A stretch of DNA of 64,000 nucleotides from Mesostigma viride (lineage: Eukaryota; Streptophyta; Mesostigmatophyceae; Mesostigmatales; Mesostigmataceae): the NCBI GenBank assembly GCA_009746045.1, contig RPFO01000941.1:1-64000 (forward strand). The letters run 5' to 3'. The translations under genes were made by a program, and so were the position numbers. Every line of letters starts with the position of its first letter. Within the stretch, counting starts at the first letter, position 1. Below the pieces are notes generated by a model. That model saw only the letters and a program-made list of their open reading frames with translations, was not told the DNA's origin and made no database searches. Of the stretch, positions 1 to 64,000 are shown in pieces.

Positions 1-879
1 CAGCTTGAAGCTTGAACAGATGTCTTTTAATGGCCATTGCCATTCCCCCAGCCTTTTCTTTTAAGGAACTGGAAAGAAACAGATCTGCCACAGGGAAACC
101 ATTCCATGAGAAATGGATAAAAAACCTATGGAAGTGGCATTACAGAGTACCACCAGAATTAGAACACACAAAATTAAATACATACAGGTTAATTCTATGA
201 GGTCTTCTCCAGGAATTAATCCCACACTCACGTCGGTAGAGCCTCCAGTACAATGACCTTCTGGCGGTGAGTTACATTAATCCCAGATACTATCCCATAA
301 AACCCAGTACATATTCAATATAAGTACAATAAATCCATGACAATTAAAATACCACTTGACAAAGTAAGGCGTATTACAATAGTTTGCCTGTCATTCTCTC
401 AACAGGGGTCTATTGGCGCCCGTCTTACGGCGCCCGTCTACTTGCCAGATGGTAAACTGCCACAGCAAACAAATGACAAAATGAAACACATAGGCAACAA
501 TTAAATCCTGCCCTGGGGAACTAGGGAAGTCTGAACAGGCAAACACCTGAACAGGCCAGCTTGTAGAAACATAATACCAGGGAATCGAACCCCGCCCTAT
601 AAACCCCAGATATGAAGGTTCCCAGACCATTGTGAGAAGTATGTACAAATATACATTTCTTTTAAAATAGAATACATGGTCTGTAATGGACCTGTCAACC
701 TTGTGTAGTCAACAGCATGAACCCCAGCCAAAACCTGGCTGTATCCTGATTAAAATCAGAGTGAGTGTACCATGGTCCATGAGCCTTAGTACAGACTAAA
801 ATACAGGTATTATGCCAGTCACAATGCTGACACTACCACACAATCTGCTCTCTCCAATGCCCTATAACCAGGCACCAGC

Positions 880-3800
880 TTAGACAGCTTGCTGAGATGG
901 GTCCATCAGAGACTGAAGAACCTTGTATTGCACTGCTGCCTTCTGCACTAGCTTGGTCAAAGCATCAGCAGGATTGTCAACCCCAGGGATATGCTCAATA
1001 TTGGCCAAGGAGGACAATTCCTTAAGAAGGAGATAATCCAAGTCCCTACTTCTGGCCATCTGCCTGTGCACAAACTGCACCATCCCCATGGAGTCTGTTT
1101 TTAGAAGAGTGGTAACCTGAAGTGGCCAAGGGAGTGTTAGAAGTCATCTGATGAAGCAACTCCTTCAGATAAAGGCTTGTGTGAATGCCTTCACAAATAG
1201 CCCTACATTCTGCCACATCACTGCTGACAGCCACCCGTTTGTGCAGGCGACTAAACCAGCTCACCAAACTCCCCAGGCCTTCCTGTCTGAGCACAAAGAG
1301 CCCTGCAGCCCTGCCCCTGACCTTGGAGACCTGCCTGCTGTCCATTGAGCTATCCACATACAGCTCCATGCAAATGGGTTGTGATAAATCCACTGCAGAC
1401 AACAGAATGCCAGATGAAGCCCTGACCTGATCAGCCACCTTGGCAGACCCTAGCTCCACCAGCATGTCATCAGGCAACCTGGCTATGACCATAAGGTCTG
1501 GCCTGGAAATGCCTGCCACCCAAGCAACCATGCCCCTGACCATAGGACACAGTGCCTGTGTGATAGATGGAGGAAGCTTGCTAATGAGGGTCTCTTGATA
1601 ATCATTGCCCCCCACCAGCAGCATACGCCACTCCCCCCCCTTCTTCACCAGTGTGGCCTCCATGCCCACAAACAGTAGAGGCTCATTCTCCACCTGCCAT
1701 TGCTCCCTACCCAGAGGAAACTTGGACTTGATGATGGAGATCAGCTCCTTAAGCCACGACGTGGGAGCTATCAGATGTAGGTCATCCCCGTGCAGCGAAG
1801 CATACACTGGTAGGCCTTCCCATTGCCCCAGAAATAGACAGGGGTCTACAGGAGAGACCTTCAAGTTGCAATGCTCCTTCAGGAAACGGTTGAGAGTCTC
1901 CCTCCAGATTATTGGACTTGACCTCAGGCCCTCCAGGCCCTTGAGGATTTTAAGGAACTCAGTGTGAATGTCCCTTTTCCATACAGCAGGCACCCTGACA
2001 TAGAAAGGCGTCTTGCCCTCCCAGTTTTCCTGTGCCACATCTGCATCCCCCTCCAGAAATGCCCTCTTGAAGTCTACCACCACTGAGCCATAGTCCAAGC
2101 CCTTGTTGAGAAGGCCTAGAAATACACACAGCAGCAGCCTCCAAGTGTCATGCAGCATGCCAGGGGTATACAACTCCTCAGCAGTGCACTCACCAGTACC
2201 CTTGAACTCATTCAGCACTGGCCTGACATGTGGTACCTTGACCCCGTCCACCTCCTTCATCTTGATGACAAACTTGAGCTTGAGTAGACGTCGTGCAGGA
2301 GGCAGGTCATTGACAGGTTCCACGCATTTCTTGGAGATCCAGTCCTCCCCAGATTTAATCAGACCCAGTGTGACCTGGGGACACATAATGGGAGAGGACA
2401 TGAGCTTCACCAGGCCTTGGTAGTTGATAGGGCTGTGTCCAGCAAGTGAGTGAGGACCAATGCCCAAACTGCTTGGATGACTAGCAGCTGGCAGTATGAG
2501 GTCATCAACCAAGGGCTCCTGCCCCTGGCACACTTGCACACGCTTAACCGTCCTGGTTACTGCACATGATAGGTGAGTGGTCCTGAAATTAATCAGTGGG
2601 ACCTGACCAGCCCCTTCCTTAGTCAGGAGAGAGGACGTGATCACTACCCCATCCTGGCATAGGAAATTCTGCCCCAGAAGAGCAGGTCCCTGATAGCCCT
2701 CCAAGACACAAAATGCAGTGTCCTGTCCAAGGATAGGAATAGATACCTCACCCAGTACCTTCACGTGTACCCCGCCACTGAAGTCAGACACAAACTGATA
2801 GCTGGGTTCAGTCATGCTGTACCCTGCTGCAGCCCTGGTCCCAATGATGGAAACCTGAGAATTAGTGTCTACCTCTAAGGCAGTGTCCAGCCCCAGATTG
2901 CCATGCCACCTGAGCTTGGCTATCTTGGGCTGCTTCTTGGCTCTTTGTAGAGCCCCAATCAATCCAGCCAAACTTGTCCCCCTGGGCTTGGTTAAAGCCT
3001 TGGGCTTGACAGTTGACTCCCCAGCTGTTGACCTTGCAGCCTGTTCAACAGGTACCTCCGCATCCTGGCCAGGGCTGACAGATTCCCCTGCAACAGATGT
3101 GGTCGTTGCGTCAGTGATGTCACTTGGGACCTGAAAATCCTGCAGATCCTGTGAGCCTTGTGCCTGACTGCCCTCATTCATCAGGTTAGGCTTGACATAT
3201 GACCAACTCAGCCGGTGCACATGCTTTGGTTCGTCCTCCATGCTGACCAAGCATGCGTGGCTAGCTTCATCAACCTGGGTAACCACCCCAGGACTCCAGC
3301 TACCACGTTTGCCATAAAGGCTAGGTTCCTTCCAAGCTAGGACCCTCTGACCCACTTGTGGCTCCAGCATCTTCCAACCCCGGTCCTTCTCCCTCAGCTT
3401 GGCAAAGGTGACATGTGCAGCATGTTTCCAGCCCTCCAGCACATGTGGTGGGCACAGGCCATGATATAGACCCATTGGGCTGACAGCAACTCCATCATAG
3501 TAGAAATTGACCCTGCTGTTCAGCTGCTGCTCCACGTTCCTCAGCCATGCACTCCTGACAAGTGCAGGTGCAGACAAGGGTACCCAGTCTTCAGAGATGA
3601 TCAATTTCTTGACCTCCTGGATTGCCCTTTCTATAGCACCCTGCTGCCCATGAGCCTCCCTAGGTGTAACCAGCAACTCAGGAAGGGTAGGATCACCCTT
3701 GAGATGCTGAAACTGCATGTCCACCTGGATCCTTGTGGTAGGAAACTTGGCTCTTACATTCTGCAGGGCAGCCAGCAAGTACCTGTTCTTCATAGAAGGT

Positions 3801-4369
3801 AAATGCTCAAGCACCTTGTATTTTGTGTACCTGTCCACGCACACCAACAGTTGCATGCCCCTGATGTGTTGGATATCACACTGCAGATCACCAATGCTCT
3901 GAGGTAGAGCTTTGGCATGTGATTTCCTGGGCTTGTTGGAGGACAACTGGCACTTACACCGTGAGGCAGCTTGCTGACACGCCTTGAGAAGGGGTGCCTT
4001 GCCCATACGGAAGGCAAAGTTGTTTGACAGAGAAGTGGCATGCCCAAACATGTTGTGGATTCGGGCACCCAACTCCTGGTACACAGAGGAAGCAGTCCCT
4101 GGCACAGTCAGCCGGACTGTGCTGTCAGGTTGTCCAGCATCACCATGCTGACTTCCATCCTGTTCTGACTCAGAGCCTGAGTCACCCTGCTCATGCCCAA
4201 CACCTGGACCGCCAGCAGGGACCACATGCATACCACCAGAGGCCTTCACACCCCTCTGTGGTTGTACATTGGTTTCTCTCAAAATGAGAGGTCCACCCTC
4301 GTGCCCAGCACGAGGATGCATGCGGTCAGACATTCTTACAGCTGCACCAGCTGTCAAGGACGTCTTCAT
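880..4369 (-). pseudogene. E1 pol: integrase-protease-RT-RNase H polyprotein, frameshifted
   Basis: The main frame (4369 to 1046) encodes about 1107 residues. First comes an integrase with an HHCC zinc site and D, D, E residues in CDIQHIR, QVDMQF and GAIER. A retropepsin-like domain follows, with LEVDTNSQVSI and ALLGQNF. The RT has VDFKRAFLEGD and SLHGDDLHLI (HGDD replacing YxDD). RNase H starts at YVDSSMDSR. The last part of RNase H (GMVQFVHRQ to DNPADALTK) is in a different frame, 1089 to 880, so one indel near 1090 breaks the gene. Comparison with E3 pol, which is continuous, supports this. The integrase-protease-RT order is not the usual Copia order. The gene is inactive as written. Confidence 0.88.
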
Positions 4370-4501
4370 AGGAACCTGTACCTCTCCAGGTGACCTGGGG
4401 CCACCCTGAACCTGGAGATCACCCTCTTGTTGCCCAGATATAAAATCTGCATTGGAGCACCTGGCCTCCCCTTGGGTGAATTAAGGTGTGTAGGGGTTGC
4501 C

Positions 4502-5637
4502 TCAGACAGTCACTGCTCCTTGTTGTCTTCTTGCTGACTGCCCTTTGAAGGCTGGCCTGCCTGGGACTTGTTGTTGTTCTTCTTTGTTGTTGTTATTCTT
4601 GTTGCTGCCCTGGCCCTGGGTCTTCTTGAAGCTGGGACACTCCTTCTTGATGTGCCCCCACCCCTTGCACAGGTAGCATTGTATCTTTGACTTGCCCTGG
4701 CCACTGCCCCCGTTGTCAGACGCGTTGCCCTGCTTGGGCTGACCACCCACCCTCCTGAACACCGACTTGGAGTGTGACCTCCCGTCAGGGTCGGGTGAAT
4801 GATTGGCCTTCCGCTTCAATGTTGTGGTTGCCCTTACGCCCTCCTTGGCTTCTGTCAGCCTCGGACGATTTGGAGCCACCCTGGGTACGCCCACCTGCCT
4901 GGGTAGCCTTCACTGCTGGCACTCCACCCTCAAACAGCTCCACTGCCTCGAGTGCTAGTTTGATTATGACCTTGTAGGCCTTGAGGGTTGAGTGTGGGGC
5001 ACACAACATGACCTTTAAGGAGCCACGTGTAGCCTTGCATGTCCAGCCCAGAAACCTTGAGCCAGTTTGTCAGGGCTATGTTGTCAGCAACATTAAAGCC
5101 GTGAGCCCTGCCCTCCTCAACCATTTTACAATAGTTAAGGAAGTTCTGGATTAGGTCTCCCTTGACCTCCCACCCCTGGTATTTATCCTGCCAATGGATC
5201 CCCACTTTCTTCCTCTGATCCTCTAGCAGCTCCTTTAATTCTGCCACGTAGCTGGACCAGGCCTTGTTGGCCTTCTTACACTCTCTAGTGAGGTCCTTTA
5301 TCTGATCTGTACACTTGCCAAAAGTCTGGCTACCTATCCAGATCTGGTAATAGTTTGTACCACCGTACAAACTTGGAAACCCCTCTAGCCCAGCTTCCAC
5401 AAACTCCTCAGCCTGCTTGGGCTTTGAGTCTGACGTGACAGGTTGCAGTTGATTCACAATAAGCAAACCCTGGGTGGTAAGGTCATAACCAAGAACAGCT
5501 TGTGTATTATTAGGGTTGTGATGAACATTGGTAATTTCCCTGGTGACACCCACGTCATCTACGTGAGCTGTCCCACTACCAGCACCACCATTATTCCCAC
5601 TGGCTGGGGCACCTTTGCTACGGCGCCCGTCTGCCAT
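4502..5637 (-). pseudogene. E1 gag with CCHC zinc knuckle, frameshifted
   Basis: The 5' part (5637 to about 4930, 235 residues, starting MADGRRSKG) is hydrophilic then helical and resembles the Gag core of E3 in position and length. The 3' part (4894 to 4502) is basic and carries a zinc knuckle, CYLCKGWGHIKKEC (CX2CX4HX4C), the usual nucleic-acid-binding end of Gag. The two parts, and a linking piece at 5009-4785, lie in different frames, so at least two indels have broken the ORF. Gag would package the element RNA into virus-like particles. The stop of this part lies about 130 bases before the start of pol. Identification as Gag rests on the knuckle and position, as Gag cores diverge strongly. 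Confidence 0.75.
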
Positions 5638-5804
5638 TCTGCACTACAAGCTATCCACAAAAGAAAACACCTCAGCAAAGCAGCAAATAAAGTATGTACA
5701 AAACTGTCTCAAGTGCCGCCTGCGCCGGTGTCGCTGCCGCCCCCGCGAATCGCCGCTGAAAATCGACAAAATGCCGACTTGTACGTGAAAACGGGCCGAT
5801 TTAT

Positions 5805-6554
5805 TCAGTAATCGAGGCCGCGAAAATCACAGTACTGGTAGGAGTACGCTGGGTCCTCCATATCCGGCGTGTGTGCCGGACCTGCGCCCGTATGTATCAA
5901 CACCGGTGTGTTGGCTGCGTTTTGCGTCGGTTCGAAAATTTCAATTCGCCGACGCGCGACGAGGCGCAGAGGATGTGTAAAGATCGACAGCAACTCCCAG
6001 CCTGCGGGAATCCACTCTCGCAAGGCTGCAAGAAAAGCCACCAGGTTAATGAGAACCTGGCGTTCTCGACTGCGTACGCCGCGGGTGAGCAGCGACAGCA
6101 ATGCGAGGTCTTGAAATAAGTTGGTTGTGACCACCGGCGCGCCCCCCGTGCGCGTCGATGCCCAGTTTTGCAGGTTTCTCTGGTAGCCGGTCAGCGAGGA
6201 AATGGCGTTGTCGATCTCCTCGATGGCGGTGGTGACCTCAGTTACCGACCGCAAACCGCCACGGACCTGGACCGTGAATTGCGAAAGAATGTTTCGAATG
6301 GTGTCCAGCGGCCCACGAATGGCCGGCACCAGTTGCGGCAGTTGGGGGTTCTCGGGAAAATCCCCGAGCAATGGGAGTGCTGCGCGCTGCCGACGATGAA
6401 GTTCGTCGAGCGAAATCGTGACCTCGTCAAGCAATTGTTGCCACGATGGCGCAGCCGGCCTGGGCTCGCGCGAAGGCGGAGCCGGTAAGGGGTCAGCCGG
6501 CGGAGCAGCTACCTCCTCATCCGTTGGAATTCGGAATTCTTCAGAATTTGGCAT
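5805..6554 (-). CDS. E1 leader ORF (249 aa) between LTR and gag, function unknown
   Basis: This is an intact frame starting MPNSEEFRIP, 24 bases after the inferred 5' LTR end and about 165 bases before gag. It is proline-rich at the N-terminus (residues about 18-38) and then mostly helical with leucine-rich stretches (IRNILSQFTV, LALLSLLTRG, VLINLVAFLAAL). There is no zinc knuckle, catalytic motif or signal peptide. E3 has an ORF of similar size and composition in the same place (28075-28839), so an extra leader protein may be a regular feature of this sub-family. It could be an N-terminal Gag piece or an accessory protein. I do not recognise a family. It remains open although gag and pol of the same element are broken. 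Confidence 0.6.
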   Translation of the reverse strand: MPNSEEFRIPTDEEVAAPPADPLPAPPSREPRPAAPSWQQLLDEVTISLDELHRRQRAALPLLGDFPENPQLPQLVPAIRGPLDTIRNILSQFTVQVRGGLRSVTEVTTAIEEIDNAISSLTGYQRNLQNWASTRTGGAPVVTTNLFQDLALLSLLTRGVRSRERQVLINLVAFLAALREWIPAGWELLSIFTHPLRLVARRRIEIFEPTQNAANTPVLIHTGAGPAHTPDMEDPAYSYQYCDFRGLDY

Positions 6555-6578
6555 GTTTGGAACGAGGCGAGTAATACG

Positions 6579-7088
6579 AGTTGAGAGAGCGTGAATGCCT
6601 TGAATTCCGCCATGGTTCTTGCAGGAAAGTTGCCTTTATTATGAATAAGGAACACAGACGTAAGTCACCTCACTTCCAAGACTGCACGCAGCACAGACGA
6701 CAGGGTCGCAGTGCCAAGAGAGCGTGCACGCAAGAACTAGCGTCCTAGAGCTACCAAGTCACACATATAGGTTGCTAGGGACGCGTCCAAGTATTCAGCT
6801 GTACTGTCACAGCTGAACTGTCAATCAATTGATTACACAGACTCTGGCACGCCTTTGGCGCGCAGATCTATCAATTGTCCATACGGCTAGTCCTGTGGAT
6901 CTATCCGTACACTACTCAGCATCAATTGTCTCATAGGTCCTGGCGCGCTACAGCACGCCTACCTATCAATTGACCATCAAGTCCTGTACAAGCCCTGTCA
7001 ACGTCCTGCGGACTATCAAAGTGACACTTGTACATCCTGTGTCCGTACGCGCCCACAGTGGCGCGCCGGGTACTGTCGGCACAGCCTA
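6579..7088 (-). repeat. E1 5' LTR, main part (rest at 12046-12060)
   Basis: In element orientation the LTR is inferred to begin at 12060 with AGTTATGACG, to be interrupted at the TA at 7087-7088 by a DNA transposon, and to end with CTCTCAACT at 6579. The uninterrupted length would be about 525 bp. It contains an AATAAAGG that could be a polyadenylation signal (minus strand, near 6640). The LTR end is supported because the next bases, CGTATTACTCG, match the bases that follow the E3 5' LTR. The partner LTR is outside the window, so the limits are provisional. Confidence 0.55.
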
Positions 7089-7125
7089 CAGTACCAACCC
7101 GCGGTAACGCAACTAGTTACGCAAC
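7089..7125 (+). repeat. Left 37-bp TIR of Tc1/mariner-like element
   Basis: It is identical to the reverse complement of 12007-12043. It begins CAGTACC and contains GTAACGCAACTAGTTACGC, itself nearly palindromic. TA precedes it at 7087-7088. Confidence 0.85.
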
Positions 7126-7795
7126 TAATCAAAAAAAATTAAATGACGTATTTATATGAAGGAAGTGTAGGGCTACCCAACGCCACCTTCCGTTGCGTAA
7201 AAGCTTATGTCTACAGAAAGATACGGGGTCAGGAAGAATCGCCATAGCCAGTTCCGCAAAAGGCACTCACCGATTTTGCGGTTCCGCAACGAGGGAGAAA
7301 CGCAACAAACATGGGGTACCCTCGATGTAGGGGCCAATAATGAACTGACGCGTTGCGGTTAAAAAGGATGAGGCGGAAGTCAGAAGTCTGAAATTGATCG
7401 ATCCTCAGTTATTACGTCTGGCTTCCTCGTATTTACGAAAGGTGCGTACGGGCTGCCACCGGTACGTACAGTACGTAGTACCAGGTCCGCCATGGCATAT
7501 CGACGTGTTAAAATTTGGCATACACGCCAAAATTAATTTTGCCCGACAGGCTCATGAAATATAATGTGTTCGCTTGGACTGTATATATGTACTGAAAGCA
7601 TAGCATCATTGACGATGGCTTGTGCGAAATCCTCTGTGCGAAATGTAAAGTACTAATCGTGGATCGGACGTGCATAACGTGCATGTACCAAAAAATTTGT
7701 GGGCGCGGTGTACGTATTTTTCACACTTGATCATCGTGAACCGGCGTGTACCCTCGTCCGGCGCACGCATTACATACTACATACACGTGTACGTA

Positions 7796-7877
7796 CGACA
7801 GGACAACAGCTATCTATCAATGATGATAGATAGCTGTTTGTCCTGTCGGTCATTGATAGATAGCTGTTGTCCTGTCG
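7796..7877. repeat. Inverted repeat, 28-bp perfect arms
   Basis: The arms 7796-7823 (CGACAGGACAACAGC...) and 7850-7877 are reverse complements. The 26-base loop holds a third partial copy of the same arm (GATAGATAGCTGT). It can form a long hairpin. It lies inside the Tc1/mariner-like element. Confidence 0.8.
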
Positions 7878-8092
7878 GAGATAGTACAACAATTACAATA
7901 CATTATCACTTGATCTTAGCTTGCAATTTATAAACATTAAATCATCATTTTTAAAAGGAACAAATATAATTGATCATCCACAAGTCCGCCTGTAAGTGGG
8001 TGCACACGGGTGTACACTACGGGTGTACACAGGTGTACACGCCGGGTGTATTATGTAGTAGAAACAGCCCGGTACATGCTCTACCACCAGTC

Positions 8093-8345
8093 TGCCACAC
8101 GCTAAGTGTCGTTGGTATGTAGCTAGTGGCGTGACCCACAACGTCGTTGTGGGTCACGCTCCACTTCGGTCTACTGCCACACGCCGTGTCGGCGCTTGGT
8201 ATCTACATCTATGTGGTGGCGTGACCCACAACGTCGTTGTGGGTCACGCTCCACTTCGGTCTATGTACTGCCATGCCACACGCTAAGTGTCGGCGCTTGG
8301 TATGTAAGCTTACTGTATTTAGTCATTTTAGTGGCGTGATCCACA
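8093..8345. repeat. Direct repeats each holding a GTGACCCACAAC palindrome
   Basis: Two full units and a partial third are seen, each with CCACACGC...GTGTCG...TTGGTAT and a palindrome GCGTGACCCACAACG paired with CGTTGTGGGTCACGC around 8130-8160 and 8220-8250. The third unit is degraded (GTGGCGTGATCCACAACG near 8332). No coding potential is seen. Confidence 0.75.
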
Positions 8346-8439
8346 ACGAAGCCGATACATGTGTACCCTCATCTGACACTTATGTACTAATACCGTCTCT
8401 GACACATATGTAAGTACTAATAATGCCGTCTCCCAAGGT

Positions 8440-8840
8440 ACGCAATCTACCGACTTGCGTGCTCAAGGGGCCGGTTTTCCCCCGGGTGCGCACTTCTCAG
8501 AATCGCACGACCACACCGCGCGCAACCTGGAGTGTGCGTTTGAAAGAAAACAATGCCATTTCCAAAGGTGTAGGTACGCAATCTATCGACTTTACTAGGG
8601 AGTGCGTAACTAGGGAGTGCGCAAGGGGCCGGTTTCCCCCGGGTGCGCACTTCTCAGAATCGCACAACCACACCGCGCGCAACCTGGAGTGTGCGTTTGA
8701 AAGAAAACAATGCCATTTCCAAAGGTGTAGGTACGCAATCTATCGACTTTACTAGGGAGTGCGTAACTAGGGAGTGCGCAAGGGGCCGGTTTCCCCCCGG
8801 GTGCGCACTTCTCAGAATCGCACGACCACACCGTGCAACC
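8440..8840. repeat. Tandem repeat, about 157-bp period, 2.5 copies
   Basis: The block GGGTGCGCACTTCTCAGAAT recurs at 8484, 8641 and 8799, and the intervening sequence is nearly identical between copies. The ORFs here are simply the repeat read through. Confidence 0.85.
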
Positions 8841-9716
8841 TGAAGTGCGTGAATTGGCACCGTGCGCGTTTCGGAAATGCACGACTTAGCCATGGCGGCT
8901 TTGCACCCGTGCTTGCAATTTACTGTACGTTTGCGGACGAATTTCCCGGCCAAACTCAGGAAATAGAGCTTATACGTCCCAAATATGATTCGGATCAATT
9001 TTTAGCTCGCGGGGATGCGATTTACCACGTGCCGTCAGTGTTCTTGCTGGGAAAAACTGCGATCAGGCAGGTTCGACGGAATTGATTACTACAAGTGCTT
9101 TACGGCGCAACCCGGCGGGTGTCTAGGTTTATTTAATTACTTGTTATCATGCATCGTCGTTGAATATAGGCAGCGGCAGTAAAGATTTGACGATTTTGAC
9201 CACTCTGTCACATCACAGCTTGTGTGCCGCAAAGTGCCGCTTTTGCGGGCACTGCCTGGGCCAAGGTAACGTTAGCCATGCAAGGTATGGCTGGTTTATC
9301 GTTCCCCCATGGTTTCCTGACGTTTGTAAATGAATTTAATCTTGTGAGGCGTTGTCACTTTTCAGCCTTGATGATCTTTCTCGACCGTTGCCTGGCCCTC
9401 TCTAAAGCCCTCTTTTTTTACCATGCAAATGCCACACCATGGTGTGGTAGTGCATGTTTCTAACGCTAAATGCGTTGAATAACATTCATAGATGTTATTT
9501 ATTCTTTTGCTACGTTCATATTGCGTGATTGTTTGGCCATGGGCTGCTTCAAGGGTGCTTTCAAGCTTATACGGGTGATAGAAAATCTTGGTGACAAACC
9601 ATGGGCATAATGTGCCAGTCAGTATGCTGGCCATGTCATGTCAAAATAAACAGTTTAGCCAGGAGGAGGAGGATTATAAGATGCTGAGCTGGGCTTACAA
9701 CTGTTTAGGGTTTAGG

Positions 9717-9905
9717 GTTGTGATGGTTGGATGGTTGGGGGCTGCAGCTAGCGTGCGTGGATAAATAGTGGTTGGATGGTGAGGATTTGCTGCCATGTGT
9801 GCATGGATGGTGGTGGGATGGTGGGGGGTTGCAGCCATGCATGCGTGGATGGTGGTGGGATGGTGGGGGGTGCAGCCATGCGTGCATGGATGGTGGTTGC
9901 AACTG
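9717..9905. repeat. Minisatellite with GGATGGTGG core
   Basis: Units of roughly 60 bp contain TGGATGGTGGTGGGATGGTG and GCAGCCATGCNTGCATGG. The reverse complement of this unit makes up 10290-10850. It is interior to the Tc1/mariner-like element. Confidence 0.8.
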
Positions 9906-9959
9906 CCCATTGTTCATGATCCAGGAAATTTACGGCTAGACTATGCGAAGTTGAATTGA

Positions 9960-10190
9960 ATTATTTAAATTGAATAGAATTGAATTGAACTGAACTGACT
10001 TGAATTGAATTGAATTGAATTGAATTGAATTGAATTGAATTGAATTGAATTGAATTGAATTGAATTGAATTGAATTGAATTGATTGCATTGAATTGTCAA
10101 TTGAATTGTCAATTGAGTTGTCAATTGAATTGTCAATTGAATTGTCAATTGAATTGTCAATTGAATTGTCAATTGTCAATTGTCAATTGA
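9960..10190. repeat. (AATTG)n and AATTGTCAATTG microsatellite block
   Basis: The first part to about 10083 is a pentamer GAATT array. The second part, to about 10190, is a 12-mer AATTGTCAATTG array, which is palindromic. ORFs across it are repeat artefacts. Confidence 0.9.
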
Positions 10191-10289
10191 ACTAAATTTC
10201 GTCTCATTTAATCAGTAAGCTTACTTTAATCCATTAATTATAATCCATGACTTAGAAGTATCAAGAAGTCCCTACATCCCCACCATCAA

Positions 10290-10850
10290 GGACTCCCTAC
10301 ACCCCCATCATCCAACTACCATCCACGCACGCATGGCTGCAACCCCCCACTATCAAACCATCATCCACGCACACATGGCTGCAGCCCACCACCATCAAAC
10401 AACCATTAATGCATGCATGGCAGCATCCCCCACCATCCAACCGCCATCCACGCATGCATGGCTGCACCCCCACCATCCAACCACCATCCACGCACACATG
10501 GCTGCAACCCCCCATCTTCCAACCACCATCCACGCACACATGGCTGCAACCCCCCACCATCAAACCACCATCGGCACGCATGCATGGCAGCAAAACCTCA
10601 CCATCCAACCACCATCCACGCATGCATGGCTGAACCCCCACAATCCAACCACCATCCACGCACAACACATGGCTGCAACCCCCACCATCCAACCATCATC
10701 CACGCACACATGGCTGCAGCCCACCACCATCAAACAACCATTAGTGCATGCATGGCAGCAATCCCTCGCCATCCAACCACCATCCACACACGCATTGCTG
10801 CAGCCCCCCACCATTCAAGCACCATCCACGCACATACGCCATCACCTCCT
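10290..10850. repeat. Minisatellite, inverted relative to 9717-9905
   Basis: About 12 units contain CCACCATCCACGCANNCATG and GCTGCANCCCCCACCATC. This is the complement of the 9717-9905 unit, so the two arrays form a very long inverted repeat around the AATTG block. Confidence 0.85.
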
Positions 10851-10859
10851 ACAGTAATG

Positions 10860-12000
10860 TCCAACCACCATCCACAAAGCACGGGGCTTATGGATTACAA
10901 GGCATTCAGCACGCCTGAATGCATGTAAGGCATGGACCACAAAATTTGCAGATGGCATGCTGAGAAAAGTAAAATCTGATTAAAATGTAGCAATGCCGTT
11001 AATAACAGCAATAACGCCTAGAAACTGACCAGTCTTTTGCACGCTTCTTGGAACAAGGACGCCGCCACCAGGCAGGTCAGGTCGGTTTCCTGACTACGCA
11101 ATATAGACTCTCTAATACAAACTTTAAAAAATAAATGAAGCACGTGCAGCAAAATCAATGTCTTCCTGGCCAGTTCTCGACAATCTTACAAGCACGCCAC
11201 CGGAAACGTTAGTCAAAATAGCAAAAGCTGCGGGAAATTTGGCGAGGAAACAAAACGGCGAACAAAACGGTAAGAACATCCCGGAGATGACGCTAAAACC
11301 AAGCCATAACGGACTGTTCAAGCGCAAACAGATTGGTAGATGAGGTGCAGAAAAAGAGCCTTCCGCAGCAGGCCTGATTACCTGCCTGGCACGCGAGGAA
11401 AGCGAGTTAACCATGGCAGGCTGGAATGCGCTTCGCGCAGGCCTGCTTACTTTACCTCCGAAGGAAACCGGAAATGGCCACAAATCAAAGCTAATTCGCT
11501 TGATTCCTATTTCCTCACTTTAAACCCCTCCCTTCTGCGTCGTTCAATACCAGGAATCTTGGCTATCACTCTGGCAAGAAGCCAATCTAATATATTCATC
11601 GCGGCCAGATTTGCGAATCAGACCCCCTCGCAACCGTGGGTTAAAGAAGGGCAGCGGTCTTTCATACCTAATGCATATTTCGTCAACAAAACATCTTTTG
11701 GAGTATCTTTCATACAGCATCGATCTCCATAACTTTTTTGCATTTCGGCCGACAAATTAGGCAAGTTTTCATGGAACGCGCACCGCCATGGCCACCTTCG
11801 CACGTATACACTACACAGCCAGGCCCCTTTTACGTTCTGTACTTCTGTAGGTACATTACGTGTTGGGCCGGTGGTCAGCTCGTAACAAGTCAGTCAGTCT
11901 GTCTCGTGCGGAACTTCAAGTACGAAATTCGCCACCACTTTGGGCCGTATCGGTCCTTGGTAGTTACGCAACAAACATTCGATCGGTCGCCGTGGAAAGT
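10860..12000. other. Non-coding interior of the TIR element
   Basis: I see only short unconvincing frames. No transposase motif, RNA gene or further repeat is recognised. Confidence 0.5.
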
Positions 12001-12006
12001 ACCATT

Positions 12007-12043
12007 GTTGCGTAACTAGTTGCGTTACCGCGGGTTGGTACTG
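12007..12043 (-). repeat. Right 37-bp TIR of Tc1/mariner-like element
   Basis: It is the reverse complement of 7089-7125 with no mismatch. TA follows at 12044-12045. Beyond the TA, the 15 bases to 12060 read as the start of the E1 LTR. Confidence 0.85.
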
Positions 12044-12150
12044 TAGGAAACGTCATAACTTTTACATTCCTTAACCAAATGAGGCGTTCAAGGTGCCGTT
12101 GGAAAGAGCGTAACAATCTCTATCCATCTAACGTAAATCCTTTACGTTAA

Positions 12151-12332
12151 CTCCTGCCCCTGCCCCTGCCCCTGCCCCTGCCCCTGCCCCTGCCCCTGCC
12201 CTGCCCCTGCCCCTGCCCCTGCCCCTGCCCCTGCCCCTGCCCCTGCCCCTGCCCCTGCCCCTGCCCCTGCCCCTGCCCCTGCCCCTGCCCCTGCCCCTGC
12301 CCCTGCCCCTGCCCCTGCTCCTGCCCCTGCCA
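12151..12332. repeat. (CCCCTG)n hexamer microsatellite
   Basis: About 30 copies of CCCCTG, with a single CCTG slip near 12199 and a CTCCTG near the end. It starts about 90 bases after the inferred end of E1. The Gly-Ala/Gly-Gln frame on the minus strand is a repeat artefact. Confidence 0.92.
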
Positions 12333-14155
12333 TCACCATTCTAACCACCACACAATACGAAAAGCAAGAAGAAATTATAATAAACAAGCACAAAGTTGAC
12401 TGCACATGCGACTGTACCAGTAGGCACGTAGCAAATTTTAGCTGCAGCTTCAATTTCAACTTCATTGCAATTGCAAGTGTGACTGCATGTGTAATTGCAC
12501 TACCAATGCCTAATGCCCACTGCATGTGCCCAGTGCGAATACAATTCAAAAGCAACATGCCATCGCAATTACAGCTGAAGCCGGCTATATAAGATATTTA
12601 AAGCAGTTGTTAACTGCAGAGACCCAATGAAAATGCAAATGCAATAAAAAAGCAACAGAAGTTGAAGCCACTGCCACTCTACCTGCCGACAGTAAAACCA
12701 CCACCAGCACCCACTCATATCCCAACGACAAGGAAATAGAATGTTGCACGGATGCAACATGCCATTTGTGGTATTAAATTATCCGTCCCGGTCGATCGGC
12801 GCCGACCGTAATCCGGCGCCAGTGCCGAGGCCATAGTATAGTGGGCAGCCGAGGCAAGCCGTGTGGAAGTAAGTGTAGAAGTTTTGCTGACGAACTTGGC
12901 CTTTGCGCCGTAGGCAGACCTAGCGCCTAAACGGGAGTTACGGGACAGCCAAGTGGCACTGCACATGCGTTATGATGGTACCTACGGACATTTGGATATT
13001 TTCAGGAGAGGCCTCTAGCCGTACTGGTCTTTAATGTGTTCTAGACGGTTCGAGAAGCCCGTCCCCGCGGACCTCACGTCATGCCTGGTTGGCAGCGCCA
13101 GGCGCAGCCACCAACGGGGACGAAGGGACAAAATAGGAAGGCACGAGCTATGCCAGCACTCCGGACCTTGTATCGTAATTTACCACGTTGCTCTACAGAT
13201 TATTTACCATCGCTTAATCCTGGAGTGTAAATCTCCTGTGGGCTCGAGTGTGAATCCCTCGCCTACTGGGTGTAAGTCTTCCCGCATTGAGTGTTTTAAT
13301 CTGTGTGGTAACATTGTAATATACGAAACCGGTTTTCCGGGTTTGAGCTTATTCGTATTGTGTGACAAGTATTCTTAAGCCACCATCGTGCGCTGTGACG
13401 CATAGGAAGTCAAAGGTCTTTCGCATTCATTCTCAATCATTAAGGCGCTATTTTAAATAGCCATACGTGTTAAACTGGACTCGGAGGAAACTTTCCTAGT
13501 GGCCTCTATCCCGTCCCGTTTTTCTGTAATCTGATCCGGATCAGCAATTAACGGAATTATATAAGGGCCGGAACCTTTACTAACTCCGCTTGCAGTAATT
13601 CATTGTGGGGGTCGGATCCCCACAATCCTAACTGTCCATACCCGTTACCCATATTGCGGTTCCTGCACGCCCCAACCTGGCCTTGTCCGGTTGACCTAAG
13701 GGATTCGTCCGGAAACGAATCTCCTTATATTGCGTGCTTTATACGGAAACGCTTTGTGGGTTGCGATTTCACGCATTATTTGGCGTCTTGGCCATTGCCT
13801 CACACCCTATATCTGGGATACAAACTGTCAGCTCCGGCAAGCTGCAGGAATATCTCACGTCCTTGACGTATTTAGGTGCTCAGTCCCCGTGACCCGGTTC
13901 GCGTGACAGTGCCCGAGAGGACGCTTCCACGGATCTATTCCAGCACCGGTCGTTCAACAAGGGACTGCGCTTCCAGCGGATTCGCATGGACAACCAGGTA
14001 CATTGCAGGCTAACAAGGAACATGCCCTACCCCGGCCTTGTTAGAGCATTGTGTAACTTGTTTGGAAGCTGTGGGTGTGTGTGAGGATTATTATTAATTT
14101 ATCATCCTGCCAAGACTAAAGGCACATTGTTTCACACTTTACCAGCCACCACGCG
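12333..14155. other. Unassigned region, no supported gene
   Basis: There is mixed-composition sequence with only short frames. Near 13220-13290 there are loose repeats of GAGTGTAAATC-like phrases. I recognise no LTR, TIR or protein family. It may be old transposon sequence or true host intergenic DNA. Confidence 0.4.
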
Positions 14156-14629
14156 ATGGCTGACGGTATTGAGCGAGGGCGACGAGAGGCCCATCACTTC
14201 TCTCCTGCCCCTTCCCTGGTGGCAGCACTCGAGGCGGCAGAGAGAGCTACCCAAAATCACTCACGCCCGAGTAGTGAGCGTGGCTCTAGGGGTCATCCCC
14301 AGCACAAACCCCACGTTTGGGAGGGAATTCCTCGGCGGCTGCCGGTACACCACCTGATAGCCCTGTAGTGAATCCCCTTAATGGACCACCAAGTGGAGCA
14401 TCCATCGCGGGATTGTCGGCGTCCGGCCCTTGGTGTAGGAGCCGGCGCGGGGGTGCAGGGGAATAATGTTACCCTGCACTACGGTAGGAGTGGTGTCACG
14501 GACGCGAGCTATGTCATCCGGGCGGCGCCCACTATGCACAAGACCGGTGACGTGCGCAAGGAATTTGTTTTCTACGCATTTTCGACAAAGGCTAGTGACC
14601 GGGGGGGGACACTAGCACTTGCAGCATAA
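14156..14629 (+). other. Possible coding fragment, unknown
   Basis: Two short frames follow each other: 14156-14368 starts MADGIERGRREAHHFS, and 14381-14629 includes NVTLHYGRSGVTDASYVIRA. The second has a composition like real coding sequence. The first begins like the E1 Gag (MADGRR), which may be chance. It lies 180 bases before the E2 insertion. It could be the 5' end of a gene or element cut by E2, but nothing at the other side (22471 on) continues it. Low confidence. Confidence 0.25.
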
Positions 14630-14810
14630 GAGCGGACGAAAGTGTACGTGCACGCGCGCCGGGCCAGGCACAGCTGGGCGCGCAGCACTGACTTGAGCGG
14701 ACGGCAGCACAAGTGCGCAGCGTCGAGAGGATCATACGCGTGTTAGTGGACAGCTGGAGCTGAAGCTGGACTGCTGGACTTCAACAGCGCCGAGGCTATT
14801 GACAGGCCAG

Positions 14811-15282
14811 AGTTAGAATGCGGTGGGATATATTGCTTGAGAACACTGAAGCTTGGAGCAATGAATTGCTTGGTTCATTAGAAAATAGGTTTACCCTTTA
14901 TCAACGTTCCTCTCACCGGCTGCGCCGCCAGTGACCGTTGGGTGCAGACCGTTGGCCCGAGGCCACACGATGACAGGTAGCTGTCTAGTCACTGCATCGT
15001 GCGATCACAAATCAATGCACGCTGCAGTACGGTCCCTATCTAGGATACTCTAGTACCGTCCAATGACAGGACACTACGTATACTGGGTACTGACATCTGT
15101 CACGTACCTCAGTACCCAAAGTACCTATCTAGGGAAACGTATGCGACTCGACTAGCATTCCTATCTGCATAGCCCACGTGGTATTTATATTCACATACCA
15201 ACGTAGGTTTACAAGGCTTATTCATACGTTGTATTCACAATGCCTTTGAGACTTAGTCTACAGCAAAGCATGGAGACTAACT
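14811..15282 (-). repeat. E2 3' LTR (472 bp)
   Basis: It matches 21994-22465 with about three substitutions. In element orientation it begins AGTTAGTCTCC and ends CATTCTAACT. Confidence 0.93.
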
Positions 15283-15655
15283 CCAGTATTGTTTTATTAT
15301 TTATTTCTTAATGCAGGTCTGCACCCCCAACATTATTGTTATTGTTTTTAAGTTGATTAGGGGTACAAAAGAGACATGGCTGGTTGAGCCAGGTTGGTTA
15401 CAGCTGGCTGTTCTGGCCAGGTGTTATATTGCACATTAAATAAGGTGTACACAGCTGGCTGGTTTGGCCAGTACTGAAGCACACATTAAGTAAATGGATA
15501 CAAAGCTTGTGTCCTCAAGCTGCAAATGGATACAAATCTGACCTAGCCAGCACTCACACCCCACAACGAATGTGTTGAATTTTATGGCGCCCAGCAGCTA
15601 TCGCTGTGGTAAGGGGGTGTGGTGGTTGTGTACTGTGCTATGGCCAGTCATTTAT
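15283..15655 (-). other. E2 3' untranslated region
   Basis: This is non-coding sequence between the pol stop and the 3' LTR. It contains repeats of CTGGC/GGCCAG with a purine-rich stretch next to the LTR that could serve as the plus-strand primer. Confidence 0.6.
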
Positions 15656-18600
15656 TCAAACACTGACTCTGATATCATAGGGGTTCATGTTCTGAAAGAG
15701 GAGCTGGTACTGTTGGCCAGCAGCATCCCGCAGCTTCGTGAGAGCGTCTGCTGGGTTGTCCTCATCATCCACATGAGTCCAGCTGGAAAAATAGGTGGCC
15801 TCCTGTTTGAGGATCACCCAATCCAAGTCAGTGTGGACAGCAGCAGAGACAGATTTCTTGGTTAGAAAACTGATCACAGATTGGCTGTCAGTATAGAGAT
15901 GTGAGATGACATTGCATGTGCTGCCTGCCTGGGTTTGTAGCCAGGTGAGCATGTGCTGCAGGGAACGAGCATGCAATGCAGCAGACACCACAGCACGACA
16001 TTCAGCTGAGTTGCTGCTGCCAGGTTTTCTGCGGTGTAGCCTGCTGTACCAGGAAGTGAGGGACATGTAATCTGACCTGTTGGTGAGAAAAAACAGCCCT
16101 GATTCCCGTGCCCCCATCTGATTGATTGTTCTGCTCTCCATGGAGCTGTCCATGACACATTGGATGTGGATGTCTTCCATCAGATTCAGGCCATGGAGGA
16201 TGAGGGGGGGACAGTCATTGACCAACTTCCTGATGTGACTGCATTTGATCTTGACTAGAACATCATGGGTGACCCTGCTGATGACAGCTAAGGGAGCCCC
16301 ACAGATGGCTGACCACCACCCCAGTTTGCCCTGAACAGTGGCACACATATGTAAGGGGAGGTAGTTGTCCTGCAGCAGATCTAGACAATCTTGGATATAT
16401 TCTGCAGGAGGGGAGAGAGAGCAGACCCACTGATCTGGCTGCCTATGCAGCTGCAACATGATGCCACAGAACTGGATGGGGGTTGTGCTCAATTCCACCT
16501 GTTTGCCAATCTCATATGATTCCTGGACCTGCTGAATAAAGGTTTCCACCTCAGCTCTAGGCCCACAAATGAGTTGGTCATCTCCATGCCACACAAAGAA
16601 CAGCAGTCCAGAGGGGGTGGGTACAACAAAAAAGCATGGGTCCAGGTCATCATACGTGGCCTTGAGCTTTTTGAATACTTCCTCTGCTGAGTCTCTGAAA
16701 ATTTTTGGGGCACTGACAAGCCCTTCCACCCCAATGTTGATGATAAGGTGGGGCTCATCAATATAAGGTTTCCACACAGCTGGGGTGTCTACCACGTACA
16801 CCTTCCCTTTCCACACAGATTCAGCCTTTTCTGGGTCCCCCCTGAGGAAGGCCCTTTTAATATCAGTGGCTTTGCAGACATAGTCTTGGCCTGCATTGAG
16901 GTTGTGGAGGAAGAGGGAGAGCATGATCCTGAGTGAGGTTTGTTGCAGCCCAGGTGTGTATGTTTCCCCTTTTGGCAGTGTGGAGGTCCCCTTTAATTCT
17001 GTGACACATGGTCTGGCATGGAAGATTGGGGAGCCCACTTTTTGTGGTTTTTGTTTGAGAACAAATTTTAATCTGAGCTTTTTGGCTCCCTCTGGCACGT
17101 CCCATGAAGGGGTGACAGGCGGTTTGTATTGAGGGTTTTTGGGGTTGGGCAGGACCCATTCCTGCCTGGCTTGGTGGACAATGGCCATCAGCCACTTGGT
17201 AAACCCTTTTTGTGTTTTGCATTCTTGTATGACGTGGGAGATTTGGTGGGGTGAGTGCATGGCTATGTCCCACTTACCCAGCCCAAAGGCTGAGGGATGG
17301 AGGAACTGGCTGTGCACTAACTTGTCCAGATCAGGGATCTCCCCTGGTGCATACTGAGTGTTGACTGCCTTGATGACAGCATCCATACCAGGGACAATAC
17401 TGGAGAGAGGGATTTTAAAGTGGTCCAGAGGAACTGCACCCACCCCTGTGACACTGAGCTCATTAGCTGAGATAAGCACCCCAGGATAGGATACAAAAGG
17501 TTCCCCCAACAAGGTGTTACCAGAGTACCCCTCCACCACCTGGAAGGGTGTCTGAATACCAAGTATAGGGAGCATCACTTGTCCCACTACATCCAGTGAG
17601 CTTTGGCCTGAGAAATCCTGCACCCGTGCCCAAAATGAAGGTGCAATCTCAAGACCAGGGATGGCTTGTGCACTGATCACACTGACCTGTGCCTGAGTGT
17701 CTATTGCCAGGGTCCAGGGGTCCTGACTAGTGCACACAGCTGAGACTTTTGCCAACCCTGCGGCCACAGCAGCTTGTTGCTTATGTGACCTGTGTAATGC
17801 TTGCAAGGCGACTGCCAATCTTGACCTCAGAGCGGGAGGGTTGGCAGACAATTTGGTGCCTTGGGGCTGAGCTAATGCTTCCAACCCAGCTACCTCGTGC
17901 CTGGTTAAGCAATCCCCAGGTTGTGAAGTGGGCCTGGCTTCACTGAGGGTGGAAGGGTTCACAGAGGGTGCTGTGGTGCTGTCAACAGCAGTAATTGGTG
18001 GCTCAGAGCTACTGCTGGGCATGCTGGAGTTGCCAGATAGAAGTAGTGAGTCCATGCTTAAAGACTCTTCCCCAGGCACGTCTGCCATGGGAGAATAATA
18101 CTTCTTAATTCTATGACAGCTCACCCTGTGACGCTTCCCATTGATATTGTGCTTGACCTCCACGGTCTTGCTGTTTTTGGTAAATCCACGGATGGTAACT
18201 GGACCTAGCCAAGTTCCAACCTTACCAAAGCTGTTTTCCTTGTAATAGAGAACTTGATCACCTTTTTGGAATACTGGCCTGGAATGGGTTTTATCTTTTT
18301 CTGCCAGTTTTGCTGAGGTTTGTGCACGTGCAGTGTTGTACAGTGCTATCACCTCTGGGGGATATACACCTGCCTGCAGGCCTGCTGGGATTACTTCACC
18401 CCACGTGGCATGCAAGACAGGTCTCATGTTTAGGGTTGTGCACATTTCATGACACCAGAGTGCCCTGTCACAATAGACCCCTGAAGTAGCATCCTTGGAA
18501 GGATTTTTGGCTAGTAGGGTTTTGACAGATCTGATGGTTCTTTCAATGACCCCCTGACCCTCATGATCTTCCAGCCCAGCAATCTCTATTGCTTCACACC

Positions 18601-19369
18601 CTTCCAGGTCAGTCAGACAAGAAAATTGTTGATCAAGCAAAATTCTGTCAACTGGGTAGAATCTGGGTAAAGCAATCATGAGTGCAACACGTAGCTGCCC
18701 TGCAGACATGCCAGGTAGGGGTTCCATTACTGTGAACCTGGACCATGAGTCTTTTAGGATCAGGTAGGGTTGGACATCTTTGTTGATGTGCATCACATCC
18801 CCCACTATCATGCCCCTATTGGTGGAAGGAGTTGCAGTATGCCATTTTTGAGGTTTGGGGCTATTGAACTGACATTCTTGACAGTGTTGTCTAGCCAGTT
18901 TTACTGCATTCCTGAGTTGTTTTCCCATGCTACTACCCCCCAGCCGTCTGGCCAGTTCCTCAGCCACTGTTTCATGACCCATGGCTAGGTGCAGCTGATG
19001 AGCAAGCTCCTTGATATCTATGGAGTTGTCAACAGTAGGGGTTAGTGCTTTTATGTAAGGTTCCAGAACAGGGTGTTGGGAGGACAGTAAGGTTGCTGCC
19101 TCAAAATCAATTATGCCCTGGTTGCCATCCCCAATGGTAATGAGATCATCATCCTCAGAGTACATAAGGTGAGTGAACTCACATTGATTTGGGTAGCGAG
19201 GCCTGTTGCAACGGCTGCCTGGAGGCCCCAGGGGATGACGTGCGTGCCAGCAGCCCGGGCAGAGATCCACCCCGTTGGCCAGGGAGTCGTTGTTGGGGCA
19301 GTTGTGCCGTGCGTGCCCTCGTTGGAAGCACCTCAGGCACCTTATGGACCCCCCAGGGTTGCCAGGCTG

Positions 19370-19400
<31 letters not shown>

Positions 19401-19543
19401 CCCTGCTGGGACCGGTTCTGGCCCTGCTGGGACCTGTTGTTGTTGTTGTTTTGGCCCTGTTGGGACCTGTTGTTATTGTTGCCCTGCTGGGACCTGTTGT
19501 TGTTGTTGTTGTTGTTGTTGTTGGGGTTGCCATGCAGGGGCAC
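15656..19543 (-). CDS. E2 pol: zinc knuckle-INT-PR-RT-RNase H polyprotein (1295 aa)
   Basis: This is an intact frame. Residues 1-60 are Asn/Gln-rich repeats. A CCHC knuckle (CLRCFQRGHARHNC) is at 69-82. The integrase has HHCC around 184-224 and D249, D304 and E334 as the DDE triad, with an SH3-like tail about 425-485. A retropepsin-like domain follows with DTQAQVSV (D615) and LLGEPF near 678-683. RT starts about 820, with TDIKRAF (D894) and WHGDDQL (986-989) where YxDD is expected. RNase H has MDSS, SAECRA, TDSQS and DNPADALTK. It overlaps gag by about 200 nt in the -1 frame, so it is probably made as a Gag-Pol fusion by frameshifting. It makes cDNA and inserts it. Confidence 0.93.
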
Positions 19544-21975
19544 ACGGTGCCACGTGTTGCCACGCCCCTGAGAGCCACTGCCCCCTTGGTGGGAGGACTT
19601 GTGGGTCTTGGGTGCCCCCCCTGGCTGGCCTGCCCCTTGCGTTTGTGGCCTTGGACACCCTGGACCTTGGGGTCCTGGGCCTGGTTGTTGCCAGTACCCA
19701 GGGGGTCCACTGCCTCCTCGATATAGAGCATGGCAGCTCTGAAGTTGTCCCAGAGGGACTTGAGGCCTGTAAGCAGGGTAGCCAGGACAGAAGGTTGCAA
19801 ATTAGCTTTTGTTAGCCAGGTGTGGATGAGATACCTTGGTTGGAGCTTGAGAAGCTCAAGGTCTTTCTCAATCATTACCCTGTATGTTTTTGCATCCCCA
19901 GAGAGGTTATTCTTGTTCACCTTATATGCAGCAAGCCAGTTGAAACGTTCTACTGCTTCCATGTGGTTATTGGTAAGCACTAGCTGTTTCAGATCAGTGA
20001 TAAAGGTAGGCCACTGTTCAATGGCTGCTTCAGGTGTCAGGGTACGTTCCTGATAGGTTTGAATCAATGCTCTGATTGCAGGAGATGATTGATGGAATGT
20101 GGAGGAGGCCCTGAGAGCCTTAAACTGATGTCTAAGGTTAAGACCTTCCATCCCATACTCCAAAGCAAAAACAAATTGCTTAGCTTGTTCAACAGTGTGA
20201 CCCTCAGGCAAGCCAGCAATATTGATTTTGGATTCCTTTTTATGAGGGTTAAACACACCTGTGAGAGGGGGGTTGGCCCTCAAGAAGCTGTCGGTTGCTT
20301 GTTGCAGGCGGGTGGGGTCCAGGTTGATGGTCCCCCGCTCATACCGCGACATCAGGGCGCGCAGGCCCTCGACAGTTTGCAGCTGGTTAGCTGTTAACTG
20401 CTGATCTTGCAACGAGGCCAGCTGGGCCTGGAGAATGGCGAGCTGTTCCAGGACATCCCCGCTCCTTGGGGGGGCCTCAGCAGGCCTGTTGGGTGCCTGT
20501 GGCACCTCTGCACCTCCCCCCAGGGCCTCCTGGGGTCCTGGCCACCCCCCCTGGTTTGGGAGGGGGCCCCAACCCACAGGGCGAACCTGGGGTGGTGGGG
20601 GAGGGGGAGGGGGGGTCATGGTGGCCCTGGGGGAGCCCGGGGGTGTCCGGGTAACCCCACTGGGTCCAGCCCCATCGGTGGAGGGGCGGGCAGGGGTGTC
20701 TGCCTCTGCTCTCCTCCTGGCCTCCTCCCGCATGAGACGCTTCATCTCCTTGCGTACCTCATGCTCCCGGAGGGCTGCCTGAAAAGCAGCCTCATCCTCG
20801 GGTATGTCAGGGAGTGGTTCTCCCATGATCATAGCAGGCCGGACTGGACAGTCCGCCTCTTTGCCCTTCCTCGCGCCCAGGGCCAGCAGTCCCTCCTTGT
20901 ACTGCAGGGGTTGGGGGGGAGAGGGTTTCTTGCTGGTGGTTTCCAGCGGGGGGGCTTCTTCAGCTACCACCCCATGTTTGGCCAAGATGGCCTCCGTGAC
21001 CCTGGCTTGGGTGATGGAGGACATGGTTTTAAAGTGTGCTGACCGAGCAAGCTCGGCCAGGTCTTGACTGTCCGCATAGTCCATGGGATAGTCAGCATTT
21101 TTTAAGAGGTCACGTAACCGCTGGGTGGCCTCGCGGTACGCGTCCGCCATCGCCTGGTGGGTAGCCAGGCGACGGGCGGCTTCCTCTTCATATTCTTGCC
21201 GCTTAGCGGCGAGCCGAAAAGCCGCCTCTCGGCGGACCTCTCGGTCCCGCTGCCGCGCTCGGCGTTCTTCATTTGCCACCAGCGCGGCCTGCTCGACCGC
21301 CAGGAGCGCTGGGGTAAGATTGATCTCAGTCTCCCCATCGGGGAGACTGGCAGTGTCGGATACCTCATCGTCGGACATTGGTTGTCCGGCGATGGGTTCC
21401 ACAGGTTTTCGCACCACCCGTGCGAGTTTAATACTCTCCATGTCCTTCTTCTTGCGAAGAAGGGACGCAGAGGGTCGCCCAAACGTTAGCTCAATGTGGT
21501 TATGTCCCTGGGCGAAAGGGACATTAAGGTTTGATGTGGCGGGACGAAAGGTAATCGTCCCGTCCGGTGCCACCGAGGCCGTCTGACGGGGCATACGCTC
21601 CCGAAGAGATGGCAACGTGGGGCCGGACTGTGGAGCCTCAGTGGGGTTTACCACCGAGGTCTCCGCAGCCATGGCCGCGCCAGCCGTGGTTGCGGCTGGG
21701 GCGGCCGCCGGAGTCGAGGGTAAGCCGGTCTCCCCGGGGGGAGCCGTCTCGGCCTCCGGCCTCGCAGGGGAGGGGGGTAGGTCGGTCGGCTTTGCAGCCG
21801 CCGTCCCCTCGTCCTGGCAACCATTGTGAGTCTTTTTGTTCTTTTTCTTTTTCTTGGAAATGGCCGCATCGCCAGCCGGCTTCTTGTTGTTGTCTCTGGG
21901 CATCCGCCGATCCTGCCCATCATCATCCTCGTTGTAGGTAAGCTTCTTAGCGACATTCTTGTTCGTGATAGCCAT
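19342..21975 (-). CDS. E2 gag (877 aa)
   Basis: This is an intact frame starting MAITNKNVAKK 18 bases after the 5' LTR. The N-terminus has a Lys-rich cluster (SKKKKKNKK) that could be a nuclear signal. The middle is charged and coiled-coil-like (EERRARQRDREVRREAAFR). A Pro-rich linker follows (PPPPPPPQVRPVGW). The Gag core starts around INIAGLPEGHTVEQAKQ, a phrase shared with element A (GLPEGHT). The C-terminus is a Thr/Arg-rich repeat read from (AAC)n. The zinc knuckle is not in this frame but at the start of pol, so it is present only in the frameshift product. It would form the particle shell. Confidence 0.87.
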
Positions 21976-21993
21976 GGTAGCAAATAAAATTCA

Positions 21994-22465
21994 AGTTAGA
22001 ATGCGGTGGGATATATTGCTTGAGAACACTGAAGCTTGGAGCAATGAATTGCTTGGTTCATTAGAAAATAGGTTTACCCTTTATCAACGTTCCTCTCACC
22101 GGCTGCGCCGCCAGTGACCGTTGGGTGCAGACCGTTGGCCCGAGGCCACACGATGACAGGTAGCCGTCTAGTCACTGCATCGTGCGATCACAGATCAATG
22201 CACGCTGCAGTACGGTCCCTATCTAGGATACTCTAGTACCGTCCAATGACAGGACACTACGTATACTGGGTACTGACATCTGTCACGTACCTCAGTACCC
22301 AAAGTACCTATCTAGGGAAACGTATGCGACTCGACTAGCATTCCTATCTGCATAGCCCACGTGGTATTTATATTCACGTACCAACGTAGGTTTACAAGGC
22401 TTATTCATACGTTGTATTCACAATGCCTTTGAGACTTAGTCTACAGCAAAGCATGGAGACTAACT
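21994..22465 (-). repeat. E2 5' LTR (472 bp)
   Basis: It is the partner of 14811-15282. Only 18 bases separate its end from the gag ATG at 21975. The bases after the LTR (TGAATTTTATTTGC) do not match a common tRNA 3' end. Confidence 0.93.
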
Positions 22466-22470
22466 GCCAG

Positions 22471-23676
22471 GTGTCTTTGTGGTGTAGAATAGCGGGTCAA
22501 CGTTATGAGGACTGGACATAAAATGGAAAAGGACAATTTGCGGTGCGGAGCCAGATCGCTGGAATGAATGCGAAATCGCTGGCAGCCCTACAAAGGGATT
22601 TCTTCTAGAAAGGAACGATTAGACGCAATGTTTGCTGGGCCACTCACACGCAAGGTGTGAACGTGCAGATTGTCTGAAGGATATTATGCTTCGACCTTGG
22701 TGGACGTGACTCAATGCCGGACATTCCCAGGGACAGAAATGCCGGAGCCTCTAGGAGATGAGATCGGCAACAGGGTAGCAATTTAGATTTGTCGGGATGC
22801 CTTCCTGCTTTTGTTGGCATGTGTGGTAGAAAGCCAGGACGGCAACTGGAATGCGGTTTCTATTTGCATGGTTCAGGCAGCAAGATAGTTTTGGCATTCC
22901 TGGCTGGACTGACAAGTGTGGCGTGTGTCATGCGTGTGGCATGACGAATGGTTTGGTTCATAGTCGAAGAGGACTCTCACGCAGCGTGTAGTCTCTTCGA
23001 GTCTCTCGTTAGTGGCCTTCGTGTTTCTCCCTTTCCTTGGGAGCAAGGCCGGTAGCATGTCATGGAGCGCTGCCTAACTGCGGGCTCGTGAGCATGGAGT
23101 GCATCGATATTGAGACTATCAACGTGTTGTAATTGTATTAACTTTCTCAATAAATTCCGCATGTGCGGCTTCATCATCAGACTGTGCAAAGTGTGTGTTG
23201 TGAAAGCATTGTTCTATAGCAGGGGAGGCAAAAGCACCCTCTTGCACCATCATATTGTCGCAATTAGAGTAGTTGGAGCGTCTAGCTAACGCCCCAGCAA
23301 GGATATTCAAACGCGGCACGCGACGGTACACAAGGGGATCAAGAAGGGGTCATCAGGCACGAGGGACAGTTCCTTGTGCTCGGCTGAGAGCCCTCTTTTC
23401 ATTACTCGAAGAGACTAGCTCCATCTGCAAAGGAACATTTTCATTTCAGCAAAGAGAGACGGTGTGCAGTTTTCTGGGGAAGACTAGCACACATAGTGGC
23501 CTGATCAACCATTAAGTCTTTCAGATTAGACCGTTGCTACTTGGTAGTGGTTGTGGCAGTTTATGTCATATCACACTAGGTCGGTCACAGCGTTTTTGGC
23601 AAGCCACGCAGGCTGTGCCAACACGGGCGTCGACACCGACGGGCAGGAGCTCTCCAGGGTCGATACCACCATCAAC
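22471..23676. other. Region between E2 and G1 gag, probably G1 leader
   Basis: No supported ORF is seen. It directly precedes the G1 gag and may contain the G1 5' LTR and leader. No partner LTR is available because the 3' end of G1 is missing, so this cannot be confirmed. The phrase TGGTAGTGGTTGTGG at about 23540 is placed like a primer site but is not diagnostic. Confidence 0.35.
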
Positions 23677-25865
23677 ATGTCAGGAACTGACCCCACAGCA
23701 TCAGGCAGTGGTGGGTCAGCGCCGGCAGCTACGGGCGGTCAAGCAACTGACCCGCCCAGCGGTCGTCTCGGCACTAGTGCGTACACCGCTTTGTTAGGTA
23801 ATGGAGCGCCTTCCCTTTCTTCGGCAGGGGACGGTGGTGCTCTTACCCAAGTGCTGCGCCTGCTGCAAGAGCAAGCGGCAGAGCTGGCGGCACTCCGAGC
23901 TCAGCAAGCGACGCAGTTATCGCAACAGGCGACGCTTGTTGAAGAAACTGTGCGACTTGCTTTGGAGCGCGCGGAATTTACGGCTGAAGCGAGGCGTGCT
24001 ACGGAGCGCGCTGAGCAACGGCGGCAGGCGGAGGCAACCACGGAAGCTGCACGCGCCTGCCAAGCTGCGGCCCAACGCGACGCCGAGGCCAGGCAGGCTG
24101 CCGACGAGGAGGCCGCTGCCGAGGAAGCGCGGCGACATCATTGAGGCGCTGCGCGACCAACGCGGACACTTCGACGAAGAGCGCAGTGGGACAGGTCCAC
24201 TACGCAACGTTGAACCCAGTCAGCCACGCGTCGGACCAAGCGGTCAACGGCGGGGCGACGGGGAAATGGCGCAGGATGACGAGCTGCAGCCGAACGTCGG
24301 TCGGGTAGGCACCCGGTCGACTGCCGACGCATCTTATACGCTGGGGGGGAACCTACGGGCACCCAACCAAGGCACGTTATCGTGGCGCGGCGGGTATGGT
24401 GCAGCCCCCAGGGGGGGAGCATCAGGTGGCTTGTTTAGCACAGGTCGGCCACCCATGACGGCGGCAGCAACGCCGTTGGGTGGCACCGCAGGGCGGCCCA
24501 GGCTTGGCGGCACTCGGTCAGACTTCGGCTGGGGCCAAGTCGATCGGGAGGTAGCCAGCATACCATGGGGTGAGGGCGACGACGTCCAGCGACCCCACCG
24601 CATGCCGTACGGCGTGCATGGTGAATCCACTCGTGTGCCATCGCTGCCCAAGGTGGAGCTTCGCGAGAAGTTCACCTCAGCAGGCACGGGTGCGACTTTA
24701 GAGGAAGCCTATGAGCTCTTCCGAGCTCATTGTAACACTTATCGTTATGCCTCGGTGTATCCTCTTCGCCATGAGACGGTGATGGATTTTATTCACCTTT
24801 TTTTCCATGACCTGACCAAGAAGAAGGTCCAGGTTTTGGTCCAGCATTACCGAGCGCTCGTGGACCGATGTCATCGCACGGACATATGGTTTGCGCTCAC
24901 GGACATGGGCACACCGGATCTCGACTCGATCATCTTCGATGTCGACCCGGCAGAGCAGCTGTGGCAGCAACTGCGGCTGGAGTACCCAGTTGAGCACGTC
25001 AAGGCCATTGCGGAATGGAATGGAGCGTTCACCGTCGCCGAGGGTGAGGATCCGGCTTTCTCCCTTGACCGGCTTCTCGCGTTTGCGGGCAAAGTGCCTG
25101 ATTATACGCAGACCAAGGCTTGCCGGTTATGGCGGAGTGCAGTGCCCCTGCTGGCCATCGATCTTCCGGAGCCGCCCGGTGGGGAGTGGACTTTGGTGAC
25201 TCTCTGTGCAGCATTCAAGCGGCTGCTCAGGAAGCGTGCGGAAGGCGAGAAGGGTATCTCGTCTGAGCTGGCTGAGATGCGCAAGAAGATGGCTGAGATG
25301 GAGAAGGCCATTGCGGTCAAGGGTGGCCAGCGGCTGCCTGGTGCGGGGCGCGGTGAATATGTTGGCACTCAGGGTGGTGGCAACGCCGGTCACGGGGGCA
25401 GCAGCGGTGGCGGTCAGGGTGGCAGCGGCGGTGGCGGTCAGGGTGGCAGCGGCGGTGTCAGTCGTGGTGGCGGCGGCAGTGGCTACGGTGGTCGGGGTCG
25501 CGGTGGTGGTCGAGGCGGAGGCGGTCGTCCGCCGTCATCGGATGGGACTCAGTCAGGAGGCGCAGGGCGTGCAAGGCGCGCTGGGCACACCCACCCCGTC
25601 ACGCGGTAAATGTTACCTTTGCGACAAGGATGGGCACCTTAGTCGCGAGTGTCCAAGCCGCTGCACGAAGCCGCATGGGGCAGACACGAAGTGGCACCTG
25701 ATGAACAAGTGTCCAGCCGCGGGCATCAAGACGGTCCACTTCGCCGAGATGGCGGGCAAGACCGACTCGATGGAAGCCCAGGTGGCTGCCATCAAGCATG
25801 GTGAGGAGGCGACGGCGCCCCCCAACCAATTCGCGACGGTGTACCGGGAGGACCCGGATTCTGGG
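23677..25865 (+). pseudogene. G1 gag with coiled coil, Gly-rich linker and zinc knuckle
   Basis: The start is taken at MSGTDPTASG (23677). The first part (to about 24130) is an Ala/Glu/Arg-rich coiled coil. The frame then shifts. The second part (to 25609) carries the Gag core (VPSLPKVELREKFTS, IIFDVDPAEQLWQQL) and a long Gly-rich/RGG-like tail. The zinc knuckle CYLCDKDGHLSREC lies in a third frame at about 25611-25655. G2 has the matching FDVDPAEELWELL core and a knuckle in one frame, so the breaks in G1 are mutations. Confidence 0.8.
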
Positions 25866-25870
25866 CGCCC

Positions 25871-27395
25871 ATGCCGGGTGACGTCGAGATCAACGCTGCG
25901 GAGGCTACCAAAGGCAAGCAGGCACGCAGCCCGCTTTCTTTTCAGCAGGCACCCATGTTGCCTGCCGGGCAGTTGCCCGCGTCCTTTTCTATGCCGCTGG
26001 CTGGGGTGCAATCTGCTTTTGAGCATGCGAACCCTGCTGGGCTGGAGCAGCGTAGGCGATTGGCGCCTGTGTACCCAATGCCGTTCATTGTGGACGTACC
26101 CATGTTTTCAGCACGGCAGGTGGTCGACACCTTCGGGCAGAAGGGGGTTGAGTGGCTGGGGTCGGTTGTGTCCGAGATCCAGTTGTTCGCAGATGGGCAT
26201 GATGTGCGCACCTTGCGCAATTCTGAGTCCGTCACCTACGGGCGTCAGCCGGTAGAAGCCGCAGTGCCCGTGGTGCAAGCGGGAGTGGTCACCACAAGTA
26301 GCCAGCAGCGCACTAGTGCAGTTCCCCAGGTTCCCACGGTGGTTCCATACCCCAATGGTGAGCCGTCCATAGCGTTCCAAGCAGTTGGAGCCTGTGGAGA
26401 TGTATGGAGCGACATGGTGACATGTCCGTTGGTTGGCGCAGTCAAGCTTGATAGCGGTGCTCAGCCGCTAGTCATCAGCACAGACTTGGCCACCATGCTG
26501 AACCTGACCTACGAGAACGGTGGCTTAGTGGAAAGCCCCGTATCTGTGTCAGGTTGGCAGGGTCCGGCTAGTAAGCCGTACGCTATGACGGCGGTTAAAG
26601 TCAACGTGATTTTCAATCCGTTGCGCGCCTCTAGCATGACCACCGTGTCCGCGTATGCGCTGGTGGTCAACAAGTGTGGATATTCCGCACTACTCGGGGT
26701 GGATGTCCTTGCTCGCGCCATGGTTCAGGTGGACTATAGGGCGAAGGAGGCATCTTACATCCCTGATTGGGATGGGGCTGGCCTGAAGCGGGCCAGTGTG
26801 CCGGTCTCATGCTTCAGTTCTTCAGCCGGGGCTGCACGCCTCAACCCTTCCGCGGCTGCGGGCGTGGTGGAGGTCAGCATGGTGGAGGTACGGGCGGCGG
26901 GCTCATCGGCGTGGGACAAACATCGGACGGTGCTGCCTCAGCCAACGGCTAGCATTGCCAAGATGCGCACGCAGTGGTCGCTGGATGCTGTGACGTCCAC
27001 GCGGCAGCTGGCTATGCGCAAGCGGGTGACTGAAGCCGTCATCACCATTCCTCAGATGGCCAGCCATGGCCTCACCTTGGTGCAACCGGGTGTCTCGGAG
27101 GCCAAAGGTAATTTTTCTGCTGCAATCTTACCGCAGGCCCCTGATTTTGCCAAGGGTGCGGTAGTGTTGGAACTGTTTGCGGGGATCGGAGGGGGCATTG
27201 CAGGCTTTTTGGCCGCAGGCGGCGTGTGCCGTAAACTCATCGCGGTAGAGCCATCGCACAAGGCGCGTCAGGTGTACTTCAGTCACTGTGGCGTGTTGTC
27301 GCGAGAGTATCCCGCGCAGTTTCCGCCATCAGCATGGCGTGACCCGTTTGGGGAATGTCCTCAAGATATCCGAGCCATCGGTGAGGTGCAGGTGC
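25871..27395 (+). pseudogene. G1 protease and N-terminal part of the DNA methyltransferase
   Basis: A conserved block of unknown function comes first (VPMFSARQVVDTFGQKGVEW, shared with G2). The aspartic protease has GAVKLDSGAQPLVIS (active-site DSG) and CGYSALLGVDVLAR. After a linker comes the start of a C5-cytosine methyltransferase: motif I is VLELFAGIGGGIAGF, the AdoMet-binding loop, and motif II is near LIAVEPSH. The frame runs into the E3 LTR after IGEVQVQ at 27395, and the domain resumes at 36345. Protease would process the polyprotein. The methyltransferase would place 5-methylcytosine on DNA. Confidence 0.87.
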
Positions 27396-28049
27396 AGTTA
27401 GCATATTGGGGCACCAATGTGCTAGATGGATGCAGGTTGAGGAGACCTTTCCAACGCCGTGTCAACCGCCTAGAACAGACAAGGGACTAGAAAGTTATCA
27501 AGTCCCGAAGTACTGCCGACCGGTGGGCGAGGGCGGTGCACACTCAGGGCATAGTGGACAGGACACGTGGCAGGCCGTGCCTGCACAGGCTTAGCCTGTA
27601 CTCTCACGTGACTGGGACACAGTGTACTGAGGGCTCAACGGTACTGTGGCTAGTAGAAGCCAGTAACCAGCCAGCAGGTCTGCAAGGATGTAAGTCCTTG
27701 CAGGACTGTGGCAGGTCCTGTGCTGTCCTAGACACAGGATAGCCAGAGATTCCTGTATGCTGCCTGCAACAAGGATGCAGGGCAGCGATACGAGGCTCTG
27801 GCAATGTAGCGTTGCCCAGCGTTGCTCATGACCGAGGAACAAGGATGGAACGAGGTTGCATATAGCTCGAGGCTCAACGAGGCAACGAGCGTCTTCACAC
27901 ACGAACCTTGGTCGTCACGACGAGTGGCGAGCCTATCGAGGGTCGTAGGCCTGGTGTGAGGATAAAGGTTGCTAGCCAGCAGCCTAGGGTCATTCCAGCC
28001 GGCAAGGACCAGGAGCTCACAAGCTCTGCTGACGAGTTGCTGCGCAAAT
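27396..28049 (+). repeat. E3 5' LTR (654 bp)
   Basis: It begins AGTTAGCATATTGG and ends GCTGCGCAAAT. It has a short hairpin TGCAAGGATGTAAGTCCTTGCA. It is followed directly by CGTACTATTGC, which also follows the E1 LTR. Confidence 0.92.
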
Positions 28050-28074
28050 CGTACTATTGCTTCCAAGCGCTTTC

Positions 28075-28839
28075 ATGTCTGGTTCATCGTCAAGCAGCCA
28101 CGGTGCTGGTGAGGCGAACGAGCAGAGAGACGCGCAAGCGTTTTTCCCCTACCGTAACCAAGCAAACGCTCCAACATTCGTGCAAGCGGCCTACGTAGCG
28201 AGGCACTTGGCAGAAGAGGGGTGGGTGGCGGTGAGTGGGGGAGGCAGCAGGCCAGCGGCGGCGGACCCGATTATACAACGGGCTCGCGTCGTGATTTCTC
28301 CAGGTGAGACGGGGCGAGTGGCGGTGGAAGAGTTGGTGCGCATTCGTGACGCGCTAGCTGAAACTGCTAATCGTGTGGAGGTCGCTTATCAGGGCGCCCA
28401 TATCACGCTTGCCGGTCTCGACCTAGCCAGGGAGGCGCTTAGCCAGATCGTGGCAACAGCGCTCGGCAGCACCAGACTGTTCAACCACTGGGTGGCGACA
28501 GCAGTGCTAGGAGAGGGGGTACCAGACGCCGACATCATCCGGAACGCGCGTGCTCGGGAGGCGGTGAATCCTTGGAGCACGGCAGAGGTATTTGCCCAAA
28601 CCATTGAGAATCTTGTTGCTGTCCTTTTGCAAGAGTCGAGAGGGTACGCAGACAGGTTCTATATTACCACGCAGCCTTTCGGAGTGTACTCCAGGCTTGA
28701 TACACCGAGGCCGGAAACCACCACTGCGTGGGGTCCGGAGGTGGAGATTGTCACGGGGTCGAGAAGACGCCTGAAGACGTCCATTTCGAGTGGACTGACA
28801 AGCCAGAGGGCTCCGTCAAGCGCTCAGCCCAGCAGATAA
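28075..28839 (+). CDS. E3 leader ORF (254 aa), function unknown
   Basis: The start is taken at MSGSSSSSHG, 25 bases after the LTR. Ser-rich N-terminus, then a helical protein (AVEELVRIRDALAETANRVEVAYQG, LDLAREALSQIVATALGS, AQTIENLVAVLL). No known motif is seen. Near 28770 an alternative frame (FEWTDKPEGSVKRS, to about 28885) looks equally coding, so a small indel or splice may alter the C-terminus. A further coding-like frame follows to about 29070. E1 has an ORF in the same place. It may be an accessory or a separate N-terminal Gag. Confidence 0.6.
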   Translation: MSGSSSSSHGAGEANEQRDAQAFFPYRNQANAPTFVQAAYVARHLAEEGWVAVSGGGSRPAAADPIIQRARVVISPGETGRVAVEELVRIRDALAETANRVEVAYQGAHITLAGLDLAREALSQIVATALGSTRLFNHWVATAVLGEGVPDADIIRNARAREAVNPWSTAEVFAQTIENLVAVLLQESRGYADRFYITTQPFGVYSRLDTPRPETTTAWGPEVEIVTGSRRRLKTSISSGLTSQRAPSSAQPSR

Positions 28840-29645
28840 ACGAGGGCGACGGCACTACCGAGACCTACGAGGAGGCAGAGAGCTGATCTGCATATCCCTC
28901 GTGAGGTGACTCACGAGTACGATCGTTACGGCCGAGGCGAGCAGAACGAGCTTGTCGGCGGCGGTAAGCGGTGGGTACGCGACTTGCTTGGCATCGCAAC
29001 CCAGGTGAGACACAACATCCAGTCGAACGCAAGGAGACGGGCGACCTGTGACCTGCGTGCTGGGAGAGTTTAACCCAGACCTCCAGATTGTCGCAGAGGC
29101 AGCAGCAGCCATACCGGTTGCTGAGGGTGTTGAGCAGCGTCCAGACCGTGAGGAGGGGCAGGCGAGTGCAAGCCAGGAGGCGGCCTCGTCTGGAGTAAGT
29201 GCGTGAGCCTGAGTGGGTTCCAGCAACCATATCTGCGTGTGTTTCTGTGGTATTCTATAATGCTTCGTAACACGCGCGGGGCGGCAGCGGGAGCGGGGCG
29301 GGAGCGGGGGATGGCGGGGGTGAGGCAAGGGCAGACACGGGAGGCCCCGCCAACGTCGTGCCAGAGGGACAGGCAATCCCAACGGCAGAGGGCGTCAATG
29401 GCAGGAGGGCATCCAACCGGAAGAGGAAAGAGGTGGCACAAGGGGAGGAGCGTGCAGGGTGGCCAACCGACGGCGTGGTGCTGACGGGGGAGGGCCAGAA
29501 TGATGCTGAACGGCAAGCACCTGGTAAGAGACCATGTGTGCCTCCGTCTGGTGTTCCTGCAGCTATGTTCCTGCGCCATTAGCACCAGTAGGAGCTGCTG
29601 TCATTGGCAGTGACCCTCGTGCTTTGCCTGGGACTAGACCTCATA

Positions 29646-30607
29646 TGAGTGCTGTGGCTGTGATGAATGGCCAGAAGCCTCTCAAGCCTCCTGTGGGACA
29701 GGAAGAGCTAGACAAGTGGTTGGAGGATATGGAGCTAGTTTCATGCTCTGTAGATCCCACTGTCAACCTTGTGCAGGTATTCCACACATCCACGACTAAT
29801 AGGGATTCAAGTGAGCGTGTGAGGGACAAGGCTAGGCAAGCTGTCAAGGACAAGCTGACTTGGTCTCAGTTCCTAGAGGGCCTACGTCAGGAGTTTTCTG
29901 ATAAGGTACTCAACCTCACTAATCACTATAAGCTCAGCTATGATACCTTTGAGATCAAGGGCACAATAGCTGAGGAGCTGCAGCGGCTCACACGCATCAG
30001 GGAGAAGGGGGCCAAGCATGGCTTCAATCTGACTGATAGAGCAGTGGCAGATTACTTCCTGGATCGCATGGGGCTGAGTGTGGATGGGAGAAATGCAGCT
30101 AGGATGTTTGCTGATCAGACAGATGGGACGTGGCCAGCCTTGCAAAAGGTTATTTTCAATATCCGTCCATCTGACAATGCTGCTTGCAAGGCAATCCAGG
30201 TGACTGGTGCCCCTTCAGCCTCCGCTCATCAGGTCCATGGTGACGCCCCTGGGCAGGGTGCTCAGGGAGAAACCAGACCTAGTAGGCGTCAGAGGGCTAA
30301 CAGGCGCAGGCAGAATGGTAACCAGGGTGGCAAGGGCCAGCAGCAGGGATCCAAAGGCAAGGGTCAGCAGCAGGCTGGTGGTCACCAGGGTGGTCAGCAG
30401 AACAAGGGTGGCCAAGGGCAAGGCAAGAGCCAGGGCCAGGGCACCCAGGCCAGTCAGAGCAGCCAGAACCAGGGTGGCCTGAAGAAGGCTGCTGCTGGGA
30501 AGGATGACAAATGCTTTGGATGTGGCAGGACGGGTCATTGGCGACGTGACTGCCCAGACCAGGCCAAGTCTGCTGGAGCAGGCTCTGGCCAGGTGGGTAA
30601 GCCATGA
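29646..30607 (+). CDS. E3 gag with zinc knuckle (about 320 aa)
   Basis: The frame is open from 29534. The start is put at MSAVAVMNGQ because it begins the well-ordered part (ELDKWLEDMELVSCSVDPT). The core is helical (WSQFLEGLRQEFSDKVLN, IAEELQRLTRIREKG). A long Gln/Gly/Lys-rich linker is followed by CFGCGRTGHWRRDC (CX2CX4HX4C). It ends TGA five bases before the ATG of pol in another frame. This is the particle protein of E3. Position and the E1 Gag support the call. Confidence 0.82.
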
Positions 30608-30612
30608 CTTGA

Positions 30613-33600
30613 ATGTTGTCCCCTGTAAATAGTCAATCACCCCTAGTGGGACGAACAGTTGTACATAGTAATGGGGGTGTCCCTCTTGTGCAGCAGCAAG
30701 GGGTTGGGAATGATGAGGTGCTTCCACTCAATGATTGCAATAACGCTGCTGCAGCAGTGGAATTCCCTGTGCCTGTGGCAGGTGCAGGGTCTCCAGTTGT
30801 TGGGGTTGACTCTGGGAGTCAAGCCGCCAGACTGGAAGGACCTGCAGCTTCTGTGGGAACCGGGGCTGGCTCTGGGAGCCGAGCTACCTTGGAGGAGGTC
30901 CCTGGAGCAAGAGAACAGCAGGTGGGTCGTGCTATCCCAAGCACACAGTCTTTGTCACGTTCCTCTCTGTGCAGCCAGGCTGACAGGGGGTTGAGCTATG
31001 CTCAGGCTGGAAACACTCTACACCATATCTTTGGCCACTCTAAGCAGGCAGAGATGTTTGCTTGGAAGATTGGCAAGGAGCCTTTGCTAGAGGCCTGCAG
31101 TGCAGCTGCTCAGAATTGTGTCTGTCAGGAGAATGCTGTTCGCCTCCCACAGTCCCATGCCAGAGAACCTGCTAGAGAGCGGGGGGATATCCAGGTGGAC
31201 ATCCAACACATCAGGGGCATGTATCTGTTGGTGGGGGTGGATAGGTTTAGCAGATATAGGTTGCTGACCATTCTTCCTGGAATGCAGGAGCATCAGCTGT
31301 TGATGGGTCTCCAGTCTTTGTTGCCAGGCTTTGGGGTGTACACCAAGGTGCAAGCTGACTTGCAGTTTGACTGCTTGATCAAGCTGGCTGACCAGCTTCC
31401 TTGTAAGTTGGTAGTGGTCCCTAGGGAATGCCATGGGCAGCAGGGAGCTGTAGAGAGATCTATACGTGAAGTAAAAACAGTGGTGCTAGCAGCTAGGAGT
31501 GTGCCTGTTGTGGCATCAGCTCTAGAGAAAGCAGCTTGGTGTAAGGGGATTGAGGAGCAGCTTAACCACAGGGTAACCTATTACTATGATGGTGTGGCAG
31601 TCTCTCCCCTGGCATTGCAGTTTGGTATGCTATCACAGGACGTGGTGGCAGCCTGCCTGAAGAAGGCAGACAGGGTGTTTTCCAGATTGAGGCGTAAGGA
31701 CAAGGGTTGGAAAATGCTGAGGCCCCAGGTGGGACTGAGGGTCAGGATGTGGAAGGAACCGTCATTACCAGGCAAGCGTGGCAAGTGGCAAGATGGGCAG
31801 GTAACCCATGTTGAGGAAGCTAACCATTCTTGTCTGGTGGCTTTGGAGAGTAATCCCAAGCACGTGTACAGGCTATCCTGGGCTCACGTCAAGGAGAGAA
31901 GGCCAACTGCAATCTGGCCTGAAGACGGCCCTGATCCTCCCTTGGAGGGAGATGAGCAGGATGAGAGCCAGGCAGCAGATGCTAACCCACCATGCTTGGA
32001 TTATGGTCTGTCCTGGATGGATGAGGGTGAGCAGGAGTCTGCTGAGACGTCTGTCACAAGGCCAGAGGTGGCCAGGGCTGCACCACAGTCCAGGGGGCTG
32101 CTTATGGCGGACATCATTCGAGCTCTGCAGAACAGCAAGCGTGATCCCAAGGTATCTAAGCTCACGGGATGGGGGTCATGTGGGGCACCAGCACTAGAAG
32201 TGGATACCAACTCACAGGTGTCCATTCTAAGGGTAGAGGATGCTGCAGGCTTGCAGTGGTCATCCCCTAGCTGCCTAGCTGTGTCTGATTTCTCTGGGAA
32301 TGTGTCCATGAAGATCTTGGGAGAAGTGAGTGTGCCTATCCTGGGGGTGCCCACCACGTTCAGTGTGGTTGAAGGGTATCAGGGGCCTGCCATTCTAGGT
32401 CAGAACTTCTTGTGCTTACCAGGGGTGAGGATATCCTCTGAGGAGCTAGCATTAGAAGGGCAGGGCCGCCTTCCCTTGCAGAGATATCGCTACTCCCAGG
32501 GTCTTAGTGTGGCTGTAAGGGCTGTGAGGGGTCTAGAGGCAGAGGGTCCTGATACAAAGGAGCCCATTGCTGGGGACCTGCTGATCCTCCCTACTACGTT
32601 TGACCCACGTGAGTTGGGTGTGCAGAGGTACCAGATCCCAGGAACGAGTCCTGTACCTTGGCGCAAGCTAGTGGAGATGATGCAAAGCCCCAAGATGGCT
32701 AAGGCATGGACTCTTGGCTTTGTTGCTTCTGGGCATGAGTGGATAGTTGCCAACTGTGCAGAGCCTGTGGATGTCCTCCCTGAGGATCACCAGCTGCTCA
32801 GGTTGATGTTTGTCCTCAAGCTCAAGGAGGTAGATGGCGTGCAGGTGCCACATGTTAGACCAGTTGTGACTGAGTACCATGGCACTGGACAGTTAGCAGA
32901 TGAGGAGCTTTACACACCAGGGATGCTGCATGATACATGGAGGATTTTGTTGTGCATTTACTTGTCTTTTCTGCAGAAGGGGATACCCTATAGCTCTGTG
33001 TTGGTAGATTTCAAGAGGGCTTTTCTTAAGGGTGATCAGCAGGAAGCACAGGATACTTGGCGCACAATACCCCCTTTCTTTGTTAAGGTGCCTGCAGTGT
33101 GGAGGGCAGAGCTGAAGACGAGGTATTTGAGGATTCTCAAAGGCGTGGAAGGCCTTAGATCGAGTCCCATCATCTGGAGGAAGAGCTTGGAGAAGTACCT
33201 CAGGTCTGTCTGTGGTCTCTCAGTCTCTCCAGTTGATCCTTGTCTGTTTCAGGGTAGCTATGAGGGGCTGCCAGCGTTTGCCTCCCTGCATGGTGATGAT
33301 CTGCATCTCCTGGGCCATCCCACTTGGCAAGAGTTGACTCTGGCCAGGATCCAGAAACGGTTTGAACTGGGTAAGATCCAGTACATGGTTGAGAATGAGC
33401 CCATGGTGTTTTGTGGAATGCAGGCGACCTTGGTCCATCAGCAGGGTACATGGTCCATCCAGCTGGAGGGTGGTAAGGATTATCCTCAGCAGATCATAGA
33501 TGCCTTGCAGGAGCCCATCACCCAGGCCAGATGTGCAACAATACGAGGTATGTTGGCATGGCTGGCCAGCATTTGTGCTCCTGACCTGTTGGTACTGAGT

Positions 33601-34200
33601 CGGTTGACCGATTCCCAACTGGTTGAGGTGGGTGCTGAGAGAGTGGTAGAGGCTGTTCGCATGTCTCCCCCTCTCATGCTGGGTCCTTTGGATTTGTACA
33701 GGCCTTTTGACATGATGCTCTATGTGGACAGTTCTATGGATAGTAGGAAGGTCACAGAGGTCAGGGGCCGTGCAGCAGCATTAATATCCCTGGTGCAGGA
33801 ACAGTCCTCTCTGGTCTGCTGGTACAGTCGGTTGCAAAACAGGGTAACTCCCAGCAGTGACATTGCTGAGTGCAGGGCAATCTGTGAAGGGCTTCATACT
33901 GCTCTTTACTTGAGGGAGCTATTTTACCAGCTATGTCAAGTGGCTTCCTGTCGTTTGCAGATGCACACACTGGTAAGAACTGACAGCATGGGCATGGTGC
34001 AGTTTGTGCACAGGCAGCTGGCCAGGAGCAGGGACCTTGATTATTTGTTGCTCAAGGAAATGTCTTGCTTAGCTAACATTGAACATGTGGCTGGCGTGGA
34101 CAACCCTGCAGATGCTCTCACCAAGCTGGAGGAGAAGGCTGAGCTGCAATACCCTTTGCTTCGTGGGCTCATGGCCTCCAAGGGGGGAGGGCCAGAGTAG
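30613..34200 (+). CDS. E3 pol: INT-PR-RT-RNase H polyprotein (1195 aa)
   Basis: This is an intact frame. Integrase has HHIFGHSKQ with CSAAAQNCVC, and the DDE triad in VDIQHIRG, ADLQFDC and GAVERSI. An SH3-like tail has PQVGLRVRMWKEPSLPGK. A retropepsin-like domain follows with LEVDTNSQVSI and AILGQNF. RT has VDFKRAFLKGD and SLHGDDLHLL (HGDD). RNase H has YVDSSMDSR, DIAECRAICEG, RTDSMGM and DNPADALTK. The protease lies after the integrase, as in the other Copia-type elements here. The ATG is close behind the gag stop, so expression could use reinitiation, a frameshift or a spliced RNA. Confidence 0.93.
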   Translation: MLSPVNSQSPLVGRTVVHSNGGVPLVQQQGVGNDEVLPLNDCNNAAAAVEFPVPVAGAGSPVVGVDSGSQAARLEGPAASVGTGAGSGSRATLEEVPGAREQQVGRAIPSTQSLSRSSLCSQADRGLSYAQAGNTLHHIFGHSKQAEMFAWKIGKEPLLEACSAAAQNCVCQENAVRLPQSHAREPARERGDIQVDIQHIRGMYLLVGVDRFSRYRLLTILPGMQEHQLLMGLQSLLPGFGVYTKVQADLQFDCLIKLADQLPCKLVVVPRECHGQQGAVERSIREVKTVVLAARSVPVVASALEKAAWCKGIEEQLNHRVTYYYDGVAVSPLALQFGMLSQDVVAACLKKADRVFSRLRRKDKGWKMLRPQVGLRVRMWKEPSLPGKRGKWQDGQVTHVEEANHSCLVALESNPKHVYRLSWAHVKERRPTAIWPEDGPDPPLEGDEQDESQAADANPPCLDYGLSWMDEGEQESAETSVTRPEVARAAPQSRGLLMADIIRALQNSKRDPKVSKLTGWGSCGAPALEVDTNSQVSILRVEDAAGLQWSSPSCLAVSDFSGNVSMKILGEVSVPILGVPTTFSVVEGYQGPAILGQNFLCLPGVRISSEELALEGQGRLPLQRYRYSQGLSVAVRAVRGLEAEGPDTKEPIAGDLLILPTTFDPRELGVQRYQIPGTSPVPWRKLVEMMQSPKMAKAWTLGFVASGHEWIVANCAEPVDVLPEDHQLLRLMFVLKLKEVDGVQVPHVRPVVTEYHGTGQLADEELYTPGMLHDTWRILLCIYLSFLQKGIPYSSVLVDFKRAFLKGDQQEAQDTWRTIPPFFVKVPAVWRAELKTRYLRILKGVEGLRSSPIIWRKSLEKYLRSVCGLSVSPVDPCLFQGSYEGLPAFASLHGDDLHLLGHPTWQELTLARIQKRFELGKIQYMVENEPMVFCGMQATLVHQQGTWSIQLEGGKDYPQQIIDALQEPITQARCATIRGMLAWLASICAPDLLVLSRLTDSQLVEVGAERVVEAVRMSPPLMLGPLDLYRPFDMMLYVDSSMDSRKVTEVRGRAAALISLVQEQSSLVCWYSRLQNRVTPSSDIAECRAICEGLHTALYLRELFYQLCQVASCRLQMHTLVRTDSMGMVQFVHRQLARSRDLDYLLLKEMSCLANIEHVAGVDNPADALTKLEEKAELQYPLLRGLMASKGGGPE

Positions 34201-34488
34201 ACCAAACAGCCTTGCTCTAGGTGGGAGGCATCCCAGTGGGCTGGGCAGCCACGTGGTGGCTGACAGCAGGTCCTTCAGAGTTCAGACACACTCTGCTGGA
34301 CAGGGGTCAGGGTGGAGTCACTCCCCTGGCTGAGAATTTCGCCTGGCTCGATCTGTCATGGAGCTGCAGAAGAGTCTTAAGGACTTTGTAATGGGCCTTG
34401 GGTCTTCATGGAATGGACCCTGCAAGGGCAGCCCAAGTGTTGGCTCTAACAGGTTGCTGTATATTTGTATATATTCTCTGTAACCAAC

Positions 34489-34694
34489 AGTTACGTTAAA
34501 TAGTGCCGGAACCTTTTGCCGCCTGAGGCAAATCGGTCCGTAACACTATTTTGCCCGGAATAACCACTTCCGAGCACCCAAGTTAATTCGGCCGAATTAA
34601 CTTGGGTGCTCGGAAGTGGTTATTCCGGGCAAAATAGTGTTACGGACCGATTTGCCTCAGGCGGCAAAAGGTTCCGGCACTATTTAACGTAACT
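34489..34694. repeat. Left 206-bp palindromic terminal repeat
   Basis: The centre is TTCGGCCGAA at 34587-34596. The two 103-base arms are exact reverse complements by reading. It is the same as 34827-35032. Confidence 0.93.
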
Positions 34695-34826
34695 AAAACC
34701 TGGCCTCGTGGAGGGGGGACGAAGAGCCCGAGACATCCGCCTAGGCCGCTGAGCACGCACCACTAAATGCGCCGGAGCTGCCTCAGTGAGGATTCGAACC
34801 CCTGACCTCCAAGTTGCACAGGTTTT
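34695..34826 (-). other. 132-bp interior with tRNA T-arm-like motif
   Basis: It is bounded by AAAACCTG and CAGGTTTT. The minus strand contains GGTTCGAATCC (34800-34790), a perfect Pol III B-box / T-loop phrase, preceded by AGGTC as in a tRNA variable loop. No matching acceptor or anticodon arm is found, so it is not a complete tRNA gene. Confidence 0.5.
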
Positions 34827-35032
34827 AGTTACGTTAAATAGTGCCGGAACCTTTTGCCGCCTGAGGCAAATCGGTCCGTAACACTATTTTGCCCGGAATA
34901 ACCACTTCCGAGCACCCAAGTTAATTCGGCCGAATTAACTTGGGTGCTCGGAAGTGGTTATTCCGGGCAAAATAGTGTTACGGACCGATTTGCCTCAGGC
35001 GGCAAAAGGTTCCGGCACTATTTAACGTAACT
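34827..35032. repeat. Right 206-bp palindromic terminal repeat
   Basis: It is the second copy of 34489-34694 in the same 206-bp length and with the same TTCGGCCGAA centre. Confidence 0.93.
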
Positions 35033-35690
35033 CCAACCTGTTGCATGCTAATAAAATCCCTGGTTGTGTGACCATGTTGGACGTGGTTGCCAGGGGCCTC
35101 ACTATGGGTTATACTACTTTATAATAAAACATAATCTTGTTATTGTCATGTCTTGTTGTTTGTGATGCTCAGTTCCAGGAGCTGATCCAAACCTGGAGGA
35201 TATGGGGTGGGGTTCGATTCCCCAGCTGACCTCAGCCTGGCATGTATGAATCCTGAGTTTATCCCTCAGTGAGGACATGGGCTCCCCATGTGTTGGCTAA
35301 CATTTGTCAGGGCTCTCTCAGTCTTTGGAAGGATTTAAAAGATAAAGGAGGCTCCGTGGCGGGCGCCATATGAACGGGCGCCTGTGATAACTGGATGACC
35401 AGGAACTCACAATAGTACGTTCATGGACTCCTCTATCCAAACTCCTCTGACTAAGTGAAGTCCTAACTTTAATCTACACCAGGTTCCCAAAGAAAGGGTT
35501 GGGATGTCATGTGGGTCAGAGGGCAACCTTTGAACCAATGAGCAGGCCTAGCTAATATTTGGAGGCACCTCAGGTTCCAAAAGAAAAGGCAGGTCTGGTC
35601 TCTGGGAGGGATCAGATGTCTGAAGGCTTGTGGGGACAGTGGCTGATAGGTTCTCAGGCTGGTCCAAGCTCCAAAACAAGAAAGGGTTGG

Positions 35691-36344
35691 AGTTAGCATA
35701 TTGGGGCACCAATGTGCTAGATGGATGCAGGTTGAGGAGACCTTTCCAACGCCGTGTCAACCGCCTAGAACAGACAAGGGACTAGAAAGTTATCAAGTCC
35801 CGAAGTACTGCCGACCGGTGGGCGAGGGCGGTGCACACTCAGGGCATAGTGGACAGGACACGTGGCAGGCCGTGCCTGCACAGGCTTAGCCTGTACTCTC
35901 ACGTGACTGGGACACAGTGTACTGAGGGCTCAACGGTACTGTGGCTAGTAGAAGCCAGTAACCAGCCAGCAGGTCTGCAAGGATGTAAGTCCTTGCAGGA
36001 CTGTGGCAGGTCCTGTGCTGTCCTAGACACAGGATAGCCAGAGATTCCTGTATGCTGCCTGCAACAAGGATGCAGGGCAGCGATACGAGGCTCTGGCAAT
36101 GTAGCGTTGCCCAGCGTTGCTCATGACCGAGGAACAAGGATGGAACGAGGTTGCATATAGCTCGAGGCTCAACGAGGCAACGAGCGTCTTCACACACGAA
36201 CCTTGGTCGTCACGACGAGTGGCGAGCCTATCGAGGGTCGTAGGCCTGGTGTGAGGATAAAGGTTGCTAGCCAGCAGCCTAGGGTCATTCCAGCCGGCAA
36301 GGACCAGGAGCTCACAAGCTCTGCTGACGAGTTGCTGCGCAAAT
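35691..36344 (+). repeat. E3 3' LTR (654 bp)
   Basis: I see no difference from 27396-28049. A purine-rich stretch, AAGAAAGGGTTGG, lies just before it and is the likely plus-strand primer (polypurine tract). Confidence 0.93.
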
Positions 36345-37935
36345 GGTGCAGCAGTTGTTGCGCAGGCATCATGCCATCGACTTGGTAATTGCGGGTTGGG
36401 AGTGCCAGGGCCTGAGCCAGGCAGGGCAAGGGCGGGGGCTAGCCGATCCGCGTAGCGCGCTGTTCTGGGAACTGTTGCGTGTGGTGGGACTGTTGCAGTC
36501 GCGTCAGCCCCATCCGCCTGCGTATCTGTTTGAGAACGTTGTGGCGGGTGACAGCCCACATCAGGCGGTGCGGGAGGACTGGGCTACAATCGTGGCACTC
36601 CTGGGGGAGCCCATCGTGTGCGACAACGCAGGGCTGGGTGGGCTCACGCATCGTTTGCGTGCCTATTGGACCAACGTGGCGTGTGCGACCGGTGTGCAGG
36701 CGGTCTTGGGGGCCGTAGCAAGGCAGCATCCGAGTGTGTCTGCGGAGGTAGCATTGCCTTCCCACCTAGTCACGCAGAAGGTGGATAGCGAGGATCGCCC
36801 ACCGTATGCACGCGTCAACCGGGTCGGGAGCCCCATGTGTGCACTGCCGACCCTGGTCAGTTACCAAGGGTCGACAGCATACCGTGATCGGGGTAAGGGT
36901 CTCGTTTGGGACACTACCACCGGTCTGTTGGTGCAGCCACCCGCAGAATTTCGTGAGGCCAGCATGGGTTTTCATGTCGGGGCCTCGGCGCTGCCGGGCG
37001 TGCTCGAGAGTGAGCGCTGGTCTTTGATAGGCCAGGCTATGTCGGTGTTGCAGGTCGGGTATGTGCTGCTTGCATCGGTTGCCGTGCGCCAGTCTGGGGG
37101 GGCGTCCCCAGCCAATCCGCCTCAGCAGGTTGAGGCGCGCGCAGCCAAACTGAAGCGCCCTGCAGCGACGGGGACTTCATCAGCATGGGGGTGGCGTCTG
37201 CGACAGGTGTGGACTATCATTCTCATGACCGCCCTGCTGACCAGCACCCTGCTGGCCGGCGAGCCCACGCTGCATCGGGTAATACACCGGGCGGCACGCG
37301 AGGCTCCGGCGGTGGGTGTCACACCAGGTGTGGCAGCCTTTTCCTTGTTCCATGACGATGCGGCTAGGGCGCCGCATCTTGAGGCACATGCGGTAGCTGT
37401 GGGTGATCCCGCGGATACGCACCCCTGGGCTATTGGCGAACACCTTTCTGATGCGCAGCGCTCAGCCATGCTAAAGTGGCTAGGCACTGCAAGGGGGGCC
37501 TTCGCTTTCACAAGTGATGAACTGGGGTGTTTCAATGGTGGGACCATGCGTGTTCCATTGGACACTGACACTGCTTTGTTCCGACGCCAGCATCGCCTGA
37601 GTCAGGCCGAGTTGGATTTTGTAGCCGAGCAATGCAAGGAGTTAGAGGATGCCGGTATCATCAGGCAATCTTCCTCCAGCTATGCTGCTGCCGTTGTCGT
37701 TGCGCCCAAGAAGGACGCTATCACCGGGGCATGGACGGGTATGCGCATGGCCACCGATCTGCGGTTGCTGAATGCACACACACCCGTGGACCGTTACCCC
37801 ATGCCACGTGTGGATGATGTCCTGGATAAGATATCTCCTCATGTGAAGTTTGTGTCCTCGCTGGACCTGCGTAGCGGCTTTCATCAGATCGCAGTTGCGC
37901 CGGAGGATCAGCGGAAGCTTGCATTCTGGGGGGCG
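36345..37935 (+). pseudogene. G1 methyltransferase C-terminal part, hydrophobic segment and RT start
   Basis: This continues the G1 DNMT across E3. Motif IV is VIAGWECQGLSQAG with the catalytic Cys. Motif VI is AYLFENVVA, motif VIII is HRLRAYWTNV, and the last helix is WSLIGQAMSVLQVGYVL, matching motif X. After a short linker, WTIILMTALLTSTLLAG is a strongly hydrophobic segment also found in G2. RT then begins (SQAELDFVAEQCKELEDAG, DLRLLNAHTPVDRYPMPRVDD, SSLDLRSGFHQI). A base is missing in a G-run near 37930, which shifts the frame before the catalytic YIDD. Confidence 0.88.
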
Positions 37936-38708
37936 GCAATTTGTATGAGTGGGTGCGCATGCCCTTTGGGCACCGCAACGCTAGTGCTGTTTTCCCACGA
38001 GCTATGGACAAAGTGCTTGCAGGTCTTCCTTTCGCCGCTTGTTACATTGATGATGTCATCGTCTTTAGCGCGACATTTGAGGAGCACCTGGCGCACTTGG
38101 AGCAGGTTCGCTTGACTCTCGAGGAGCATAATATGCGGCTGCACCCTGAGAAGTGCAAGTTCGCCCAGCGGACCCTCTCATTCCTTGGTCATCAGATTGT
38201 GCCGGGTGGCCGGACGCCTGATGCCGCCAAGGTCGAATCCATTGCGCAGGCCGCCGTCCCCACGGATGTCTCAGGGGTGCGGGCGTATTTGGGTTTGGCT
38301 GGCTATTACCGAGGTTACATTGAGAACTTCAGCAGCAAGGTGAAGCCCTTGACCGAGTTACTCAAGAAGGGGTGCCTGTGGGCGTGGGGTCCCGCACAGC
38401 AACGCGCCATCGAGACAATCAAGCAGGAGCTCACGTCGGCACCGATTCTGCGCGCCCCTGACTATGCTTTGCCATTTGTGTTATATACCGACTGGTCCAA
38501 GGTAGGACTGGGTGCAGTCTTGGCGCAAAAGGATGGTGATGGGCGCGAGCACGTTATTGCTTATGCTAGTCGCAGCAACAACCCAGCGGAGAGCCGGTAT
38601 TCTTCCTATGAGGGGGAGGCACTGGCTGTGGTGTGGGCCATCAAGCACTTTCGCCCGTATTTATTTGGGCGCGTGTTTACTCTGGTGACAGATCACCAGC
38701 CGCTTCAG
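37936..38708 (+). pseudogene. G1 RT catalytic part and RNase H, truncated
   Basis: The frame after the 37930 indel reads YEWVRMPFGHRNASAVF and PFAACYIDDVIVFSAT, with intact YIDD. The connection domain follows (GVRAYLGLAGYYRGYIENFS). RNase H has YTDWSKVGLGAVL, SYEGEALAVVWAIKHF and ends at TDHQPLQ. In G2 the same protein continues with WLMTSANLTGKLARW. Here it is replaced by Copia sequence at about 38708. Confidence 0.88.
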
Positions 38709-40260
38709 GGTTAGGTACACCCTCCTGGACAGGAGTTGGTGTGGAATGTCACTCCTACCAGCTGAGAATCATGCCTGGCCCTCCCCGTGGGGTTCAGAAG
38801 AGTCGCCAGGACTTAAGTCGACGCCTTTGGCCTCAAACAGTTAGGCCATGCAAGGGCAACCCGAATGCTGGTTCTTACAGGTTGCTGTACATATGTTTTC
38901 TAGTGCTTGTTTCCAACCTGTTGCTAATAAAGAACCTGGTTGTGTGACCATGTGACATGGTTGCCAGGGAGCCACATTCTGGGCTATATAAAGCTTGAAT
39001 AAAACATAATCATGTCATTCTCATGTTGTTCACATGGTTGTCATGTTTGTCTTGTGTGAAGTTCCAGGTCACCTATAAACCTGGAGGTTGGGGTGGGGTT
39101 CAATCCCCCAGCAGAGCCACAGCCTGGCATGAATGACTCCTGGGCTTAACACCCAGTGAAGACATGGGCTCCCCAAGGAGGCAGCATTTATCTAGGTGCT
39201 ACCTGGGTTCTTTGAGCAGAAGGGACAGGTTGGCCAAGGCGGGCGCCATAAGAACGGGCGCCTGTGATAACTGTGAAAGACCAGGAACTCACAATAGTAC
39301 GTTCTTGGCATCCTGTAATCCCAGCCATTGAACTAGGTAATGTGCCTTGACATTAATCCAGCACCAAGTTCCCAAGGAAAGGTTGGGAGCTGACCAAGGG
39401 GTCAGGGGATAACCTGGGGTGACCTCTGATTCACTGGCCAGTATACCTAGACTGTTCCAAGGGCACATATGTTGTGTTCCCAAAAGGAAGGCAGGAACCT
39501 GGGCCCTGACAGGTCTGATCAACCTCAAGGGACCAAGCGATCTGTGGCTGAGTGGGCACAGGCTAGGTTAGGTTGTTTCAAGCTGGTCCAGCTCCAAAAG
39601 AAGAAAGGGTTGGAGTTAGCATTTTGGGCAACCGATATGCTAAGTGGATGCAGTTTGGAAAGACCTTTCCAACGCCGTGCTGACCGCCTGAAACAGACAA
39701 GGGACAAGAAAGATATGAGGTCCCGAAGTCCTAGCCGTCCGCGGTCGGCGAGGGTGCAACCTTCTGGGAAAGTGGACAGGACACGTGGCAGGCCGTGCCT
39801 GCACAGGCTGACTATCACGTGACTGTAGTCCACGTAAGACCAGGAGGGACAGCAGCCTGCGACTGGTGGGGTACTGGAACTGGCACAAGGCTGCAAGGAT
39901 ACTAGGTCTTGCAGGCTTGTGACAGGTCCTGTACTTCCTAGGTTGCAGGTGGCTAGGTAAATCCAGTTCGTCCTGGCTCTGCAAGGATGCCAGTGGACGT
40001 TGAGGATTTGCTAGCAAGCCTGCAATGTGCCTCGTCACGCCGATGGGAACGAGGAGCAACAAAGAGGCATATAGCTTGGTCATGGGGATGGCCAAGCTAT
40101 CTCGGAAGCACGCGCTCTGGTTGCCCACTTGAACGTGGAAGTGACCAACAAGGTGTGGCTTGGTGTTTGGGCTAAAGGTTGCTGTCCCCAGCAAATTATT
40201 GGCTCAAGCTTTGCGAGAAAGACCAAGAGCTCACACGCTCTGGGCTTGTTTGTTCTAACT
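38709..40260 (+). mobile_element. E6: truncated Copia 3' end with 3' LTR
   Basis: 38709 to 39613 aligns with the E3 3' UTR (for example AACCTGGTTGTGTGACC and GGCGCCTGTGATAACTG), and 39614-40260 is a 647-bp LTR of the same family, from AGTTAGCATTTTGG to TTGTTCTAACT. Gag and pol are absent. The left junction to G1 falls at a shared CTTCAG. It is diverged from E3, so it is older than E3. It lacks the palindromic insertion. Confidence 0.85.
39614..40260 (+). repeat. E6 LTR (647 bp)
   Basis: It aligns through its length with the E3 LTR but with many differences. Its ends, AGTTAG and CTAACT, suggest the E3 right end (CGCAAAT) has changed from this pattern. Confidence 0.8.
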
Positions 40261-40900
40261 GACAGTACACAAAATCCTAAGTCGTTGTCTGCAACGACTC
40301 CCTGTTCCGCATATGAAACATATCATCTAGCACTTTCTCTTTAGACGACAAAATCAACTAGACAACCTGGGTAGGCCAGAAATCCCAGACGACAAAATGC
40401 CCTTGTCGCAGATCACTCCAGTGTCGACTTGCCGACCCCTGAGCTTGCCAAACAACTATATCACCAACCAAGCATGTACGACAACTAGCTGGCCCTGACG
40501 AGAAAAGCTGCCTCGCTGCATTCACAAAAGCGGCTTGCCAGCCTGCCGAATATCAATGCCAATATTGCACGACATTATCTACCTGCAGCGGACAGTTCTC
40601 GAGATCAATAACGCGCCAGCTTGCGTGCACGTGCATGTTCAGCCTGCACGATAAAGCATAATTGCCAGGCTGGCAGCCTAGCTTGGTCCGTGTAATAGTC
40701 CAGCAGCCAGTGCGTGCTGCTTGCCAGCGTTGGCACTGACCTCCTGGTGACGCATGTCAGTACCGCTGTCAACTCCCAGTGCTGCGCGTCGCACTACGGC
40801 GCATGCGTTGCTCCCGTAAGGCCCAAATGCCAAAGGCGTAACAACTTGCACACGCGCAATGCCTATAGCTGCCTCGCCTCGTTCCCTGGGCCGGCCGCGT
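40261..40900. other. Unassigned stretch between E6 and G2
   Basis: No ORF or known element. The phrase GACGACAAAAT occurs twice (40344, 40392). It may include the 3' LTR of G2, for which no partner is in the window. Confidence 0.35.
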
Positions 40901-41166
40901 GGCGGCCCCGCGTAAAGCCAATACTCGTGCGAATCGGAACGGCGCGCGACAGCTGTCGCGTACTCGTGCCAAACTCCCTGCACTGACAGTAGCCCACGAC
41001 CTCGCTGGCCCTTATGAGGTATGGCTGCATGGGTGCATGATCGATGGGCCACATGCTAGCCTTACCCCAATATTGCTGCCCACTTTTCTCCCCCCCCTCG
41101 CTACCAAGTCCTTTAATTGCTGGGTAGCGAGCAACAAAGTGGCAGTAGCTGCTTGAATCGCATGGT

Positions 41167-42543
41167 TGGTGAACCCCGCAGCAATGCACACAGGGCAAAA
41201 CCAGGAACCCTCAGGTACCTGAGACAGAGGGGGTTGAAGGCAGTGAAGATGCCAGCCGCAGTTGCAGTGATCACACAGCAACATGACCTCAGGCTGGTCG
41301 ACCCGGTGACAAATTTGACACTGCGCATCGCGGATGCGCCTAGCGGTGTGCGGCTGGATGCTCCGTCACTGCCAGGTGGGGCATGGAGCAAGGAGACCGG
41401 TTCGACACATTGTCAGTGGTCTTACTACCATCCGCACCTTCGAGGACGGCCACCCCCGAAGGCTTAATCTCCACAATGCGAAGGATGGTGGGCCCGGCCG
41501 TGACGTCCAGCGTGTGTTGGGGTTGAGTCCGCAGAAACACATACTGGCCGGGGTGGAACTGCAGCCGCCTGGCCATATACTTACCACCCCGTCGCTGGGC
41601 TTACCGCAGTGTGTCGCGGTGCTGCGCGATCAACAGATTGTTCATCGCGATGGGCATCACCTTCTTAAATGTGGCGGCGCGCGCCACAATCTCCCGCAGC
41701 CACTCATTGGCGTCATCCCATTGAATCGGCTGGGGGTGAGCTTCCTGCACCTCAGAGGGCAACAAGGGTGCCCGACCAAAGAGCAGAAGATAGGGGGAGA
41801 ACTGGGCGAGGGATTCTTGTGGGCTCATCCGGTAGCCCATGGCGATCCAGGGGAGTTCCCTATCCCAGGTGGCCACACGTGCTGCTTGCAACGCCCATTT
41901 GCGCAGCGCCTGTTTGACTGTCTGAACCAAACGCTCAGCTAGTCCATTGGCCTGAGGGTGCTCCCGCGACGTGTGCCGATGATCGATGGACCAGGAATCC
42001 AATAGCTCTTGGAATTCCCCACGAAATTCCCCGCCTTGGTCTGAAACCTGGCACCTCCGCCGGTGCCCCATACCGAGCAAGAACATCCAGGAAGTAGGTG
42101 GCCGTGGTGGCGGCGTGCTTGTCGTGTAAGGGAATCAGTTCCAGCCACTTGCTGAACGATTCCACACACACCATGATGTAACGGTTGCCGGAAGTGCTGA
42201 GCTCAAAGGGCCCACACAAGTCGACGTGCCACCGGTAGAACAAGCCCCGGATGGGCAAGCTCATGAGCTCCTTGTCATGATGGTCCAGGTTGAAACGCGC
42301 TTTCGCGCGAGCACACTCAGCACAACTGGCTACCTGCCGTGCTATGGCATGCTTCATGCCCGCCCACCAATACACCCCACGCACCATGGCACCTGTGCGG
42401 TTTGCACCCATGTGCCCGAACCGCTCATGGTAATGTGCAACGAGGGCAGCACGCTTGTCAGGGGGCGGCACGACCAGCTTGCGGCGCCCCACAAGCTTGT
42501 AAACCTGATTGCCCTCCCAGGTATAATTCACAGCCCGGCGCTC
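41167..42543 (-). pseudogene. G2 integrase, SH3-like tail and PHD finger
   Basis: The HHCC domain (HYHERFGH... CAECARAK) leads into the DDE core: WHVDLCGPF, VSDQGGEF and ANGLAERLVQTVK. A frameshift lies near 42050 and a TAA at about 41602 where Tyr is likely. The SH3-like tail follows (RRLQFHPGQYVFLRTQP). At 41180-41325 is a PHD finger with CQIC, LLCDHC, WHLHC and FCPVC, giving the C4-H-C3 order. PHD fingers read histone tails, so it may steer integration to particular chromatin, the job done by chromodomains in other Gypsy elements. Confidence 0.86.
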
Positions 42544-42548
42544 CACGC

Positions 42549-42927
42549 AGTTAGTCTAAGTCTCCCGCCTGTAGCCTAAGTGGACACGTGCCAGCACCGC
42601 CGGCGCCCAATTGGGTACTGGGACGGTGCTGGACTAGTGCAGTCGTGGCATGGACACGTGGCTAGACTCAGTATGTGATGAGCCGGTACCTCAGTACCGG
42701 GACTGTAGTTGTCATGTTAGGCCTGACTAGATCAGGTTGTAACTGATAGGCTAGTCCGTCCAGGATCAGTAAGTTAGGCTTAACTTACGCAAAGTCTGGT
42801 CAGCCGCAAGTGACGGCTGACCAGCAGTATATGTGCCCTTCTATCCTAATGCCAAGGTGTCTCGTCGTTCACGCACACACGCCATTTGGCAGTGCCCAAG
42901 CATTCCAAGCTCAGTGTGTCCATAACT
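42549..42927 (+). repeat. Element A 5' LTR (379 bp)
   Basis: It differs from 51423-51801 at one position (GCAAGTGACGG against GCAATTGACGG). It contains a GGTCAGCCGC / GCGGCTGACC-like hairpin and GCCGGTACC / GGTACCGGC-like palindromes. Confidence 0.93.
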
Positions 42928-43032
42928 TGCATTAAAAAACTCCATAAAAAAGACACACGTGAGAAACGACGAGCGTGCAAAGCGTGCATTTCGCAAAAAC
43001 CTTCATTTTCTACACCCCATCTTTTTCAAAAA

Positions 43033-45470
43033 ATGTCTAACCCAAATGCTAACAAGGGTAAGGCTCCAATGTACCCCAGGAGCCGGTCCAGCACTCCGAC
43101 GTCCTCGTCGTCAGGGACGTCGGACTCGGAGCTCGCCGCCCAGGCTGAGATTGAGCGGGCGGCTAGGAGCTTCAATCAGTCTATGGAGGCTGACCCGTCG
43201 ACGTCCGGGACGTCCTCATCGGGCCACTGGTCCGATGGTTCTTATAGCAGCGTTGTGCTGCGAGTGCCCCTGTATCCGCAGGGGAGGGGATCCACGCCTG
43301 TGGTGAACAGGCCGAGGGGTCCTCCCTACGCCCCGACAGCTGCAGCGGCGGGGGCGGGACCTTCTGCACCTCCTGCAGAGGAGGAGTCCATGGAGCTGTA
43401 CGGGCTGCAGCCGGGTTCCTCAGCCGAGGAGCAGGACGACGCCCGTTCGCGGCAGGTGGCCGCAGATGAAGGCTTCGCCAGGGCGATGGCTGAGCGCGAG
43501 GAGAGAGAGTTTCGGCGCGCGGACACGCACGCTCGTGCTCGCGCCCAGCAGAGGGCGGATGCTGAGAACGTGCGCCGGGCGTTGTTTCGCAGCGATGTGG
43601 CTTCTGGCGAGGAGCAGTTTGAGGTGATGCGTCGGGGGGACCTTGCATGTTTTAAGAGTCTGCGTCGGTCTCGTGAGCCGAAGGTACACCTAGGTGTGCA
43701 TCAGGAGTTGGAGTTCTCTTTGACAGGTCCGTCGGGGGCATCTGCTGAGGACGAGATCCTCATGACCCCGGCAATGGTGGCGCGGGAGCGTGAAGCGCAG
43801 AAGCGCATGGAGACATTCACAGCCGACAAGCTCCGTCGGCAGGCGCGGAGGGCCGCGGCAGAGGCCAAGAAGGAGCGCGAGCAGGCGGAGCGGGAGAGGC
43901 AGGTTGCGCTGGCGGAGCGCATCAAGCTCAAAATGTCGATCACCCAGGTGCGCCGGGACCGGATGGTCCGCGAGCTCAGGGTATGGAAAAAGGCGCAGGC
44001 GATGAAGCTGCAGCGCATGGCTGAGATGGAGGCGCCTGGCAGGCAGGAGGCGCAGGAGCGTTACCGACGCTCGCTGGCACGGTGGGAAGCCAATGTGGGC
44101 AGGATGGAGGGGCGCATCCTGAAGCAGCGACGACGCATGCTCAAGCATGCACGTAAGACAGCGGTGAGGGGACCGCTTGGTGAAGCGGTGAGAGCCGAGT
44201 TTGGCCTTGGGGCGGATGAGGATGTTTCTGCAAGCCAAATGTTTTATTATTTGTCGCAACCCAAGAAGACCATCACCAACCGTGATGGCACTGCCGCACG
44301 CACGCGTGTTTACAGGCAGCCTGGTGCAGCCGGGCCGTCTAACCTGTCCAACAGGGAGGACATCATCGAGCAGCTTCAGCTGGCGCAGGCCATGCTGGAA
44401 GGCGACCATCCGCTGTCTCCCGGCGAGCAGGAGAGGTTGGCCGACACCGTGACCAGGCTGGTGGCATCGCTGAAGCCGGTCAAGCGCAGGGCGCAGGCAG
44501 AGGCATGCGCACCGCAGCCAAAGCGTAGGAGGGACGAGGGGGCGGATGGCGACGAGGGGGGCAACCAGGGCGGGGTAGGACACGGCACCCAGGAGTCTGC
44601 ACCAACACGGCACGAGGGCGGTGAGCGGCAGCAGCAGCAGCAGCAACAGCAACAGCAGCAGCAGCAGCAGCCGCCTGCGGGAGCGACCACAACCTCCAAC
44701 ATGGCCTTGAATAGGCCCAGGTTTGATCCAAAAAAGAAAGAGGACAAGCTAGTGTTCCCGGGTTTGCCAGAGGGCCATACCCAGGACGAAGCTAGGGAGT
44801 GGTTGTTTAAGTTGTCACATGCCTATGCTAGTGATAATGTCCGTGATTGGTTTGCCTCTCTACGTGCGTCCACACCCATCCATCAATCTGCCAAGCCTAT
44901 CCAGCAGTTGGTACAATTGTACCAAAAGCGTGCCAGCAGCGGGGTAGACGTGGCAGAAAATGTGTTGTGGGCGCAGTTCATGGTTGATCTTAGGGCACTT
45001 GTTACCACGGGGGAGCACTTAGAAGTGCTTAAGGGCTTCCAGTGGATAGAGGCCTATAAGGTCAATAAGCGTGACTATGTGAGTGACAACAAAAAGTATG
45101 TCATGTACATAGAGGGGATGAGGAGCTGAAGAAGCTCAATGCCAAGTACCTAGTACACCTATGGCTACAAAAGGCAGAACTGGACCCTACCACCCTGTCA
45201 GTAATCCTGGCAGGTCTGAAGGATAAGTGGGAGGACTTCAGGAAGGCAATGGCCTATGTGCAGCAATGCCTAGAGCCGTTTGCTGCTGCAGCCAAGGATG
45301 TAAAGGTGAAGCAGGTAAAGGGGGAGGAAGCCTCAGGTACGGGGCTCTCCAAGAAGCAGATGCAGTCGCTGGTGGCCCAGGTAAAGGCGGTAATGGGGGG
45401 GATAAAAACAAAAACAACAAAAGTGGGGGAGGTGGAAACAAGGGGGGGGAAAGAACAATAACAATAAAAA
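43033..45470 (+). pseudogene. Element A gag, frameshifted
   Basis: The frame is open from inside the LTR. The start is put at MSNPNANKGK (43033). It is Ser/Pro-rich, then a charged coiled coil (QARRAAAEAKKEREQAERERQ), a poly-Gln run (about 44628-44670) and the Gag core (LVFPGLPEGHTQDEAREW), matching E2. One base is missing in a G-run near 45118, so the frame stops at 45129. The expected continuation is seen in the next frame. Confidence 0.85.
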
Positions 45471-45534
45471 CAGAAAACAAAGTGGGGGAGCTAGCAAGCC
45501 AGGGGGTGCTAAGCCAGCAGGGGGGGACAAGAGG

Positions 45535-47141
45535 TTGCCTCATGACCCCACCAAACATTGCACTAGGTGCCTTTGTAAGGGGCACCTAAAAGATGATTGC
45601 TGGAAAGGCAAACCCGACTATGGTTCTGACGTTGATGTTTGTCCTGGATGCTGGAAAACACGTCACCCCATTGCAGCAGGAGCGCGCTGCACGGCTCCCA
45701 GGCACAACAAGACCACGCCAGGGCGCTACAACCGCGCGGGGGCGGCAGACCAGGGAGACTCCTGTAAGCTACCCTCACCATTTTTCACAAATGGTTTCCT
45801 GTTGCCTTCTGTCTGCCAAGTGTTGCCTGAGTGTGATGATGTGGATTGGGAAGTGGCATATGACATGACACTGTCACACATGATGCGTGACCCCACCATA
45901 GCTTCCCTTAATGCAGCAGCAGAAAAGGTAATCACGTATGGTGCTCTAGCAGAGCAACTGCACAAGGTTATGGGCCATGAGGCTGTGGCTGAAAGGCTAG
46001 CCAATAAAATACAAGGCCATGATCTGGAACAGATGTGCAGGCACGTACGTAAGCACTGTGAGCAATGTCAGCTATATGCTCCTAAGCCCAGAAAATGGCA
46101 TGTGGCCACACCACCACTGGCTAGAGGCAAACTGGTTGGGGATGTTATACACGTGGTGAAGGACACGGTATACTACCTAGTCATAAAGGATGCCTGGTCA
46201 AGGTTTGTGGTAGTGGAGCCCCTGCCTGGGATGGATAAAGAGCAGCTGCACAGAGCTTTACAGATAGCCTTGGCACGTTTTCACCCCATTGAAAAAGTAA
46301 TGCTGGATCAGCAGTTTCTCTGCATCCAGGACAGGAATGACCTGCCCAAGATAGAAGTGTCTGGGGCTCAAGATCATGAACGTCAGGGGTTGGTAGAACG
46401 TACCATGAGAGCCATCAGGGATGTGATAAGAAAAATGCCATCCAGGTTGGCTGACTCTGGTAGCTATGCTGACAGGGCATCTTGGGCAGCAGGGGTGACT
46501 ACCCAGCTAAACGCCAAACCAATAATGTCCTCACCTTTTGGGGAAATCACCCCAACTGGCCTTCAGTCAGGCAGCTATGCTTCAGAGGTACACACTCACT
46601 ACAACACACAAAGGCAGCACTTAGCCAAGTTGCTGGCAAAGAAAGACAAAAATAATGCCAGGCCTGTGTTTGAAGTGGGGGACCATGTGTTGTTTTTCAG
46701 AGAGGGTGACAGAGGAAGAGCACACTCTGCCAGATGGCACGGTCCAGCTGTAGTCACCAAAATTCATGAAGAAGGGACTGCAGTCACTATACAACATGAC
46801 AGAGAGCGTGTGGTCAGCAAGCATAGACTCAAGCTTTATTACCCACCACTGGCAGACGTGTCAGGGGTAGAATTCTTGGACATGGATTCAGAGCAGGAGT
46901 CTGGTGGATTGATCTCACCCAATGAATTGGCTAAGGACGTCATTGATGCAAGCACTAGCCGCACCACAGTAGAAGCTCCTGTGTTCCTCAGTAGTGCAGC
47001 CCCACTACAACCCAATAGTCCACCTGGGCAGGAGGACGGTGCACAGGGTGAGCAGCAGGTAGCCCCTCCCTCACACCTGGAGGAGTCACAAAATAGAGCA
47101 GATCCTGTCGTTCCCAGGAAGTCATTTGCTGAGATTCTTAA
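45535..47141 (+). pseudogene. Element A pol, first part: zinc knuckle and integrase
   Basis: CTRCLCKGHLKDDC is the CCHC knuckle, followed by a second Cys/His cluster (CPGCWKTRHPI). Integrase has HKVMGHE with CEQCQ, and DDE residues in VGDVIHV, MLDQQFL and GLVERTM. An SH3-like tail has FEVGDHVLFFREG. The frame runs into the TTAA element after SFAEIL. Across the insertion the frame would continue directly into the protease part (at 48905), with no base lost. Confidence 0.9.
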
Positions 47142-48900
47142 TGTCTAATCACCAAGAAAATGTCCTCAAATGAGGACATTTTCTAGCATGGATACCATTT
47201 GTAATAACTAACACATGTCAACACATCCATGGGTACGGCATGGAACCATGTTCATTTATGATATGTTCAAGAGTTGCAATGCTTAACATCCATGAAATAT
47301 GCTCATTGTATAATTGTTTACGATTTATTCATGCAGGGGGGTCGCTACGCGAGTGACCAAATAGCACTCAAGTCAACAATATGCCAAGAAAGAAGGCATG
47401 GCCAGGTCATGGCTGGTCCTGAAAATGCACCCAGGGTGCCCACAACATGTCTATGTTACACCCTCGCAGTCCTAGACCCTGCAGCCTGCCAGGGGGGGGG
47501 GCACAAAATGTAACTGGCAGCCAGGGACCATGGTGCAGGCCAAACAGCGGGTGTAAAGCTAGCTCAGTCCAAAGAGTGAAATATGATGCAAAAACTTGCC
47601 AAGGTTAGGTCCATGATCGTTAGTAGAGGCTCGGCTGCCACCACGGTGCTAAACCATCATGTTGAACCCTTACGTTATATATGAAACATATACTGCAAGG
47701 AGGCACAAGTTGTAACACAAGCACAATGTAAACATGACAAGCTCAAGTTTCTGAGCCAGTCTTGATCACTTGGACATGAGTTGAAGCATTAGAAACATAT
47801 GGGCAACATACCAGCAAGCCTTGAAAAACTTCTCAGCAACAAGGCAGTATATGTGTTGAATCAAACTAGCACATCGCAATTAAGCACAGCGACTTCTAGT
47901 TGCTGCTGTTTTGATAACGCAAGGCCGTTTACCTTTTCAGTGACGCAACGGGAAAAGAAAGTACCGCCCAGCAAACTTCCGTTATCCCCGGACATAAACG
48001 TAATCAAAACCACGAAGTTGGGCATTGAAAGCAACCGGAATTATCACGTCTGCGGGAGTTATAGGTTACAATCCGCTTAACACGCTTACTTAGAACGATG
48101 CGGTTGAGAATGACAGTCGGATCCTTGTTCTTTACGTGCGCCCAGGCCGCCAGCTGCGCGGGCCAGCTCAAGAAATATATATTAAAGGACGGTGACGCGT
48201 GGGAAGCACCAAGCCTTGCGGCAAAAGAAAAATCTGGCTCGCGCTCGCCCTGGTTTTCGCCAGGCGCGACTGCGACATCACGACGAAAAAATAGAGACTC
48301 TTTGACGCATGCAACTGCCCAGGTCCCTCTTCTCCCCATGTCGCCCATAAGCCCAGAAGCGTACCATAACCCATACTCGCGATATCCGCAGCGCCTGGGC
48401 GGAAAAAGAAATTGTAAAACCGAACTGCGAACTGACCTATCATGCGATCTACGTAGCTCTCAGATTTTCTTCAACAATGCCAAAATCCGTTCATGAACAA
48501 AATTTTCGACATATACAAAGCACCTGCACGTGAAGAATAGCATCTTCGAAATCACTAGATGACGATCTAAAATGCTGTCTTTGTCCGGGGCAAAATAATG
48601 CCCTATAACATTCAGGCAAGCCTCGGAACTGGCACGACCCCATAGCCGCCACTCGACAAAACACTCGATTGCATTGCGATGTTCTTGCTATTGTAGGTAC
48701 TTTTCGTCGCCTCATATTTTCCAGGTACGGTCGACCCCTGTCGACCCCAGGGGCTTGGCGCGCTCAGTACCTATCCCAGTTTCGCGCCAAAACCCACCAA
48801 GTGACCCTAGGACCAAATTTGGCGCCAAAACCGCGCCCCTGACCCCCCCCGTCTCAAACGAGGACTATGTCCTCAAATGAGGACATTTGGTTTTTGGACA
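47142..48900. mobile_element. Non-autonomous TTAA (piggyBac-like) element, 1759 bp
   Basis: It is flanked by TTAA at 47138-47141 and 48901-48904. Ends are imperfect inverted repeats: left TGTCTAATCACCAAGAAAAT, and right TGTCCAAAAACCAAATGTCC read inward, followed in both by a TGTCCTCA/TGAGGACA palindrome. TTAA targeting is typical of piggyBac. No transposase ORF is seen. The interior holds only short frames. It interrupts element A pol between integrase and protease. Confidence 0.85.
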
Positions 48901-48904
48901 TTAA

Positions 48905-50078
48905 GGCCTTGCACAAGGCACACAACACTAAAGCAGTTGTGGCAACAGGTACAGCACAGGTCAATGCTGTAGGGGATGCAGGTCAAGATCCTAGTATTTT
49001 GGCTGTAGACACCCAAGCACAGGTGAGTATCATCAGTGCAGCAGCTGTATCTGGTCTGAAAATGAAGGCCTCACCATGGGCTAGAGTGTCAGATTTTTCA
49101 GGCAAAACAAAAATGCAGGTCAAAGGTCAGGTGAGCATTCAAATCTTGGGTATGCCCACTCCATTTCAGGTGGTTGAGGGTTACTCAGGGAATGCCCTGT
49201 TAGGGGAACCTTTTGTATCTTACCCTGGTGTTGTCATCTCAGCTGGGAGGTTGAGTGTGGCAGGGGTAGGACAGGTGCCTCTAGATCATTTTAAAATCCC
49301 TTTGAGCCAGATTAGCACTGGGTTGGATGCTGCCATCAATGCAGTTAAGCCCAAGTACCTCCCAGGTCAGGAACCGTGTGTGGAGGACCTCATACACTCT
49401 CAAAAGCTACACCCTTCAGCGTTTGGGCTTGGTAGATGGGATGTTGCATCCATGTCTCCCCTGTCCTATGATGATATTGTACGGGACTGCCAGACGCAGA
49501 TTGGGTTTCTTAAGTGGCTGGAGGCTTTTACCAAAGCCAGGGAGGAGTGGGTTGTTCCAGATGCACGTAGTCCCACACACACACCACCTGTGACTCCTCT
49601 TGATGCTATGCCAGCTGGAGCCAAGAAGCTAAGGTTAAAGTTTGTGTGCAAGCATAAACCTCAGGCTGATGGGGGACCACCCATTCTCCATGCTAGGCCA
49701 TGTGTCACTGAGTTCAGGGGCTCTACAGAGCTGACAGAGGCTGAGCTTTATACTCCTGGTATTCAGCAAACGTCTCTCAAGGTGTTGCTTTCCTTGTTTT
49801 TGCATCAGCTTAATACAGGGAAGGATTATTATGTGTGTAAAGCCACAGATATCAAAAGAGCCTTTCTAAAGGGGGACCCTGCCATAGCACAGCAGGTCTG
49901 GAGAGGTCAGGTATACGTGGTGAATACTCCTAAGGTGTGGCACAGGGATATTGTTCAACCCTTGTTGAGGCCAAACCTGGGAGTTGAAGGGTTGCAGTCA
50001 GCTCCAAAAAATTTTAGGCTGTCTGCACAGGAGGTATTCATGAAGCTAGGGGCCACCTATGATGACATTGACCCTTAA
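48905..50078 (+). pseudogene. Element A pol, second part: protease and RT start
   Basis: The retropepsin-like domain has LAVDTQAQVSI and ALLGEPF. The RT N-terminus follows (KKLRLKFVCKHKPQ, HARPCVTEFRG, LYTPGIQQTSLKVLLSLF) with KATDIKRAFLKGD. The frame is ended by TAA at 50076-50078 right after ATYDDIDP. In E2 the same place reads DDLDPCFFVVP and continues. The sequence after the stop is in frame and fully coding. Confidence 0.9.
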
Positions 50079-51038
50079 TTGTTTGTCATCCCACACCCTG
50101 ATGGAATGATGATGTTTGTATGGCATGGGGATGATCAGTTAATCTCAGGTCCTAGAGCTGCAGTGGATGCTTTCATAGCTCAGGTGTCTGCCAGTTTTGA
50201 GATTGGCAAGCAGCTAGAGCTGGGCAAGGAGCCAGTCAAGTTCTGTGGCATGATGCTTGAGTTGCTGCAGCAGCAGGGCAGCTGGGTTTGTTCCATGCAG
50301 GCCTCTGCTGAATACATTAAGTCTTGTCTGGATGTCCTGCCTGTCACCATCACCCCTGACATGTGCCCTACCATTAGAGGCAAGCTTGGTTGGCTATGTG
50401 CTACATGTGCACCCCACCTGGCTTTTGTGAGCAGGGTACATGATGAGGTACTACAGGAGGTAGGAGCACGGGCAATCAAGCAGCTGTTGCATGATGGTCC
50501 ACCTTTGATGCTTCACTCACTGGACCTGTTTACTCCCATTCACATCACGTGCATGATGGATAGTTCAATGGAGTCCAGGGTAGTTACCAAGGTTCAAGCC
50601 AGAGAGGCTGGATTGTTTTTCCTGCATAACCAAGGTGGGAAGAAGTCACTAGTCTCCTGGTTCAGTAGATTGCACAAGAGGAAAGCTGTGAGTAGCAATG
50701 TAGCTGAATGCAGGGCTGTGGTATCTTCTGTCTTGCATGCAAGGTATCTCAATCACTTGCTGGTCTGGCTTCAACACCAGGCTGGTAGCTCTGCAGGAGT
50801 GAAAGCACATTTGCTGACTGACTCTCAATCTATCATCTCTTTCCTTGCCAATCCTTTGGCTGTACACTCGGACCTGGATTGGATTGTGCTAAAACAGGAA
50901 TGCAAGTACCTGGAGTCTAAAGCCCACGTCAGGGACAAAGACAATGCTGCAGATGCACTGACCAAGGTGCCACAAGCAGCAGGACCACAATACCAGGTCT
51001 TGTATGGGTTGATGAACCCTGGTTACAGTCTGAAGTGA
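50079..51038 (+). pseudogene. Element A pol, third part: RT catalytic region and RNase H
   Basis: In frame with the previous part beyond one TAA. RT has FVWHGDDQLISGP (HGDD). RNase H has MMDSSMESR, NVAECRAVVSS, LTDSQSIISF and DNAADALTK. It ends naturally before the 3' UTR. It would need readthrough of the TAA, or it is dead. Confidence 0.9.
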
Positions 51039-51422
51039 CTGGCACATTGTACATGTTAGCCCATGACCCCCTGCCTAATACTGCAGCTGAAAGGCTGCAG
51101 TGGCAGCTGGGTAGTTTTCTGACAGTGAGAAGCACTGGTCTAGAAAGTTGGGACATGATGAATGTGTTATTTATTGAATAAAATTTTGTGAGACACCTGT
51201 TTTTTGGATGACCATGACATGCTGGGGCCTGGAGCACCCATCTCACTCAGTTAAGAAACCATGCTTGAGACATGGGGCCTTAATGCATCTCTTGTACATG
51301 TGTGAGGTGACCTTGGGGTCCTAGTAGGTTATGTGACAGTTTTTTTAAGGCATTGGGAATGGCTGCGTCCATTTGATGGCTATGTGTGTTTCTGTTGAAA
51401 CCCAAAGAAAACTTAAAGTGGG
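51039..51422 (+). other. Element A 3' untranslated region
   Basis: It has AATAAAATTTTGTGAG near 51177 as a possible polyadenylation signal. Its reverse complement recurs in element B (52307-52680). Confidence 0.7.
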
Positions 51423-51801
51423 AGTTAGTCTAAGTCTCCCGCCTGTAGCCTAAGTGGACACGTGCCAGCACCGCCGGCGCCCAATTGGGTACTGGGACGG
51501 TGCTGGACTAGTGCAGTCGTGGCATGGACACGTGGCTAGACTCAGTATGTGATGAGCCGGTACCTCAGTACCGGGACTGTAGTTGTCATGTTAGGCCTGA
51601 CTAGATCAGGTTGTAACTGATAGGCTAGTCCGTCCAGGATCAGTAAGTTAGGCTTAACTTACGCAAAGTCTGGTCAGCCGCAATTGACGGCTGACCAGCA
51701 GTATATGTGCCCTTCTATCCTAATGCCAAGGTGTCTCGTCGTTCACGCACACACGCCATTTGGCAGTGCCCAAGCATTCCAAGCTCAGTGTGTCCATAAC
51801 T
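51423..51801 (+). repeat. Element A 3' LTR (379 bp)
   Basis: It is the partner of the 5' LTR. The preceding AAAGAAAACTTAAAGTGGG is the likely polypurine tract. Confidence 0.93.
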
Positions 51802-51919
51802 CACGCGCTCTTGCTCGGCTTGCCTCTGCGTCTGTGTCCAGTCAGCAGGGGCTGGAGAGGAAGGCAACCCCTGCACCCGCTCGAGAACCCTCCCATCCAG
51901 CAACACGTCCCCAGCGCAG
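51802..51919 (-). pseudogene. 118-bp piece of G2 left between elements A and B
   Basis: On the minus strand it reads VLERVQGLPSSPAPADWTQT in a frame that fits the linker before a Gypsy integrase. CACGC at its left edge is the TSD of A, and CGCAG at its right edge is the TSD of B. So two separate insertions hit G2 118 bp apart. Confidence 0.75.
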
Positions 51920-52306
51920 AGTTAGTGCAGGCTGAGAGCTTGGGAAACTCAGTGCACGCAAACGATGCCAAATGGCCAGTGTGGAGACGACAAGACACCT
52001 TGGCATTAGGATAGAATGGCACATATACCGCTGGTCAGCCGTCAATTGCGGCTGACCAGACTTTGCGTAAGTTAAGCCTAACTTACTGATCCTGGACGGA
52101 CTAGCCTATCAGTTACAACCTGATCTAGTCAGTCCTAACATGACAACTACAGTCCCGGTACTGTGGTACCGGCTCATCACATACTGAGTATAGCCACGTG
52201 TCCATGCCACGACTGCTCTAGTCCAGCACCGTCCCAGTACCCAATTGGGCGCCGGCGGTGCTGGCACGTGTCCACTTAGGCTACAGGCGGGAGACTTAGA
52301 CTAACT
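51920..52306 (-). repeat. Element B 3' LTR (387 bp)
   Basis: It begins (minus) AGTTAGTCTAAG and ends CTGCACTAACT. It is close to the element A LTR over the first 300 bases and diverged in the last 80. Confidence 0.9.
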
Positions 52307-52693
52307 CCCACTTAAAGTTTTCTTTGGGTTTCAACAGAAACACACATAGCCATCAAATGGACGCAGCCAGTTCCAATGCCTTAGAAAAACTGTCACATAA
52401 CCTACTAGGACCCCAAGGTCACCTCACACATGTACAAGAGATGCATTAAAAAGGCCCCATGTCTCAAGCATGGTTTCTTAACTGATTGAGATGGGTGCTC
52501 AAGGCCCCAGCATGTCATGGTCATCCAAAAAACAGGTGTCTCACAAAATTTTATTCAATAAATAACACATTCATCATGTCCCAACTTTCTAGACCAGTGC
52601 TTCTCACTGTCAGAAAACTACCCAGCTGCCACTGCAGCCTTTCAGCTGCAGTATTAGGCAGGGGGTCATGGGCTAACATGTACAATGTGCCAG

Positions 52694-54665
52694 TCACTTC
52701 AGACTGTAACCAGGGTTCATCAACCCATACAAGAACTGGTACTGTGGTCCTGCTGCCTGTGGCACCTTGGTCAGTGCATCTGCAGCATTGTCTTTGTCCC
52801 TGACGTGGGCTTTAGACTCCAGGTACTTGCATTCCTGTTTTAGCACAATCCAATCCAGGTCCGAGTGTACAGCCAAAGGATTGGCAAGGAAAGAGATGAT
52901 AGATTGAGAGTCAGTCAGCAAATGTGCTTTCACTCCTGCAGAGCTACCAGCCTGGTGTTGAAGCCAGACCAGCAAGTGATTGAGATACCTGGCATGCAAG
53001 ACAGAAGATACCACAGCCCTGCATTCAGCTACATTGCTACTCACAGCTTTCCTCTTGTGCAATCTACTGAACCAGGAGACTAGTGACTTCTTCCCACCTT
53101 GGTTATGCAGGAATAACAATCCAGCCTCTCTGGCTTGCACCTTGGTAACTACCCTGGACTCCATTAAACTATCCATCATGCACGTGATGTGAATGGGAGT
53201 AAACAGATCCAGTGAGTGAAGCATCAAAGGTGGACCATCATGCAATAACTGCTTGATTGCCCGTGCTCCTACCTCCTGTAGCACCTCATCATCTACCCTG
53301 CTCACAAAAGCCATGCAGGTGGGGTGCACATGTAGCACATAGCCAACCAAGCTTGCCTCTAATGGTAGGGCACAAGTCAGGGGTGATGGTGACAGGCAGG
53401 ATATCCAGACAAGACTTAATGTACTCAGCAGAGGCCTGCATGGAACAAACCCAGCTGCCCTGCTGCTGCAGCAACTCAAGCATCATGCCACAGAACTTGA
53501 CTGGCTCCTTGCCCAGCTCTAGCTGCTTGCCAATCTCAAAACTGGCAGACACCTGAGCTATATGAAAGCATCCACTGCAGCTCTAGGACCTGAGATTAAC
53601 TGATCATCCCCATGCCATACAAACATCATCATTCCATCAGGGTGTGGGATGACAAACAATTAGCAAGGGTCAATGTCATCATAGGTGGCCCCTAGCTTCA
53701 TGAATACCTCCTGTGCAGACAGCCTAAAATTTTTTGGAGCTGACTGCAACCCTTCAACTCCCAGGTCTGGCCTCAACAAGGGTTGTACAATATCCCTGTG
53801 CCACACCTTGGGAGCATTCACCACGTATATCTGACCTCTCCAGACCTGCTGTGCTATGGCCGGGTCCCCCTTTAGAAAGGCTCTTTTGATATCTGTGGCT
53901 TTACACACATAATAATCCTTCCCTGTGTTAAGCTGATGCAAAAACAAGGAAAGCAACACCTTGAGAGACGTTTGCTGAATACCAGGAGTATAAAGCTCAG
54001 CCTCTGTCAGCTCTGTAGAGCCCCTGAACTCAGTGACACATGGCCTAGCATGGAAAATGGGTGGTCCCCCATCAGCCTGAGGTTTATGCTTGCACACAAA
54101 CTTTAACCTTAGCTTCTTGGCTCCAGCTGGCATAGCATCAAGAGGAGTCACAGGTGGTGTGTGTGTGGGACTACGTGCATCTGGAACAACCCACTCCTCC
54201 CTGGCTTTGGTAAAAGCCTCCAGCCACTTAAGAAACCCAATCTGCGTCTGGCAGTCCCGTACAATATCATCATAGGACAGGGGAGACATGGATGCAACAT
54301 CCCATCTACCAAGCCCAAACGCTGAAGGGTGTAGCTTTTGAGAGTGTATGAGGTCCTCCGCACATGGTTCCTGACCTGGGAGGTACTTGGGCTTAACTGC
54401 ATTGATGGCAGCATCCAACCCAGTGCTAATCTGGCTCAAAGGGATTTTAAAATGATCTAGAGGTACCTGTCCTACCCCAGCCACACTCAACCTCCCAGCT
54501 GAGATGACAACACCAGGGTAAGATACAAAAGGTTCCCCTAACAGGGCATTCCCTGAGTAATCCTCAACCACCTGAAATGGAGTGGGCATACCCAAGATTT
54601 GAATGCTCACCTGACCTTTGACCTGCATTTTTGTTTTGCCTGAAAAATCTGACACTCTAGCCCAT
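52694..54665 (-). pseudogene. Element B pol remnant: protease-RT-RNase H
   Basis: It starts in the protease (VSDFSGKTKMQVKGQ) and covers RT and RNase H, closely matching element A. It has TAA after DDIDPC (near 53660), a two-base insertion near 53560 and a shift near 53300. RNase H remains open (MMDSLMESR, AECRAVVSS, TDSQSIISF). Inactive. Confidence 0.9.
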
Positions 54666-54947
54666 CTACCGCTGGTCAGCCGTCAATTGCGGCTGACCAG
54701 ACTTTGCGTAAGTTAAGCCTAACTTACTGATCCTGGACGGACTAGCCTATCAGTTACAACCTGATCTAGTCAGTCCTAACATGACAACTACAGTCCCGGT
54801 ACTGTGGTACCGGCTCATCACATACTGAGTATAGCCACGTGTCCATGCCACGACTGCTCTAGTCCAGCACCGTCCCAGTACCCAATTGGGCGCCGGCGGT
54901 GCTGGCACATGTCCACTTAGGCTACAGGCGGGAGACTTAGACTAATT
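54666..54947 (-). repeat. Element B 5' LTR, truncated (282 bp)
   Basis: It matches the 3' LTR with about two differences but lacks its last 105 bases. The outer end is AATTAG, one base changed from AGTTAG. Confidence 0.9.
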
Positions 54948-54952
54948 CGCAG

Positions 54953-57512
54953 CACTTCACCGCAATGGCGTGACTGGCGGCAGCATGCAGCACCACACAG
55001 CCCATGCTCGCCGGATCCACCGGCTGCGCAAGCGTGTCTTCAGCCAAAGGAAGAAATATCACGCCCTGGGATGGCGTGAAAGCCGCGGGCCGTACGGGAT
55101 TGGCGTAGCACGCAAACTCCGCCACGGCATCACTGCAGGAAAGCCATCGCGACTCGGAATCGCATGGCCCGGCTGCGTTGACAAAGACGACTGAGCCCTG
55201 TGGTCCCTCCGCGCCCTGCGCTCGCGCCCCCGTCCGGTCCTCTGACGTTGCCAAAGCATAGCGTGATAAGACGTCGGCATTGGAATGGTCCACCCCAGCG
55301 CGGTGTACAATGATCATGTTATATTCCTGAATAATCATGGCCCAGCGCGCCAGCTTGCCAGTCAGATTAGCACTTGTCATCAACCACTGCAGTGGCTGAT
55401 GGTCGGTGACCAGCGTGAACTGACGCCCGAACAAGTATGGCCGAAAATGTTTGATGGCCCACACCACGGCCAGAGCCTCGCCCTCATACGATGAGTACTT
55501 GGCCTCAGCCGTGTTGTTGCTCCTGCTGGCATACGCCACCACATGTTCCTTGCCATGCACGTCCTTCTGTGCCAACACAGCACCAAGTCCAACCCTGGAC
55601 CAATCCGTGTATAGCACAAATGGCTGTGCATAGTCGGGCTGACGGAGTATCGGCGCTGAGGTGAGCTCTGCCTTGATGGTCTCAATGGCGCATTGCTGCG
55701 CCGGACCCCATGCCCAGACTGCACCTTTCTTCAACAGCTCCGTCAGTGGCTTAACCTTGGTGCTGAAGTTGGGGATATAACCTCGGTAATACCCCGCCAG
55801 CCCCAGGTAAGCCCGCACACCCGCCACATCCGTGGGCGTTGCCGCGTTGACGATCGCTTCCACCTTGGCCGCTTGTGGAGTTCTGCCGCCAGGAATGATC
55901 TGGTGTCCGAGGAAGTCGAGGCTCCGCTGCGCAAACCGACACTTCTCGGGATGCAGCTTTAGGTTGGCTCGCGCCAGTGCCGTGCGCACCTGCTCAAGGT
56001 GCTGGAGGTGTTGCTCAAATGTCTCACTGAAGATGATCACATCATCAATGTAACACGCAGCGAATGGCATGCCATTCAACACTTGATCCATGGCACACTG
56101 AAAGATGGCACTCGCATTCCTATGCCCGAAAGGCATCCTGACCCACTCATAGAGTCGGTGGCCCCCCCAGAACGCGAGCTTGCGTTGGTCACCCTCCGCC
56201 ACTTGGATTTGGTGAAACCCACTGCGGAGGTCCAGGGATGAGATGAACTGCACGCGTGGCGATATCCGGTCAAGCACATCGTCCACTCGCGGCATGGGGT
56301 ACCTGTCCATCGGTGTGTGTGCGTTGAGTTGCCGCAGGTCCGTCGCCATGCGCATCCCAGTCCATTCACCTGTCACCGCATCCTTCTTGGGCGCCACGAC
56401 GGTCGCGGCCGCATAGTTGGATGTGGATGACCGAATGATGCCAGCAGCCTCCAGCTCCTCGCATTGCTGCTGCACAAACTCCAGCTCAGCTTGACTCAGC
56501 CGGTGTTGTCGGCGAAACAGTGGCTGATCGGTGTCCAGCGGTACCCGCATCTGCCCACCATGGTAGCATCCCAGCTCTTGACTGCTGAATGCAAACGCGT
56601 TGCGCGCACCTTCCAGCCACTTGAGCAGCCTCGCACGTTGCTCAGCTGTGAGGTGCTCACAGACGCTCCATTGATGGTTTGCTGCCGGGTCGCTTGCGCT
56701 CGAGACATTGTGCACAGCCACCGTGGGACCGCGCACGGCCGCCGACTGAAACAGCATGTATGCCGCCGCTCCCGGCGTAATGCCTCGCTCTCCCACCTGC
56801 CGTTGTGCGTTCGCCACGAGGAACTGAAAGGCCGGAGCCGCCGAGAACACACAGCTGGTGAGGAGCGCAGTCATGAGGATGAATGACCATACCTGGCGCC
56901 AGGTGTAGGACCACCCTTGGCCCCTGCCGCCTGCCCGCTCCGCCTTAGGCACACCAGCCGGCGCAGCACCGGTGGGTGGAGAAGTGTCCCTCTGCGCCTG
57001 TGCAGTCGCAGTATGGACGGGGAGTGCAACCCGCTGCACCCTCCGCACACCTTGCGCTGCTAGCAAGGTGTACCCCACCTGCCAGGCTGACATGGCCTGG
57101 CCAATGAGCGACCATCGCTCCACCTCCAGGAGCCCTGGGGCGGCGGATGCACCTTCGGCAAAGCCCATGCTTAGTTCACGAAACCCCGCGGGTGGCTGAA
57201 CCAAGAGACCTGTGGCACGCTCCCACACAAGCCCCTTGCCCCGGTCACGATAAGCCTGGGACCCTTGGTAACTGACAATTAGGGGTGGGCAGTGCTCGCA
57301 TGGGGGGCGCCTGCCTTGTTGACGGGCGCGTAGGGTGCCTGATCATCGTGCTCCACATACTGCGCCGTGAGTTGACTGGGCAACACGACATCGACCGGTG
57401 GCAGCTCAATGTGGCTAGCGACATGCTGCATCACCGCCTGCGTAGAACCTTGGCCAGCGATGTTGGTCCAGAACGCGCGCAGCCGATGGGTATTCCCTCC
57501 CAGCCCGGCATT
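54953..57512 (-). pseudogene. G2 methyltransferase C-terminus, hydrophobic segment, RT and RNase H
   Basis: Motif VIII is RLRAFWTNI and the last DNMT helix is WSLIGQAMSAWQVGYTLL. Frame breaks lie near 57260-57290. A hydrophobic segment follows (SFILMTALLTSCVFSA), as in G1. RT is intact from there: SQAELEFVQQQCEELEAAG, SSLDLRSGFHQIQVAEGD, PFAACYIDDVIIFSE. RNase H has YTDWSRVGLGAVL, EGEALAV and VTDHQPLQWLM. It ends at the element B insertion. Confidence 0.9.
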
Positions 57513-57517
57513 GTCCG

Positions 57518-58092
57518 TGTCAGAATTCCAGACTGGTGGCAAGGCTTAAAGATCAAATGTATATTGCTTTACTGATTTAATAATTATTGACTTTGTATCT
57601 GCGACCAAACCGGTGCTGCGACAAAGGAGCATCCGAGGCTAAATGGAAAGCACTTTGCAAGGGCAAAGGTGGCGGCTCAATATTGGCCGTTGATGCACAT
57701 CATTCACCACGTGATTCTAGTCTAAGACAGGTACTCTAACATGTATGTCTGTTTTCTTTCCCTGACTTGTAAAGAGACCAGAATTAATAGCTCAACTTTA
57801 AGTGTCGCCAGACACTGCAGGTTATTACCCCACAGCGGTACACAGTATGTCTGACGCATAATTCAGTCCCACATTAATGCTGTCTACTGTGGGCCATAAC
57901 TACACAAATGGTCATATCTTTTCAACCAGTTGTCAGAATGAGAAAATTCCACTTGTAAAGTTGATCAGCTCAACGAGCTTGATCCAACCATGATGTCAAA
58001 TGTAGCAGAAAGTAATCATATAAGTTCCGGTATACCCGAAACTAGCACACTCAATAATAAGACTGTCAGGCATATTGGGGCATATCCTGACA
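57518..58092 (-). repeat. E5 3' LTR (575 bp)
   Basis: It matches 59856-60434 except for one 4-base gap (CTTGATCC against CTTGATGATTCC) and one substitution. Confidence 0.93.
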
Positions 58093-58100
58093 CCCCCCTT
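58093..58100 (-). promoter_or_regulatory. E5 polypurine tract
   Basis: AAGGGGGG immediately before the TGTCAG end of the 3' LTR is the plus-strand primer. Confidence 0.8.
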
Positions 58101-58669
58101 GCATACAATGTGCCTGTTCCCCCCTTGCTCAGAGAGACCTATAGTTAGTGAGGGTATAGCCGGGTACACTCCCCTGGCACCCCCCTTACACGGCTATCTG
58201 GTTAGTGCTGAGAGGAGACTTGATGACTGTAGCCCCCAGGTGTCCCTGGGAGTGCGCCACAGTGGCTGTCGCTTGGAGAATGCCGGTGACCCTAAAAAAC
58301 CTTCTGGAGCCTGGTCGTTGCTGCTGTTGCTGGGAAAATGCTGGGACCCTTGAAAGACATCCGGTGGCCCCCAGGTGTCCCTGGGAGTGCGCCACAGGAG
58401 GAAAGAACACAGGTTGACTGGTTGATGCTGGTACTGCAGTACTGGTCACTGCTGGCTGCTGGCATGGAGACCTGTCGCCGGTCACGTCTGGCAGGGCGGG
58501 CTACTAGCCGCTAGCGATGCAGGAGGGCCAGGGGACGGGTTGGGGGGGCTGGCTGCTGTCGCCTGCTGCAGTGCAGGTTGAAAAGCTCCAGGGCCCACGT
58601 CTGGTGCTAGCTGGGCCCAGCTGGCTGCTACCCCTTGTTCCCGGTCCCGGGGGGAGCTGGATAAGGCGT

Positions 58670-59551
58670 TTAGAAGCAGAAACCGGGGGGGAGGTCCGGG
58701 GCCTCCTGGGAGGGCGCCGGGGTGTCGGTGGTGTGGTGGACGCCGGTGTTGCCGCGAGTGTTGCGCAGGTGAGGATACTTCCACCAGCAGGTCGGCTCCT
58801 GGTGGGAGGTGCGACCGCAGTGGGTGCAGCTGGGCCGCTGGGCCCCGCCATTGTGACCGCCACGCCCCCTGCCACGGCCGGTTCCACGGCCACCGCGTCC
58901 AGAGTGGGAGGTATGATACACCCCGGTGGCCTCCGCGGAATCTTTGTTACCGTGAACGAGGTCCCATGCCTTAAGAAGTGCCGCCTTAGTTTCCTGTAGG
59001 GTGATACCGTCCCCGAGGTTTAATTGTGCAAGGGACGGAAGCAAATCCTCGGTCACGCCGGCGAGCAGATTCTCGGCCAGATCCTCGGGTGCCATTTTGG
59101 CGCCGGTGGCAATCAGGTCGTTATAAGTTAATTCCCCGTCGGTTATATATTGCCGCATTGTGACGCCGGGTTCCAGTTTCATTCGATTGAGCTTGCGGCG
59201 TAGTGCTCGCCGGTTGCTCATCTGCAGTTTGAGATGCTCATACTCTTCACAGATGCGATGATATGCCACGCTGCCAGTTTTCTGAGTAACACTTTTTGCC
59301 ACTTTGAGTGCCGGTCCAATGAGGCACTGACAAAGGGCAGCAAAAAGAATCAGGTCGCGTTCCTCATTGACCTCGGTGCCAAGCAGGACAGACAGCATCC
59401 CGAATGCTGTCACTACGGCCAGAAAAGGAATCTTCGTGTTATCCCACTTTACTGGGTCGAGGCCGTCGAACTGTGTAATATTTTTGCAGGCCTGTAAGAT
59501 GTTGAGATCTTTCGTCGCTTTCGTAGCTGCTGCTGTCGCGGCTGCGGACAT
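58670..59551 (-). CDS. E5 gag (293 aa)
   Basis: This is an intact frame starting MSAAATAAATKATKDLN. The core is typical of Copia Gag (FDGLDPVKWDNTKIPF, then HLKLQMSNRRALRRKLNRMKLEPGVTMRQY). An RGG-like stretch (GRGTGRGRGRGGHNGG) and a zinc knuckle, CTHCGRTSHQEPTC (CX2CX4HX4C), follow. It is the only gene in E5. It would package its own RNA and borrow enzymes from another element. Confidence 0.9.
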   Translation of the reverse strand: MSAAATAAATKATKDLNILQACKNITQFDGLDPVKWDNTKIPFLAVVTAFGMLSVLLGTEVNEERDLILFAALCQCLIGPALKVAKSVTQKTGSVAYHRICEEYEHLKLQMSNRRALRRKLNRMKLEPGVTMRQYITDGELTYNDLIATGAKMAPEDLAENLLAGVTEDLLPSLAQLNLGDGITLQETKAALLKAWDLVHGNKDSAEATGVYHTSHSGRGGRGTGRGRGRGGHNGGAQRPSCTHCGRTSHQEPTCWWKYPHLRNTRGNTGVHHTTDTPAPSQEAPDLPPGFCF

Positions 59552-59843
59552 GATTGTCTCGGCAAGGTTAAAATCTGGTCACAACCGAGAAAACCGGAGA
59601 CGCTCAATCCGTAATGGTAAAGATTAATATTAATATGCGACGATGGTTGAGAACAGCGAATACGAGATAGAGACGATCGTCCAAATACTGGAGTTCTTGA
59701 ATTTCAATACAGGGAAGCCCTTCAAGAATATGCACGACTGGCATAAAGTGCCGTCGGATTCAGGGAGTCAATTTGCCGATAAATATGGCCAGGTTGACGG
59801 ACCAAATTGTCGGATCAGTTTGTAGCAATTTACGAGGCCACCC

Positions 59844-59855
59844 CGACCGATACCA
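59844..59855 (-). promoter_or_regulatory. E5 primer binding site (tRNA-iMet type)
   Basis: TGGTATCGGTCG follows the 5' LTR without a gap. TGGTATC is complementary to the 3' end of initiator tRNA-Met, the common primer of Copia elements. Confidence 0.75.
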
Positions 59856-60434
59856 TGTCAGAATTCCAGACTGGTGGCAAGGCTTAAAGATCAAATGTAT
59901 ATTGCTTTACTGATTTAATAATTATTGACTTTGTATCTGCGACCAAACCGGTGCTGCGACAAAGGAGCATCCGAGGCTAAATGGAAAGCACTTTGCAAGG
60001 GCAAAGGTGGCGGCTCAATATTGGCCGTTGATGCACATCATTCACCACGTGATTCTAGTCTAAGACAGGTACTCTAACATGTATGTCTGTTTTCTTTCCC
60101 TGACTTGTAAAGAGACCAGAATTAATAGCTCAACTTTAAGTGTCGCCAGACACTGCAGGTTATTACCCCACAGCGGTACACAGTATGTCTGACGCATAAT
60201 TCAGTCCCACATTAATGCTGTCTACTGTGGGCCATAACTACACAAATGGTCATATCTTTTCAACCAGTTGTCAGAATGAGAAAATTCCACTTGTAAAGTT
60301 GATCAGCTCAACGAGCTTGATGATTCCAACCATGATGTCAAATGTAGCAGAAAGTAATCATATAAGTTCCAGTATACCCGAAACTAGCACACTCAATAAT
60401 AAGACTGTCAGGCATATTGGGGCATATCCTGACA
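59856..60434 (-). repeat. E5 5' LTR (579 bp)
   Basis: It is the partner of 57518-58092 and ends (minus strand) TTCTGACA directly before the primer site. Confidence 0.93.
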
Positions 60435-60439
60435 GTCCG

Positions 60440-61815
60440 ACACCACGGGTTCCCCAAAAATACCCACAGTGGTGCCCCAGTCCTCCCGAACAGTGGGGCT
60501 GGGACTGTCCACCGCCACTACATTTTCAAATAAGTAGGCGGGTGGCACCTGCTGCAGCTGCTGGAGCTCGCCCACAATGCGCAGCATGTCCCAAAATAGG
60601 CCGCTCCTGCTGTCGGCAAGGCCCCGGCCATGCCCAGCCTGGCTCATGCCTTGGCACTCCCAGCCAGCAATGACCAACCCTACCTCGCCATGTTGTGAGA
60701 TGAGGCGGCGCAGCTGCTGCTGCCCAAGGAAGCGCACGTCATGAGTGCCCTCGCCGAAGACATCAGCCCAGGCGGATGGAAGAAATTGTGCTGGGTATGC
60801 TTGCGACAAGATAGCGCAGTTGTGCAAATATGCCGCCCTGGCTGTGAGCGATGCCTCCACCGCAATGAGCTTGCTGCATACCCCCCCGCTGCTCAGGAAA
60901 CCGGCTATGCCGCCACCCATACCTGCGAACAGCTCCAGCACGACGGTGGCACGCCCGAAGTCCGGGATGCGTTCCAGCACCTCTGCCCTAAAGCCGGGGT
61001 ACTGCGTGATGGCACCCGGCTGGCGCCGCTTCCCCCCAGCACCCTTGGGCAGTGCCTGACATGCCGCCATCACCCGTGCGCGCACATCGCGCAGGCGTGG
61101 CAGGGCCGGGCGCAACCTGGGCAAGCCAACTTTGCCTCTGCGCATCCCGCGCTGGCAACGCCGCAGGCAGCACACACCGGTGCCTATCGCGCGCGCGCTT
61201 GTCGCTAGCCGCTTGCGCCATGTGCACCGCTTGCGCGTCCGGCCACACGCCCCCCCCCAGTTCTCAGCCGCATCCCCTGGCTCCACCTCTATGCTGGCGG
61301 GCGACACCACTGCAGCCACACACGCGTCTAGCGACACCACCCCCTGCGGGTTAGGCTCCGGGTCGCTGCTGCACTGAATGGGAAGAAGCGCCTTTTGCTT
61401 CCCCTCCCCCTGCCAATCACGGCGGTAGGTCGCAACCTCCAGCCAAGGGTCAATTATGAGCCCGAGGCGATACATGACGTCCATCCCGATAAGGGCTGCA
61501 TACCCACACCTGTCGACCACCAAGGCCGGCACAGCCACGCAGGCCATCCGCTTTGGGTCCGTGGGGTTGAGGATGACGTTGATCAGCATGGAAGTCATTG
61601 CATCGGGTCGCGCCGCTGGCCCTTTCCATCCCTCCACGAGAACGGTGCTGTCTATGAGCCCGCCGTTCTCACGGGTCGCACCACACATCTTGGCCAGCTC
61701 CATGGTGATCACGAGCGGCCCGGCTCCGCCATCCAGCTTGGTGACGGACTTTGCGCTGGGGCACACCATAGGGCCCCAACAAGTGCCGTCCTCGCTTATT
61801 GCCTGGAAAGCGATA
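60440..61815 (-). pseudogene. G2 protease and N-terminal part of the DNA methyltransferase
   Basis: Protease has VTKLDGGAGPLVIT, where DGG replaces DSG, and CGYAALIGMDVMYR. DNMT motif I is VLELFAGMGGGIAGF, motif II LIAVEAS, motif IV VIAGWECQGMSQAG with catalytic Cys, and motif VI AYLFENVVA. The frame meets E5 after FGEPVVSD. It joins to the part ending at 57512. A shift near 61815 separates it from gag. Confidence 0.9.
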
Positions 61816-63738
61816 GCCGGGACCCATCAGGGTGCTTTGCCACCGTGACTGTCCTCGGCACCCGTGACATCCGCTCCTCGCGGGTTGCTTCCCGGGGCAT
61901 GGTTGGTGCTGGGACGTCTGCCGGGGTTGCCGGCATAACTGGCATGGTGACCCGCCGCGCAGTTTCCGCCACCGGCAATGTGCGTGCGTCTAGGCTGTCG
62001 GCGCACCGCTGCAGTGCCGCAGCTGCTTGGTGCACCAACGTGATGCCCCGCTGCCCGCAGCCATCAATCACTTGCCTGGCAGAAAACAAGGGAGCATCAA
62101 TCACTCCATCCACTGGCAAGAATGGTGGCAGCTTGCGCCGCTGCTCGGCGTCGGCGGGGTTCGGGTGCTCCAGCAGCGATGACTCACCGCCGGTTGAACC
62201 TGCCGGGAACGATGCAGGAAGCTGGGGTGGCCCCCCCTCACCATTTCCCGTGGTTGGTAGGAACGACGGCAATGCCCGTGCCTGCTTGCCTCGGGTAGCT
62301 GCCTGGACCTCGACGGCATGGATAGGAGCCCAGAACAAGTCGGGTTGCTCCACCAGCGTATACGCGTCATACGCTTCCATCCCCGCCGCCTGCCCACTCG
62401 GTTGGCTGGGTGACGCCGGCGCTGCCGATACCTCAGCTGCCTGCTCTGTTGGCGTGCTGTCGGCCGCCACCATGGCCGCTGCATGTGCTTGCACGGTCTT
62501 GGTGACCACTGGGTACTTGCACCCTGCCGGAGCATGGGCGGGCGTTCCAGCCGCGTGCTCCTTCTTGCACTGGGCTGGGCAGGCCCGCTTCACGTGATCT
62601 GGCTTCCCGCAGATCCAACATGCCTTGTGCGGGTCAGCCGTCGCCTGGCCGGTGCTGCTGGAGGCCGTGTTGTCGCCCCCCGCGCTGGCTGGCTTGTCCG
62701 CCTGCGACCCAAACTGCCGGCTGCTTGGTCCACCCCTTCCACCGCTGGACCCTCCACCGCCTGATTGCGCGCCACCCACCCTGTTACCCTTGTGCGCTTG
62801 GGCGACTTCTTGGCGTACCAGCTCCACTAGGTCCGGGAGACCCCGTGCCTGTCGCCGGTTGAATGCATGCACTTCCGTGCACAGCTGGGCCAGGTCCCAG
62901 TGACAACCAAATCTAGGTTGTGGGATCATGGCAGCTTTTGGACCCAACGCCTTGAGCCACTTCTCACACGCCTCCGCCTCCGTCCATGCCGGGACCTCAT
63001 CCCGCAAGACCTCCAGGCGGTCCATCGTGGCGTCAGGCGACTCCTTGTCCCCCACCTTGAAATCATGCCACTCCGCCTCCGCCTTGGTGGAGGAGTGGGC
63101 GTACTTGGCGCGCAGCAGTTCCCACAGCTCCTCGGCAGGGTCGACGTCAAATACCACGTGTTGGTAGTCCGGCAAGCCTTGTTGGTCGCGCCTGTACCAC
63201 ACATCGGATCTTCCCGTCTTCAGCGCCACCTCATGGTAGCCTGTGACCCACCGCTGCACCAGCTTTTGCGTGTTGCCCGAGAAAAACATTGGGATGTTGT
63301 CCATCTCAAAGGACTTCGGCAGCTGGTTATGCGTGACGATATACTGCTGGTGCAGCCAAGTCTTATATTTCCAATAGGCTTGGTTGTGATGTCAACAAGC
63401 CCACCGTCAGCAGTATACCTGTCCTTCAGCTCCACCTGCGCTTGCACCGGCATTCCCACCTTGGATCCCTCAATCGGCGACCCATTGCAGCCCACCGGCA
63501 TGCTTGGCGTCCTTGGTAGAGTAGCCACAAACCTCGGCTCCAGCCCATAGCCTCGTTCCACCGTGTATGGACTGCCTCGCTGCAATCCCGGAATGATGCC
63601 TGGCCGCACCCGCGGTGTTTGTAGCCGTGGCGTCGCTGGGTTTGTTGGTGCCGGCGCATGCGGCACGCCCAAAGAAAACCCAGTTTGTGCACTAGGCATC
63701 CCAGGCACATGCTGCCGCGACGCCTGCATCTGTGGCAC
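61796..63738 (-). pseudogene. G2 gag with zinc knuckle and conserved linker block
   Basis: It starts MPQMQASRQH (63738), with a Pro-rich N-terminus. After a frame break near 63370 the core reads VVFDVDPAEELWELLRAKY. The knuckle is CWICGKPDHVKRAC. A block of unknown function follows, with DAPLFSARQVIDGCGQRG, which G1 shares. The frame ends by a shift near 61815 where the protease frame takes over. Confidence 0.85.
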
Positions 63739-63740
63739 TT

Positions 63741-64000
63741 AAGCCTGTGGCTGCACGGATGGTGCAGTTAAAGCCCCCGACCGGCTGAGCTATGGCGGTC
63801 GGTCACGTTGAGCTTGGGATAAGGTGAACACAGAGAACTGCTGTTGGAGCTGGCCAACCACTGGTTTATGTCTTAGCCAGAAAAGCCTATCCGGTTAGCC
63901 GTAACCGTTAGACAAGCTAGCTGTCCGTACCGACCCGGATAAGGCCCCGGACTGGGGCCTAGGTGGCGCCGGCCCTAGGCGCCGCCCTTAGACCGGTCGA
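63741..64000 (-). other. G2 leader region, no gene seen
   Basis: It is non-coding and rich in short palindromes (CCGACCG/CGGTCGG, GGCGCC). It precedes G2 gag and may hold part of the leader or 5' LTR. No partner repeat is in the window. Confidence 0.35.

What the first reader, a model, noticed from the sequence alone, without database searches (positions are those of the whole stretch)
34489..35032. Miniature element with perfectly palindromic terminal repeats
Two 206-bp repeats, each an exact palindrome, flank 132 bp and are bracketed by TSD CCAAC. E6 shows the empty site. TRIMs have ordinary LTRs and fold-back elements have a single inverted repeat. This combines both. Its ends match the AGTTA/TAACT of local Copia LTRs, so their integrase could move it. 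RNA or ssDNA would form 103-bp hairpins, a likely source of small RNAs.
Basis: partly seen in the sequence, partly recalled or inferred. Interest (0 to 1): 0.85.

Follow-up and report, generated by a model that had tools for sequence, protein, structure and literature searches.

The report
Mobile DNA ending in perfect palindromes
A green alga's genome carries hundreds of tiny jumping DNA pieces bounded by perfectly self-complementary repeats, some of them mirror images from end to end, which appear to borrow the insertion machinery of larger retrotransposons and to keep renewing their own symmetry.

Summary
In detail: two exact 206-bp palindromes (P) flank 132 bp (I) inside a CCAAC duplication, and six of six sampled relatives of the host retrotransposon show the empty site. 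The window copy is a short member of a large family. The P terminus occurs 1,753 times exactly in this 440-Mb green-algal genome, mostly in ladders P(I P)n; the usual form sampled is 882-bp P-I-P-I'-P. Of 69 sampled sites, 60 have their own exact 5-bp duplication. P variants carry matched changes in both arms (286 of 382 variant sites). A second family, 70% alike in P, has the same palindrome length and layout; seven copies at seven sites are one identical, exact 1,090-bp palindrome. A hybrid of both families, joined within about 5 bp of both palindrome centres, sits inside one duplication. AGTTA/TAACT ends and the 5-bp duplication match local LTR retrotransposons. No standard primer site or polypurine tract is evident, so it is not filed as a TRIM. 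Best reading: non-autonomous elements that borrow a Copia-type integrase, with palindromes renewed by fold-back copying. Integrase use and any RNA step are inferred; small RNAs are untested.

The parts
34484..34488 (.). left target-site duplication CCAAC
   Evidence: single copy at 6 of 6 empty sites
34489..34694 (.). left terminal repeat P, exact 206-bp palindrome, ends AGTTACG...CGTAACT
   Evidence: predicted RNA hairpin -201 kcal/mol
34695..34826 (+). interior I (132 bp, + orientation as defined here), itself a rough inverted repeat
34790..34800 (-). B-box-like GGTTCGAATCC (Pol III box B consensus is recalled), kept at the same place in the second family's interior; the motif GGTTCGANNCC also occurs at two other places in the window (581, 35211)
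34827..35032 (.). right terminal repeat P, identical to the left
35033..35037 (.). right target-site duplication CCAAC
27396..36344 (+). host LTR retrotransposon (LTRs 27396-28049 and 35691-36344, duplication GGTGC) into which the element inserted
   Evidence: zinc knuckle in 29534-30607; weak RVT_2 (E 0.0022) and rve (E 0.16) in 30613-34200
14811..22465 (-). possible helper type: LTR retrotransposon with ends AGTTAG...CTAACT and duplication GCCAG
   Evidence: RVT_2 E 1.2e-4, under Pfam's cut-off
42549..51801 (+). possible helper type: LTR element with ends AGTTAG...ATAACT and duplication CACGC
   Evidence: integrase core rve E 1.7e-5, under Pfam's cut-off; Copia membership not shown for this one

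Best explanation
This is a one-unit copy of a family of non-autonomous mobile elements built only from a 206-bp palindromic terminal repeat (P) and a short interior (I). Its ends carry the AGTTA/TAACT signal of resident LTR retrotransposons, and it is most likely inserted in trans by such a Copia-type integrase, giving 5-bp duplications (ends and duplications shown; integrase use inferred). The arms of each palindrome are repeatedly copied from one another by fold-back (hairpin) DNA synthesis, so that variants become symmetrical and whole elements can be exact palindromes (matched changes shown; which polymerase, and whether before insertion or in the chromosome, inferred). A copying jump between two templates at hairpin tips before insertion best explains the two-family hybrid. 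The ladder of sizes probably arises by exchange between P repeats. Whether RNA and reverse transcription are involved is open.
For: Exact 5-bp duplications at 60 of 69 sampled sites, 9 of 10 second-family arrays plus one in a C run and 6 of 7 alternating arrays. Empty sites: 6 of 6 and the other arm of a chromosomal palindrome at C446. Ends and duplication length match LTR elements of the window; a further insertion nested in a second-family repeat begins AGTTAACG, ends CAACT and has duplication AATAT. Matched changes in both arms: 286 of 382 variant sites, and 45 of 107 variant P copies are exact palindromes; within-P mismatch 96, below the minimum 121 of 1,000 within-element permutations. 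A second family, 76 of 109 arm columns identical, keeps exact 206-bp palindromes. Seven identical exact 1,090-bp palindromes at seven sites. Hybrid joined at both palindrome centres inside one duplication GGAGG.
Against: No transcript, cDNA or integrase assay. No autonomous partner with P or Q ends found. The host element's own right end is CAAAT, not TAACT, and Copia domain matches are weak. In the 26 best two-unit elements arms across an interior are as alike as arms within one P, and mirrored halves show no excess likeness, so symmetry is not renewed over the whole element at each jump in family 1.
Confidence: 0.5

Rival explanations
1. Symmetry is kept only in place: after insertion, replication forks switch template between the arms of each palindrome and homogenise them; the two-unit layout is an inherited founder form and the ladders come from unequal exchange between P repeats. 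Insertion itself is by some ordinary route.
For: Template switching is known to homogenise inverted-repeat arms (PMC8604942 and PMC8794818, abstracts and outlines). Single exchanges starting from P-I-P-I'-P give the classes seen, and counts fit independent arms (28 two-unit against 25.9 expected). Likeness decays smoothly along the element.
Against: The two-family hybrid is joined at the centres and shares one duplication, which in-place conversion explains only with a tract ending within the last few bases of the element. Seven identical exact 1,090-bp palindromes at seven sites show that the perfect form itself is multiplied.
Confidence: 0.3
2. An ordinary TRIM: tRNA-primed reverse transcription by a Copia helper, P being a normal LTR that happens to be palindromic, with ladders by LTR-LTR exchange.
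For: Direct terminal repeats, size under 1 kb, 5-bp duplications, LTR-like ends and tandem P(I P)n arrays like those described for TRIMs (PMC6934838, PMC7215508, passages).
Against: No TGG-type primer site directly after P and no purine tract before P in either direction of I or J (by inspection); interiors mostly inverted, not tandem; outer repeats of one insertion often differ by matched pairs of changes, whereas LTR copying makes both LTRs alike at birth.
Confidence: 0.12
3. A palindromic MITE moved by an unknown DNA transposase that makes 5-bp duplications.
For: Terminal inverted repeats, short non-coding body, exact palindromes.
Against: End motif and duplication length coincide with LTR elements; the termini followed up lie in P or Q repeats or fragments of them, and the two wide-spaced Q termini that I opened are Q repeats split by later insertions, not an autonomous element. 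Only a sample of termini was seen.
Confidence: 0.08

Closest known systems
TRIMp3 elements Helenus, Ajax, Cassandra (PMC10886601: abstract, outline, passages; PMC7215508: passages)
   Same: Tiny non-autonomous elements with LTR-like repeats, 5-bp duplications (plant and fungal Helenus), small-RNA-gene-like sequence, tandem arrays (Cassandra).
   Different: Here the repeats are exact palindromes, interiors are mostly inverted, the tRNA-like motif is a lone B-box-like site in the interior rather than in the LTR, and no primer site or polypurine tract is evident.
biv-TRIM and self-priming LTR elements such as Tf1 (PMC6934838, passages)
   Same: TRIM-like arrays TDRx-I(x-1), no clear tRNA primer site, inverted repeats in the interior; that paper cites self-priming elements.
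   Different: Their terminal repeats are not described as palindromes in the passages I saw; self-priming is only inferred here.
Fold-back elements and palindromic MITEs (recalled)
   Same: The 882-bp and 1,090-bp forms are single inverted repeats over their whole length.
   Different: They contain nested 206-bp palindromes acting as terminal repeats, carry LTR-type ends and form ladders.

Membership tests
TRIM (terminal-repeat retrotransposon in miniature) | short (<1 kb) non-coding element between direct terminal repeats of about 100-250 bp | tested here: met
   P is 206 bp, element 544 bp; larger arrays exceed 1 kb
TRIM (terminal-repeat retrotransposon in miniature) | 4-6-bp target-site duplication | tested here: met
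   60 of 69 sites with exactly 5 bp
TRIM (terminal-repeat retrotransposon in miniature) | primer-binding site complementary to a tRNA just after the left repeat | tested here: not met
   by inspection of I and J in both directions; not conserved TGG start. The host's full tRNA set was not available, so an unusual internal tRNA primer is not excluded
TRIM (terminal-repeat retrotransposon in miniature) | polypurine tract before the right repeat | tested here: not met
   last 17 bases of I and J in both directions lack one, unlike two of three local LTR elements (by inspection)
TRIMp3 | Pol III promoter with boxes A and B in the LTR | tested here: not met
   only a B-box-like site, in the interior; ARAGORN finds no tRNA; box A by eye only
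Retrozyme | hammerhead ribozyme in the repeat | tested here: not met
   Rfam: 14 sub-threshold matches, none a ribozyme
Element mobilised by a Copia-type integrase | shared terminal signal and 5-bp duplication | tested here: met
Element mobilised by a Copia-type integrase | integrase joins P ends | not testable with these tools
   needs biochemistry
MITE of a DNA transposon | autonomous partner with the same terminal inverted repeats | tested here: inconclusive
   none seen among the termini followed up; only the first 100 of 1,753 P termini and 100 of 778 Q termini are listed

The most novel reading that the evidence does not exclude
A mini-retroelement that has replaced the tRNA primer by its own palindromes: each terminal palindrome folds into a hairpin whose 3' end primes copying, each round restores exact arm symmetry, adds units with one preferred polarity and can jump to another template at the hairpin tip, and the product is inserted by a borrowed Copia-type integrase. 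This would be a rolling-hairpin-like life cycle in a chromosomal element.
Probability: 0.28. Interest if true: 0.87.

Novelty: new variant of a known kind. Interest (0 to 1): 0.72.

Why it matters
[quoted passage not shown] They are natural replicates for asking how palindromes are kept perfect, whether hairpin copying happens during transposition or in the chromosome, and whether an LTR integrase can carry cargo that lacks a standard primer site. They would easily be misannotated as tandem TRIMs or MITEs.

Tried and rejected
Assembly artefact: rejected, since arrays are bounded by site-specific duplications and empty sites exist. Two independent MITEs: rejected (constant P/I borders, no inner duplication). 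Ribozyme/retrozyme: Rfam gave only matches below the gathering scores, none a ribozyme. A tRNA gene, also across the joined unit: ARAGORN found none. Viral relatives: 0 exact matches of the 25-mer terminus in viral contigs. Autonomous partner with Q ends: two wide-spaced pairs of termini (about 8 kb) were opened; one is Q split by an LTR-type element (412-bp direct repeats), the other is Q split by an insertion of which only the ends were fetched. 'Polarity is absolute': rejected; a targeted search (40 of 903 candidates scored) found 17 full-length minus-plus centres, and one simple minus-plus element exists (L126). 'Each two-unit element is a fresh fold-back of one half': not supported. 'The centre is a special switch point' in family 1: no peak. 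Target-site consensus: only a weak base preference.

Literature: nine searches listed no element that I could recognise as having palindromic LTR-like repeats; they cover only the held open-access library, and most listed papers were seen as listing only.

Full report
Observation. The window holds two identical 206-bp sequences (P, 34489-34694 and 34827-35032), each an exact palindrome with 103-bp arms, around a 132-bp interior (I), with CCAAC on both sides. No other loop-free exact palindrome with arms of 12 bp or more exists in the window. The element lies near the 3' end of an LTR retrotransposon (27396-36344, duplication GGTGC). In 6 of 6 other copies of that retrotransposon that I fetched, of 40 scored hits, the site is empty with a single CCAAC.

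Host. The genome has 440 Mb in 2,243 contigs and a 205-kb plastid-like contig whose rbcL is closest to Rubisco chains 8q04, 9hvm and 1gk8; that 1gk8 is Chlamydomonas is recalled. I take the host to be a green alga; the species was not identified.

The family. The 25-base P terminus occurs 878 + 875 times exactly; the first 100 places were listed. I compared 69 sites told apart by 15 bp of flank on each side; a few may be alleles of one insertion (for example L020 and L033). Arrays running to within 25 bp of a stretch's end, such as L016, were dropped before the count. Of the 69, 60 have an exact 5-bp duplication, 1 has 7 in a C run and 8 have none by that script; one of those 8, L028, has GGAGG once its second-family half is recognised. 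Apart from fragments they are ladders P(I P)n with n from 0 to 6. Writing I's direction as + or -, 50 intact arrays have all + units left of all - units and 3 intact arrays break this; of 16 damaged ones 15 obey and 1 breaks it. The 50 are: solo P 1, P-I-P 8 (including the window copy and, as scored then, L028), P+P-P 28, tandem two-unit 2, three-unit 7, larger 4. These counts fit two arms of independent length (28 two-unit against 25.9 expected). The set was partly chosen by likeness to the window copy. A less biased set, 22 of the 30 clusters among the first 100 listed termini, gave 9 intact and 2 damaged P+P-P, 4 intact P-I-P and 1 solo P, with the rest three-unit, composite or damaged. The rule is a strong bias, not a law: a search built for the opposite centre found 17 full-length sites (40 of 903 candidates scored); of 7 fetched, 1 is a simple minus-plus element and 6 are larger alternating arrays; 6 of the 7 have a 5-bp duplication and one was cut by the stretch's end.

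Symmetry is renewed. Of 189 full-length P copies (17 more with indels set aside), 82 equal the window's P and 107 vary; 45 of the 107 are exact palindromes of another sequence, and 286 of 382 variant sites are matched by the complementary change in the other arm. Arms of one P differ by 0.51 on average, arms flanking an I by 0.90 and arms of different elements by 1.75; the summed within-P mismatch, 96, is lower than in all 1,000 permutations within elements (minimum 121). Against a purely palindrome-specific process: in the 26 best two-unit elements, arms across an interior are as alike as arms of one P, and mirrored halves show no excess likeness. Many family-1 elements are thus mosaics rather than fresh fold-backs. 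Interiors of two-unit elements are identical in 12 of 27 pairs, against 22% of random pairs from different elements.

A second family. L028 holds another exact 206-bp palindrome (Q) with a 236-bp interior (J). Arms of P and Q match in 76 of 109 aligned columns. I and J agree mainly at their two ends, which include GGTTCGAATCC at nearly the same place; the motif class GGTTCGANNCC also occurs at two other places in the window, so its meaning is uncertain. The common Q terminus occurs 393 + 385 times exactly. I fetched ten Q arrays, chosen from 40 scored of 329 candidates, mostly because their J hits were paired and identical. All ten have a duplication (9 of 5 bp, 1 of 6 in a C run); 8 are Q+Q-Q (one with a damaged J), 1 is + - - and 1 is - - -. 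Seven of them are one and the same exact 1,090-bp palindrome at seven sites, which suggests a very recent burst. Five fetched family-1 loci, at three distinct sites, are exact 882-bp palindromes.

The hybrid. L028 reads Q-J+-[q|p]-I--P inside one duplication, GGAGG. Its central repeat is a full Q arm running 1-2 bases past Q's centre, joined to P from about 5 bases before P's centre; its right half shares a variant near position 18/189 with the outer P. The simplest account is a copying jump between two templates at hairpin tips, followed by insertion of the product. A later conversion ending at the element's very edge is possible but needs more coincidence. It is a single case.

A second empty site. 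At contig C446 an insertion (L059, duplication CGGGG) sits in one arm of a chromosomal palindrome whose arms agree for the 443 bases up to it; the other arm is empty.

Ends and helper. Three LTR elements in the window begin AGTTAG; two end TAACT and one CAAAT, all with 5-bp duplications. Coding matches are weak and under Pfam's cut-offs: RVT_2 at E 1.2e-4 (15656-19543) and 0.0022 (30613-34200), rve at E 1.7e-5 (45535-47148). That RVT_2 is the Copia-type reverse transcriptase is recalled. Q's ends AGTTAG/CTAACT match one local LTR family at six of six bases. An insertion nested in another Q begins AGTTAACG, ends CAACT and has duplication AATAT. I infer, without proof, that a Copia-type integrase inserts P and Q elements.

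What it is not. TRIM definitions (PMC10886601 and PMC6934838, passages) ask for a tRNA primer site and a polypurine tract; neither is evident by inspection, though the host's full tRNA set was not available. It is TRIM-like in anatomy but not filed as a TRIM. ARAGORN found no tRNA and I saw no convincing A box, so Pol III transcription is only a suggestion.

Mechanism. Most likely: a parasite of a Copia-type integrase whose palindromes are kept exact by fold-back copying. The bold version, hairpin-primed replication in which the palindromes serve as primers, fits the missing primer site, the matched changes, the biased polarity and the tip-joined hybrid; but an inherited founder layout plus unequal exchange and in-place template switching (PMC8604942, PMC8794818, abstracts) explains most of the same facts. 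The choice needs the experiments listed.

Noticed in passing
L059/L111 (contig C446, dyad near 1028355): A chromosomal palindrome with at least 443-bp exactly matching arms unrelated to P; one arm holds a P-I-P-I'-P insertion, the other the empty site.
   Followed up: partly
window 27396-36344: The host LTR retrotransposon lies beside DNA (cytosine-5) methylase-like coding sequence (Pfam match in ORF 36343-38115), which it may interrupt.
   Followed up: no
window 49076-54665: Large inverted repeat: arms of 1,001, 863 and 463 nt, 98-99% complementary, nested around 51.8 kb; perhaps two LTR elements in opposite directions.
   Followed up: no
window 12140-12336: Minisatellite of CCCCTG-type units.
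   Followed up: no
window 8459-8836: Tandem repeat with 157-bp period.
   Followed up: no
G000 contig C2011: Contig of at least 1.4 Mb with many different tRNA genes, perhaps a bacterial associate or contaminant in the assembly.
   Followed up: no
L129 (contig C1:11064400-11072800) and L130/L131 (contig C2): Two Q palindromes split by insertions of about 8 kb, one with 412-bp LTR-like direct repeats, the other with AGTTA/AACT-type ends.
   Followed up: partly
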